From Bimastos eiseni (Eukaryota; Annelida; Clitellata; Crassiclitellata; Lumbricidae): a DNA stretch of 64,000 nt. A program made the position numbers and the translations under genes. The notes beneath the pieces were generated by a model, which saw nothing but the letters and a program-made list of their open reading frames with translations, had not been told where the DNA came from and did no database searches. Shown here piece after piece: positions 1 through 64,000 of the stretch (its first letter is position 1; every line of letters starts with the position of its first letter). The stretch covers positions 2,160,334 through 2,224,333 of the forward strand of contig OY365810.1 in assembly GCA_959347315.1 (NCBI GenBank), in the 5' to 3' direction.

Positions 1-190
1 TGTTGTTATGCTGATTGGGCTGCAGTTTGTGGAAAAAACATTGCGATATACAACAATTCTAATCTGAAAGCATGTCATCTATAATCACAGCAAAAAACCA
101 GTTTTTTTAAACTACAAAAACACAACAGTTGAAGCCTTTCACAGGACAATTATAAAAGAATAGATAATAATAAAATTAACAACTCTTTAC

Positions 191-253
191 CTGAATCTTC
201 TTTGGGATTTTGGTTTGGCTTATTTTGATTCTCAGCACTGTTTTCAATTGCAC
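191..253 (-). CDS. Gene A exon 11: asparagine-rich linker
   Basis: 21 codons starting [15 protein letters not shown] with an ATTAAAG acceptor and a GTAAAG donor, phase 1. It is identical to gene B 15768-15830. The next exon of gene A (the equivalent of 15224-15364) would lie left of the window. Confidence 0.65.
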
Positions 254-3200
254 CTTTAATGGAAGTAAATTAAAATAAAATGAAAATTTAAGAAAAATTA
301 ACTACATTTAATTGCAAATCACAATTTGAGTACTTCAATTCCCCAAATTGTCAGTTACACAGCTTGATTAGCAAACCTACAAGGAAACTACGTCAAAGCT
401 TTAAGAAGGCTAATAAATCACAAAAATGTGACCGGCTGGCAGAAAAGATACCATACCTGGGGTTTTGACATTTTGGCAATCTACGTTCGTTTTTTAAAGC
501 CACATCAAATGGTGAAAATTTCATGAAGATATTTTATGCCATTCCACAGATATGCACTTTGGAATGAGACATGGTGAAATGCATAAATTCCGAGAAAATT
601 TACCATGAAAAGCTCCTATACTATAATATGCAATTAATTAAAAATCCTTCAAGTTTTACAGATGAAACTCTGCAGATCTATCATAATGTATTGATGAATG
701 TTATTAGTCAGCACTCTCCTACACTTCTCCAAATGTTCATTTTACTTCAAGCTGCCTTGATAAGTAAGAAATATTACCTGGTTGTGGCATACCCACTTAT
801 GATACCTTTTACCCAACATCTAATTATTTGATTTTTTTGCAACAAAAATGCCATGATTTTGAAGTTCAACATCAGTAAGGTCCAAAACAACAATAATACC
901 GGTACATTTTTTCATAAAAAGTCATTTTCCAGACAAAAATTGAAATAACTCCATAAATAGCATTCCCACAAATGCCACATTTTCTGAGCCGGTCACAAAT
1001 CATGATCATTTTCGCAAAAGCTAATTAATAGCAAAAGTGGGATTTCTGGTCTTTGAGGTCAGAACATTGAAAGGTGATCAGATGTTGCAGCAGGTGTTAC
1101 AAATAAATTGCAAAAATTAGCACAGCTTCAGGGTGATATTTAGCTGCAATAATACTGCATTAAATTAATCAATATCTACAGAGGTTAATTATTTACCTCA
1201 ATATTTGGCACACAAAACTCAATAAAACTATCTGTGCAATGCAAAAGAGTACATTCAGCGATAAATTATTCTATCTTTGGACAAGATAGCAGACAAATAA
1301 TTGCAAACAACCATTACGGGAAAAAGACAAAAGCTTAATGACACACAATACAATAAAACTGTCATTTGATATTGCCCTTATTACACTTAAGTTCAGAAGT
1401 GCATACACGCCTCGACGGCGCAACTGCAGATGTAATGCAGAGCAATTGTGTGCAAAGGACTTGCTCAAGGTCCCTACACAGTGACGCCCAGGACAAGAGT
1501 TAAATCCGCTCACTCAGTGCACACTAAGTGTTACGGGCCGACTGCTCTAACCGCTCGGCCACCATGCCCCAATATGTCACAAAGCATGTATACCTGTTCT
1601 GTGTTTTTGAAGTCTGAAGACCATAAACTTGGTATTGTCTTCTTTGATATCAGCCACAAACATCTGACTGTTTGCTTCATCCAGACAAATTCTCTGTGGA
1701 CGACCTAATTTATCATTATCCAGCAAAAACACTTTGGAAGATTCCAAAGTTCGACTCATTATCAACACACGACTATTTTTCTGATCAGCAACAAATATAC
1801 ACCCATCACTGTTCACCACCAAATACTTAGGAAACTTCAACATTCCACTGAATGATTGGATAACAGTTCCATTCCCATCAAGTCTAGAAACCTTGTGCAC
1901 CATTCTCTGTTCATAACTGACTACAAATTGATCACCGCTTAGCTTGAGTGCATGAAACGGATGAAAATCAGAAGGTAAATTGACCTTACAAAGATATTCC
2001 CCATCAGCTGAATATTCTGTCAAAGCACTTCTTTTCCAGACACTTAGAATAACAGTCTGGTCATGAGTAACAGATAAAGTACCACCGCCATCTTCTATGG
2101 GCCATTCCCTGATGACCTTTCCACTTGCATCAATCTTGTAAATTTTTTTTGAAGATGATATATACAGAGAACGATCTGCTTGACAAGATACCATATCTAA
2201 TGGATTGTCAAGACCCATCACTACAACTGAATGCACAGGACTGAATGATATGGCCTGAAACACCTTCAGTTCTGATGTTCTCTCAAATGCAACAAACAAT
2301 TCTTTGTTTAACACTGTCAAGCCACAGATACCAGTTTTCTCATCGCTTGGACGAGGAAAACTTTGAACATGCAGTAATTCTGGATGCAGATCAAAGTCCA
2401 TTCCTGTAAAATGATATAATTACAGTTAAAATATATTACAAAATTAAAATGACAGACAGCCATGAGGTAAGAGGAATAGGATACGAATCAGAGTTCAATA
2501 GATTGTGGGCACCACAGAGTACAGAACATGTCACGGCAATGTAAATTTTACGACAGAAATTGCTAAGTAGAAAGAATAAACTTTGCATATGATAATGAGC
2601 CACGAGAGCAGTAATTAATATGGGATAACTATTCTTGCTTATTGCTGACTGTTACGGAAATGAAATAAATTCGTTTCTCAATCATTCACTATGCATAGCA
2701 AAGATACGTAACATCATTTAGTGCCTACTACCAAACAAGTGCTTTAGTGGCAATTCTTTAGTGCAATTCTGCCCAATGTTGTAAAATACTGTATTTGAGA
2801 CACATGTAAATTCATATCAGCTAGATACCTAATGACATATATTCAATTTGTTGTCATCATCTTACAAGTGAGCTTTCAACTACTTTATCACATTGGTTAA
2901 AGATGAGTAAGCTTCTGTTAACTCAGACAGAATTGAGAAAAGATAACATTTGATAATAAGAGTATTGCAACACAGGTGTTCTTATAATTAAAATATGGTA
3001 CTAGCAGAATATCTTTCCATGTGAGATCATAGCAAAGACATTACCTTTTATCTGTTTTCATCCGCTTTTCTAAAGTCTATAGAATGTAGTTGAACGAAAA
3101 TTAAAAGCAGTGAAGACTTGGCTTTGAAATGTTTGGACCAATATTGTCATAGACTACTATCTTACCCTGCTTCAGTGAAACATAACAAATTAAAAACAGT

Positions 3201-6200
3201 AGAAGTGCCACTAACTGCTTCAATAACCAATACATCATTGTAACCAGAACATAAATTAAATTTTGCCTGTCAGCAGCGAAACCCATACTCAAGCGCCTGG
3301 GCCAATCAGTAAAAAGGAAAACTCCAACCTGAGCATAGTTTATCACGAATTTATATAACATATAAAACTCTAGAAATATATCAGCTTCCCCTTTAATAAA
3401 TAAACATCACGTTGGTTGGTCCGTGATAAAGATTGAAAGACCGCAGAGAAGTCTAATACAATTAATGTAAACAAGTAAAATACCTGGGTTCTCATTCACG
3501 GGAGTTGCAGTTGCATCACCAACATTATCACTGAGAGGAGTAATAGTTGGGTTGTCTTCTGTTGTACCTTTAATATATAAATATCTGCCATCACCTCATA
3601 CACGGGGATAGTCAGCAATCAAATCAAACAGGAAGAGTCCTAATCAGTCATCATCCCATTAGTTTTAATTTATCTTTATTATTTTACCCAAGGCAAGTGT
3701 AATCTTAAACTCTAAAGAACAAAAATAAGTCCAGGAGTTATCACTGGAAACAGGAAGATCAGGTTTGTTCATAAAATATTTATTTCACAATTGACAAAAA
3801 CCTATATAAAACATGTTATTAAATGCAAATATCTCTTTTAATAGGGCTATTACACAGCAAAATCAAACACTTCAATTGATGTGTTCCTCATTTCACATCA
3901 TATTTCGATACTTGCATAAAATTTGTCAAAATGTGAATAAATTACAATAATCATCAGCGAAAGAATTAACTGCCCATATATAATAAATCAGCAGTAGAAT
4001 TTAGATGACATAATATAATAAAATCTATTTAAAATTTGAACTTTGAAAGCAATACTGCAATATTACTGGAAATTTTAAGTAAAGGATATGCTCCTGAAAC
4101 TTTATTTGTGCCAGCCTTCACTAATTTCTCGTCATCTTTGTTTGATAATCAATGAACCCAAATGAAAAAATAAATACAAAAGAAATTATCTTCAGATCAA
4201 ATTGTGGCATATTTAACATGATCTTAGGTCAAATAATTGTTGAAATGTTGCTAAATGAATCTCGCCTAGTAAGACATAAGTCTCCTGTAATCTACTTAAG
4301 TGAATTTTCAAATACAAATAGATGGAGCTGTGTCTAAAAGCTGAAGAATATGCATTTAACTATTCTCATCAAATCAATTCCAATCCAGCCACAGACTTTA
4401 TATAGCCACACTAACAATGTTGTTGCCTTAAACTAAACTTCAAATCTTTTACCTGGTTTATTCATTTCATTCTCTTGATGCAGTTCACCTAAGAAATTAG
4501 TCAAAAGAATAATACTATTTATTACTGTCTTGTTGTCCAATTTAACTCAAAACATCAGATAGGTTCTACTTAAAGGGGCCCTATTCAGAAGGGGTTCAAT
4601 ACATAGATGTGAACTATGGGTAGACTGGGGATGGACCTGGACCTATGGAATGAAAGACTTCTATGCTACAAATATTGTGATTCTTTGTTTGCAAGCATAT
4701 AATGGTTTTGTATAAATTTGTCACAGGTATTCTGTGGATACAGAAAATTGCTTTCATGGCCACTTGTATACGTACATCAAGACACTTGATATATCTAGTG
4801 TTTTAGTGCATAACAAAGGTGCTATACACATGGCTATCTGACTTATCTAAATTGGTGAACTATAAGGCAACTTTAAAATGTTAGCTGAACAGTCAAATGT
4901 AACAGAACTCATGCACAACAGAAGGAGATTTCAAGATGAAGGTCCAAGACATAATAGACTCAAGTTGAGGCAGAGCAGACAAGGAATGTTACCCAGAAGA
5001 TACAGTTAGCCAAACTTGTATGCAGATGGTCTGGCTTTAAAGATAACCTATAAAATATTATGTACAATATAGACAAACCCAATCAAGCAGTTTGTGCATC
5101 ATTTTAATTCCTTCATTCATTACTTAGCAGTTACCATCAGAAGCACTTTCCAATGTAGTGATCCAATTCTTAGAACAATACCATCTTACCAGGAATTCTG
5201 TTAGTCTTAAGTAATGGACGGGCATCTTGATTTGGATCTTCAATAAGCTGAATGGCATGTTCAACCTGAGTTCCTTCTGCTTTCGATGTTTTACACCATG
5301 GGCAGAAAGTTCCTAAACAAAAAAGAAAACAAGAATTTCCAATAACATGCAAAACTTGGCATTTGCAAATAAAAATAAATTCGCTGTGGTCTGTGATTGA
5401 GAAGAATGTGCATAAATGAAAATGAGAAATCAAAATAATTTAAAAAAATCAAAACTTTGTTGTAATTAACTCTTTATTAAAAAATAATTTGACAATAACC
5501 ATAACCAAGAATTTTATTTATGACTGACCAAGCAACGAACAAAGCATAAAATTAAATTAGTAAGCACAGGATGGTTTGCGGAACACAGAGGTCCCACTAG
5601 CACGGACACCATTACAAAATTAATTGGAGCATGGTTATGCAAGAGAGCTAAACACAATGTACAAACAAACTTAATTAATTAACAAACAGGTACATCACAA
5701 AATAATAGTAATATTATGACAGAACAGCAAAAGCAACAACCATAACTCAAAGCTAGACAATTAACTCAATAAATTAGAGAAATTATAGTTTCAACAAATA
5801 TTCATTAAGTTTATTTTAAACTGAGAAATGGTACTTAACTGGTATAGACTCGACAATACACCGTTATTGCATTTTACAACACTCTGAAGATGGACAAAAT
5901 GTAATATTATGAACGTTACAGAAGTCAGATATCAACCTAAAGCAAAAGATACATTTAGTAACAGCACTGCCGCCATCTTAAGTGGATAATTAAACAAATA
6001 TCTAGTGGAAGTGATGTGATAAATACCTTTACGTCCACGTTTACACCTTTTACAGAGGACAATAAGGGCGATCAGAACGAGGAAAAAACTGAGGATGACA
6101 ACAAGAATGAGCCAAGTGCCTATTGTAGAACTGCCACCGGAATCCATGACATCTGTTCCTATAATCACAGATAATATTATTCAGAACAGCTCACTACTTA

Positions 6201-9200
6201 TGTCAGGAGAGTCATTGACAATTATGTGGCATCTTTAAATAAACCTCATAAAAGAATTGCAAACAAAGTGTATGAATTTATATTGATACATTTTTTAAGC
6301 TCGAAATCTTCATAGACTTAAAATTTTGTTCAAAATCATGGATAGATTCCCTTTGATGAACTTCGACTCCAATGGGATATGATACAAATGGATTTGACTC
6401 TTAAGAAAAACCTGTCCTCGTCAATAGTAACCAATAATCTGCAAGTGTAAAATCAAAAGGTTTTTGTTTCCATTAATGAGACCAAATAAATGGTCAAATC
6501 AGTATGTAACAAGTATAGTGGTAAAACAGAATGCAGTGCTCAAGGTAATCCCGAACCATAACAAATCATAATAAACAATAAATAACTAGCCTTGCCTTGT
6601 CTAATTATTATTACAGTTGTTACTAATGCATTAATTAATACCAGCTCACATAAAAATGGCATATATTGCAGGATTGCAGTTATCTGTAAGTATCAGGTTC
6701 AATGTTAACTTACCACTGCTGCTTGAATTACCAGTAATCAACATGGCATTAACTGTGCATGGTACTTCTCGTAAGTAGCAAGTAGCCTTGCATAGATACT
6801 GCCCTTCTTTCTCAACCTTTAAACTCCGATTGTTGGATACTGTATGCGAGTCTTCTTTGTTGTACCATTTGTATCGACAAGACTGACTACTGGTATTGGC
6901 TGAGCAATTTACCACTTCGCCAATGCTTTTTACAGACATGGACAGCCCATCATAGATATCTGAAAAAATGTCAGATAAACATGAATTAGTTATTAAAACA
7001 AATATTAATTACATCTGTAAGTGGGTGAATGCAAGTTTGTTGGTTATGGAATTGGTCTATCAAATGCCAAGTCCAGAACTTCACTAGGATGACAATGGTC
7101 GACTGATCAGAGCGCCTGTTTGTAGCACAGAGAGTTGGCCTACTCATAATTGCAGCATCTGCGAAATGAGCCAAGAGAACTCACAAAATGTTCTGAATTA
7201 GGCTGACTATAAAATTAGTAAAACACTGTTTATAGAAAAATCAATTGGCATTGAATGAGACAATCAAAGACATATCAACATAAAAAATCCCTGAGGTTAA
7301 CTTACTTCATAAAACATCTGTATGATACTCGGCGTATTTCCGTACATCTACAATAATTGTGGTGTGTAACTCATGCAATTTATACTCACATGACAGTTTG
7401 ACAGACTCCGAAGAGCAACTGTGTTTTGATGTTCTGAATTTTGTAGTCTGACACTCGAACAAAGCTTTGTCCTCAATCAGGTCGGCTTTCACTGTCACAT
7501 TGTACATATATAAACCAAGCGACTGTTGTTCCTTTGTAACATTCTCGATGATGGACTTATTCCCTCCCAACTTAATCCACTTCAACACTGGATGAATGTT
7601 GCCATGGTAAGAAATACTACACGATAGATACAGTTCTTCAGGCTGTATTCCACAAGGATTGTGTCCAATGACTCCATCTGGATTTATATCCGAATTGCAG
7701 ACTGGTACATCATCTACAATGAATAAATCAATCAATATACTTTATTGATATATTAACATAATTTTTTATGCACATATTTTTGATAGTCATATACATTGGC
7801 ATCAAACAGAAAACCCAAAGGAACAATAGCTTCCGCTACCAGGGTTGACCTATTTACATCAATTATTAATAAATTATAAAAGTCTTCTGTCATCATATAC
7901 TGTAAATTGGTTCAAATAAATCTATCGCTATGGTGTTTACAATTCATCATTTAAGTGTCTTCAACATAGTCGTCTGCAAAATATTGGATAGGATATAACC
8001 AAAATCTGCAATTTTCAGATGATAGCCAACACAAACAGATTTATATGCCCCCACCCCTGCCTTGTGTGTATAATTTTTATTGCATTTCTAACAGGTACAC
8101 ATAGAGCTGTACCGATATCACTTTTGCTGATTATGCCGATACCGATTATTGGCGATTATTTATTTGCCGATACCGATTATAATGGCCGATACCAATAAAC
8201 GATTCTTTCAGTGTGTTTTCCAAAGATGTACTGTGACTCACTCTGCACAACGGCTATAAGCAGATGTTGGCAAGATAGCGTCTAGTAACAGTCAGGTAAT
8301 CCTTATGCCCAGGTAAACCAGCTATAATGGTATGGGTACACGCGGAAAAGGGTCTCTGTCGCACCATGCAAAAGTAGAATGAGCATTGTAAGCTATCATT
8401 ATCACTATTTTCTTCAAACATTGAAATAATTTTATGATGGGAACGTTTCTGGTAGCAAATTCAGACATACAATCACTTTTATTCTTCTACCAAAAACGCC
8501 ACTTCCTCCCCAGACAATGCCACTTTGGCCTGAAATAGGGCGTCAGTGGTGGTGACCGGTGGGCAGCCAGCAGGGACGAAATAGCTGCCCGTGGTAATTA
8601 AGCAGGTACTGTGACTCACTCTACACAACAGATATAGCCTTCGAACATTATTCCACGGTTTAAATACGAGAGCTCAATGCTACTGGGTGGTCTGAAGTAT
8701 CCATACAATCTCAACCGTTGGGCTGGCTACAAGCTATGGGAATGAATTACGCAACTCGGGTTACACGCTAAAGGGGCTAAACACTGAAAACAATATTATA
8801 AAATAAAAAAATTTAATTTTTAATATCGGCACAGATTATCATTGTCGATACCCAATATGTCTGATAATCGGTCCAATTAATCGGCTGGGCAATTAATAGG
8901 TACAGCTCTAGTTACACATGCACAGGTTTAACCTATAACACCTTTCATCCACTATTCATGTCTTCAAATTACCACATTAATTTCTTTACTTGGCCTAAAC
9001 ATGTATGAGTAGAAACAACATACTAAGTTCTACAATTGCCATTTGAAATAAATATAAATATACAAATTTAATTTCATTCAGTTAGTTCTGATTTAGTTCT
9101 TATTTTCGATTTCCATTGGTTCAACTAAACATATAATCTGACTTCGGTGTTTTAATGCTCGCATTAAGAATAACAAGCACTGAAGAAATGTTAGGTCAAG

Positions 9201-10688
9201 AAAACAAGGCAATGCAGAAATATTGAGACACAAAGACAGCTTTAAGAGCAAGCTTCCAAAGAATTTCTATAGATACAGAGTACTGCTAATAATTAATTGT
9301 ACATGTAGTCTAGTCATATATTTTATACAGCACCTATTCAAAACAGGCACATCACAGTTTCTCAAACTAGTGCGCCCCATCTACCTGATAACCTTGCATA
9401 GTTGAACTCAAAATGGCTTACCTAAGACAATCAGCTGAGCAGACCAAATGTTCCCCGTTCCACCATCGTCCTGACATTCATATCGTCCTGCGTACTCTGG
9501 CTTCACAGACTTAATCACTAAATTGTATGAACCGTTTGATGAATTTTTGTCAAGTGCAAAATCTTCTTCATAGTCTTCATAGAACTTTTCAAAGGCATAG
9601 ACAGACTTCCGCTGATGCGCTTCAACCCCAACTGGATAATGATTCCAATGGATTTCCTTTGCTGTTATTGGTGATGAACAGTTGAAATAGGTTGTCCCGT
9701 TCACTAGACTTTCTGAATCTACTGGCTTGACAGTCAGGTCCGACTGCACTAAAATAAGTAACATCGAATCAGAAAGTTAAAGAAGATTTGAACCATTGAT
9801 TAGAGTTGAAATCGCTTTATAGCAACTTAAAAAGTATTCAAATCAGATTTTACTAAAAGATACTACACATTAGTTTGATGCTGATCTACTTGTTAGTGAA
9901 CTGGGTCTGTATATATCAACTCCTACTATATAGTAACACATCTTTTTCTTCTAGTCTACTGCTGATGAGCAGGTTTTGACATGGACGGCTTTTGTCTCGC
10001 CCTCCTTTCTCTCCAGTTCCCACTGTCGTTCGCTCTCCTCTTCGTAGTTGCACACGCTTCTGCATTGTCAAGATCACTCAACAATTTCAATTTTTTCCTT
10101 CCCCATGTTGTCTTCCCCAGCATCCTTCCCTCCAGTACCGTCAACAGCATACCTTTTTTCCAAAATATATGTACAAGCCAGCAGTGTTTCCTGTTTTCAA
10201 TCAATTGTAGCAAAAACTCTCTGTTCTCGCAGTCTGTCCAGGACCTTCTCACTGGATACTTTTTATGCAAATTCTGTCCAACAAATTTTCATCATTTTTC
10301 CTGCAAGTCCACATTACAAACGCAACTACTCTCTTTCTATCTGCCAGCTTCACTGTCCAGCACTTTGTAGCATACGTTGCCACTGGCCATATCAGGGTTT
10401 TAATTAGGCTTTTCTTCAGCTGATATTCATGTCTCCTTTTAACATTCTTTTCTTTTCCACTGCTATTATGCTTCTGAGGTCTTTTCACAAAATTCATATT
10501 GTACTACATATGTAGCAGATTGATATAGAGCAACAAACACACGTGAAAGTAAAATATGCTAATCAATCGAGGTTTAAAATTACCAAGCTCTTAGCATGAT
10601 TTCATAACAACGTACCTTCCTGATGACACCCAAGCAATAGGGTCAACAATGTCACCCCTAATTGAACTACAGCAGGTATTGTTCCCAT
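191..10688 (-). CDS. Gene A: Ig-Ig-Ig-TM-NHL receptor, partial, with premature stop
   Basis: This is a spliced model of ten exons: 10616-10688, 9422-9748, 7306-7713, 6714-6959, 6027-6158, 5190-5312, 4453-4488, 3484-3567, 1594-2403 and 457-480, followed by 191-253; the 3' end lies beyond the left edge. All introns are phase 1. The order is signal peptide, V-like Ig domain, second Ig domain, short third Ig domain, transmembrane helix, cytoplasmic linkers, NHL-type beta-propeller, acidic linkers. It is the tandem duplicate of gene B. The second Ig exon ends with an in-frame TGA two codons before the splice site, so the transcript would encode a secreted two-Ig protein or be degraded, although all downstream exons are intact. 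It could be a young pseudogene, a soluble decoy or an allele-specific lesion. A cell-surface recognition role is inferred from architecture; the ligand is unknown. Confidence 0.8.
457..480 (-). CDS. Gene A exon 10: 8-codon micro-exon
   Basis: Encodes DCQNVKTP between an ACGTAG acceptor and a GTATGG donor, phase 1 on both sides. The sequence is identical in gene B. Its support is splice-site and phase agreement only. Confidence 0.45.
1380..1568 (-). repeat. tRNA-derived SINE in gene A intron
   Basis: The 5' end at 1568 reads as a degenerate Leu/Ser-type tRNA head with box A TGGCCGAGCGG and a decayed box B (GGATTTAACTC), followed by CCTTGAGCAAG, a core word shared by many marine-animal SINEs. 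It begins 26 bases downstream of the NHL exon. The same insertion sits in gene B, so it predates the duplication. The 3' limit is approximate. Confidence 0.65.
1594..2403 (-). CDS. Gene A exon 9: NHL-type beta-propeller
   Basis: One 270-codon exon with an ACAG acceptor and a GTATAC donor. It contains repeated blade-like blocks of the NHL/YWTD type: [52 protein letters not shown] and [18 protein letters not shown]. The latter two are close to the NHL consensus of hydrophobic-xV-x-G-xIxVAD. About five to six blades fit the length, as in TRIM-NHL proteins, but there is no RING, B-box or coiled coil. It lies after the membrane helix, so it should be cytoplasmic. Confidence 0.85.
3484..3567 (-). 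CDS. Gene A exon 8: acidic linker
   Basis: 28 codons rich in threonine, asparagine and acidic residues, starting GTTEDNPTITP and ending PVNENP. It is conserved in gene B at 19827-19910 with the same phase and ends. Confidence 0.78.
4453..4488 (-). CDS. Gene A exon 7: 12-codon linker absent from B
   Basis: A micro-exon encoding GELHQENEMNKP with a TTCTTAG acceptor and a GTAAAA donor in phase 1. The surrounding intron sequence is recognisable in gene B near 20770-20820, but the exon is missing there. Confidence 0.6.
5190..5312 (-). CDS. Gene A exon 6: cytoplasmic linker with CPWC
   Basis: 41 codons starting GTFCPWCKTSKAEG, then an acidic segment with LIEDPNQD and ending TNRIP. It contains no tyrosine. 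The CxxC is reduced to CSWC in gene B, so cysteine spacing is kept. Function unknown. Confidence 0.8.
6027..6158 (-). CDS. Gene A exon 5: transmembrane helix
   Basis: 44 codons. A glycine/serine stalk is followed by the hydrophobic stretch ILVVILSFFLVLIALIVL and the basic stop-transfer CKRCKRGRK, so the N-terminus is outside. Flanked by a TTATAG acceptor and a GTATTT donor. Confidence 0.88.
6714..6959 (-). CDS. Gene A exon 4: short third Ig domain
   Basis: An 82-codon exon with a TTTTTTCAG acceptor and a GTAAGT donor. The core shows VVNCSAN, YKWYNK and GQYLCKATC, a compact C2/I-like Ig pattern, plus an extra cysteine pair (CYLREVPC). A serine-rich stalk (NSSSSG) leads to the membrane exon. 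Confidence 0.85.
7306..7713 (-). CDS. Gene A exon 3: second Ig domain, ends in an in-frame stop
   Basis: The domain begins DDVPVCNSD and carries the family motif SYHGNIHPVLKW (cysteine four residues earlier, core tryptophan), then FECQTT as the second core cysteine and extra cysteines near the C-terminus. Compared with gene B there are 12 inserted bases at the 3' end, which introduce TGA at 7307-7309, directly before the GTAAGT donor. Exon length (408) keeps phase 1 on both sides. Confidence 0.85.
8102..8910. mobile_element. hAT-like MITE 1 in gene A intron
   Basis: Ends TAGAGCTGTACC and GGTACAGCTCTA are inverted repeats, flanked by GGTACACA (8094-8101) and GTTACACA (8911-8918), an 8-bp target duplication with one mismatch. 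Gene B at 25978-25985 has the uninterrupted GGTACACA, an empty site. The ends are built of short CCGATA/CCGATT words. No transposase is seen. Confidence 0.85.
9422..9748 (-). CDS. Gene A exon 2: V-like Ig domain
   Basis: This 109-codon exon has a TTTTAG acceptor and a GTAAGC donor, both phase 1. The Ig landmarks are the first cysteine in YFNCSS, the tryptophan in IHW, and the second cysteine in the D-x-G-x-Y-x-C type motif EYAGRYEC. It ends in the G-strand-like SAQLIVL. There are several N-glycosylation sites (NGT, NCS, NSS, NGS). Nine residues differ from gene B, six of them in a stretch just after the core tryptophan. Confidence 0.9.
9960..10480 (-). mobile_element. LINE reverse-transcriptase tail fragment in gene A intron 1
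   Basis: The minus strand encodes a frameshifted C-terminal piece typical of non-LTR elements: [18 protein letters not shown] then, in another frame, [17 protein letters not shown] and [10 protein letters not shown]. Reading frames are broken and there is no endonuclease or full RT. An identical copy lies in gene B at 28193-28713. Confidence 0.75.
10616..10688 (-). CDS. Gene A exon 1: signal peptide
   Basis: The exon starts at an ATG and encodes a hydrophobic leader whose core is [11 protein letters not shown], ending at a GTACG donor in phase 1. The one leftover base joins the next exon to give the junction CHQ-E-V-Q. It lies in a tract that is identical to gene B. Confidence 0.85.
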
Positions 10689-10899
10689 GGTTCACCTCTG
10701 TGTGGCCACTGAATGCAATAAAAGAAACCAATCATTCTTTCAATATAACTTAATTTAATTGAAATAAAGATCCATCATAGATGGAAGACTAGGGCTAGAA
10801 GTAGGAAGAAATTACATTGGAAATTGGTTATAAGCTGGATAGATTACCACAGTAATAAACACAGAATAATAAGCACAGTAATTTTATAAATCCAGTTTT

Positions 10900-10924
10900 G
10901 GCTTACATTATGATAATGTAAGCC
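10900..10924. promoter_or_regulatory. 25-bp palindrome upstream of gene A
   Basis: GGCTTACATTAT and its exact reverse complement are separated by one base, about 210 bases upstream of the start codon. It is kept in the gene B upstream region. It could be a dyad binding site; there is no direct proof. Confidence 0.4.
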
Positions 10925-10956
10925 AACAACCCTGCTTGGAGTTGCACTATGAAATA

Positions 10957-10964
<8 letters not shown>

Positions 10965-11003
<39 letters not shown>
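10965..11003. repeat. (TA)n microsatellite upstream of gene A
   Basis: A run of alternating TA. In gene B the equivalent point (29188 and 31798-31850) is separated by about 2.6 kb of additional DNA that ends in a longer (TA)n run. Confidence 0.95.
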
Positions 11004-11006
<3 letters not shown>

Positions 11007-12250
11007 CAAGTCCTCAATAACCTCGGCCACATTGGCCACACTCCTTTCTGGTAACAAGCCACCAGTTTGGCACCATACAATTTCCACTTTAGCTAGTTAC
11101 CAATAGAATAGATCACAATTGGACTAATTGAAAAATCATAAATTATAACCTTTGATCACAATGAAGCAAAAGCAACAACTGGCGGGCTTCACGGGATTAC
11201 CCATCGTCCTGGGTTTTTCTAGTACCATCGAGTTAAGAAGAGTTTCTTGGAAGAGAGCGAAGTATAATATGGGCCTAATGTATGTCTTATTTTTTTTTTA
11301 AATTCTGTATCGTGTAACAGTTTATTAGAACACAGTCAACTATGTTATTGTGAAGATGACTACAACAACACAAGACCAGAGCAAGAAAGACCAACGACCT
11401 TGATTCTGTATAATTCTAGCCTACTGGTCAAAGAGAGATAGGAAGACAGACATGTAGAGTAGACCTAAACACAAAGACAGAGTCAGGATTTCAATAAGAG
11501 AGAAAGAGAGCTAGAGAGCGAGAGAAAGAGAGAGAAAGAGAGACAGACAGACAGAGAAAGAGAGAGACAGGCAGACAGATAGACAGACAGATTGCGAGTA
11601 TCTATGGCAATTAAACATAGGCGTATACGTACGACAGATACTATCATATCGTAAAAAACAATGGTGAAAAATAAGTAAATGACACAATATAATATGTTAC
11701 CAGGAGAAGCTCGATCAGTCATTTCAAGTAGGCCTATACATTGGCCTACATGTAATATATTATGACGTACATAGGACTACGAAGATGTCCGTCTACGGGA
11801 TATTTATTTTCAAGGAACTAAATGAACTCACCTAGGGAGGGAAAGGACAATGCAATTTATTATATTATTAGGACTTTGTTATTTTTTTCCATAGGGCCAC
11901 TAATGAAATAAATAATATAATAAAAAATAAGCGTTATTCAAGTCATGTATAGGCCAAGCTACCATACAAGAATAATAAAAAAATAAAAAAGCAGAATTTT
12001 ACCTTTTGTGTAGGCCGGTCAGAGCAAAAGACCGAAATTTTTAGAATTTGAGCGCTCTCCTGAAAAATACCCATATGGCGCCTGGACAAGCCAGTCTGGT
12101 TTATTTTGGTGGGCTTTAAGTGATATATAAATATCACGGTTGAGTTGTAGTCCAATCAAGCCACACTCGTGTTCTATCATTCTTACGTCCTGCTTCCACG
12201 GCTTTGCTCTTCCTAGCGACAGGTCGTGAAGAAAACCCAGCGTTAGGTTT
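11004..12250. repeat. Upstream region of gene A, duplicated at 31851-33110
   Basis: About 1.25 kb closely matching 31851-33110, including a purine-rich GAGAGA/GACAGACA stretch at 11498-11590. No coding exon is supported here. Similarity ends near 12250, which I take as the right edge of the A/B duplication unit. Confidence 0.85.
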
Positions 12251-14073
12251 TCTAAGTGGGGATCCCTGCACGGATTAGACTCATACAAATAAGGTCGTTC
12301 AGTTATTATTATTATTAGTTTTTTCTATTGTTGTTGTCATCGTTATTATTGTTGTCCTAATATTCGTGTGTGTTTGTATATAGGTAAGCACTTATTTATG
12401 TGTATTCTTGAATGAAGGCATTTAAAATTGAAAGATCAATTAGTGTCTCGACATTGCTTTTAATCAAATTTATATTAATGCATGCTAAAGCACTAACTGC
12501 AGTGATGCACATTTTTCTGTATTTACATACTATATCCATAAACAATCTCATGAAATGCCAAAGATGTAGTTTAGCAAGGAACATGAAACTTAAATTCAGA
12601 AATTAGTGCACTTCAGTCATTATTATAATTGTAAGTAATGATTAATGATCAAAATAATCCAGGAACAAAACATTTATTTAATGTACTGGCCTCTTTGAGC
12701 ACATGCATTCAAAATTTACACCAATTAATCTTGATCATTAAAAAAAGCACCACTGATCATGGTGTTTTGTATCATCATAAAAGTTGTAAAGCTCCTTTCT
12801 AAAGCTAACCATAGAGCACTATATTATTTACAAGTGCTGCTTCAAATTAGAGAGAGAGGTTGTCCAGTAATACAAAGCGCAATATTAAGAAAAGAAAAGT
12901 AAGCAAAGTTTGCTGACATAACAAATAAAAACAAGTTTAGATAAACAAACTTAATTAACACACTAATTTCTGAACTTATATAACAGTTCGTTTTTATCAT
13001 ACAAAATACTGTGTCAATGACACAAAATAAGAACCATGGCTTAAAACACGAAACTTAAGTAAGTTGAACCACACAAAATACCCTCCATGAATTAGCACCA
13101 CATATTGGTTTTTTTCAGGAATACTTTTCTTTTTGCCTTTATGAAAAGGAAAGCATGTTCCACAGCAGCAACACCATGCAATTAAAAACAATATGCAGTT
13201 CCCTCGAAGTAAGTTCACAAATAGCTCACAATTTGAAAGAACATTGAAATTAAGATGCCCTAATCAGGTGTGAAGAGAACAATGTCAATAAACGACAATA
13301 TGCACAGTAGGCATGGGATCAATATGGTCATGCCAAAATAAAGGGCCTATTCGAATGAGTTGGGCCAAAATCATAGCGTAATACAAAAACTAAAAAATAC
13401 GCTAATGATGACTAAAACGTCGTGCACTTTACTGCATGGTTCCGTTTTTATCCGTCAAGATATTTATCTGAATTAGATCATCACATATCACATCTATGAT
13501 TTCATTCTGATTTTGCTACACTAAAGATACAATGTTCAAACAAAAGCTAAAGCAAAACATATAAATCTTCTTTAAACTTGTGAGAAAATGATTAAAAGGA
13601 TCACAATGAAACTAAATAGTATTAGAAACATAAAAATCTCTGAAAATCTTCATTAGGCAGCAGAGTTGAAGTATCGTATGGATAACCAATAAGTAACAAC
13701 ACAAAAGAGCTCCTGCTTAATAGACATAAAAATAATCTGCCAAAACAGCTTGTGATGACTAGTCATCCATCATAAACTCATACGAAACATTTTAAAATCT
13801 GGAAAACCTGATCCAAGGCAATTATGCGCTTGTCACCACTAAATAGAACACATATGGAGTTGATATTAAACAAATGTTTAGACATAACCGGGATACATGA
13901 GTCAAAATTAAGCTAAGAAGTTCTTATTCAATAATGCTGCGTCATAACAGAAACGATTCTCTTCAACATCTTTTGCAATAGTACATGGTGGCCGAGTTCT
14001 TCATTAAACATGTCAGTTAACAGATTAACGTCGTTGTGTTTCTCAATGTTCGGACAAATAGTTAGTGTTTCCT
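12251..14073. other. A-B spacer, no supported gene
   Basis: Bases 12255-12350 match 39705-39800 (LINE-associated sequence in gene C's intron). The rest is unique AT-rich sequence with only short open frames. A 50-codon minus frame at 13928-14077 has a coding-like look but no compatible splice phase. Confidence 0.5.
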
Positions 14074-14174
14074 TCATTTTACGCACACCACAAAAGTGAT
14101 GGAGTCTTTAGCAAGAAGAAATTCACTTATCTTCATCCAGTTTCTTTGAAATGTAGGACCTTTACATAGGATGT
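14074..14174 (-). CDS. Gene B possible terminal exon
   Basis: After an ATGTAG acceptor, the phase 1 frame runs 33 codons (start [13 protein letters not shown], end FVVCVK) to a TGA. The frame closes gene B at a whole codon number. Composition is not distinctive and other exons could lie between 14175 and 15223. Confidence 0.25.
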
Positions 14175-17100
14175 CTACATTAAAAAGAGCAATTGAAAGT
14201 AAAATTAGATACAGTCCATACATACATATCAAATGAAATATCAATATTATAATGTGACAGAAGTAGTACCTGTATGTATAACGTGATGGGTGCCACATAA
14301 CCCAAGGGCTCAAAAACTTCAGCATCTTAAAGTCCCTCAGTGTATCAACTACAAAATTGTATCTCAAACTCTCCACCCTGCTTCATTCATAACCTCCTCA
14401 TTGTTCAACTGCCAATATATACTCATTCCTCTTCAATTCTCAAACTATGCAATTGCTCAATAATCTATGCTACATCAGCTCATTGAAACAAACGCCAGAA
14501 CTAAAACTGCTACAGATGAAATTCATCTAACCCTTATTGGTTCAGTCTCATCGTTTTCGTTTTTCACCTAAAACATCACAACAGTTTCATAATAAAGGCC
14601 ATTTAGTTAAATTCAAAGTGAATGCATAAGTTAAATAAGCCTACAGTGCATACTTCTGAGCATGAAACCTTATCATTCAAAATCCAGTATTACTTCTTAA
14701 TGACCTAAATAATATTTCAATTTCACTCATGACAGTCATCTTTCCTCTCTAGTCCTCTCCACATCACTTACTTGCTTACAAACCCCACTCTAGAATAAAT
14801 CGAATGTGTTACGAGTAAAAAGTACATAATTAATGTTGTACTTTGTCTCAAACTGTAAGAATGGAGTGCCGTATTCAGCATCGGTCTTAGAGCAACAATT
14901 CCATAAATTTCTTCCACTGGAATATGGTGATACCACCATTTGAATAGAAACACTAAACATCCAAGACATTTGTCAGCTATCAATGGAAATCCATTGATTG
15001 AATACATACACATATGTGCGCAGGCCTACCAGTGGGCAATCTTCAAGTTTATGGTTTACGGTGCATGTTGTTTTGCTAATTAATGTAGTGATCTAGTTCT
15101 AAATGACATTATAACAGAGAGCACAGCACCACTGCCCTTACATTGAAGCACTATATAAAACTAATGTCCAATAACAATGACAGTATTTAAACTAAGTGTT
15201 CAAAATCTTAGACAGTCAATTACCTCGACTTCCCTCCAAGGTTTGCTGACTTCCCTCCAAGGTTTGCTGACTTCCCTCCAAGGTTTGCTGACTTTCGACT
15301 TGCTGTGCATCACTAAACACATCTTCTTCCTCTTCATTGTCAGAAATATTGTATTCTGTTACACCTTCAACAGAGACACATAGTCACCATAATTTCATAC
15401 TAAAGTCTGGTTGTACAACAAATACTTAAACAAATAGTAACTTTACCTATGTAATATATAATGCCTGAGTTTCTAAAAACACATGGCATCAATGTCACAC
15501 TGAGGGCTGGCCAATGAGCATTTCTTTGCATAGCCTTATTAGGGCTCCAAATTGGAATACACTCCTGCACGGGTTTGTGTTGTTATGCTGATTGGGCTGC
15601 AGTTTGTGGAAAAAACATTGCGATATACAACAATTCTAATCTGAAAGCATGTCATCTATAATCACAGCAAAAAACCAGTTTTTTTAAACTACAAAAACAC
15701 AACAGTTGAAGCCTTTCACAGGACAATTATAAAAGAATAGATAATAATAAAATTAACAACTCTTTACCTGAATCTTCTTTGGGATTTTGGTTTGGCTTAT
15801 TTTGATTCTCAGCACTGTTTTCAATTGCACCTTTAATGGAAGTAAATTAAAATAAAATGAAAATTTAAGAAAAATTAACTACATTTAATTGCAAATCACA
15901 ATTTGAGTACTTCAATTCCCCAAATTGTCAGTTACACAGCTTGATTAGCAAACCTACAAGGAAACTACGTCAAAGCTTTAAGAAGGCTAATAAATCACAA
16001 AAATGTGACCGGCTGGCAGAAAAGATACCATACCTGGGGTTTTGACATTTTGGCAATCTACGTTCGTTTTTTAAAGCCACATCAAATGGTGAAAATTTCA
16101 TGAAGATATTTTATGCCATTCCACAGATATGCACTTTGGAATGAGACATGGTGAAATGCATAAATTCCGAGAAAATTTACCATGAAAAGCTCCTATACTA
16201 TAATATGCAATTAATTAAAAATCCTTCAAGTTTTACAGATGAAACTCTGCAGATCTATCATAATGTATTGATGAATGTTATTAGTCAGCACTCTCCTACA
16301 CTTCTCCAAATGTTCATTTTACTTCAAGCTGCCTTGATAAGTAAGAAATATTACCTGGTTGTGGCATACCCACTTATGATACCTTTTACCCAACATCTAA
16401 TTATTTGATTTTTTTGCAACAAAAATGCCATGATTTTGAAGTTCAACATCAGTAAGGTCCAAAACAACAATAATACCGGTACAGTTTTTCATAAAAAGTC
16501 ATTTTCCAGACGAAAACTGAAATAACTCCATAAATAGCAATCCCACAAATGCCACCTTTTCTGCCAGCCGGTCACAAATCATGATCATTTTCGCAAAAGC
16601 TAATTAATAGCAAAAGTGGGATTTCTGGTCTTGGAGGTCAGAACATTGAAAGGTGATCAGATGTTGCAGCAGGTGTTACAAATAAATTTCAAAGATTAGC
16701 ACAGCTTCAGGGTGATATTTAGCTGCAATAATACTGCATTAAATTAATCAATATCTACAGAGGTTAATTATTAACCTCAATATTTGGCACACAAAACTCA
16801 ATAAAACTATCTGTGCAATGCAAAAGAGTATATTCAGCGATAAATTATTCTATCTTTGGACAAGATAGCAGACAAATAATTGCAAACAACCATTACGGGA
16901 AAAAGACAAAAGCTTAATGACACACAATACAATAAAACTGTCATTTGATATTGCCCTTATTACACTTAAGTTCAGAAGTGCATACACGCCTCGACGGCGC
17001 AACTGCAGATGTAATGCAGAGCAATTGTGTGCAAAGGACTTGCTCAAGGTCCCTACACAGTGACGCCCAGGACAAGAGTTAAATCCGCTCACTCAGTGCA

Positions 17101-20100
17101 CACTAAGTGTTACGGGCCGATCGCTCTAACCGCTCGGCCACCATGCCACAATATGTCACAAAGCATGTATACCTGTTCTGTGTTTTTGAAGTCTGAAGAC
17201 CATAAACCTGTTATTGTCTTCTTTGATATCAGCCACAAACATCCGACTGTTTGCTTCATCCAGACAAATTCTCTGTGGACGACCTAATTTATCATTATCC
17301 AGCAAAAACACTTTGGAAGGTTCCAAAGTTCGACTCATTATCAACACACGACTATTTTTCTGATCAGCAACAAATATACACCCATCACTGTTCACCACCA
17401 AATACTTAGGAAACTTCAACATTCCACTGAATGATTGGATAACAGTTCCATTCCCATCAAGTCTAGAAACCTTGTGCACCATTCTCTGTTCATAACTGAC
17501 TACAAATTGATCACCGCTTAGCTTGAGTGCATGAAACGGATGAAAATCAGAAGGTAAATTGACCTTACAAAGATATTCCCCATCAGCTGAATATTCTGTC
17601 AAAGCACTTCTTTTCCAGTCACTTAGAATAACAGTCTGGTCATGAGTAACAGATAAAGTACCACCGCCATCTTCTATGGGCCATTCCCTGATGACCTTTC
17701 CACTTGCATCAATCTTGTAAATTTTTTTTGAAGATGATATATACAGAGAACGATCTGCTTGACAAGATACCATATCTAATGGATTGTCAAGACCCATCAC
17801 TACAACTGAATGCACAGGACTGAATGATATGGCCTGAAACACCTTCAGTTCTGATGTTCTCTCAAATGCAACAAACAATTCTTTGTTTAACACTGTCAAG
17901 CCACAGATACCAGTTTTCTCATCGCTTGGACGAGGAAAACTTTGAACATGCAGTAATTCTGGATGCATTCCTGTAAAATAATAAAATGCAAGTAATAAAA
18001 TATGTAAAAGATCAAATGGCAGACAGCCATGTGATATGAGGAAAAGGATACGAATTGTGGGCAGCACACAGTATGAAACATCATGTCAAGGCATCATTGA
18101 TTTGACAAAGCAATGATAACAGAACTTATCAAGTAACAAGAACGAAACTTTGAGGATTATAAACAGCCATGAAAGCAGTAATTATTGGGACAACTATCCT
18201 TGCTCAATACTATGTGTTACAGAAATGCATAACAAAGGTATTAGCATCATCTAGTGCAAGAGTGGGCACTGGGCAACCTACTGCCCAGCCCGCGGAAATG
18301 TTTAATGCGGCCCACGAGATTTTAAATCTCGATTAATATTTGCGAAAAATGTACATAATTTTTTGTAAAATCCTTTGAAAATTTATAATCCCAGTGTCAA
18401 AATTTCAAATTATTAGGCCTATAATAATATCAATTAATTACTATTCATAATTTTAAGAAATATTAAGATCATCACAGCAAATAATATAAAAATTAAGCTG
18501 TATATTGTCGTAATTATAGTGAATTTTCTAGCACACCCACTGCACCTTGGTTTCTAATCACTTCCAGAAATTTTTGATGCATTGTTTGTATAGTTTGCTG
18601 TTTAAACTATTTGAAATTAATTAATGTTAAGCAAATAATTTTGAATAGTTTGTAGTCTGAATAGTTTGTCGTTTGAAAACTTAAAGCAGAGAAAAATTGA
18701 TGAAGAGTGTACAACATTCAACAAAGACTGGACAGCAAAGTATGTTATCATTGACATACAAGACGCAGCACAGTTGCTTATCTTTATTAGTGGGATTGAT
18801 GCAAATTTTGATTTTGTGCCTATAGCCAAATACTGCACAAAGTAGTAAAATATTGTATTTGAGATACATGTATATTCATCTCAACTTGATACCTAATGAC
18901 TATTCTTAATATATTTAATTCTTTAATCAACTTCTTACAAGTGAGCTTTCAACTATTTTAATCAACCCAGCTGCTTACAAGTGGGCCTTCAACTATTTTA
19001 TCACATTTAATTGAGAAAAGACAGAAACTAGAAATGAGAAAAGGACATCATTTGATGTGAACACAACTGCCAATCAGGTATTCTCAAAATAAAATATGGG
19101 ACTGGCAGCATATAAACTAGAACAGCTATGGCTCAGTCTCAATCTTTTTCTTCAATAGGTCTCTGTCTATGGAATGTGCTTTTGCCATCTGTTCGCTCTT
19201 TTGAGCGAACAGATGCTTCTGAGCGGTTCACCCTACTAGAGGCGCTTTACAGATGCTCAAATACAATACAATAATATGTGCCCAGAACACTTATGAGCAT
19301 ATCATAACAAAAGACATTGCCTTCATTCTTTTGTTTTTCTGTTTTCTTCCGTTTCCCTGTAACTAGAAATAAGTTGGGCAAAAAAATACAAGCCCTGAAG
19401 ACTTTTCTCAACTAAAAATATATTTTTCAACTTGGCATGGTAGCATTGAAATGTTACCCTGTCTGTATGGACTAATTATAGGCATCTTACCATGCTCCAG
19501 TGAAGCTTCATGACTTAAGAAGCATTAGAGTATCATTAACTGTTAATACAACCAATATCTTTCTATTTGATATATATACATACAATTGTAGCCAAGAAAC
19601 ACATATTAAATTTTGCCTATTCAAGCACCTGGTGGACAAATCAAGAACAAGGAAATCTCAGTCTGCTAATAGTTTTATATCACATTTCAAGAATGCATTT
19701 GTCTCTGGAAATATCACATCAGGAAAATAGTCTCACCTTTAATTTATATACTTCATATTGGTGGGTAAGTGATTAAGATTGAATGAACAAAGAAAAGTCT
19801 ACTACATGTGTTAACGAGATCGATACCTGGCTTCTCATTCAGGGGAGTCGCACTTCCATCATCAGCTTGTTCATCATCAGGAATAACAATTGCGTTGTCT
19901 TCTGTTGTACCTTTAAGACAAAAATATTTACCTTTGCTTCATATTTAGGTCTGGTTGAACCATTTCGCAAAGGTGACAACTTATCTGGGATTAGTCAATA
20001 ATTTAATCAAATAAAAAGAGTCATCAGTATCATAAATGTAATAATTTTTAATTTATCTATTATTTTAATTGAGGCAAGTGTAATATTAAACTCTAAGAAA

Positions 20101-23100
20101 CAAAAATAACACTGGATGTTATTACTGGATAACTACAAGATCAGGCTTGTCCTCCATTTTAATTATTTGTTTTACAATCTGAAAAACCTAAATAATACAC
20201 CCTACTAAACGCAGACGTGTCTAATACTAGTGCTACTACACGGAAAATCAATCACTCAAATTTATGTGTTTATTATTTACAATATATTTTAATACTGATT
20301 TTTAACCTTCTTGCATAAAGTGTTTAAAACAAATTGCAATAATCATCTGTGAAAGAACATATAATAATTCAGCAGTACATCTTAGGTGATAACGTGAAAA
20401 ATATTTACAAAAGTTGACATAATTTAAGAAAATCTATTTAAACTTTGACTGCAATAATCCAATACCGGAAATTTGAAGTAAAGGATGTGCTTCTTGAGCA
20501 GAATTTTCAGAAACTTTATTTGTGCCATCTTTCACTATTTTCTCTTCTTCTATTTGATAGTAAATGCACCCAAATGAACAAATAAACACAAAAGAAATTA
20601 TTTCCAGGTATATCCACAGAAAATTGAATCAGATTCAACATACTGTTGGTCAAATATTGCTGCAATGACCACTTCCAAATAAATGTCACCTAGAAAGACA
20701 TAAATCTCTTGTAGCCGACTTTAAGCTCAGTGAATATTCAAACAGAAACAAATTAATTAGGTCTGTGTCTAAAAGCTGAAGAACAGGCATTTAAATATTC
20801 TCATCAAATCAATTCAAAATAAATTATTGCACTATGTGGAAGCAACTTGAAAATATTTTCTCAATGGACAAATATAGCTGAACAGAAGGTGATTCCAACA
20901 GGAAGGTCTTATACATCATGGACTCACGTTGATGCAGCGCATACGAGGATTTCAGCTAGAAGAAACAGTTAGACAAACTAGTGCATGGGATGGACTAGTA
21001 TTTTAAAGATGACTTTGCATATAATAATGTACAACATCGTCAAAGTCGATCAGACAATAGAAAATCACTCTTCAATGTAATGTTCTAATATCTTAGAACC
21101 ATAGCAAAACTGTCATACCAGGAATTCTGTTATCATTAAGTAATGAAGAGGCATCTTTCATTGGATCTTCATTTAGCAAAATGGCTTCTTCTACCTGTGT
21201 CTCTTCTGCGTTCGATGTTTTACACCATGAGCAGAAAGTACCTAAATACAGAAAAAAACAAGAATTCCAATTAAATACAAAACTTGTTAGTTACATAATA
21301 AAAATAACTGTTGTCTGTAAATATGATTCAGAGAAATGTGTATAATATAATTGAAAATGAGGAATAAAAATAAAGTTAGACAAAATTCACAGTTTTTTGT
21401 CAATTTCAAGAATGTATCTGTCTCCGACATTGACTCTGTCCAGACCATAATAAAACTAGAGTAATTAACTGTAGCAATGTTGCCTAAGGATTCTGGAGAC
21501 CTTTGATGTGTATAAGCGGTTCAATAAAGTACATACTTACTTTTATAATATGTACACAAACCCTATTCAGACACAATGCCCTGATATGCATCAAAAGACC
21601 AACAAAATCATCACAGAAACCGACTGCAATTTATTATTCACATGCACCTGTGTAATATGAGGATAAAAACACATATAAGTCACAATTGAACATCTATGCA
21701 TTACCAAAGATAGAATTCATCAGTCTGTGACTAACTTCCTATTCAATAATTTGACAATAACCGTAATAGAGAAAGTTATTGATGACTGACCAACCAATTA
21801 ATAAAAAATGAACGAGAAAGCACAGAAGGGTTGGCAACTTGGCAGAACACAAAGTGAAGAGCCCAAAAGGGAGCAAGGGACCGCTAGCAGGGACACTCAA
21901 ATAACAAAATTTATTGGAGTATTATGCAAGACAATGTTAAAGAAACTCAATTAGTTAACTAACAGCTTTATAAAAAAATAAGGGTAATATGACTGTACAC
22001 GAGAGGCATCCAAATGACTCAACTTTCATGTTAGGAGGGATATTTTTTGAGTCTTAGGAGGGAATATCTTGCCTTAATGCACTTGTAACCAGAGGGTTTG
22101 CCTCCATCACTCAGAGGGATTGACGCCCCTACTGTACACAGATAAAGAAAAAACTAGGAAGCTAATTGACAGCCTGAGCTAGATAAATAACTCAATAAAT
22201 GAGAGATCCTACAGTTTCAAGAAATATTTGTTTACATTTATTTTTAAACTAAGAAATGGCACTTAACTAGCTTAGACCCAAATACATCCATACAGCATTA
22301 GGTGATTACTTTTCTGATGAATTGTCAGTGATCAATAACAATATTTGGTTATGGTCAAAAGTCACTTTGAAGATGGACAAAAGGTTATTATTATGTACAA
22401 TTAGCAGAGCTACAATCTATGTAAGATACCAACACAAAGGAAAAGATATGCTTAGTAACAACACGGCAACCAATTATAAGTAGATAATTAAACTATCTTC
22501 AGTGGAAGTGGTTAATACCTCCCTGTCTTCGTTTCTGCCTGTGATGCATGAAAACAGTTACCACAATAACAATGATGCACATGAAGATGACGAGAAGAGC
22601 AACCAGCACAACTATTGTAAAATCAGAACCAACTTGTGCTGCCGTATCTATGATTAAAGGTAATATAAATAAAATCAGATCACAACACATGTCAGAATAG
22701 TCATTGATATTTTATGTAGCATCTTTAACCCCTTTAGCGGCAAACCCGATTATAGTTGTCTTTGACAATTGACCTTTATATGGCAAACCCGATTATAATC
22801 ATCTGGACGGTGAAGCATACATACATATATACATACATGTATATACATATGTATATATATCTATGTGTTACATTAAAATATACATATATACACACACATA
22901 CATATATATATATATACACATAATATATACATATATATATACACGTATATACATATACATAAAAATACATATATATATATGTTACATATATATATATACA
23001 ATAATACATGTATACTTAAATACATATATGCATATATACCTACATATATACATACATTTATATACATGCATGAATACATATATACATGCACAATGCACAT

Positions 23101-26100
23101 ATACATACATATATATATGTATACATACATATACATACATATATATAGATGTCATACATACATATATCTATATCTATGCATATATAAAATTTGCTTGCCG
23201 TAAAAGGGTAGGTTTTAAAAATTTGACTTGCCGCTAAAGGGGTCAACCAACCTCTTAATAGAATTACAACAACTATATGAATTTATATACATATTATTAG
23301 CATGAAAATATCTGTCTCATCAGTTATCTGAGTCCCATGCAGTCATCTAACTGAGATAATTTTCAATATCAAACTGTAGCACCATCTAAAATACAGTCTA
23401 TTCATCATCTGCCTCAACTGTGATATTCTCTTTCTATTCACTTCTGAGATATTCCTCACATCTCAGTCTCTTTATCATTCTGTCCTGCGTTCCAGTTAAT
23501 GCTGTGTCCATATGGAGCCCATGCGCAAATCGAGATCCACTTTGGTCTTTCAGGAGAAAACCTGCCTTCCTTCATCAATACTAATCCTCAACATGGCATC
23601 TGCATGTGCTACTTCAAATGCTCAGTTACTTCATTAATGAGCCAAATAAATAATTAGATCAGTAAGTAGAATATAAAACTCTGAGACTCTGAACATACAT
23701 GCCATCTATCAGCTGTCGAAGGGAATCCATTGGTTGGTTCCACGCTTATGCGTGGGCCCACCACTGATGGCTCTTTTCAACTTACTAAGCATAGTTTTAC
23801 TAATAGATATATTGACTCTCACACTTGACATGATTAACGCCAGCGCAGAGAGCACTACATGAATGTTTGATTACATTACATAAAATGCCGAAACAAAGTG
23901 CAGCACCAAAGGAAACTCAAACATCGTAACAAATCATAATAAACAACAATAAATGACTCCCTAACTAGTATAAAACCAGTCAGTAAACAATTGACATAAT
24001 ATAACACTTTTCATCTGTCTTTTCTATTGCTCTATGGAACAATCATCCCAATCCTCTCTGGAGACACATAAATCAAACCTCAAGACACATCATTTTAAAC
24101 AATCATATGACTACTGCTGACTTTTAAACTTATGTACACCATCCTTTCCTTTGACCTCCCAATAACTTATTATTATTGCTGTTATTACTGTCTTACTTAA
24201 TACCGGCTCACATTACAGGTGAAAATGTCATACAACATAAAATTGCATTTATATGTATTTATCAGGTTCAGTGTTAACTTACCAGAGATGGTTGCATTAA
24301 TCAACATGGCATTAACTGTGCATTGTTCATCTCGTAAGTAGCAAGTAGCCTCGCATAGATACTGTCCTTCTTTCTCTAGTTTTAAAATCCGATCGTTGGA
24401 GACATTCAGTGAGTTTGCTTTGTCATACCATTTCCATTTGTACTGACAAGATTGACTACTGGTGTTGGCTGAACAATATACCTCTTCGCCAATGCTTCTT
24501 ACAGACACGTACGGCTCATTATAGATGTCTGAAAAAATGTCAGAGAAATAGAAATTAGTTATTAAAACAACTAATAATTACATCTGTAAGTGGGTGAATG
24601 TAAGTCTGTTGGTTATGGAACTGGACTGTCATCTGCCAAGGCCAAGGCTCACAGCTCCACTAGCACAATGATGGAAGACTGGTTAGACCATTTGTCTTGC
24701 AATACGGAGAGATGGAAAATGGGTTTGAGATGTTCACAATGTAGTGATCTAGAGCAAGTCTTTAATTAACTCACAACTGCACAGTGCAAAAATTGATTCT
24801 AAGTCATCAGGTAGAAGATTCAATCATTCATTGATTAATGAATCTAAATAGCATCCATCAAGGACTATCCAACTTAAAAGAAGAACAGCTTTAAGTTCAG
24901 TGACGAAAGTTTCAGGTAGTGTCCCAGGGTGTAGACACAGCTCTAGAAGGAGACCATTCTAGGTCACTTCAACCTACCACAGTAAAAGCTCGACTACTCA
25001 TAGTTGCAGTACATGCGAAATGAGCCAAGAGAACTCCCAGAATGTTAAGCTGACTATTAAATTAGTAAAACGCTGTTGATAAGAAAATCAGTTGGCATTT
25101 AATGGAACAATCGAAAACATATTAACTGAAACAAATGCCTCAGGTTAAGTTACCTTTATCATACTCGGTGCATTTCCGTACATCTACGATAATTGTTGTA
25201 AATAGCTCATGCTTTTCATACTCACATAACAGTTTGACCATCTCTGAATAGCAACCGTGTTTTGACGTTCGGAATTTTGTAGTTTGACACTCAAATGAAG
25301 ATTCGTCCTTGATCTCGTCGGCTTTTATGGTTAAATTATACGTAAATCGACCAAGAGACTGTTGTGCCATAGTAACATTCTCGATGATGGGCTCATTTCC
25401 TCCCAACTTAATCCACTTCAACTCTGGAGGAATGTTGCCATGGTAAGAAATACCACATGATAGATGCAGTTCTTCATCTGGCAGTATTCCGCAAGGATTG
25501 CTTCCGATAACTCCATCTGAATTTATGTCGGAATTGCATTCTGGTTTATCATCTACAATCAACCAATCAATCAATCAATATACATTGTAGTTTATTGATC
25601 ACCATATCAACATAATTTTTTATGCACATAGTTTTGATAGTCATGTTCATTGGCATCAAACAAAAACCCAAAAATACATGAGGTTTTGCGACCAGGGTCG
25701 CCCTATTGGCATATTTACATCAATCATTAACAAATTATAACAGTTGTTCGTTATCAAATACTTGGTTGAAATTGATTGAAATAAATCTATCGCTACAGTG
25801 TCCACAATTCACCATTTAAGAAGTCTCTTCATAGCATAGTTGTCCACAAAATATTGGATAGGATATAACCAAAAACTACAATTCATTTTCAAATGGTACC
25901 TCATAAAGTCCAACACAGATAGATTTATATGTGCCCAACCTGGCCTTGTGTGTATAATTTTAATTGCATTTCTAATAGGTACACAAGCACAGGTTTAACA
26001 AATAATACTATTCTTGTCTTGAAATTCTCATATCAAATTCTTTATTGGCCTAAACATGTAAGAGTAAAAATAACACACACAGTCATATGATAGCCATTTT

Positions 26101-28921
26101 AAATCAACGTACATATACAAATTTAATTGTAGCCTATATTTCTTTCATTAAGTTTTAGTTCGGTTCTTATTATTATAATTCATTTAGTTGAACTGGACAT
26201 TTAATTATTTGACTTACGTGTCTTATAGCTTGTGTTTAGAATTACAGGCACTGAAGAAATGTAAGGTAAAGAAAAGAAGGCAACATGGGAATTACGAGAC
26301 ACAAAAATAGTAGACAAGCAGGTATTGTTTGTTCAAAATTTTCCTGCCTACATCACATGTTAGAAAGGTCATTACACAGTGCTCCTTCTAGTATGACCAA
26401 GTAAATTAAACTTCAACATGCTCACATGTTAGAAAGGTCATTACATTATTAGTCTCTGATTCGGTCAAATATCGCTCAGCTTCAAATTCAAGCCTCCAAG
26501 GAAATCATAGATATACAAGGTACGGCTAAAAAGTGCACATGTAATTGCAAAAAGTCACCTTGTGCTGTCAGTTCTTGGAACTCTAGCGATTGCAGCGACA
26601 AAACTCCTCAAATGCTTTCTTTTTGAAGTCGCATCTCTTAATTCCTCCAGGTTCATTCCAGTTCTTTCGTGTATCTCATTCATCCATTTTTCCTTGGTCG
26701 CTCCCGTTTTCTCTATCCTTCTCCGCACGCCAATGTCATTTCATTTTCTAATCCAACTGATCGAATGACATGTCCGAAGAACCCCAGCTTCTTTCTCATC
26801 CCAGTTTGTTTTAGCGATTCATCATTCTCAACTCCAATCTCCATGCGCACCCTTTCATTTGCTTATTTTCTCCGTCCACGATATTCTCTGCAACTTCCTC
26901 CATATCAAAATTTCGCATGCGATAATCTTTTTCTCCATGTTCTATGTCATTGTCCAAGTCTCTTAGCCATATATAGTACTTTAGGGAAAATCATTGCCCT
27001 CACTATCCCCTTGTAGTACTGCTAAAAAATGGACATGTAATTGCAATTTTATATTTATATTAGAGCTGTACCGTACATTCGCTTCGTATTCGCTTCGAGG
27101 CCGAATAGTGGACCTAATAACTATTCGGTATTCGGCCGAATACTTGCGGTCGGGCCGAATACGAATAGTGGTCACGTTTCATCCGCTTCTGCATATACGG
27201 CGGCTGCTGCAGCCACTGCGAGTGGACTGAAATAACTTTCACATTAACACAATAGCTGCTGTTGCCCGAGTCTGCCGCTGCTGCTACTTTCTGCTTTGAG
27301 ATCTTAATACTTAGAATACTTTTATTGCTAGTTATTAGTTACCGCAGACTGACTGGAGGCTGCAAAACTTTAAATGTTTTAAATGTTTACTATTCTGTAC
27401 TACATTTTGTAAAGTAAAAGTTCAGTGTACCTTCGACATTATGAATGTTTTTACTTTTAGATCTATTTTATACACTAAACACTATTCGTATTCGTATTCG
27501 ACCGAATAGTCGGTCCCGTTATTCGTATTCGGCCGAATAGTGATAATCACGTATTCGGTACAGCTCTAATTTATATAGCACCTATTCATGAGACACCTCA
27601 AAGTGTGCCCCATCTACCTTATAGCCTTGCATAGTTGAACCTAAAATGGCTTACCTAAGACAATCAGTTGAGCAGACCGAATGTTCCCCGTTCCACCATC
27701 GTCCTGACATTCATATCGTCCTGCGTACTCTGGCTTCACAGACTTAATCACCAAATTGTATGCACCGTTTGATGAATTTTTATCAAGCTCAAAATCTTCT
27801 TCATAGTCTTTATAGAACTTTTCAAAGGCATAGACAAACTTCCTATCATACGCTTCAACCCCAACTGGATAATGATACCAATGGATATCCTTTGCTGTTA
27901 TTGGTGATGAACAGTTGAAATAGGTTGTCCCGTTCACTAGACTTTCTGAATCTACTGGCTTGACAGTCAGGTCCGACTGCACTAAAATAAGTAACATTGA
28001 ATCAGACAGTTAAAGAAGATTTGAATCATTGGTTGGAGTTGAAATCGCTTTATAGCAACTTAAAAAGTATTCAAATCAGATTTTACTAAAAGATACTACA
28101 CATTAGTTTGATGCTGATCTACTTGTTAGTGAACTGGGTCTGTATATATCAACTCCTACTATATAGTAACACATCTTTTTCTTCTAGTCTACTGCTGATG
28201 AGCAGGTTTTGACATGGACGGCTTTTGTCTCGCCCTCCTTTCTCTCCAGTTCCCACTGTCGTTCGCTCTCCTCTTCGTAGTTGCACACGCTTCTGCATTG
28301 TCAAGATCACTCAACAATTTCAATTTTTTCCTTCCCCATGTTGTCTTCCCCAGCATCCTTCCCTCCAGTACCGTCAACAGCATACCTTTTTTCCAAAATA
28401 TATGTACAAGCCAGCAGTGTTTCCTGTTTTCAATCAATTGTAGCAAAAACTCTCTGTTCTCGCAGTCTGTCCAGGACCTTCTCACTGGATACTTTTTATG
28501 CAAATTCTGTCCAACAAATTTTCATCATTTTTCCTGCAAGTCCACATTACAAACGCAACTACTCTCTTTCTATCTGCCAGCTTCACTGTCCAGCACTTTG
28601 TAGCATACGTTGCCACTGGCCATATCAGGGTTTTAATTAGGCTTTTCTTCAGCTGATATTCATGTCTCCTTTTAACATTCTTTTCTTTTCCACTGCTATT
28701 ATGCTTCTGAGGTCTTTTCACAAAATTCATATTGTACTACATATGTAGCAGATTGATATAGAGCAACAAACACACGTGAAAGTAAAATATGCTAATCAAT
28801 CGAGGTTTAAAATTACCAAGCTCTTAGCATGATTTCATAACAACGTACCTTCCTGATGACACCCAAGCAATAGGGTCAACAATGTCACCCCTAATTGAAC
28901 TACAGCAGGTATTGTTCCCAT
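14074..28921 (-). CDS. Gene B: Ig-Ig-Ig-TM-NHL receptor
   Basis: The spliced model has exons 28849-28921, 27655-27981, 25154-25552, 24283-24528, 22519-22647, 21119-21241, 19827-19910, 17173-17970, 16034-16057, 15768-15830, 15224-15364 and, tentatively, a terminal exon 14074-14174. All introns are phase 1 and the sum is a whole number of codons (about 835 residues). No frame break is visible. The order is signal peptide, V-like Ig, second Ig, compact third Ig, transmembrane helix, CxxC linker, acidic linker, NHL-type propeller, acidic tail with a triplicated heptapeptide. This is likely a type I receptor whose propeller acts as a cytoplasmic docking surface; that role is inferred. It transcribes away from gene C and toward gene A. 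I know of no named family with this order, though TRIM-NHL proteins supply the nearest propeller. Confidence 0.82.
15224..15364 (-). CDS. Gene B exon 11: acidic tail with three SQQTLEG repeats
   Basis: 47 codons with a TTGAAG acceptor and a GTAATT donor. An acidic block [16 protein letters not shown] is followed by three exact copies of a 21-bp unit encoding SQQTLEG. It includes one tyrosine (TEYNIS). Confidence 0.75.
15225..15287 (-). repeat. Three tandem 21-bp units within gene B exon 11
   Basis: The plus-strand unit GGTTTGCTGACTTCCCTCCAA occurs about three times without a mismatch, keeping frame. Exact identity suggests recent expansion. The limits given are approximate. Confidence 0.85.
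15768..15830 (-). CDS. Gene B exon 10: asparagine-rich linker
   Basis: 21 codons identical to gene A exon 11, phase 1 on both sides. Confidence 0.65.
16034..16057 (-). CDS. Gene B exon 9: 8-codon micro-exon
   Basis: Encodes DCQNVKTP, identical to gene A. Phase and splice ends fit, but independent support is thin. Confidence 0.45.
16959..17147 (-). repeat. tRNA-derived SINE in gene B intron
   Basis: The copy of the gene A SINE, at the same place relative to the NHL exon, with box A TGGCCGAGCGG and CCTTGAGCAAG. Confidence 0.65.
17173..17970 (-). CDS. Gene B exon 8: NHL-type beta-propeller
   Basis: 266 codons, nearly identical to gene A exon 9 but four codons shorter at the start. Blade motifs [18 protein letters not shown] and [15 protein letters not shown] are intact. 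A long upstream open stretch in the same frame (to about 18067) is intron read-through; the ACAG acceptor sets the start. Confidence 0.86.
18250..18840. mobile_element. Possible hAT-like insertion in gene B intron
   Basis: Begins with AGAGTGGGCACTGGGC and CAGCCCGCGG / GCGGCCCAC, reminiscent of hAT non-autonomous elements, and is absent from the equivalent gene A intron (near 2720-2780). Right end and target duplication were not found. Confidence 0.35.
19186..19215. repeat. Perfect hairpin in gene B intron
   Basis: CATCTGTTCGCTC and its exact reverse complement are separated by TTTT. No counterpart was noticed in gene A. Confidence 0.8.
19827..19910 (-). CDS. Gene B exon 7: acidic linker
   Basis: 28 codons starting [18 protein letters not shown] and ending PLNEKP. 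Homologous to gene A exon 8; the 12-codon exon between the two in gene A is missing here. Confidence 0.78.
21119..21241 (-). CDS. Gene B exon 6: cytoplasmic CxxC linker
   Basis: 41 codons starting [14 protein letters not shown], acidic, ending DNRIP. Homologous to gene A exon 6, with the same acceptor and donor positions. Confidence 0.8.
22001..22131. mobile_element. MITE family GAGGCGTC, copy 1 (gene B intron)
   Basis: About 130 bp with ends GAGAGGCATCC and GACGCCCCT between direct repeats ACTGTACAC (21992-22000, 22131-22139). Related to 53937-54089 and 56676-56833. Confidence 0.75.
22519..22647 (-). CDS. Gene B exon 5: transmembrane helix
   Basis: 43 codons. The hydrophobic stretch [19 protein letters not shown] is followed by basic MHHRQKRRQ. 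It is strongly diverged from gene A in sequence but equal in design. Confidence 0.88.
22729..23242. mobile_element. piggyBac-like MITE filled with a microsatellite
   Basis: Ends CCCCTTTAGCGGCAA and TTGCCGCTAAAGGGG are inverted repeats, preceded by TTAA (22725-22728) and followed by TCAA (a mutated TTAA). Internally, 22815-23185 is an ATAC/TATG microsatellite; the open frames in it are artefacts. Gene A has TTTAAATAAACCTC at the equivalent point, an empty site. Confidence 0.75.
23675..23785. repeat. Dispersed repeat, copy 1
   Basis: Contains CTCTGAACATACATGCCATC, TTGGTTGGTTCCACGC and TGATGGCTCTTTT, matching 60960-61068 in inverted orientation. A diverged relative may lie at 14960-15035. Class unknown. 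Confidence 0.6.
24283..24528 (-). CDS. Gene B exon 4: third Ig domain
   Basis: 82 codons with [15 protein letters not shown] and GQYLCEATC. The extra cysteine pair CYLRDEQC is conserved with gene A. Confidence 0.88.
25154..25552 (-). CDS. Gene B exon 3: second Ig domain, intact
   Basis: 133 codons. Begins DDKPECNSD; family motif [12 protein letters not shown]; second core cysteine in SFECQTT. The exon ends TATGATAAAG before GTAAC, without the 12-base insertion and stop found in gene A. Confidence 0.9.
26550..27016 (-). mobile_element. LINE 3' fragment in gene B intron 1
   Basis: The minus strand encodes RT-tail signatures [26 protein letters not shown] and [12 protein letters not shown] with several stops and frameshifts. 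Absent from gene A. Confidence 0.75.
27061..27568. mobile_element. hAT-like MITE 2 in gene B intron 1
   Basis: Termini TAGAGCTGTACCG and CGGTACAGCTCTA, with a perfect 8-bp target duplication ATTTATAT (27053-27060, 27569-27576). The interior repeats ATTCG and CCGAATA words. Gene A has no insertion near 9318-9330. Confidence 0.88.
27655..27981 (-). CDS. Gene B exon 2: V-like Ig domain
   Basis: 109 codons with the same landmarks as in gene A ([24 protein letters not shown]). Against A I count nine amino-acid changes in 11 base differences and four silent ones. The changes cluster after the core tryptophan (IHW[N/Y]HY, EA[H/Y][Q/D]RK[S/F]). Confidence 0.9.
28193..28713 (-). mobile_element. LINE tail fragment in gene B intron 1
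   Basis: Base-for-base the same as gene A 9960-10480 as far as I can read; same frameshifted RT C-terminus. It predates the duplication or was copied by conversion. Confidence 0.75.
28849..28921 (-). CDS. Gene B exon 1: signal peptide
   Basis: Identical to gene A exon 1: ATG, hydrophobic core [11 protein letters not shown], phase 1 donor GTACG. Confidence 0.87.
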
Positions 28922-29132
28922 GGTTCACCTCTGTGTGGCCACTGAATGCAATAAAAGAAACCAATCATTCTTTCAATATAACTTAATTTAATTGAAATAA
29001 AGATCCATCATAGATGGAAGACTAAGGCTAGAAGTAGGAAGAAATTACATTGGAAATTGGTTATAAGCTGGATAGATCACCACAATAATAAACACAGAAT
29101 AATAAGCACAGTAATTTTATAAATCCAGTTTT

Positions 29133-29157
29133 GGCTTACATTATGATAATGTAAGCC
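29133..29157. promoter_or_regulatory. 25-bp palindrome upstream of gene B
   Basis: The same palindrome as at 10900-10924, about 210 bases upstream of the start codon. Confidence 0.4.
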
Positions 29158-29430
29158 AACAACCCTGCTTGGAGTTGCACTATAAAATAGTTTTATCCAT
29201 CGAACTTCTTTTAAGCAAAAATTCTTATCACCAATACCTCCATTTAAGCAAGAATTCTTTCACATAGACTTCAGAGCAACAATAATGAAATTGTTAAACT
29301 GTTCATTTTGATCACTTACTAACTGAGTGCGTTGTATTATAGGATGTGCGCAGTAGTTAGAAACGCTCTATTTCAGGTCATTCGGGGCGATCATATTGTT
29401 TAATAGTACAGGAGCTTACCATAAATTATT

Positions 29431-29795
29431 AAAACACACTTGCGAATATCCATAAATTTTTGTAGCGCAATATTAAGTCTTATGCTACAGCTCCCAGCAG
29501 GGTGTTTCCAGTCACTTGTTTGGGTCTACTTATTGAATATTCTCTATTAATGACATTACCAAATAATCTTTTGATGTTATTACCTTCCTTTCTAATCATA
29601 CTTGATTACCATTGACCAAAAGAACTGCATTCTGTTCTGTTTCTTCCTTATCTCCTAAATTCCAAACTATAGTTATTGTATTGTGTTATCATTTAAATGG
29701 TCATCCATAAATGATGCTACACACCTGGGGAAGAAGGTCTAACATTTGTAAGGGGAGAGGGGTCTATTATTTATGGATATTCGCAAGTGTGTTTT
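29431..29795. mobile_element. 365-bp foldback element
   Basis: 27-base arms at 29431-29457 and 29769-29795 are exact inverted copies (beginning AAAACACACTTGCGAATATC). No open frame. Likely a MITE; the target duplication is unclear. Confidence 0.7.
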
Positions 29796-29969
29796 ATGTC
29801 ACCATAATTTGCATAAACATGACTTTCCCATTGCGTATTTTAAGAATTTCAAAAATTCATAAAAAATAAACGGATCATCGTAGAATACTGGGAATAGGTG
29901 CATTTGAATGCATACTGTCTGAGGTATGTTGAGGAAAGGTTTTGAGACATTGCGCGTAGGCCCCAGACC

Positions 29970-30105
29970 TTCATTTTACCAAAAGAATTCTGTTTAAATG
30001 CATGGGAGCTGAATTGATGAAAGGAATTCTGTTTAAATGGAAGCTGGATGTGATGAAAAGAATCGTGTTTAAATGGGAGCTGGATTGATGAAAAGTATTG
30101 TATTG
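29970..30105. repeat. About 33-bp minisatellite, locus 1
   Basis: Units of the form GATGAAAAGAAT...TGTTTAAATGGAAGCTGGA, about four imperfect copies. Related arrays occur at 41600-41900 and 54485-54735. Confidence 0.65.
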
Positions 30106-30439
30106 ATATCACAAAAGGCAACCACGCACAAAGTCGCCATAATCAGGTGCAATGAATTTGGGACGCTAAAACGATAAATTATCTGAAATATAATTAGTCA
30201 TAATTTTATCTCCGAATCTCGATATCCAGTTGTGCTCCAGCACTTTATCATTTAACCCTTCGCCCTGGGAAGGGTTGGTAACCGTCCCAGAATGGCCGGG
30301 ACAGCTCCGGAATCAACCCAGGCCGTCCCGGGCAATGCCTATTTTGTCCCAGAATCCAGGAATATCTATGTTACTGTATGCAAAAGATCATGCGATTATT
30401 CAAATTCAAGCAACATTATCTGTACTGTAATGAGGCATC

Positions 30440-31530
30440 TTAATTCTCAATGTTCTTGATCATCACGGATTCCGGGACAAGGATCGATTGTACTTATTGG
30501 GAAGCGAAGATCGTCGTCAGCGCCGCTAAGATCGCCGGCATTCGACAGGAAACTGCTAGCTCTACCCCACTGGTTTTCCACCCTACAGACTACAGACTGT
30601 CTACCATGGTTCCTAGCACCAGTGCTGAGCAATGCCGCTCCTTTCTCACCTCTCCACCAAAATCCTGCAGCATGTGAACCTGACTCACTCCCGACGTTTC
30701 TGCTGAGTTTGTCGACATTCTAGGCTCACTTTCGTTTCTCACTCTTCTCTGCAACCGATCTATCCAGGACGGGGTTCTGGTTTCTATCCTCAAGTGTAGT
30801 GGACTTTATTCATCTGATCCCGTCAATATTGATCGATTACAAAATGTTACATGTATCTCAAAAACCATTGAAACAATTGTTGCCCACAACCTCACTGTTC
30901 GTTTAGAGTTAAACAAGTTGCTTCCGAAATGCCAACATGGTATCGGAAAGGTCACTCCACTGAGACGCTGTTACTCCGTCGACTCCATTCCAACATTTTT
31001 GGGGCTACAGATAATTCACAGTGAACTCTACTGCCCTGTTTGGCATAGGTTCCGCTTTTCACACATGTCAATCATAATGTTTTGCTTAAGCGGTAAAAGA
31101 TTTTGTTTGACCTGCCTGGTAACTTTCTCAGCTGTTTGACATCATTCGTTAGGCAGCTCTTCATTTGTGTGGTTCATTGGTCCTCCAAGTCGACGTGGCT
31201 CCTTGCCCCTCATGGCCTTCCTCGTAGCTCGATGCTGTGTCCATTCTGCACGTCATCCACTCTTTTTAAATTGCTTCTGTCCTTAAAATTCGATTGTTGC
31301 GCTGGGTCACATTTAGGCCTACGATGATGATGTTCAAACCTACATGTACTTACACAGCATGGCTTCCAATGCCTTTTCTGGGCAATTAGTCAGACTCTGC
31401 CTGACCTCGAGATTTGGATGTCGACAAACCGCTTGCAACCCAATCCATCAGAAACTTTCATTTCATAAGCCTAGCGGAATGTGGTTTGTATGTTTGATGC
31501 CAGTACCTTTAGTTTTTGAATGGATGTGAA
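30440..31530 (+). mobile_element. Degenerate CR1/Jockey-like LINE fragment
   Basis: Scattered frames show a reverse transcriptase relic: PPKSCSM followed by DSLPTFLL, APHGLPRSSMLCP (a decayed form of the GVPQGSxLGP block) and YDDDVQTY at about 31319 in place of YADD. Many stops and shifts; inactive. Confidence 0.7.
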
Positions 31531-31792
31531 CAATGAACTGCATAAATCATTCATCATAGTTGTAGCTGGGAAATGTTCAGAGTTGGAAATTTGAGCGATT
31601 TGTCATTTATCCCAGGGGAAACTGGGAAATGTCCCGGAATAGGCTTGTTCCGAGTTGGCAACCCTAATCCTGGGTAAGTGATATAATTATAACAACGTGT
31701 GAATTCCAGTTTCCGCTTTTCATCTGTTGCGCTCCCGCATACCCGCATTTCACCCGTCACCTGTAAAAACACGAAATCCGTCTCAAGGAGAC

Positions 31793-31797
<5 letters not shown>

Positions 31798-31850
<53 letters not shown>
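31798..31850. repeat. (TA)n microsatellite
   Basis: A pure TA run at the right boundary of the gene B-specific 2.6-kb segment. Confidence 0.95.
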
Positions 31851-31853
<3 letters not shown>

Positions 31854-33110
31854 CAAGTCCTCAATAACCTCGGCCACTTTGGACACACTCCTTTCTGGTA
31901 ACAAGCCACCAGTTTCGCACCATACAATTTCCACTTTAGCTAATTACCAATAGAATAGATCACAATTGGACTAATTGAAAAATCATAAATTATAACCTTT
32001 GACCACAATGAAGCAAATAAATGAGCAGATAAAGCAACAACTGGCGGTCTTCACGGGATTACCCATCGTCCTGGGTTTTTCTAGTACCATCGAGTTAAGA
32101 AGAGATTCTTGGAAGAGAGCGAAGTATAATATGGGCCTAATGTATGTCATAATTTTTTTAAATTCTGTATCGTGTAACAGTTTATTAGAACACAGTCAAC
32201 TATGTTATTGTGAAGATGACTACAACAACACAAGACCAGAGCAAGAAAGACCAACGACCTTGATTCTGTATAATTCTAGCCTACTGGTCAAAGAGAGATA
32301 GGAAGACAGACATGTAGAGTAGACCTAAACACAAAGACAGAGACAGGATTTCAATAAGAGAGAAAGAGAGCTAGAGAGCGAGAGAAAGAGAGAGAAAGAG
32401 AGACAGATAGACAGACAGAGAAAGAGAGAGACAGGCAGACAGATAGACAGACAGATTGCGAGTATCTATGGCAATTAAACATAGGCGTATACGTACGACA
32501 GATACTATCATATCGTAAAAACACTGGTGAAAAATAAGCAAATGACACAATATAATATGTTATCAGGAGAAGCTCGATCAGTCATTTCAAGTAGGCCTAT
32601 ACATTGGCCTACATGTAATATATTATGACGTACATAGGACTACGAAGATGTCCGTCTACGGGATATTTATTTTCAAGGAACTAAATGAACTCACCTAGGG
32701 AGGGAAAGGACAATGCAATTTATTATATTATTAGGACTTTGTTATTTTTTTCCATAGGGCCACTAATGAATTAAATAATATAATAAAAATTAGCGTTATT
32801 CAAGTCATGTATAGGCCAAGCTACCATACAAGAATAATAAAAAATAAAAAAGCAGAATTTTACCTTTTGTGTAGGCCGGTCAGAGCTAAAGACCGAAATT
32901 TTTAGAATTTGAGCGCTCTCCTGAAAAGTACCCATTTGGCGCCTGGACACGCCAGTCTGGTTTATTTTGGTGGGCTTTAAGTGATATATAAATATCACGG
33001 TTGAGTTGTAGTCCCATCAAGCCACACTCGTGCTCTATCATTCTTACGTCCTGCTTCCACGGCTTTGCTCTTCCTATTGACAGGTCGTCAAGAAAACCCA
33101 GCGTTAGAGC
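31851..33110. repeat. Second copy of the A upstream region
   Basis: Closely matches 11004-12250, then diverges. No exon supported. It marks the right edge of the duplicated unit in B. Confidence 0.85.
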
Positions 33111-33570
33111 TGATGACAAACTTTTGATATAAAAGTCATCAATATTTTATTTAGATTTTTTTTATTCAGCCAGAATTTGCCGCCCCTCGGAAAATGCCGT
33201 TCTAGGCAGCCGTCTATATCGCTTAGGCCCTATATATAAAGCCGGGCCTGTGCACGCTTCCCCCTCTTCAACTTCTGATCTACACTCTCGGGACAAGATC
33301 CAGAACTCCAAGATGCCCCTTAGGGGACAGTATTCGACTCGAAAACCCAGTTCCTTACAATACTACAGAGCTACATGTACTACACGTAGAAAAGCCTTCT
33401 TTCGCTAGAATTGTCGGTCGTGCGCATAACACCGGTGAAAAGATGGCAATGATCTTTCTATGAGCCCATCATAATAATATTTTTATTATGTAGGCCTACA
33501 GCAACTTATGTCGGTCATGAAGGTCTTGATAAAAGAGCAAATTGTTGGGCACATAAGGCAGCAGAAGGAG

Positions 33571-33617
33571 TGTTTTATAATTGCTGCTGCCTTAACGGCA
33601 GCAGCAATTATAAAACA
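33571..33617. repeat. 21-bp perfect palindrome with tandem copy of one arm
   Basis: Arms 33571-33591 and 33597-33617 are exact reverse complements with a 5-base loop; GCAGCAGCAATTATAAAACA is then repeated directly downstream (to about 33643). Confidence 0.85.
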
Positions 33618-34459
33618 GCAGCAGCAATTATAAAACAGCAGCAAGAAGGAAGCACGGTGGTGTTGCTTGGTCACGATGTGGAAATAGACGACTACGGGCA
33701 CCATGCATTTTTACTCTCTGAGATGAAGACAGGCGATTGTCAGAATGGGTGGCAGGTTTTCTAAGGGAACAAGGAATATTATGTTCTGGATACAGTTCAG
33801 GAATGCGGCTTTGTGAATTGATTATTGATTCATTGAGAGTAGCAGCCGTGCATAGACACAATGACGAAGCCAGAAAGATGAATTTCAAGATAAATAGAGG
33901 GGTTTTGCAGCGATGAGACTCGAATTAGAAAAGTGAGAATTCGGCTACACATGTGCGCTCTTGGCCAGTACTGGATCAGATATGCAACTGCGAGATAGAT
34001 TCGACGATGATGCGATATCATTGTTCACAGCAGTCATAATTGTTTGCTACCAATAAGAGAACAACCTCAAAAGAAAAGGGTATCGCAGCCAATGACATCG
34101 ATCGTGCAACTCATTAAGATCTACAGTGTTAATCTCGATGTCAGAATGTTTAACACCACGTTTGAGTATCATGATGACTTTTGCTAAACATTCTGTACGT
34201 TGAAAGCCCATTTTAGGCAACGGATCCCCCAAACGCACACCATTCGCTGCCACAGTCGAACACGTGGGGTTCGCTTCCATCACCCTATAGTGGATAGAAG
34301 CCTCTGAATCGTGATGCCACGACTGTTTAGACCTTAATGTCATAAGTTTTTTTAAAGGCAAGCAACTCTGCCTCAGACCTCTTCGAAGGTCAGAGCCTGT
34401 CCCAAGTCAGGATACAGGAGGAGGGTTCCGCGATGGGCTTTTAAACTAACCCACCTAGG

Positions 34460-34890
34460 TAAAAAAAAAAGCTTGCAACCGAAACAACGCAACGATGGTG
34501 GCAAACAGGAAGAGACTGGAGGCGGTTCATCACAGATGGCTGCGAAGAATCTTGCATATTATCACAGAGAGACAAGATAACCAACAAGATCATACGAGGT
34601 AAAACGGGACAAGAAGACATCGACAGCAACATCAGAAGGAGAAGACTAATGTGGATGGGGCATGTCTGTCGCATGGAGGAGGAGAGAAGAGCTGAACAGG
34701 TGATGTCTTGGTGTGCTGGAGAGCGACGGAGGAGAGGAAGACCGAGAAAAAACTGGCCAGAGACCATAAGAGACGACCTAAAATGTTTGGAGATATCGTG
34801 GAAGGAGGCTGAGACACTGGCTTTGGATAGAGACTAATGGCGGAGTGCGTTGCCTGATGTGTAGACCCACACAGGAAGGACTATATATGC
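34460..34890 (+). mobile_element. LINE 3' fragment
   Basis: Reads RRRLMWMGHVCRMEEERRAE, RRRGRPRKNWPETIRDDL and EAETLALDRD, the typical C-terminal RT tail of non-LTR elements, ending near WRSALPDV. Only the tail is present. Confidence 0.8.
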
Positions 34891-37800
34891 TAAGTAGGTA
34901 AAGGCAAGCATAAACACATAAAAATTCACATTTAAGGTTTTAAGGTTTTCTACTTTATAAACTTACAGTTCTAAATAAATTATTGGAGTTCTAGCCCCAA
35001 TTTCCACGTCCACATGATCAACATTCTTCGCTCATTGGATTTAAATTTCGTTAGGAAGAAAAGCCTATTTTATAATCAACGCAGCCTAGTTACAACTGAG
35101 TCATAAAAGTGTGATCTGATGATAATTTTCATTTTCATACACAGGCCAATCCAGGATATAACCCAATTTTGTCTAAATTGCTCCTTAGCCCCAACTTAGC
35201 CAACATGACTTGCAGCCTACAGCGATAGGGTCCTTGCATAATTTATGGCATAGACCTATTAGGCTTGAACGCTATGGCAATAGCCTGTCGTACGTCGGTC
35301 TACATGTAACCTTCAAGCTTCCGGAAGTTTTGAGTAACGGTTTACTAGGTGACAGATGGCTTTATACGACACAGAGGGCTAATAGGAACGTCTTTTTAAA
35401 TGGAATACACGTACGCCTACATGTATCACGTCCTTTGTGCTAATGGCTATTGAGTGTGGATTACACTGGAATATTTTTCTTATTACATTTTATGTGTTTT
35501 CCGCTGGTAAGCAGTTTAACTGTGGCTTGTTCTTTTCCTTGAGGTGGACCTTATGCCAAATAATAATAGTTAATCGTTCATTAGTCGTATAATATACGAT
35601 GCAGGTCATTCGTGTATTCATTGAAAGGCAGGATAAGAAACGACGGGAGTTTGGGGTTTTACATGTGGGACCGCCATATGTAGACCTAGTAAAATCTTCA
35701 CTGCACACTTTACTAGTTACTTTTAAAGTAATGATCTGGTTTATTGTGACCATTTGAATTGAATTTCAATTGAATTAAAAATTATTTCGTATTCATTTAT
35801 TATAGTTACATGCATATGCAGTGGTGGATCTAGGTTTTCCATCAGAGGGAGGGCCAGAGGACCGAGGACCCGGGAGGGGGACCAATTGAATTCCCGACTG
35901 AGTCGAAACTGAGAGTGCTAGGTATAGCGCCACATTGAGTGAGCTATATGTACATTCAAATTCTGCCATTATATACAGATATTAATTAGTTTTTCGCATG
36001 TAAATTTTCATTTACTAATCTCTACTTTTGTCCGAAATATTAGCAAAAACCTGAGGGGTTACAAGAGTCATATACTGATCCACAAAGACATCCGTTGTAA
36101 TGAACTCTGCACAAACAGATTCTATCTGTCAACATTGTCAGACTACATAGACGGATATCAGACATAATGCTTCGTAGATATGTTTTAAATAATTTCAGAG
36201 CAGAAATGGCTATGTTCTACATTCTGTACATTTCATGTAAAGCAAGTGTGTATGGTTCCAGAAAAGAAGCCAGAACTATCATTGTGGTCATATTAGTCGC
36301 AAATAAACCTGAATGCTTTAACAGGCTCCCAACTTGTGGAATATCATGGTTGAGGTCTTCAACATATCTTTCATACAAACGTGCAAAAGACACAATGTTA
36401 TCATCATAATTTCTTCAATAAAGACATTATGTTTTGGCATAATGCTTGTCATAGAAATAAGTGAATGGTCAGAAAATCGTCTATCCAGTTCAGAAATGTG
36501 CTGCCCAAATGTGGCCTGTGTGTTCACTTCAGAACGTCCCACAGTTTCAGCAACTACCGAGCTAGGAAATAGGCAATATACGGACGGTCGGGCACGTTGC
36601 TTAGGTCAATTTCTGGGTCAGTTTAACAATTCCTATTTTACTCGTCTGCCTTTACAAAGACCTCTGCTTCATCTCTATTTTCTTTGTAAGAGGCAGTTTA
36701 ATGTCTGACAACGTCGGCAAGCAGCAGATAAGTTAGATGTTAACACTCTTGAAGATTGGAGTTGATTTTATACGTTATGTATATATGCATGAAGTCTGGT
36801 TATAACAACAACCATCTAGCTTCAAGCCTTCAACTGCTCTTTCAACATTTTGCCCCATCAACATCCTCTAGCATATTTTACCAATGCGTCTAATTGATCA
36901 CTGATATTACGGCAAGTAGCAATACGGCAAGCCCCTCTAGTATCGCTGAGCTGCTAGAATTGCCTCGCCGAATACCTACATGTAGGATATAACTCACTAT
37001 GCGCCTCGACCCATTTCTTGTGCATAAGAGAACTTGAAGCAAAAACGTATAACCTTTCAAGTAAGCCTAATGCAAAAATTCATGGCTTCTGGAATAAATG
37101 CATTAACTAAAATTACGTTCAAGTAAAGAGCGTGACAATGGAAATAAATAAAAATAGCCAATGCCCTCCAACTGCCGGATTGCTAATGCTGCTCGCTACA
37201 CTCAATTGTACCATCATAATCTTAACCAACTAAACCTGAACCTATGTTTGCCACAAATGATTTAAGAGTAGAGCCTGCCTAAAACAAGCCACGACAATGA
37301 CCAGAGTTGTAGGGTCTCGAGACGTTTCGAGACGTCTCGAGAATTTTATAGTGTCTCGGTCTCGGAAGCCTGATGTCTCGGTCTCGCGGTAGTGTCTCGA
37401 CTTTTTAGACACTGTCTTGAAGTGAAAGTCTTGTACTGTCTTGAACAAGCGGTCTCGATAAGTTTCTCGTTAAGTGTCTTAAAATCTTGCGCTAGAAACT
37501 GAAACCGGAATCTACGAGAAACGGCAATTCTGATTAACGAGCGAGTCACATGATACTTAAATCAATTCAATTATCTTAAAGTGGGAAAATGTCTGAGAGA
37601 GAATCTGAAATTGTGAAGTGACAAATAAGTAAGTGATCCTGTGAGGATGTTAAGAACAAATATTTCAGATTTAGTTATGCCATTAAGTACTTCGTGCCTT
37701 TGAGAATGTCCTGGAAAAAACTATTCTCCCATATTTCACAGCACATCAGTAAAAAATCTGGGGGGGGGGGCACGAGCTCAGTTGGGGGAGGTCGTGGACT

Positions 37801-38458
37801 CCTCTAGTACCCTATGCAAATTATACGGGCAACGCAGGCCCTGAATTATTTTACGCCAGAGCCCGAAATGCTTCTGCTCTAGCCCCCCTGGGAGCTTTTA
37901 ACGATCTACAGATCCCCTAGCAGCAAATGCGATATAGAAAATTGGACAAGGAGTGGAAAAGAGGAGGGCGCATTAAGCCCCGAACATTATTGTGTGCGTC
38001 TATGGAACTAAGATATTATAGCATAGCTTACGGCTGCAAGTTGGATGTACATGTATGTGACATTCTTCCGAGCACACGCCATCACAGCCACTGCCCCAGC
38101 CGTCCGAGAAGTAGGCCTACTCGGTAGGTATGAAGCGACCAGAGTGTCTGTGAACGTTATATCACAAACGAGTCTTGGCCCAACCGGCCATGGGATGAGA
38201 GTGAGACCGTCAGGTCTCTAATCGTCGGATCTCAGGAGGCCCACCGTTTTCTTGGCGCAGAGGTTGCCGGCTCAAACTAAGCTAAGAGAAACCAGGTAGT
38301 TTCGGGAAGTAGCCTAAGTCGGGAAGAGTGGACTGGGCTCAACTCGCAGGATAAGCCGTGTGAGCCATCTGCAGAAACAAGAGAGCCACATACACATCTG
38401 TTGTTGTTATTAATGTTATTAGGCTTACTCACCACCTTGCTATTTTAATGTTTTCCAG
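34891..38458. other. Spacer upstream of gene C
   Basis: No supported coding exon. The missing signal-peptide exon and promoter of gene C should lie here. Contains a candidate MITE at 37302-37532 and short TAGGCCTAC-type words. Confidence 0.4.
37302..37532. mobile_element. Candidate hAT-like MITE with GTCTCG words
   Basis: Ends CAGAGTTGTAGGGTCTCG and CGAGAAACGGCAATTCTG are imperfect inverted repeats; the interior is dense in GTCTCG/GAGAC. No clear target duplication. Confidence 0.4.
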
Positions 38459-38806
38459 CGCTGTGCGGAGCTTCTCTGCTAAAATCTCCCATTAACAAAG
38501 CAGTGATTGTGGGTCAACGGATGGAAATGGAATGTCAAACTGGCAATGGATCGATCTTTCGAAAGTGGGAATATCTCCAAACTGGAAGTGTTTCACCAAG
38601 GGCGGTTGCTATAAATGACAACACAAAGATAGCGATGGTTTCGAAGGAATCTGGTTTAGGCTTAGGCCTAAATGTCGGTCGTAAAGGTACCGTGACTCTT
38701 TATTCCAATTCGACAGAAACAAAGAACGCTGGTGTCTACATCTGTCAGAGAGACACTCTCTCAGGATCGACGGAATTTAAATATAGCACTCAACTAATCG
38801 TCTTTG
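38459..38806 (+). CDS. Gene C exon 2: V-like Ig domain
   Basis: 116 codons after TTTTCCAG. The landmarks are [11 protein letters not shown] (first cysteine), RKWEY (tryptophan) and [10 protein letters not shown] (second cysteine), ending [16 protein letters not shown] is shared with gene D. Confidence 0.88.
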
Positions 38807-39099
38807 GTAAGTACACTTGTGAGTGGATCATACTTTTAATTAAATACTTCTAGATATTAATAGTACGCAATTAGTTACCAAAGAAGCTGTCTCTACATAA
38901 TCTTATAACCACGACGTTCACATGCATTTTAAAGCGATAGCCTATTTGCCATTAGGCCTACAGCTACTGGCATATTCATGTAATATTATTGCAACAATCG
39001 AAATTGTGCTATTTATCCTACTCTTGGTAGGCCTATGATTTAATATTTCAGTAAGGGTGCAGAGCATTAATTTTCATTTAAGATATGCTACTGAATTCA

Positions 39100-39174
<75 letters not shown>

Positions 39175-42100
39175 ACTATTATATTTTTATTATTATTATT
39201 ATTTTTATTATTGTTATTATTATTATTATTTTTATTATTATTATTATATTTCATCAGGGTCTTCAATGTAAGTTAGTGGTGATGTCGTCCGAAGTTGAAC
39301 TCCTGAGCAGCAAAAGTTCCCTTGAAAGCAACTGCGTTGTAGCGTTGAATAGTCATCGAGATGGTAGCGGAAAGTCGTCTCTCTCAGCTTCCCAGTGACG
39401 GCGCACAGTTTGTGTCCTAGTTCTGAAAGGAAGCTTTGGCCTTAGGAATTGATGGGGCCAAAGGTTTCGAATGCCACCGGTGTGAAGACGCACCTGGTGG
39501 CTAGCTCGGCGTTTTTCTGAGTTTTGAGGTTCGCCACCCTCTCGCCCGCTACGCCCGCTCTTTGTTATGTTTCTGGCAGATACGACGTTGCCATTGTATC
39601 TGACACAGTTGCGTCCCATATCAAACAACGTCACGCCCGCCATGGTATATGAGTGAGTCCGTCTGATCTTTTTCCATCAGATCGGGTCAAGCCCACCGGC
39701 TCTCTGACAGTGGGGATCCCTGATAAGACTCATACAAATAAGGTCGTTCAGTTATTATTATTATTAGTTTTTTTCTATTGTTGTTGTCATCGTTATTATT
39801 GTTGTTGTCGTTGTTATTATTGTTGTTGTCGTTGTTGCTGTTTTTGTTGTTGTTGTTGTTGCTGTTGCTGTCATCGTTATTATCATTATCATCATTCTTG
39901 TTCACTATGTATAGGCCAAACCAAATTTGATTATTTGTATTAGAGCCTATCATCATTGTTGCTGCTGCTGTTCTTGTTGTCATAATTGTTATTATAACGT
40001 TTCTTGACTTTTTAAATACATGTAGGGCCTTGTCAGTCTATCTTTGAAAGAAGTCGCTATAAACATTAGTAGTGGGGATGCAATGACCAAACAAATATCA
40101 GCTACTCACAGTCACACAGGAAATAAATTCCTTCTCTTTAATTGTTAGAATCTGAGCCAGTATGCGAGACAAATCTGACTGCCTCTTTGTCGGAAGGAGA
40201 CTACATTCGGATGCAGTGCAGAGTGAACTTCACAGGCAATTGGGCGCCAACCATGGAATGGAGACAACATGAAGTCATCTCAGATATCGACGAAGGGTTT
40301 CTGGTTTCAAATGACACAGTTGCCGTAATAATTCAGAACTCAAGTATCACTTCCACTTTTATTGTCCTCATTGACTCAACCAACTACGATTCCTACTTTT
40401 CGTGTCGGACTTACTTCACTTGGCATAATGGAAAACTCAGAACAAATGCCACTAACGTACCCGAATTCAATCATACGTGGAAATCAAACGATGCTACAAG
40501 TGTTATTGCTTGGTCAACGACTTCGGCGGACAGCACGACAAAATTCTATCATGAAATCAATTTAGGTAATTACACAATTTTTATTGACATAACACAGACT
40601 GAAGTTGTGAACTATCCATGTTGCAAATTGACCTCATGATTATGAGAATTCTGGAAGAAATAATAAATATGGAAGCTAGATAAGTGGTTTATATTTATCA
40701 TTTGTCTGTTCCACGGTTTAATTCAGTAAGTTGCAAATAGCAGATATACACCAAAACAGATGACTAGGCCTACAATTCGCATATTAACACGTCTCTGTTC
40801 CTAACAACATCCTGTGGAACCCATGTTGGAACCATGTTCCTCTATGTAACCCGCATTACAGAGCTCTAACTTGTATACAGATTAGTATAAAGGCATGCAT
40901 GAACTCCGCAGGAACGCGATTACACACTACTGCTCAGATTGCTTTCGTGGTTGTCTTAAGATTTAGAATGTTTTGTTGCAAATCCAGATCTGTACGTCTA
41001 CACTCGTTGATGTAAGGTAATGTACGGTAGCTCAGCCAAGCAGTCCAGAGACATAGCAATTTAAAACCTGCAATTTCCGAATGTAGTATTAAGTAGTTAT
41101 TGGGAACTATATATGTGGAAATTTTTACCGAAGCAGTCGCTTGTCGCTGGATGCAATCAGGCTTAAAATGACCAAAATTGAAGGTAAACCTCAAACCGTT
41201 CGTAATTGATATTAATGCGGAAACTGTTAAAAAAATATATATTTAATACAAATAATATATAAAACTTTTGTTTTAGACTTTCTTAAATGTTTCAAAAAAG
41301 CATTTTACCAAAAGCCCTATAATGTTGCGAGACAGAAAATCATAATTTGGATTCAGATTTCGCTATATTTGTTGTCATATTTAATTAGGTCAATAAACGT
41401 CGTAACCTGAGGCATTTTTTGCCGATAAGGTCAATAAACGTCGTAACCTGTGACGTGAGACCAATAATGTTGCACGGAGTCTGTTCAACAGACGTAAGCG
41501 ACGTTGTAGACCTAAGCAGGCAAATTTTAAACTGTAGCCTATATCAATTCACGATCCACGACAATTGGTTCACCGATAATTGGTTCACTTTTAAGCAGAA
41601 ACCGGAAGTAATGAAAAGATTTCTGTCTAAAAAGAAGCTGGAACGACGAAATATAATCTTATTTAAATGGATGTTGTATTGATGACAAGTGTTATGCTCA
41701 AGTGGAAGCTGGATGTGATGAAAAGAATCATACGTACAGATTCTGGCTAAACATTATGCTCTTCATCATTCCCGCTTCCATTAGAACCGCATTGTTTTCA
41801 TCAATCCGGCTTTAGGTTGAAAAGAATTTTTTTCACCGATCCAGCATCTTACTAAGTAAGATTATTTTTGTATCATTCCTGCTTCCATTCAAACCGTTCA
41901 GTTCAGCTTCTAGGTAAACGCTCCTTGTTAGTGAGCCAATTGTCGTGACCCGATCAATTCACATGACTTAGGCCTAAATCAGTTTACATAAAATTAGATT
42001 AGTTCACTTAAACTAAATCAATTTAAATAAAGCAGAATCATTTCACATAAATTAAGTCAGACCATAAACATAAAACAGTAGTACTTCAATTTTAATTCAC

Positions 42101-45100
42101 CGCCAAAAATTTCTTCAATTTTAATTCTCCGCATCGCAAAAGAAACCATTATGACTGATCCTACTGGAGACGTATAATTACGTACCCAATAAATTACTCA
42201 GATAGGGTTTGGGTTGGGGTTATGGTTAGAGTTATAGTTGGGGTAATGGTTAGGGTGGAGGTTATGGTTGGAGTCAGGGCTGCGGTAAGGGTTAGGATGG
42301 GGTTAAAATTGTGGTTTGGGTTAGGGTTGGGATTATGGCCGGGGTAGGGGTTAGAGTTAGGGTGGAGGTTATGGTTGGGGTTAGGGCTGGGGTAAGGGTG
42401 AGGGCTTGGGTTAGAGTTGGGGCCAGGGTTGGGGTTAGAGTGGGGAATAGGGTTGATGTTAGGACCAGGCCGTTTTAAGTTCCGGCCACAACCGTATTTG
42501 TAGTCTCTACGTGTGACGCTATTATAGCCACCACAGTAGGCCTAGATAGCTATTATCAAGGGGTCTTTATCCTACTGTACTCTGCCCACACATAAACTAG
42601 TTAGCGGTGAACTAAAATTTACATGCAAGTTGGTATTAATGAGCTGCGGTGAATAAAAATTGAAGTACCGACAGTTCGCACAATTAGGCTAAATTAGTTC
42701 ATATAAATAAAAAAATTCATATAATTTAATCACCCCATCTCCTAAGTTGTGCACACGTTAATTTCGTATGGTGCACAATTAGCTTAAAGATACTGAGTCT
42801 GATTGTACACACAGATTGGCGTAATTGTTCTAAACAACTGATTGTACTGAAGGCATTTGGTTAATTGTAGGGTTGGAATTTATATTATTTGGCGGACTAT
42901 GTGTTGCACTTATCCTGATTATGGTGATCACTGTGGCAGTCTGTTGCGTTATAATCCGGAGAAGAACAGCAGGTATGTTTTATCAACTATAGACTCTGTA
43001 CTCAAATTAGTTGACTTTTCATTTACATTTCATCTCAATTTCGCACAACTTAACAGATTATCCTCGCACAGCTTGTTTCCGTCGCCAACCCTATGTTCTT
43101 GTTCCAAGAGTTTCTTCGACCACTCTTTGATGTGTGGTAAAGGTTACTATTTTTCACATCACAAAAACTTATGATCACCCATTGCAGCGAAAATCTTACA
43201 GATAATCCAATTGTTTATTTAGAGGAATGCGTGAAACTGTAACATGGCTTTGATCTTCCACCTAGAAAAGAATGAATAATGATTGGACGTTTTTCACTTC
43301 GATCATAAATTTTATCCCTGGTGTACTCTGTTACTCATGTTTTTTCGGAATTCCTTCTTGGCTAGACCTAGTGATCATCGAATGATGCCTTGATCATTAT
43401 GGCAATAGTCCTTTGGAAGTCCTTTGGAAGTACTTTGAGTTGATTATGATTGATCTCCTACAATACATAAATGAACAATCTCTACTAGACTACCACAATC
43501 ATTCCTTCACTAATTATAGTTCTTTAGCTGACTAAAACATCATCTACGCTTCGGGATTGATAAGTCTGATTACATTTTAGTCGTATTGATAGACCGTTTG
43601 TAATCAGATTAATTTAAAAAGTAACGTGCTGTTTGGTCTAATATTTTGTATAAAATTTTCTGTAAATTACAATGCGTTGTTGAACTACAATTTCCCTCCA
43701 GAAAATAAATACATTGGTGTGTTGGCAGTTACTTAGCGAAGTGTACATGGAGTGAGCAAGATAACATCCAGATGTTTCGGTATTCACTGAGCACTTTCGA
43801 TGACAAATACCACACATCTTTTACTTTCAGATGCACATGATGATTTATGGCTCTGATTAGAAATGGTTGAAACGCTTGCTGAAAATCCTAAAAACAATGT
43901 GGGCCTACTGATACATTGAACACAGTTCTGCCTAAATGACAATGTTGATGGTGATGCAGCTAATACTGATGGATAATGATCATTATTGGAGGAGTGATGA
44001 AGCATTGGTAACACTCGAGCCTGAAGATCAGGGTATCAGCACAAACCCTGGATCGATACCCGATACCCTCCAAAAGGTTTTGAAATAATTAAGATAATGG
44101 GTGCCTCAGTCTTTCCTTCACCAGGTGGCATTAAGCTATAAAATGTGATGGGCGCCTTGTGTGGTTGCCATGAGTTAAATTCGACTTCTGTTAAAATTAC
44201 AACTATCCGTGCATACCATGACTTCTAGCCACACTGAGTGCATGTAGATATCAGTTTTAATTTATAAAACAATGAATCGATAAATCAATCGTATTTTATC
44301 TTGAAATCCAGAAAATAAAGAACAGATACGACCTATCTACGTTTATTCGACAACGTCCTTTGGAAATAACTAAGTCAGAAAATGTGTATTTGAATTTACC
44401 AAGGGTAAATAAAACGACTTCAGTTATTTAAACCTATTTGTCGGACCTAATTAGAGCGTGTGGTCGTGTTACACAGGCTAGTGTCAAGTCCAAACCTTTT
44501 GTTACACGACAAGCCTTAAAATAATCAGAAAATAACAGATGTGTTGGCTATCTTGGTATAGTATTCATGAAGATGTGTTGACTGTTATGTTTAGAATTGA
44601 TGGCCAAAGTTATTTCTACATACGAGAGTCGTGATAGACCTCGATCCCTGAGGAACAGTTTACGGTTATCCATATACACCCTGCGACGTCAGATGAAGGC
44701 CGCATCGCTAGACCAAGGTTCGATTAGACAAACACAATTTCTACTTTACCGAAACAAGTGAAACTTATTTATTGAAACTAGTGAAAATTATGTTCTGAAA
44801 CAAGTGAAGCTTATTCTCTTAAACAAGTGGAACATATTTTCTGAAGCAAGTGAAACTTATTTACTGAAATAAGTGAAACTTATTTTTTAAAACATGTGAA
44901 ACTTATTTTTTAAAACATGTGAAACTTATTTTCTGAAACAAGTGAAACTTATTTTCTGAGACAAGTGAAACTTATTTACTGAAACAAGTAAAACTTATTT
45001 ATTGAAACTAGTGAAATATGTTTACTGAAATAAGTGGAACTTATTTACTGAAATAAATTAAACTTAATTTGCTGAAACAAATTAAACTCGTTTACTGTAA

Positions 45101-48100
45101 TAAGTCAAACTTATTTTACGGAAGCAAGTCAGACTCATTTACTGAAACAACTGACATTTCTTCTTTATTAAACATTGCATCTTATTCAAATGCAATTGAA
45201 AGACGCAAATATGAAAGAGAAATGACAAACCTAACTAGAGAGTGACGGTGAGCCAGACACGTAGGCTATTATACAAGACGTTAACTTTAATTAGAAGAAG
45301 ACAGTGGCCTATAACAGAATAGTGGGCATAATGGTCTCTCGGGCGTTATCGACTGTTCTAAACGTCTGAATTCATCGACAAGGTGTACAAGTTCCTCAAT
45401 GTTACCACATCTATTACAGACATAGTCAGAGGCATTCTCCGCGTCAACCTGACTGATGTTAAATATTAAATGCAATTAAGCATAGATAGCATCACAGTTA
45501 GTCACCATTGCTCGGATTCAGTGGAGGAATCACAGTGGTAGACTCACGCACACACGTATACCCAACAAATATAATCTCTACTACACCTAAAATTATGATT
45601 GAGTTTCCAACTGGTTTCTTCAACGAATTGCGACGATTTCAACCTTGACATCCTTGTGCTGACCCTATCATCGATTACTATCATCTTGTGTGATCACTGT
45701 GATGACAATGGCGCTTTAGAAGTTCGAAGAATAAATATAGATTAGATACAAGAAGGACATATGTACAAGAGGACGGGCGGATACGTTGAAGCAGAGCGAG
45801 ATACAGGGAAATACGAAAAGACGAACATTGACTGAATAGAGAAAGCAGAGAAGGCGATCTCGTTTGACAGATGGGGTACAACCAATGATAGCGGTAGGAA
45901 ATGTGCGGGGGACAAATGTATAACATGTCCCCTCTCTGTAAAAGTGGGGGACTGAGAGAAAGGCAGATTGACAACGGACGCATAATCACACACACTCATA
46001 CACAAACACACACGCACAAGGGTTTCCATATAAAAAGGAACACACACACAGACAATAATGTAGAGAAAATTATTGTAGGTGTATTCAGACGGATACAGAT
46101 AGCTGAAGAAGCACACACCTAGGAATAGAAAGAGAAAGAAATATTAAAATGCGGATCATGCGTTTTTGAATCAATCTTTAGACATAATACACAAAGTAAA
46201 ATTGAAATTATTCAGCTTGATCCTAAACAGGATTTAGACAGAGTGGGTCTGCCCTGGCAGCAGGATCAAAGTCGATAAGTCATTAAGTTAAGCCAGAAAA
46301 TGATGCACTTAAAAGTCACATACAACATTTCCATATAGTTTTTTTTTCTAAGCTGATCTTTTCGGTACGCTATTAAATGACTTCATAAGTAAGGTTAATC
46401 TGTCTAGGGGATATTGACTAGCACAGCCAGAGCGTGGCTTTTTCATTTTTCGGTGCAATAGATGCAATAGATGCACCCACGATAGGAATGAATATCGTTG
46501 TGATAACTACATCGAGAGAGAGAGAGAAAGAAAGAGAGAGAGAGAGACAGACACACACACAGATACAGAGAGACATACTGATAGAGAGGGAGAGAGAGGG
46601 CGGAAGGGAGGGAGGGAGGGAGTGACAGACTGAGATAGATACAGAGGAGGAGGCGAGAGTGAAAGAGAGAGGAGCCCAGAGTTGAAGAGAGTCGGACAGA
46701 GACGCATGTAGATACCGCGGGTATGTAATGGGATCCGTAATTACAGACTCTATGCTAGTGCTAAATAGGAAAAGAGGACTTAGATGGGATCAGTGGACTA
46801 AATAGGAAAAGAGGACTGAGATGCATGCGGGCAACCTGTCTATGTTGATAGACAGTCTCTTATTAATCAGTCCTTGGTGAACGAGATATTTCTTGGCTTT
46901 TGGACCGTTCATCGAACTTAAGATTTCAAGTTGCATATCCACCTTAACCTTATATCCTGCTATTCTCCTACTCGCCTGTCTCTCTGGTCCTCTGCCTGTC
47001 TCTCTATCTTTTTCAGTAACTGCTTGTTTGTCTCTCTCGCCATCGGTTCCTACCTTTTGCGTTAGACACCTAAGCACAATTACACACGTAGCACTGCGTC
47101 ATCTTACAATGCGTGTTACAGTTGAACGTGCAGAGCAGGAACCATCGGAAGGATACACTTCAGTGGACGATTTAACAGAAGGTTAGCAGCTGATTATTGT
47201 GTGTTATGTGATTTATCTGTCCTATATAACGTCAGTTTAAGTTATACATGTATCATATTAAGTTATACATAATATTCAATGAATTATAATGTAATTGTAT
47301 TGTTTTATATTATGCTATGCTGTGCTGTAGTAAAGAATAATATACTGTTTAAGCCAAACAGCCAGATATTGCCAGTCTATATGGGTCCCGTTTAACTGAT
47401 ACTAGTGTTATCTGTATCTGTCTCGGCTACTGTTTTACTGCAATATACTGCAATACAATCTCAACTACTGTAAGCTCTATTATTAATTACTATCATTACA
47501 TCAGTAATTACTATCATTACATCAGTAATTACTATAATTACATCAGTAATTACTATCATTACATCATTAATTACTATCATTACATCATTAATTACCATCA
47601 TTACATCATTAATTACTATCCTTACATCATTTACTATTATTACATCATCACATCATCACAGAATTGCATCATTACATCGTTACATCATTTACTATTCCAT
47701 ACTGTTTGTACTATACCGTGCTTTACTGTATTACAGATTATTCTACACTAAGCTAAGCAAAATAGAAACATCAGCATGTAAGAGCTGACATTAGGAATTT
47801 CAATTGGAAATTAGATGACTTGAATGCTATTTGGTTTAAAAATGCTACACATTGTCCGGAAATAAAGTGACCCCTAATTACTATATAAAAATAAATAGTA
47901 AATATTCGTCGATTTTTAAAATTCAAAAACCATTTTAATCCTGAACTATTTATCTAATACTGCATAAAATATGATAGTGCCTGTCATCCAATAGTGATGT
48001 CATAACGCCATCAAATTCCTGCCATGCACTAACTTTGTTATTTAAAGACGTCACAATGACGCACTTTTTTAACCAGGACTTCATGAATTACAGAATTGTA

Positions 48101-51100
48101 GATAAATATGTCAGGATTAGAGCAGTTTTTGGAATTTTAAATATCGTTTATTATTTACAATTTATTTTCATATTGTCATTAGGGGTCCCTTTATTTCCGG
48201 ACACAGTGTAGAAACATCATTGATTGCTTAGAACATTCAGAATGGACCACATGTTAATTAACGATCCATGGTATCATTTCCAGAATGTAACCAAGGGGTC
48301 GGTGAGCTACAGACGAGATCAGGAACTCCTATGCAGACGACCGAGGTCAAGAAAAGGACGCCAGGTTAGCACTGCATTCACGCAATCATTATGAACACCG
48401 GAAACCGTCTCTAGTTCGGATGGTTGTGAAATTCTGACCTCCCTCAGACAACCTCTCTGATTTGACGCAGCGCTCGCGAATAAGCTGGTGCCCTGTGCAT
48501 GGATGCGACTTTCTCTCACTTAGTACAGCCAGTCTGTAGTTTCTGGCTGTCCCCGATGTAGGGCCTACAAGTATCTGACCCTAGGTCTAATGTGGTCTTC
48601 CATAGGGTTCCATATTAGGGCATCTACTGTACCGTGTCAATTTATTTTATGTTATGTAAATCCATGAAAATTTCTCGGCGCCAAAAGGGAGACCAGCTTA
48701 TTCACCCGCGCTATGCCTTATCAAATCCGCAATAGCCAATCCTCTCGTTTCTATCAGGTGCTAAGTCAAAATCCGGGGGTCAAGCAGAGTAGACAGCATG
48801 GTGCTACTAGGGTGGTAGTCGGTGATCATGTTCGCAGGCAAACTCATTCATAAAAAATGTATATATAGGGTGTCTTTTCAAGGTTACTGCTGAAAAGTGC
48901 TCCCGACTCCAACCCGGACAAAAAGGAAAGTTTTCAAGTGACCATAAAAAGTACCACTATACAATTTACGGAACAGGCGTAACTCCAGAGAAAGGTCCTT
49001 ACAAACCCTATGATTTGCTACAGAGAATGCACGACTTCGCATAGCTGCTGTACGGGCAAATGGAGCCATGAGAAACCCCTCCTCAGCACAGCGAAGAAAG
49101 CTACAACACCGACTGACAAAGATCTATCAGATAGACTATTTAATAAGTATTACAAATGGCTCATCGACAAATGATTCACAGACCAAAGGGTTAACTGACA
49201 AATGTTTCATTACTAGTGCTGAACCGAGTTTGAATTTTTGTTCCGAGTCCGAGTCCCGAGTTTTAGGAGCTGAATGAGGCCGAGGCCGAGTTTCTAATTT
49301 CTAAAAAGAGTCTCACTGTCTTGATTGTTAGATTGCCAGTTGTCACAACTATATGATTTTTTTTGGCTTTGTCTTAGTTTTCTGTATTGAGCAGTGACTT
49401 GTATGCACGAATGCTAGCGATAGGCCTAGGCTACTCGATTGCCGTTTTTTAGATAAAAATAATAGTAGGCCTATACTGTGTTTATACTTAGGTCGATTAT
49501 CGTTTTAAAAATAATAAATATCCGATTTTCGTTTCAAAACATGAAATCAGAAATATTAAAATTCGGACTCATTGTTTTACCAAGTCCGAGTTTTGCCGAG
49601 TATTATGAAACTCGGCCGAGCCGAGCTTCCGAACCGAGTTTCGGTTGATCTCTATTCACCACCCAGTTACTAATTTGCCCATTGTCTTCGTTATATTTAT
49701 AAGTGAATGAATTGTTACAGCTGAACGCCCAGAGGCAGAACCATACCAAGGATACACCTCAGTGGATGATATTAAAGAAGGTCAGCAGATGATTATTATG
49801 TATTCTGTGGTTTTATCTGTGTGAGTATAAATCCTATCCAGTTGTTTTATACTGTCAAACTGCAATGCATTTTATCCAGCTATAGTTTGTAGTGCTGTAA
49901 TAGACGATTTTTGCTATGCTATCATTAATAATTATTCTACAAGCTGTTCTACAATGGACATTGCTATAATATCTTGCATCATACCGCATTATACTATGCC
50001 ATCTTACACTCAGCTATCCTACATTGTACATGTAAGCTGTTATTATACTTCTGTGCAGGAGAGGCGATCCTGAAGGTTCAGAGGGAACAAATCACCCTCA
50101 CCTTTCTCAGAGAGGGGAAACGTTATACGTCTGTCCCCTCCCACCTCGACCCATCCCTCTCATGACTGTCTGGATGTTCCCCTCACCTGTCAAATGATAT
50201 ATATATATATATATATATATATTGTATCTATAAATTTATATAGCGCCTCTCACAGTGCAGATCAATCATTGTCGCCATTTTTATGCTATAGCATTGGATA
50301 TAACTGAAATCATACAATACAATATATTACTTAATTACCTTACACTATGCTACGGGAAATATCCGAATGGATGAGAAGACAATGCGAATTTTAAGTAGAA
50401 AGTCGAATAGTGGGTTCAGATTTAATTTGAATGTATTAGATAATTTTAATAATTGCTTAGAATATACGCTATGATGGCCTATGCAGTATACATATTCGTA
50501 AGCAACATGTGTTGACTTTGCCAGAATGTAGCCATGCAGTGGGCGGGCGACCACCAGCAGCTAGACCTAAGTATACGGTCGTGTCCAAGAATAACCAACC
50601 AGGTTAGTGTCACGTTTATAGGAAAGTCCTAAACAACACAGAAAATCCGTCTGAGGACTTTCTGACGTTGTGAAAACGATGCTTTTGTTGCATCATAAGC
50701 GTGAATTGTAGAAGGCTTTTATTTCGGAAGTAAGTAAATGGGTACGTAAGTGACCGTGACGCTGAGGAATGGTTAAGATGGATTGCAAAACAGATTATTT
50801 TGGTCAATGGGTGCAAACATGTATTTTATTGTGAAAATACAACGGTTCACAAAACTCATTTTCAAAAGTATCTGCTGCAACAACTGTGAGCAATAGATGT
50901 AGTACTCATCTCTAGTCTCTCCTGTGAGAAGAAAGCATTGCGGGCCCTTAGACTTGCTTCAGAGGCAACAGCGGCGGCAAATGAATGATCGAAGGGTTAG
51001 CAATTTAATTTGCTTAGCATCGGTCAATGGCCAGTCCTCTTCCTTTTCCTCTCTTCTTCCCACCGACAGCGTGCCGTCACTCTTATCACACTGACTGATT

Positions 51101-52183
51101 TGCCTAGGAGCTCAGCTAGGGCATAAATAGCGTCCACTCTTACACTAATTTGAACCTCGACCTCCCTCCATAAATTTTTTTTAGAGAAGCTTATGAGGTG
51201 TTATATAATGTAATAAGATGTAAATATTCGAAGCGTCTCACCGGCGCTATACTAAATCATGTCCGCAATATGTTGCCTTCATATGAAATTGTAAGGTATA
51301 TGTATACAATGTTGTATTGTTTACAGCTCTTACAGCAGAAGCCAGCGCACAATATAGCTTGGCCAAGGAGGATCAACTAGACTACGCAACACTCAGGAAA
51401 AACATTGAACGTCAGTAAACAAATAATTCTCTTGCTAAATATAACAAAAGGCCTAAAAGAGTGTTTGCCGTGAGATAGAGCTTATTTTTTACATCCTTTT
51501 TATCTACATCCTTTTAGAGAGTTTTATGTTGCTTTCAGTCATTGATTTGCAAGCTTTAGTGAATGGCCTGGTTTCGATAGTTCTTCCCTCACTTTTGCAC
51601 GTGAATAAGCACACTTAACGAAAGAAGTAGAGACGAGGCAAGAGAGAGGGAGAGAGATCAAGCGACGCTAGGCCTGAAACATTACAGGTCAACATGCAGT
51701 TGGTCAAACACAGATTGGCCTCTGACCTCTTCTGGCCATGTGGAAACCGAATCTGACCTTCCGCGGATTATCCTTTGGAGAACCCGTGTGATTTAACCTA
51801 GCGCTCGAGATTAAGCTGGTGCCCTGCACTTGATTTCCAGTGGCATCTTAGAATTTTGAGATTGCGGTAACAAGATTCATCTGTCTTCTAGGCACTAAAA
51901 CCCTGTTATGTAAGCCTTAGTCTTTATAGCATTGATCCTGAATTCAATGTCAGTGAAGTATTATTTGACTGAAGAGTGATAAAAAAAGTCTCGTACAGGG
52001 CAGGAAGGAATGCGCAGCATTTAGAATTACCTCAAGTAATATGCCCATTCTTTCACAGACCATCCCTCTGAATTGTAAATTTATTCCAAAATTAAAATGT
52101 CTTAGTATTTTGTTGTAGCACCCAAGTGGGACAGTATCCACAACAGCACGGATTCCGAATTAGATATCGAGGACTTGAAATAA
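38459..52183 (+). CDS. Gene C: two-Ig receptor with tyrosine-motif tail
   Basis: Exons: 38459-38806, 40149-40565, 42871-42972, 47122-47181, 48284-48364, 49721-49780, 50525-50602, 51327-51410 and 52119-52183 (stop TAA), with an alternative terminal exon 50059-50165. All junctions are phase 1. The signal-peptide exon upstream is not identified; a phase 1 first exon would make the total a whole number of codons. The protein is a V-like Ig domain, a second Ig domain, a transmembrane helix and a tail with YTSV twice, YTVV, and LDYATL, which matches the ITIM consensus [ILVS]xYxx[LV]. ITIMs recruit SHP-type phosphatases in vertebrate receptors; the same role here is inference. Gene C is divergent from gene B and co-directional with D. 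Confidence 0.8.
39103..39250. repeat. (ATT)n microsatellite
   Basis: A long ATT run in gene C intron; open frames on both strands here are artefacts. Confidence 0.95.
39255..39800 (-). mobile_element. LINE 3' fragment in gene C intron
   Basis: The minus strand gives [16 protein letters not shown] and [14 protein letters not shown] across a shifted frame, a tail signature seen in marine-animal retroelements. 39705-39800 is shared with 12255-12350. A (TTG)n stretch follows to about 39890. Confidence 0.6.
40149..40565 (+). CDS. Gene C exon 3: second Ig domain
   Basis: 139 codons. Starts ESEPVCETN; core [20 protein letters not shown] and SYFSCRTYF. Rich in N-glycosylation sites (NFT, NDT, NSS, NAT, NHT). 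The GNWxPTMEW block is shared with D, and in weaker form with A and B. Confidence 0.88.
41590..41900. repeat. About 33-bp minisatellite, locus 2
   Basis: Imperfect GATGAAAAGAAT / AAATGGAAGCTGGA units on both strands, in gene C intron. Confidence 0.55.
42195..42460. repeat. Degenerate GGTTAG / GGGTTA array
   Basis: About 260 bases of TTAGGG-like, G-rich repeats (GGGTTAGGGT, GGTTATGGTT), ending about 410 bases before the transmembrane exon of gene C. Resembles a decayed interstitial telomere-like array. Confidence 0.85.
42871..42972 (+). CDS. Gene C exon 4: transmembrane helix
   Basis: 34 codons: [20 protein letters not shown] then CCVIIRRRT. Acceptor AATTGTAG, donor GTATGT, phase 1. Confidence 0.85.
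43000..47121. other. Long intron of gene C
   Basis: About 4.1 kb between the membrane exon and the first tail exon. Apart from the 23-bp minisatellite and GA/CA-rich simple repeats (45985-46060, 46510-46670) I find no exon with adequate splice sites. Confidence 0.45.
44735..45160. repeat. 23-bp minisatellite in gene C intron
   Basis: About 18 imperfect copies of CTGAAACAAGTGAAACTTAT plus TTT. Confidence 0.85.
47122..47181 (+). CDS. Gene C exon 5: YTSV module, copy 1
   Basis: 20 codons: VERAEQEP then [12 protein letters not shown]. The tyrosine in EGYTSV is a YxxV motif, though residue -2 is not hydrophobic. Paralogous to 49721-49780. Confidence 0.8.
47484..47640. repeat. 21-bp tandem array in gene C intron
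   Basis: Copies of AATTACTATCATTACATCA with small changes, decaying to ATTACATC words. Confidence 0.85.
48284..48364 (+). CDS. Gene C exon 6: EC-module, copy 1
   Basis: 27 codons starting [16 protein letters not shown] and ending VKKRTP, with a TTTCCAG acceptor and a GTTAGC donor. Paralogous to 50525-50602; it lacks a tyrosine. Confidence 0.65.
49214..49654. mobile_element. hAT-like MITE with CCGAG words in gene C intron
   Basis: Starts TAGTGCTGAACCGAG and ends TTTCGGTTGATCTCTA; the flanks TTCATTAC and TTCACCAC agree in six of eight bases. Both ends are made of CCGAG/CTCGG words. Confidence 0.5.
49721..49780 (+). CDS. Gene C exon 7: YTSV module, copy 2
   Basis: 20 codons: [20 protein letters not shown]. 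The acceptor context GTTACAG and a donor GTCAGC match the first copy, so a module of two exons was duplicated. Confidence 0.8.
50059..50165 (+). CDS. Gene C alternative terminal exon with YTSV
   Basis: After TGTGCAG the phase 1 frame encodes 34 residues ending [16 protein letters not shown] and a TGA. It repeats the YTSV core before stopping, so it may be an alternative short tail that omits the ITIM. Confidence 0.5.
50525..50602 (+). CDS. Gene C exon 8: EC-module, copy 2
   Basis: 26 codons starting [20 protein letters not shown] and ending NNQP. Same acceptor (GCCAG) and donor (GTTAGT) type as copy 1, but with a tyrosine motif YTVV. Confidence 0.68.
51327..51410 (+). CDS. Gene C exon 9: ITIM exon
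   Basis: Encodes [26 protein letters not shown] is a canonical ITIM. Two in-frame acceptors nine bases apart (exon start 51327 or 51336) could both be used. Donor GTCAGT. Confidence 0.8.
52119..52183 (+). CDS. Gene C terminal exon
   Basis: After TTGTTGTAG, 21 codons: [20 protein letters not shown] then K and TAA. The acidic end resembles the VDDLTE/VDDIKE ends of the YTSV modules. Confidence 0.7.
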
Positions 52184-53936
52184 TCGTTCGCTGTAAAAAG
52201 TGCCCAAAAATGTAACAGACGGAAGTAAACCAACTATTGTCAAGGAAGGAAAACCCTAAAGAAAACAGCATTGACATCAAAACATATAATATTAAGTAAC
52301 TGTGTTTGGAGTTTCATTGTGTAAACGTTATATACCTCACGGTTGCTGTATGCTGATGATAAGCAGCGAAGAGAGCCTCACATGTAACTGTTTCTTTGCT
52401 GCTTAATGTCAAACGCTTCAATTTTATTCAGTTCATCTAAGGATTTCTTATGTAGTTTTGTAATCCATTACTGTATGGCTTAAAACCTAAATGAACACGC
52501 AATAAGACAACCAGATTCTTTACAGTTGGCTTTCTGGCTTTGGTAGAAACGAAGAGTTTAAGATTACGATTTGGCAAAGTTATGAGATACACTAAAACTT
52601 ACTTCCTGAAGGCCATTCATTGGGAAATAGGATTAGGGGAATTATTAACACTGGGACACACTGTATCCTTTTCCCGTTGCAATTCCGAAGGTTAACTCAT
52701 CCCGATCAGTGGCAAAGTCTCACTAACAAAATGATCAGTAGGACATGATGAGCGACTTGGACGCTAAATTCGACTCCACTAATAACTTGTAATCATCCGT
52801 TCATGCAATCGTATCTGTCGTATCGTATTTTTAGATTCATATAGCGCCTGTCATAGATAGCTATTCAGAAGCGATCTCAGTAGTGAAACCCCAGGCAAGG
52901 GGTATGCCTCTAAAGAGCGAGAAGCTAATGGCAAGAAGGAACTAGGCCTACATGTATGACTTGAAATCGTATTGAGGCGTGTGAGTTTGCATTAAGTAAC
53001 ACGCATAAAAGTACATGCATATATATATAATTATATAACAGTTCTATTATTTAATTATGTTCATTAAGCAAACAAAGTCTTCATTGAAATTGTTATATAC
53101 ATTATCCTTGAAATCTTTCAATGCCGGTGCTTTTGGACTTGGGAAGTCGATGACTAGTTTAAAGTTTTACAAGTCGCCGCCCATGTGATGCCGATAATGC
53201 TGCAAAAAGATAGTTTTATCACGCTTGATGAAGAGAGTGTTTTGACTAAGGTGACGAAGATAAAGACGATGAACAGGAGCAAATTGAAGAGAAGGAGGAT
53301 GAAGAAGAAGAAAAAGAAGATGACGAAAACGATGATGTCGGGAGTAATCGAAGGAAGAGCAACGCAGAATTTAATGGAGGAGGATGTTCAGAAAAACTGA
53401 AGACGACGATGAAGAAACGGGAAGGATAAAGAACGAGCGCATGAAAAACGCATTAAGATGTGTTAATTAATGCGACAGGCATCTATAGGCGATTTAATTT
53501 TAGCAGAACAGCTATGTGAGGAAAAGTAGGCTAGCGTTGTTAGTCGTTGTTATTTATGGATCTCCAGCTATTTATATAAGTAATTAAGTAAATATAATGT
53601 ATGCTTCATAATACCAGCTGCGTGACCACACTCTGGTTGACATGCAAAAACAATAAAAAAAAGAGTTTCATGTAGTCACAGCTTGTTTCTCTGCTCGATT
53701 CTTATTAATTATCGTTTCAGACAGTTAAGACCTCTGTTGGTACAATTTCTACCACAACACAATTTACCTGGATTTCTGTAGGGGGCCTAATCATCACCAA
53801 ACGATATGAATTCATAAGAAAAACAATTCCCTGCACAAACATTTTCCATACTTTAAACTATTTACTTAAAGATAAAAAGATTGTCTTTCTCCCCCACCCA
53901 AATGAATTTTTGTACTTAGCAGGTTCCAGCACTCAG

Positions 53937-54089
53937 CAGAGGCGTCTACCCCCACCCCCTGGCTGATGGAGGCAAGCCCCTCGGTCTTCAACAGCCCCAA
54001 GATAAATTTTCCTCCTAAGACTCAACAAATATTCACCCAACCGGAAATTGGAGGCATTTTCCTCTGACTCCCCTATATGGACGCCTCTG
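53937..54089. mobile_element. MITE family GAGGCGTC, copy 2
   Basis: 153 bp with inverted ends CAGAGGCGTC / GACGCCTCTG and a perfect 8-bp target duplication GCACTCAG (53929-53936, 54090-54097). hAT-like by target size. Confidence 0.88.
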
Positions 54090-54484
54090 GCACTCAGCTC
54101 TTCAATTGTTGTCTGGCATTCACAAAACACCACTTCAATAATAAACTCGTCAGTTTTGATCATGACCCGAAAAAGTGAAATTACGAAACTGTGGAAGGAA
54201 AGCAACTGATGAGCTGAAGCCGTTACCGGGCGCACACTCAGTAGCAGAGTTTCATAAATAACTTAAAGAAAGATGCAGCTTGCGGCTTAAAATACCTACA
54301 ATCAGCGTTTTGTGGATAAACGAGGTTTTGTCACCTAGCGAACATGCTCGCCTTGAAAGTGTCTGCAGGCAATCCTCCGAGCAGCGGTCCCAAATAAATA
54401 AATATCAAAATCTTCGTGACAAATTGTGTTTGTCTTGTGCGTTTTTAGCCAAACACTCATTTTTTATGTGTGAAGTGATGAGAA

Positions 54485-54735
54485 GGCATTTTATTTAACT
54501 GGAAGTCGGATTGATGAAAAGAATGCTGTCTAACCTTAAGCTGAACTGATGAAAAGAATGCCAATTAAATGGAAGCTAGAATGATCAACAGATTTCTGCC
54601 TAAAGTGAAGCTGAAATGGTGAAAGGAATTGTGTTTAAGTAGAAGCGGGATAGAGATGATAATATTCATGCTTAGGTAGAAGCGGGAATGATGAAAAGAA
54701 ACATGTTTAAGAAGAAGATGAATGGTTGAAAAGAA
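54485..54735. repeat. About 33-bp minisatellite, locus 3
   Basis: Seven or so imperfect units with GATGAAAAGAAT and AAATGGAAGCT, about 750 bases upstream of gene D. Confidence 0.7.
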
Positions 54736-55471
54736 TCAAGCTAGAGTAGAATATTTAATCATTTTCGGGTTTTTGATTTTTATAAATTTGGGACAATCGC
54801 TCAGAGGAATGCCTATATGCATAGGCGAGTAAAACATTTAAAAAAACAGATAAATCCTTTAAGTATCAACGACACTAATCAACACGCTAGATATCCCAAA
54901 AATCATAACTTTATCTAATTAAACATATAATAAATTTTAAAGTTGTGCTCATTATACTACACCAAGTTGTCTCAAAGTGTCCTAATTTCACATTCACTAA
55001 GATACAAAATGTTTCAAATAGGCTCAACGCTTTCCGTATAAAACGAAACATAGAATACACGTAGCTACATGTATGGAGTGGGCGTAACCAACCGGCCAAG
55101 CAAATCAGCTTACTGATACCTTATACAGGATCAAAATAAATAAATGCTGATGTTTTATTTGTTCGGGATAATAGTAATCCACATGTCGCTTTTACTTTGG
55201 GGTTAGGCTATTAAATGCGCTAATAAGCCAAATAAATTATGTTTAACTAGATCACGGATATGCACATGACCAAAGACAATGAATGCTGCGACAGAGTTTC
55301 TCTTCCTGGAAAGTAATCAGCAGGCTTTCGTATTTTCAAGTTCAATTTCACATTTTAAATGTTTCACGCGCATATGACCTAGGTCCTTTAATGAATGAGA
55401 AAATTTTGCACTTATGAAAAGTAACTGAACTACCTACTACTAACACATTTTCTTCTAACGCGGCTTAGAGA

Positions 55472-55535
55472 ATGAGACCATTCGAAATAGTGTGGATATT
55501 GGCTCAAGTGCTGCTCAATAATTATTTTGGACTAG
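55472..55535 (+). CDS. Gene D exon 1: signal peptide
   Basis: ATG then RPFEIVWILAQVLLNNYFGL, a short hydrophobic leader, with donor GTAAGC in phase 1. Confidence 0.8.
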
Positions 55536-58500
55536 GTAAGCATGTTTACTAAATCATCATTATCTGCCATTTTGTGCCGTGCGTTCTAATTATATTTCAT
55601 TTTGAAAAAATGTAATAATGTGAGCCCTGGGTCTATGATCATGAATGACTCTACCATTTTCGTCATTATGGCCTAATTGAACAATGACGCCATTGCAATG
55701 AGTATGAAATGGCGGATAATCCAGTAGGTCCACTTGGAGATTGCTAGGTAAGATAAAGTGGAGGAAAGTAGGGTGGACCTGTACCGTACGATCGGGTAGG
55801 ATTAGGTTAATACAACGGATGATAAATTTAAATTGTAGGCTATTATTACCAACCAATACCAATCTGGCACGTTTCTGAGTAGATTCTTGAAGCCCCAATA
55901 TAAAAATATATGTAATAAACAATATAGATGTTGCTGTAAATGTTGAATTGAATTCTATTATTGCATCAATATTGTTATTCCAGTGCAGTCCAGCCTCGTT
56001 TCTGTTCCGCTGAATGGAGTAGTTGTTGCTGGTCAGAGGATGGAAATGGAATGCAGGACGGACAACGGAACAATAGTTCGTGAGTGGACATATCAAAGAC
56101 TACCAACAATGGAAAGGGTGAAAATCCTCACTAACTTTCCCGGCGATCCAAATAGAATTGGTGGATTCAAGCAAATTGGAGCAGTTGTGGATTCAAATGG
56201 TTCTGGCTTTATTTATTCAAACTCGACGAGTTTAGAAGACGCTGGAATCTACACATGCACAATCGAACAAGGTGTGAAACTGGTTTCATACAGCGCTCAT
56301 CTCATTGTCCTTGGTGAGTATGGTGAGAAGCGTTGAAAATACTGGTAGGCTACACATGCCTGGAAACTTACATGAAGGCCTTACATTTTAGAAGTAGGCA
56401 GATATAATTATGTACGACTAATAAGTTATGCATAGACAAGTCACAAGACTCCGTGGTTAATATACTTTTCGTTCTATTGATGCCTGAATGAATGTGTGAT
56501 TACGTCAACGTAGCTTTTGATATAGTAGGCCAGTGATAAGTTCGTATTCATTTGCGTTTAATTAGGTGAAATGGGCATACGTGTATGATTCAGAGATAAT
56601 TTGGTGCCTCTCAGATGTCCCCAGTAATCGTGTGCAATACCAACTCAAACAGAGCAAAGACCTAGTCAATTAACTCAGAGGCGTCCAGATGGGAGGAGGG
56701 GGGTCCGGAGGCAAGTGCCTCCAACTTCAGGTGGGGGGCATTTTTTGTGTCCTAGGGGGACTATCTTGCCTTCCTGGCACTTGGGATCGGGGTTTGAATC
56801 CATCAGTTAGATGGCATCAGATTGACGCCCCTGGATTAACTAATGTCACCGTGCTATAATTTTATAGAAGGAAGCTTTAGGCGATTGCTCTAACACTTTA
56901 ATTGCGGGAGTCACATACAGTAAGCCTAACTGAGAATCCAAACAAAAAGTGTGTTAATAGGAGAATTGATGTCAACGTTGTAGAGGAAGTTCCTTTTTGC
57001 GAAACGAATCAGCCTCCTAACGGACAATTAACGGACACTGATACGCTTTGGTTTAAGTGTAGCGTTAACTTCGCTGGCAATTGGTCTCCAACCATGGAAT
57101 GGAGACAACACTGCAGTGATATGACAAAAGTTTTAACAGATGGAATTGTTCCGTCAATTGCCATAAATTCCAATGTGATGAGTACACTGAACCTAACAGT
57201 TCATTCAATCGATAGTGCTTGCAATATTTCATGCAAGACATACTTCACCATAAACCCTATCGACACCAGGAACTCAACAGCCAGCAACATACCTCACTAT
57301 AGTTACATCTGGGACCCGTCTGAGAACAGAGGAGATAGAGAAGACAAGGTGACGATGTTTGGTACCTCATCAGAAAGCTCCCGTAAGTCGCAAATAAGCC
57401 TTGAAACATTTCGTTAACTCGAGTCGTCCAGATGCTTTATCACGACGCACGAAAGATTATTTCTAACTCGTTGCGACATAAGCCCTACATGTGGATCTTG
57501 CTTTAGTTATTATTTAAATCAACTCAAAAATTACGTTTGTCTGTCTGACTTTCTGTTGGTCTATGTCTCCTTGTCCGTCTGTTTGTCTGTCCTGTTCGGT
57601 GGCGCTGCTATTACGAGTGTGAAGCACATCTAAGAATTGTTATCGAACTATCTGTCTATCTGTGTCTCTATGTGACTGTCGATGCGATTGTTATGTGGGG
57701 AGCAACAAACAGGCGGGTAGAAACAGTCAATTTTTCTCAGGCAACCTATGTCGGTTTCCTCTGGACGTCTTAAGACCGTCAGGCCCTTAATGTACCTCGG
57801 TCTAAAACTGCCACATCTTAGCATCGTGCCTATGCCTCTGTTGGCTCTTTGCTATGGAACAGCCTTCCTACTGTGACTCGTGCTGCAATCTTATCTAGTA
57901 GCACAACAGTTTCTGCTCGCTCTCTTAAGACTTTTCTTATATCTAGGGTTCTTCGCTCTGGGAGCGCCTCTGATTAGGTTGTACTGTGTGAGGCGCTTTA
58001 TAAATCCTTATATAGAATAGAAAATATTGGAGAGTGGGATTGAGAGGAGGCAACACCGGGAGATCCATGGATTGTAAAATATGACATAGTAATAACCTGA
58101 ACATCTACATTTACAATGTGATCTGATGCGGCTTGACATCAAGATGTTCATTAAACGAAGATACATCTACCATTAGACAACAGTTCTTCATTTTTGACGC
58201 AGCGCTAGGGAAAAAGATGATACCGAGGCATACGTTTTAAAGTGCGCTTTAGAAATTCGACATTACGGACACGACAGCATTTGCAGAGGGAGACGAGGTT
58301 TATCTTCCTTATCAGTATTAATGAGTTACGAGTTTCTTGTGACTTACAGAGGTGACTGCAATGACCGAAGTTGATAATGAAGACACAGGCTCGATGACGA
58401 CTCTGATTGTCATACTGACCGTTGTCTTCTTGGTTGTCGCGACGGTTGTCGTCTGTTGCTTATGTTACAAAAAGAAGATAACAGGTATCTTTGACAACAA

Positions 58501-59668
58501 TGTTCCCTCGAAGTCAGCGTACACACGAGTTTTGTGTTTATACACGATTTCTTTTATGAAACGGTGTGGTCACGCAGCTGGTATTATGAAGCATGATATT
58601 CACTTCAAAAATGTTGGTTATTTTGGCTGATACGTCCCGTAATTTATCTTCAGACAAGGTAGTTTTCTTAGGTTATCGTCAGAACTTATCTCCATAGACT
58701 CTTAGATATAATTTTATTTAATAATCATCGCATTCAGCTCGGAACTGCTCACAAGAGTGTGAACTATTTATAAAATGTTGCACACACTTATTAATATCTT
58801 ACGCACACAATATGAAAAATTAGAGAGAACACTGGTTGACAGCCACGTTGAAAACGATGAGGAAATAATGACAGCGCTAATTAATAGCGTATTTAACTAT
58901 GCGGTGAGAAATGTCGTGTAGTCATACATACACGCATACATATATGCTGGCATTACATAGCCTACTCACATGCATGCATGTGTAAGTTTTGTTCTAACCC
59001 ATTTGGAATCGGTTCTTTTTTGTGGCAGATAGGACGTCGCAAGAGAAAGATATCGCATTGGGTAAATGCACGCATATATCTATCCTAATGAGTATACGTT
59101 CTTGTTATAAAGTTTGTACTTTAGTACAGCATATTTCATGAACTCATGAAATGGCGGTTAGAACGCATATTGTGATTTTTATTAGTATTGTTAGGTTTCG
59201 GGACAATGGATTTCATGTTTAAATGATTCTGCGATGACATTATGTCAAAAATCATTCATTCACTTATAGAATCTATATAACACCTGTTCAAGCGAAACTA
59301 CTCGCAGGTGCTACCAGCTCATCAACAGCCAAAAATTATTCTAACTGGTTACAAAAGCTAGAGAGGTGAATTGAAAGGAGAAACGCGTCTGGCAACCGTT
59401 CTGCACTTTATTTCTCTTTTTCTTCTAGAAATTGATCCATCCAACGAACTGTCTCCCTCTGACAAAATGGACGTTCTTCAGAACGACAACGAGGCTCTGG
59501 GTAAATAATGTTTTAATAATAATTTAATTAAGCAATAATTGGCGTTTTAGTTTAATATCTAATGAAAATAATGAGTAGGGCCTGACATTAAAGAACTACA
59601 TACAGTATTGGTGCAGATCTATGTGTGCAAATAAGATAAGGCGTTGGGCAACACTTTTTTATAACGGG

Positions 59669-59710
<42 letters not shown>

Positions 59711-62700
59711 CCACAGAAATGCTCAATCAGACATCTCAACTGCATTCTCTTGTCAGATGACTTTTGCAAATTATTCTTAGTGCTTGAAGTGGACTGCTAT
59801 GATAATGTGATAATGAACTCCGAAACGTTCTTATTGAGGGCGATGTCAGTCTCAAGCCTGGATAAAGGAGGAGGGTAGTGCTAATCATCTTCACTAGGTT
59901 ATAGAGTTGATCAAATGGAATTGCCTAATCCCTTGAATGAACTCCGACAATGCAGTTAGTGTAATACCCAGGTCTGGATAAAAGGGGTGCAATCTTGCTT
60001 GTTTATAAAATATTACGCCATTAAACAGCAACTACCACCTCCACCAACGGTGATGAACTATGAGATCATGTAGGGTGAATGACACCCGATGTGTCAAACA
60101 ATTGGATGAGTAGGCATAAGATAGAAACCAGCGATGATTGAGCTTATTACAGAAAAAGAAAGAGAAATGAGAAAATAACCTACCCCACACTTTGTCTCAT
60201 TTATCACCCATTTATCAAGGCAGTAATGCTGAGCAGAAAGGAAAACTTGGACCGACTAAACAAATGCAAAAATGTACACGTAGTCTCTCTCTCTCTTTTA
60301 CTGGAACCCCGAAGTAGATGTACACAGTGCGGCTATCGGAAATTATTTTTGGTATGACAAATTGGAGTGATGATGTTGAATTGCCGTCAGTACCGGCGCT
60401 ATAATTGCGCTCACTATTGACCCCATGTTAGATTCCAAGTATTCCAATATCACTACGAATGAGAAACGAGAACAAATTAGAGCAACCGAACGACAAGTCA
60501 CTTAAAATATACTCTTTCATCTACAAGAGAAACTGTGAAGTCAATTACTAAGTACCGTAGTGCAATGTATCAATACACCGCATCGATACTCAACCTCATG
60601 GATGGAAGCAAACCCAACTCCGCTGCTTTGGCACAGCAAAAATCCACCTCCAGTCACCCTATGGTTTTCTGGTTCAGTAGCCGGTAATCGACACACTTGT
60701 CTTGAACCCAATGGCTAAGTGTAAATAACCTAAAATAATAAAGTTTTTTGAAGAGTCATGATACCCATAGACGCATTGAACTCTTTTACATGAACATAAT
60801 GATGCTGCAAACAAGACCAACTAACGAATGAAGGAAAATGAAAACTTGATATAGCGCTTCTTCAAGAAATCTGCTCAGAGGCGCTCTCTGCGCTAGCAAA
60901 CATGATATCAATGATCTTAGTGTCTTTTCAACCATTGTTAAGACAATTTGCAAGGCAGCGCACTGTAGGCTAAAAGAGCCACCAATGGCTGGCCCACGCA
61001 CAAGCGTGGAACCAACCAACGGATTCCCGTCAAAAGCAGGTAGATGGGATGGATGTTCAGAGTCTCTGGGCCAAATGTCAATAATATTGCTGTCTTGGGC
61101 CCAATAGGCCTACATGTAGGTCGAGCAATATGTAGGCCTACATGTTAGTCGTCAAGTAGGTAGGCCTACAGAGCAAAAATTTCCGTTATTTGATGCAAAT
61201 CATATTCTACATGAATGCGTCGTTAAAATTAACGGTTCAATGGGATCTCGAGCAATTGCAATTATTTCCCTCTCGCTCACTTTCTGCTAAGCGCTACAAT
61301 GGCTCGTCATGGCTGGGCCAACTCTTTCGGACAGTTTCGCTTTTAATCGAAATAATAGTTGCCAGCGATAGTAGTGAAATCGGTTAACTGGCGATGACCA
61401 TAGTCTAATTAAATGTGTCATTACTGCAATATTTAGTAAACATAATATAACTATGTATGTCCTCCCATATTGGTGGGACTTCGCAGAGCACGAGAGTCCG
61501 AAGCCAAGTATCAACTCTAAAGTAGTCTTTCCTTCACTATCCTTCAGCACCTCCAACGTTTGAATAGCTCCTCGTTAATGCCAAAACTAGCCTCCTAGGG
61601 GCAGTCCTTACGAAAACGAATCACGTCCTGCACCAACTAATAACCCCACTTAACCCCAGCTATACCTCTCCCTCCGTACCGTGCTCACGACCTCAAAATC
61701 CCGCAGATCGCAGTCTGATGCGACAACCATTGAGTTCTGTAGTTTCAACTGTATTCATTAAATGTTTGTGCACTAAAATATGATTAGCAATTAGTAAATA
61801 GAATATAGGCTACATACCTGCATCCTTACCGAACCACATTTAATTGATTTGGGCCAATTTTACCCAGAATAAAGAAATCCGAAGATTTAGTTACTTTTTA
61901 CCTCGGATGACTGTTTCAGTTGTAAAAGTTAAATCAGTGTAATAGGTCATGTGTAACACCTTTGAACAATTTGTTCCCGTATGCACGTGTCTCGTACCTT
62001 AATTGTGGTTTGTGCCACTTTATTGCTTAGCAACCGTTGTTGATATTCCAATGCATAGCAACCATTTTTGTGTACCTATTGACGGCCATGTGGACTTGGC
62101 TTGCTCTGACGTCAACAATGCCATCGGATTCCAACGCCTCGAAAAAATGCACAGACGATGAGACTTGTAGGTCTACTTCAACCTTTTATTATACCACACA
62201 TTTTGACAAATAGCGTATGTACTACAGATGCAGTAAAATTTACCTAATAGAACTACATTAGCAACTCAAGCGTTTGTGATATTCCGGCATAAGTTAGGCC
62301 TATGGCATTAAGTGACTCTTTGAAGTTGGAAAGTCAAAATTGTGCTTAGTTTTGCACAGAATAATGCCTGGAATTGCCAAAGAGCTCTATTATAATACCT
62401 CATGTATGATGTTTTCATTACATACAGTACATGTAAATATTCTGACTCATTTTGAGCACTTCTTTCCAATTTGCCCACTGAAAGTATTTCCTGTAATTTG
62501 ACATGCATAGGGCACATACACTTCTACTTTGGGTGTCTCTGAAATGGTAGGCTACTATAGCATCTAATCAACAAAGTGGCAACATTGTAACGGATTGGAT
62601 AACTAATGGACAAAGTTTGCCACGAACAGGCGTTCTGAGCAGCATCGTATTTTATAACAGTTTGCTGTCAAGTGATCCCAGTTTTAGACAATAAACTCAA

Positions 62701-64000
62701 CACTCAGAAGAAAACTGCTCATTATGGCCGGAGTTGGGAGCGCCCTGGACTATGCATCACTGAGGGACATTATGAAAGTCCACTGAATGCATGACTGAAT
62801 GAATGAAATGTATTTGCTCATTGAATTAAATAGAATGAGTGAATAAATTGCTTTATTGACTAATTTATGAATTAACGAATTGATGAATTAGTGAATTGAT
62901 GAATTAATGAATTTATAAATTAATGAATTAATGAGTACTTGTCCAATAGCCAGTTTTCAAACGTTATTTCATGCCAATCTCTCAATTTAGCCGAAGAAAG
63001 TTACGCAGCCCTTGTCAGAGAATTCCCGCGAACGGTCAACTCAGGCCAACGAGTTTCCATCGCCGAATACGCTGAGGTGCCATTATGCAATGACGTTACA
63101 ATATACATTGACGTCACATCAGATGTCTCGCCAATGGAACGTCCTCCGTGGACTCCACATTACTGCGGTTTCATATCGAGTGAATCAACTCGTCCAACGA
63201 TCCTCACAGGAAATGAAGAATGCGATGACTCTATTGACTATGAAATTTTGGCAATCAGTCAAACCTCGAAAGTGTCTCATCATCATAACAGTGGACTAAT
63301 TAATTCGAGGTCTGCGTATGACGTCAGCATAGACGACGCATTTTCCACGAGTCAACGCTACGAACTTCAAGATGGCGTCACACGTCTTGGATATCCAGAA
63401 GGGACTGGTGATTATCTACACTCTGATAACTACGTCGTTGCTACAAGACACCCAAATAAGAAGCGAGCGGAGGTAATAGAAAATGAGCCTCCATTCGAGA
63501 TGGAGTCTTCCTACATTACATGTGGGACAACGGGTGACATTGGCTTATCCTGTATTAGAATAGCTACCAACACTGATTCGTCGGTCCCTAATACAAATGA
63601 CATTATTGCAACAAGACTTTCGACGGAGAAGCGAGCAGAAGAGATCATTGACGAGCCTCCTTTCGAGATGGAGTCTTCTTACATCACATGTGGGACAACG
63701 GGTGACATTGGTTTATCCTGTATTAGAATAGCTACCAACACTGATTCGTCGGTCCCTAATACAAATGACATTATTGCAACAAGACTTTCGACGGAGAAGC
63801 GAGCAGAAGAGATCATTGACGAGCCTCCTTTCGAGATGGAGTCTTCTTACATCACATGTGGGACAACGGGTAACATTGGCTCATCCTCTATTAGGACAGC
63901 TACTAACACCGATTCTTCATTCCCTAGTGCAAATATTTTTATGGATAGGCCCACTTCTCACCCTGAGAGAGCAACTGATGACAATGATTCATCGCGCATT
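55472..64000 (+). CDS. Gene D: two-Ig receptor with long ITIM/ITSM repeat tail, partial
   Basis: Exons: 55472-55535 (ATG, signal peptide), 55984-56313, 56984-57382, 58350-58484, 59029-59061, 59429-59500 and 62991 to beyond 64000, with a possible alternative terminal exon at 62734-62786. All joins are phase 1. Architecture: V-like Ig, second Ig, transmembrane helix, short linkers, then a tail of at least 336 residues. The tail contains ESYAAL (YxxL), TIYIDV (fits ITSM TxYxx[VI]), IDYEIL (fits ITIM) and 56-residue repeats, each with SSYITC. This predicts a heavily tyrosine-phosphorylated inhibitory or adaptor-binding receptor; the inference rests on motifs only. Nearest relative is gene C. Confidence 0.83.
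55984..56313 (+). CDS. Gene D exon 2: V-like Ig domain
   Basis: 110 codons: [14 protein letters not shown] (first cysteine), VREWTY (tryptophan), LEDAGIYTC (second cysteine), ending SAHLIVLG. Begins VQSS, as in genes A and B (VQSD). Confidence 0.9.
56676..56833. mobile_element. MITE family GAGGCGTC, copy 3 (gene D intron)
   Basis: Ends CAGAGGCGTCC and GACGCCCCTG between AATTAACT and GATTAACT, an 8-bp duplication with one mismatch. Confidence 0.8.
56984..57382 (+). CDS. Gene D exon 3: second Ig domain
   Basis: 133 codons after TTGTAG: EEVPFCETN, WFKCSVNFAGNWSPTMEW and CNISCKTYF. Donor CCC|GTAAGT leaves phase 1. Confidence 0.88.
58350..58484 (+). CDS. Gene D exon 4: transmembrane helix
   Basis: 45 codons: an acidic stalk EVDNEDTG, the helix LIVILTVVFLVVATVVVCCL, then CYKKKIT. 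Acceptor ACTTACAG, donor GTATCT. Confidence 0.88.
59029..59061 (+). CDS. Gene D exon 5: 11-codon linker
   Basis: DRTSQEKDIAL between TGGCAG and GTAAAT, phase 1. Confidence 0.65.
59429..59500 (+). CDS. Gene D exon 6: acidic linker
   Basis: 24 codons starting EIDPSNELSPSDKMDVLQND after a strong TTTTTCTTCTAG acceptor; donor GTAAAT. Confidence 0.72.
59501..62733. other. Long intron of gene D
   Basis: Contains a (TA)n run at 59672-59710, a dispersed repeat at 60960-61068, and TAGGCCTAC words at 61095-61160. No exon with good splice sites was found. Confidence 0.45.
60960..61068. repeat. Dispersed repeat, copy 2 (inverted)
   Basis: Reverse complement matches 23675-23785 (AACCAACCAACGGATTCCC, AAAAGAGCCACCA). 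Class unknown. Confidence 0.6.
62734..62786 (+). CDS. Gene D possible alternative or relic ITIM exon
   Basis: VGSALDYASLRDIMKVH followed by TGA. The ITIM LDYASL and the following RxxI match gene C exon 9 ([10 protein letters not shown]). Where C has a splice donor, D reads GTCCAC and runs into the stop. It may be a short alternative end or a dead exon. Confidence 0.45.
62991..64000 (+). CDS. Gene D exon 7: long repeat tail, open to window end
   Basis: After TTTAG the phase 1 frame is open for 336 codons to base 64000. Motifs: EESYAAL, IAEYAEV, VTIYIDV, SIDYEIL, GDYLHSDNYVV. From 63428 there are tandem 168-bp units. Between units 1 and 2, the last two-thirds differ at only four bases, all silent, which supports translation in this frame. 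Confidence 0.85.
63428..64000 (+). repeat. 168-bp (56-codon) tandem repeats in gene D tail
   Basis: Units start at 63428, 63596, 63764 and 63932 (partial). The core is EPPFEMESSYITCGTTG then TNTDSS. Units 2 and 3 are almost identical in the first half; units 1 and 2 in the last two-thirds, a pattern expected from unequal exchange. Confidence 0.92.

Follow-up and report, generated by a model that had tools for sequence, protein, structure and literature searches.

On the minus strand of contig OY365810.1 of Bimastos eiseni we found an exon chain (28921-14548 of the 64,000-nt stretch of DNA that was analyzed, here termed the window), which is probably a single gene encoding a type I Ig receptor, with likely sorting signals in its linker and a cytosolic NHL propeller that would dock a partner. 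The chain, referred to as gene B, codes in order for a signal peptide, three Ig domains (Ig1 to Ig3), a transmembrane (TM) segment with a basic stop-transfer, the linkers C1-C3, the NHL propeller and a short tail (Table 1). In such a receptor the three outer Ig-like domains would bind a ligand, the sorting signals of the linker would lead to receptor uptake into clathrin-coated vesicles, and the cytosolic six-repeat propeller would be the docking site for a signalling or adaptor partner.

Exon chain and tandem copy

Each of the 10 internal exons of gene B is in phase 1-1 and has a length divisible by three. Since the reading frame was considered when the exon borders were set by eye, this regularity is partly a matter of choice; its fit to both copies is not. 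The second copy, gene A, keeps every gene B exon down to C4 in the same order, linkers and TM included, and its later exons in the window are again all in phase 1-1 and divisible by three (9/9). The first-pass annotation had described the Ig, TM and propeller exons as co-oriented, in phase 1 and divisible by three, with the layout repeated in gene A; our reading of the sequence bears out the former, and the matching exon order of gene A bears out the latter.

Table 1. Exons of gene B and of its tandem copy, gene A, by position in the window.
Gene	Feature	Position	Strand	Basis or remark
B	Exon 1 (24 residues), with start codon and a signal-peptide-like hydrophobic stretch	28849..28921	-	By eye; identical in gene A
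B	Exon 2, Ig1, V-like	27655..27981	-	Pfam, PDB matches, invariant residues
B	Exon 3, Ig2, C2/I-like	25226..25552	-	Pfam, PDB matches; donor common to A and B
B	Exon 4, Ig3, likely Ig-like	24283..24528	-	Weak Pfam, AlphaFold2 model, Foldseek
B	Exon 5, TM segment and basic stop-transfer MHHRQKRRQ	22519..22647	-	Read by eye
B	Exon 6, linker C1	21119..21241	-	70% protein identity with gene A; CxxC near membrane
B	Exon 7, linker C2	20466..20549	-	59% protein identity with gene A
B	Exon 8, linker C3, acidic	19827..19910	-	48% protein identity with gene A
B	Exon 9, propeller of NHL type with six repeats (266 aa)	17173..17970	-	Pfam NHL, PDB, Foldseek
B	Exon 10, tail C4	15768..15830	-	Identical to gene A 253-191
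B	Exon 11, acidic tail C5, three SQQTLEG repeats	15224..15364	-	Gene B alone; gene A counterpart would fall outside window
B	Exon 12 (C6), last codons GEKRKR and stop, tentative	14548..14567	-	Gene B alone
A	Whole tandem copy	191..10688	-	5' exons to C4; 3' end beyond window start
A	Signal peptide	10688-10616	-	
A	Ig1	9748-9422	-	
A	Ig2	7713-7390	-	
A	Ig3	6959-6714	-	
A	TM	6158-6027	-	
A	C1	5312-5190	-	
A	C2	4135-4067	-	
A	C3	3567-3484	-	
A	NHL	2403-1594	-	
A	C4	253-191	-	

In the aligned A/B blocks all five counted coding indels are multiples of three, versus 9 of the 31 intron indels of at least 3 bases (9/54 of all). Note that six coding indels were listed; a 2-base gap at the acceptor border of C2, where the in-frame lengths are equal, was left out, and the TM exons lie outside the aligned blocks and do not enter the count. 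On sequence grounds, the gene B exons are predicted to be spliced into one transcript. The Ig2 donor is most likely at 25226, where it is shared by both copies (TTAT followed by GTGAGTAT in gene B, TCAT followed by GTGAGTAT in gene A); an Ig2 end at 25154 was dropped, gene A being without GT there. Of the span previously claimed, 14074..28921, the exon chain stands, but no coding reason was found for an end at 14074. The frame 14074-14382 has no Pfam match, and we tentatively place the stop codon at 14548.

The internal exons are all symmetrical (1-1), which means that any skipping keeps the frame. In a single gene, the propeller exon could then be spliced in optionally, with most receptors ending in just a short sorting tail and the smaller share bearing the propeller; we consider this unlikely, and although there is no direct counter-evidence, copies A and B have each kept the propeller exon whole and with hardly any differences between them. 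It is quite improbable that the chain consists of two genes or has two promoters, an Ig-TM receptor being followed by an independent cytosolic NHL protein translated from the methionine just inside the propeller exon. This methionine is codon 2 in both copies, with G at -3, and the intron before the exon is large (19827 to 17970); yet in both copies an AG acceptor and a T-rich tract directly precede the exon, its phase is that of the other exons, and C4 follows in phase. Furthermore, C1-C3 would be the 3' end of the receptor, yet each of them has a donor and lacks a stop.

Domain assignment

The Pfam search that had been proposed as a check of the domains succeeded for the propeller, which matched NHL above the cut-off of 20 in gene B (21.7 bits; 19.1 bits in gene A, slightly under it), while the Ig exons were matched with 0/3 reaching the gathering cut-off. 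The propeller lies in a 927-base stop-free stretch; when the window was resampled 60 times by a Markov model, with one strand per resample, the longest such stretch was 555 bases. Six repeats were laid out in the exon by eye and then aligned. Among solved structures, NHL propellers come closest to it, including the designed Pizza, PknD, Thin, TRIM71 and Brat, with PDB sequence matches to Pizza7H (8e-13), PknD (2e-10), Thin (4e-9) and TRIM71 (5e-9). The best 14 Foldseek rows were all TRIM-NHL structures. VIA-align, which was used for the propeller fold only, also gave TRIM-NHL in its first row, and most of its rows were tied propellers of many families. The sole NCBIfam match, ScyF_NHL (0.006), was weak and far below the cut-off, as TEN_NHL of Pfam (0.035) was also below its own. 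The exon is predicted to form one closed propeller; confidence in its structure model is low (pLDDT 45).

For the Ig exons, the Pfam matches were Ig_3 (6e-4) and V-set (9e-4) for Ig1, Ig_3 (6e-4) and I-set (0.002) for Ig2, and Fascin (3e-4) and a weak Ig_3 (0.07) for Ig3, the Fascin match too being below its cut-off. The best PDB match of Ig1 was FCRL5 (2e-11, summed over the FCRL5 Ig domains without any single stretch passing), followed by pIgR and antibody domains at E 0.001 and above; its invariant C, W and AGxYxC are present in 4/4 genes of the window. Ig2 matched an Ig domain of VEGFR2 in the PDB (E 0.003). Ig3 is the weakest of the three and likely an Ig-like domain: its AlphaFold2 model (pLDDT 80, pTM 0.70) has seven strands, and many Ig domains are among its best Foldseek matches, mixed with other sandwiches and none with E <= 0.001. 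The signal peptide was assigned by eye.

Topology and linker signals

Gene B has 8 N-glycosylation sequons in the 300 outer residues, 0 in the 107 of the linker, 1 in the 266 of the propeller and 1 in the 74 of the tail. A basic cluster follows the TM segment directly, and none is found in the preceding exon. Because the sequons are concentrated outside and the basic cluster comes directly after the membrane, we infer a type I topology with outer Ig domains and a cytosolic propeller. A relaxed hydropathy scan detected the TM exons of genes A, C and D and missed that of gene B. The TM exon of gene A (132 bases, 129 in gene B) is nearly unrelated in sequence and is the counterpart of the gene B exon.

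The linker likely carries clathrin-sorting signals, to judge from its motifs. C1 has a CxxC adjoining the membrane and, in gene B, two acidic di-leucine motifs, and C2 has EAHPLL in gene B and YPLL at the same position in gene A. The gene B linker contains three [DE]xxxL[LI] motifs, a number reached in 0/2000 shuffles. In the gene A linker DARPLL stands where gene B has DASSLL; this linker taken alone has one acidic di-leucine (reached by 191/2000 shuffles) and YPLL (380/2000), and because shuffles also reach them, the gene A motifs alone could be chance. The DNA identity between A and B is 82% in C1 and 87% in C2, versus 73% and 76% in the flanking introns (p 0.04 each). C3, with 77% identity versus 76% in introns and with 17 nonsynonymous and 2 synonymous changes, gives no sign of DNA-level constraint between A and B.

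Neither ITIM nor NPxY occurs in the A linker, the B linker or the B tail. Tyrosines, counted by eye, number one in the A linker, none in the B linker and one in the B tail, too few for an ITAM. As linkers and tail are without ITIM or NPxY, the propeller is the sole sizeable inner domain.

Divergence between the two copies

The Ig1 exon differs between A and B at 15/327 positions, versus 14/1195 in its introns (p 2.8e-4). Diversifying selection on Ig1 was set aside, since the excess extends to synonymous changes, of which 5 were observed and 0.8 expected; because of this, block exchange explains the divergence better. The propellers are 99.4% identical, with 0 synonymous changes versus 6.7 expected at the intron rate (P 0.001) and 6 nonsynonymous changes versus 24.7 expected. 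Purifying selection was set aside as the reason for this identity, as synonymous changes are also depleted. The A/B pair is a mosaic, with ends that were exchanged recently and middles that are old and divergent, a pattern also seen in multigene recognition families. Next to A and B the window has two more Ig-Ig-TM genes. This neighbourhood and the mosaic together suggest a multigene recognition family, immune or self/non-self.

Comparison with known proteins

The first-pass annotation could not match the Ig-TM-NHL design to a named family. As a gene model the design is well supported, by its phase 1 chain, two copies and codon-sized indels; the lack of a match to a named family stands within one protein set and the titles and abstracts listed in literature searches. 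In a set of 5.8 billion proteins, no match was found for the full-length protein (7994 candidates scored, E 0.001), the propeller region (921 candidates, E 0.001) or the isolated propeller exon (224 candidates, E 0.1); as the set may be animal-poor, the lack of matches is weak evidence. Among the titles and abstracts listed in searches for the Ig and NHL pairing or its kin, none dealt with an Ig-TM-NHL receptor.

The TRIM-NHL proteins (Brat, Wech, Thin, TRIM2/3/32/71) resemble gene B in their NHL repeats, which serve as a binding surface, and are its best animal PDB sequence matches. According to excerpts of PMC2533329, TRIM2, 3 and 71 have six NHL repeats and TRIM32 five. In contrast to these proteins, the gene B product is predicted to span the membrane and to have outer Ig domains. 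The Ig, TM, C1-C3, C5 and NHL exons of gene B were scanned and gave no Pfam match to RING, B-box or Filamin; since RING and B-box are unmatched in these exons, the product does not count as a TRIM. That it is a TRIM-NHL protein nonetheless, with a filamin-type Ig before NHL as described for TRIM2, 3 and 71 in the same excerpts, is highly improbable even though its closest solved animal propeller relatives are of this kind, as the matches of the Ig exons are to Ig_3, V-set and I-set, and the Ig and NHL parts are separated by a TM.

Gene B resembles invertebrate Ig-superfamily type I receptors, such as the polymorphic single-pass TM clusters of snails, in having a signal peptide, Ig domains in tandem and one TM, and in lying in a tandem cluster. 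Among the features of such receptors, outer Ig domains (each below the Pfam cut-off), a signal peptide, one TM and a basic stop-transfer were found in the sequence. Gene B differs from the snail receptors in its predicted cytoplasmic NHL propeller; the words 'NHL' and 'propeller' are absent from the main text of PMC7494358 and PMC10875847.

Teneurins and PknD, like the predicted gene B product, cross the membrane once and have an NHL propeller; by sequence, the propeller of gene B matches PknD, and it matches teneurin weakly. The NHL domains of teneurin and PknD are extracellular, whereas that of gene B is predicted to be inside, and the scanned exons matched neither the EGF/YD part of teneurin nor a kinase. 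Sec12 is an ER protein that is not known to have Ig domains, in contrast to gene B, which carries them.

Significance

To our knowledge, signalling by invertebrate Ig receptors without tyrosine motifs is poorly understood. NHL domains bind proteins, and Wech bridges talin and ILK, partly via its NHL domain (excerpts of PMC4148191); by analogy, the propeller of gene B may be a docking surface coupled to recognition. Tentatively, and as a possibility rather than a likelihood, Ig-TM-NHL could be a new class of endocytic recognition receptor from an invertebrate multigene cluster, in which a cytosolic propeller replaces ITIM/ITAM, TIR or kinase tails and variants arise via exon-sized block exchange between neighbours. 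An inner propeller on an Ig receptor would bring a binding surface of the TRIM-NHL type straight to the membrane. The propeller exon is a concrete bait for a partner, which makes the question directly testable.

Organization of the predicted receptor genes

Gene B, which is predicted to encode a receptor with outer Ig-like domains, a transmembrane (TM) segment and a six-repeat NHL propeller, and its copy gene A lie in tandem with a common layout; gene A runs past the window edge and is incomplete within the window. The window has the character of animal DNA, and large introns interrupt the Ig genes. The gene B model, in which the exon borders were picked by eye with the reading frame kept in mind, has 804 residues. 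The first-pass annotation had described Ig exons, a TM exon with a basic end and a propeller exon, all in phase 1. This was borne out in gene B, where 10 of 10 internal exons start and end in phase 1, and the proposed repetition in gene A also held, with TM exon, linkers and propeller in the same order in both copies.

Predicted genes and exons (window positions)
Feature	Position	Strand	Remark
Gene B	28921-14548	minus
B signal exon	28921-28849	minus
B Ig1	27981-27655	minus
B Ig2	25552-25226	minus
B Ig3	24528-24283	minus
B TM exon	22647-22519	minus	hydrophobic, basic end
B linkers C1, C2, C3		minus	between TM and propeller exons
B propeller exon	17970-17173	minus
B tail C4, C5, C6		minus	downstream of propeller exon; stop at 14548
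Gene A	10688-191	minus
A Ig1	9748-9422	minus
A propeller exon	2403-1594	minus
Gene C	38459-42972	plus	Ig 38459; Ig ~40149; TM 42853 or 42871 to 42972
Gene D	~55472-58484	plus	start codon 55472 (by eye); Ig 55984; Ig ~56980; TM 58350 or 58371 to 58484

The TM exon, linkers and propeller are the pieces that make this design unusual. The propeller sits within a stop-free stretch of 927 bases; when the window was resampled 60 times under a Markov model and one strand was read per resample, the longest was 555. All five coding indels between aligned blocks of A and B (3, 6, 6, 15 and 12 bases) are multiples of three, compared with only 9 among the 31 intron indels that span 3 or more bases (9 among 54 if every size is counted). 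The GT and AG splice borders are retained in both genes. Their TM exons have scant mutual resemblance, yet each is hydrophobic with a basic end.

The fact that a single TM is followed by a basic cluster, and that the N-glycosylation sequons of gene B are concentrated in the Ig part (the 300 outer residues have 8, the 107 of the linker 0, the 266 of the propeller 1 and the 74 of the tail 1), leads us to predict that the propeller is intracellular.

Divergence of the two copies

Identity between A and B is 98.1% in the upstream DNA, 98.8% in the non-coding DNA around the signal and Ig1 exons and 95.4% in Ig1 itself. It is about 83-84% in Ig2 and Ig3, similar to their introns, and 82%, 87% and 77% in C1, C2 and C3; the propeller exon reaches 99.4% and its flanking introns 96.0%. 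The dS values are ~0.4 (Ig2 and Ig3), 0.08 (Ig1) and 0 (propeller, with 5-6 differing sites by alignment, none synonymous). The two copies form a mosaic, most simply read as ends that would have been recently exchanged or copied and a middle of old divergence. Ig1 is ~4 times more divergent than the flanking non-coding DNA; since this excess occurs at synonymous and nonsynonymous sites alike, the exon is likely an imported block.

By eye, a tRNA-like (SINE-like) sequence directly follows the propeller exon (17150-17050, minus strand), inside a block common to gene A. ARAGORN called no tRNA there or elsewhere in the window.

Genes C and D and repeats

Ig1 of genes C and D shows 26% and 25% identity to that of gene B, with the same invariant residues; Ig2 of gene C is weakly similar to that of gene B (20%, E 1e-4, single pair). 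No propeller exon is visible beside either gene, and a tblastn search of the window with the propeller exon gave A and B alone above noise.

The palindrome TAGGCCTA, common in some marine invertebrates, occurs 19 times in the whole window versus 0.57 expected, and TACATGTA is likewise over-represented. In the tandem arrays at 44745-45186 and 63438-63934 the self-matches are offset by multiples of 23 and 168, respectively, and 47845-48211 is an imperfect palindrome (~370 bases, 72% self-complementary).

Proposed function and known systems

The linker has many acidic residues. In gene B it holds three [DE]xxxL[LI] motifs (three reached in 0 of 2000 shuffles) and in gene A one, at the same position as in B (one reached in 191 of 2000); YPLL in gene A stands where gene B has EAHPLL. 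CxxC adjoins the membrane in both. A motif scan found neither ITIM nor NPxY in the linkers of A and B or the tail of B. By analogy with known signals, the linker motifs may be AP-2/clathrin sorting signals, through which the receptor would be sorted.

NHL domains work by binding protein or RNA. The propeller is the sole large inner domain and therefore likely carries the receptor output, which it would pass on at the inner side of the membrane. A passage of PMC4148191 has Wech linking talin and ILK, partly through NHL, and one of PMC4382986 concerns Wech co-localisation.

By the domain and motif tests on the exons scanned, the predicted receptor falls outside the TRIM proteins, the teneurins and the ITIM receptors. 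It also differs from the snail polymorphic TM clusters: gene B has an NHL propeller, whereas 'NHL' and 'propeller' are absent from the main texts of PMC7494358 and PMC10875847. That the design matches no named family, as first suggested, agrees with our finding no Ig-TM-NHL receptor among the titles and abstracts listed by literature searches, a scope that leaves out most subscription journals. As predicted from the genes alone, the receptor would resemble, in the way it works, a receptor for adhesion or recognition that has its adaptor built in, and the cluster of genes A-D would fit a recognition family.
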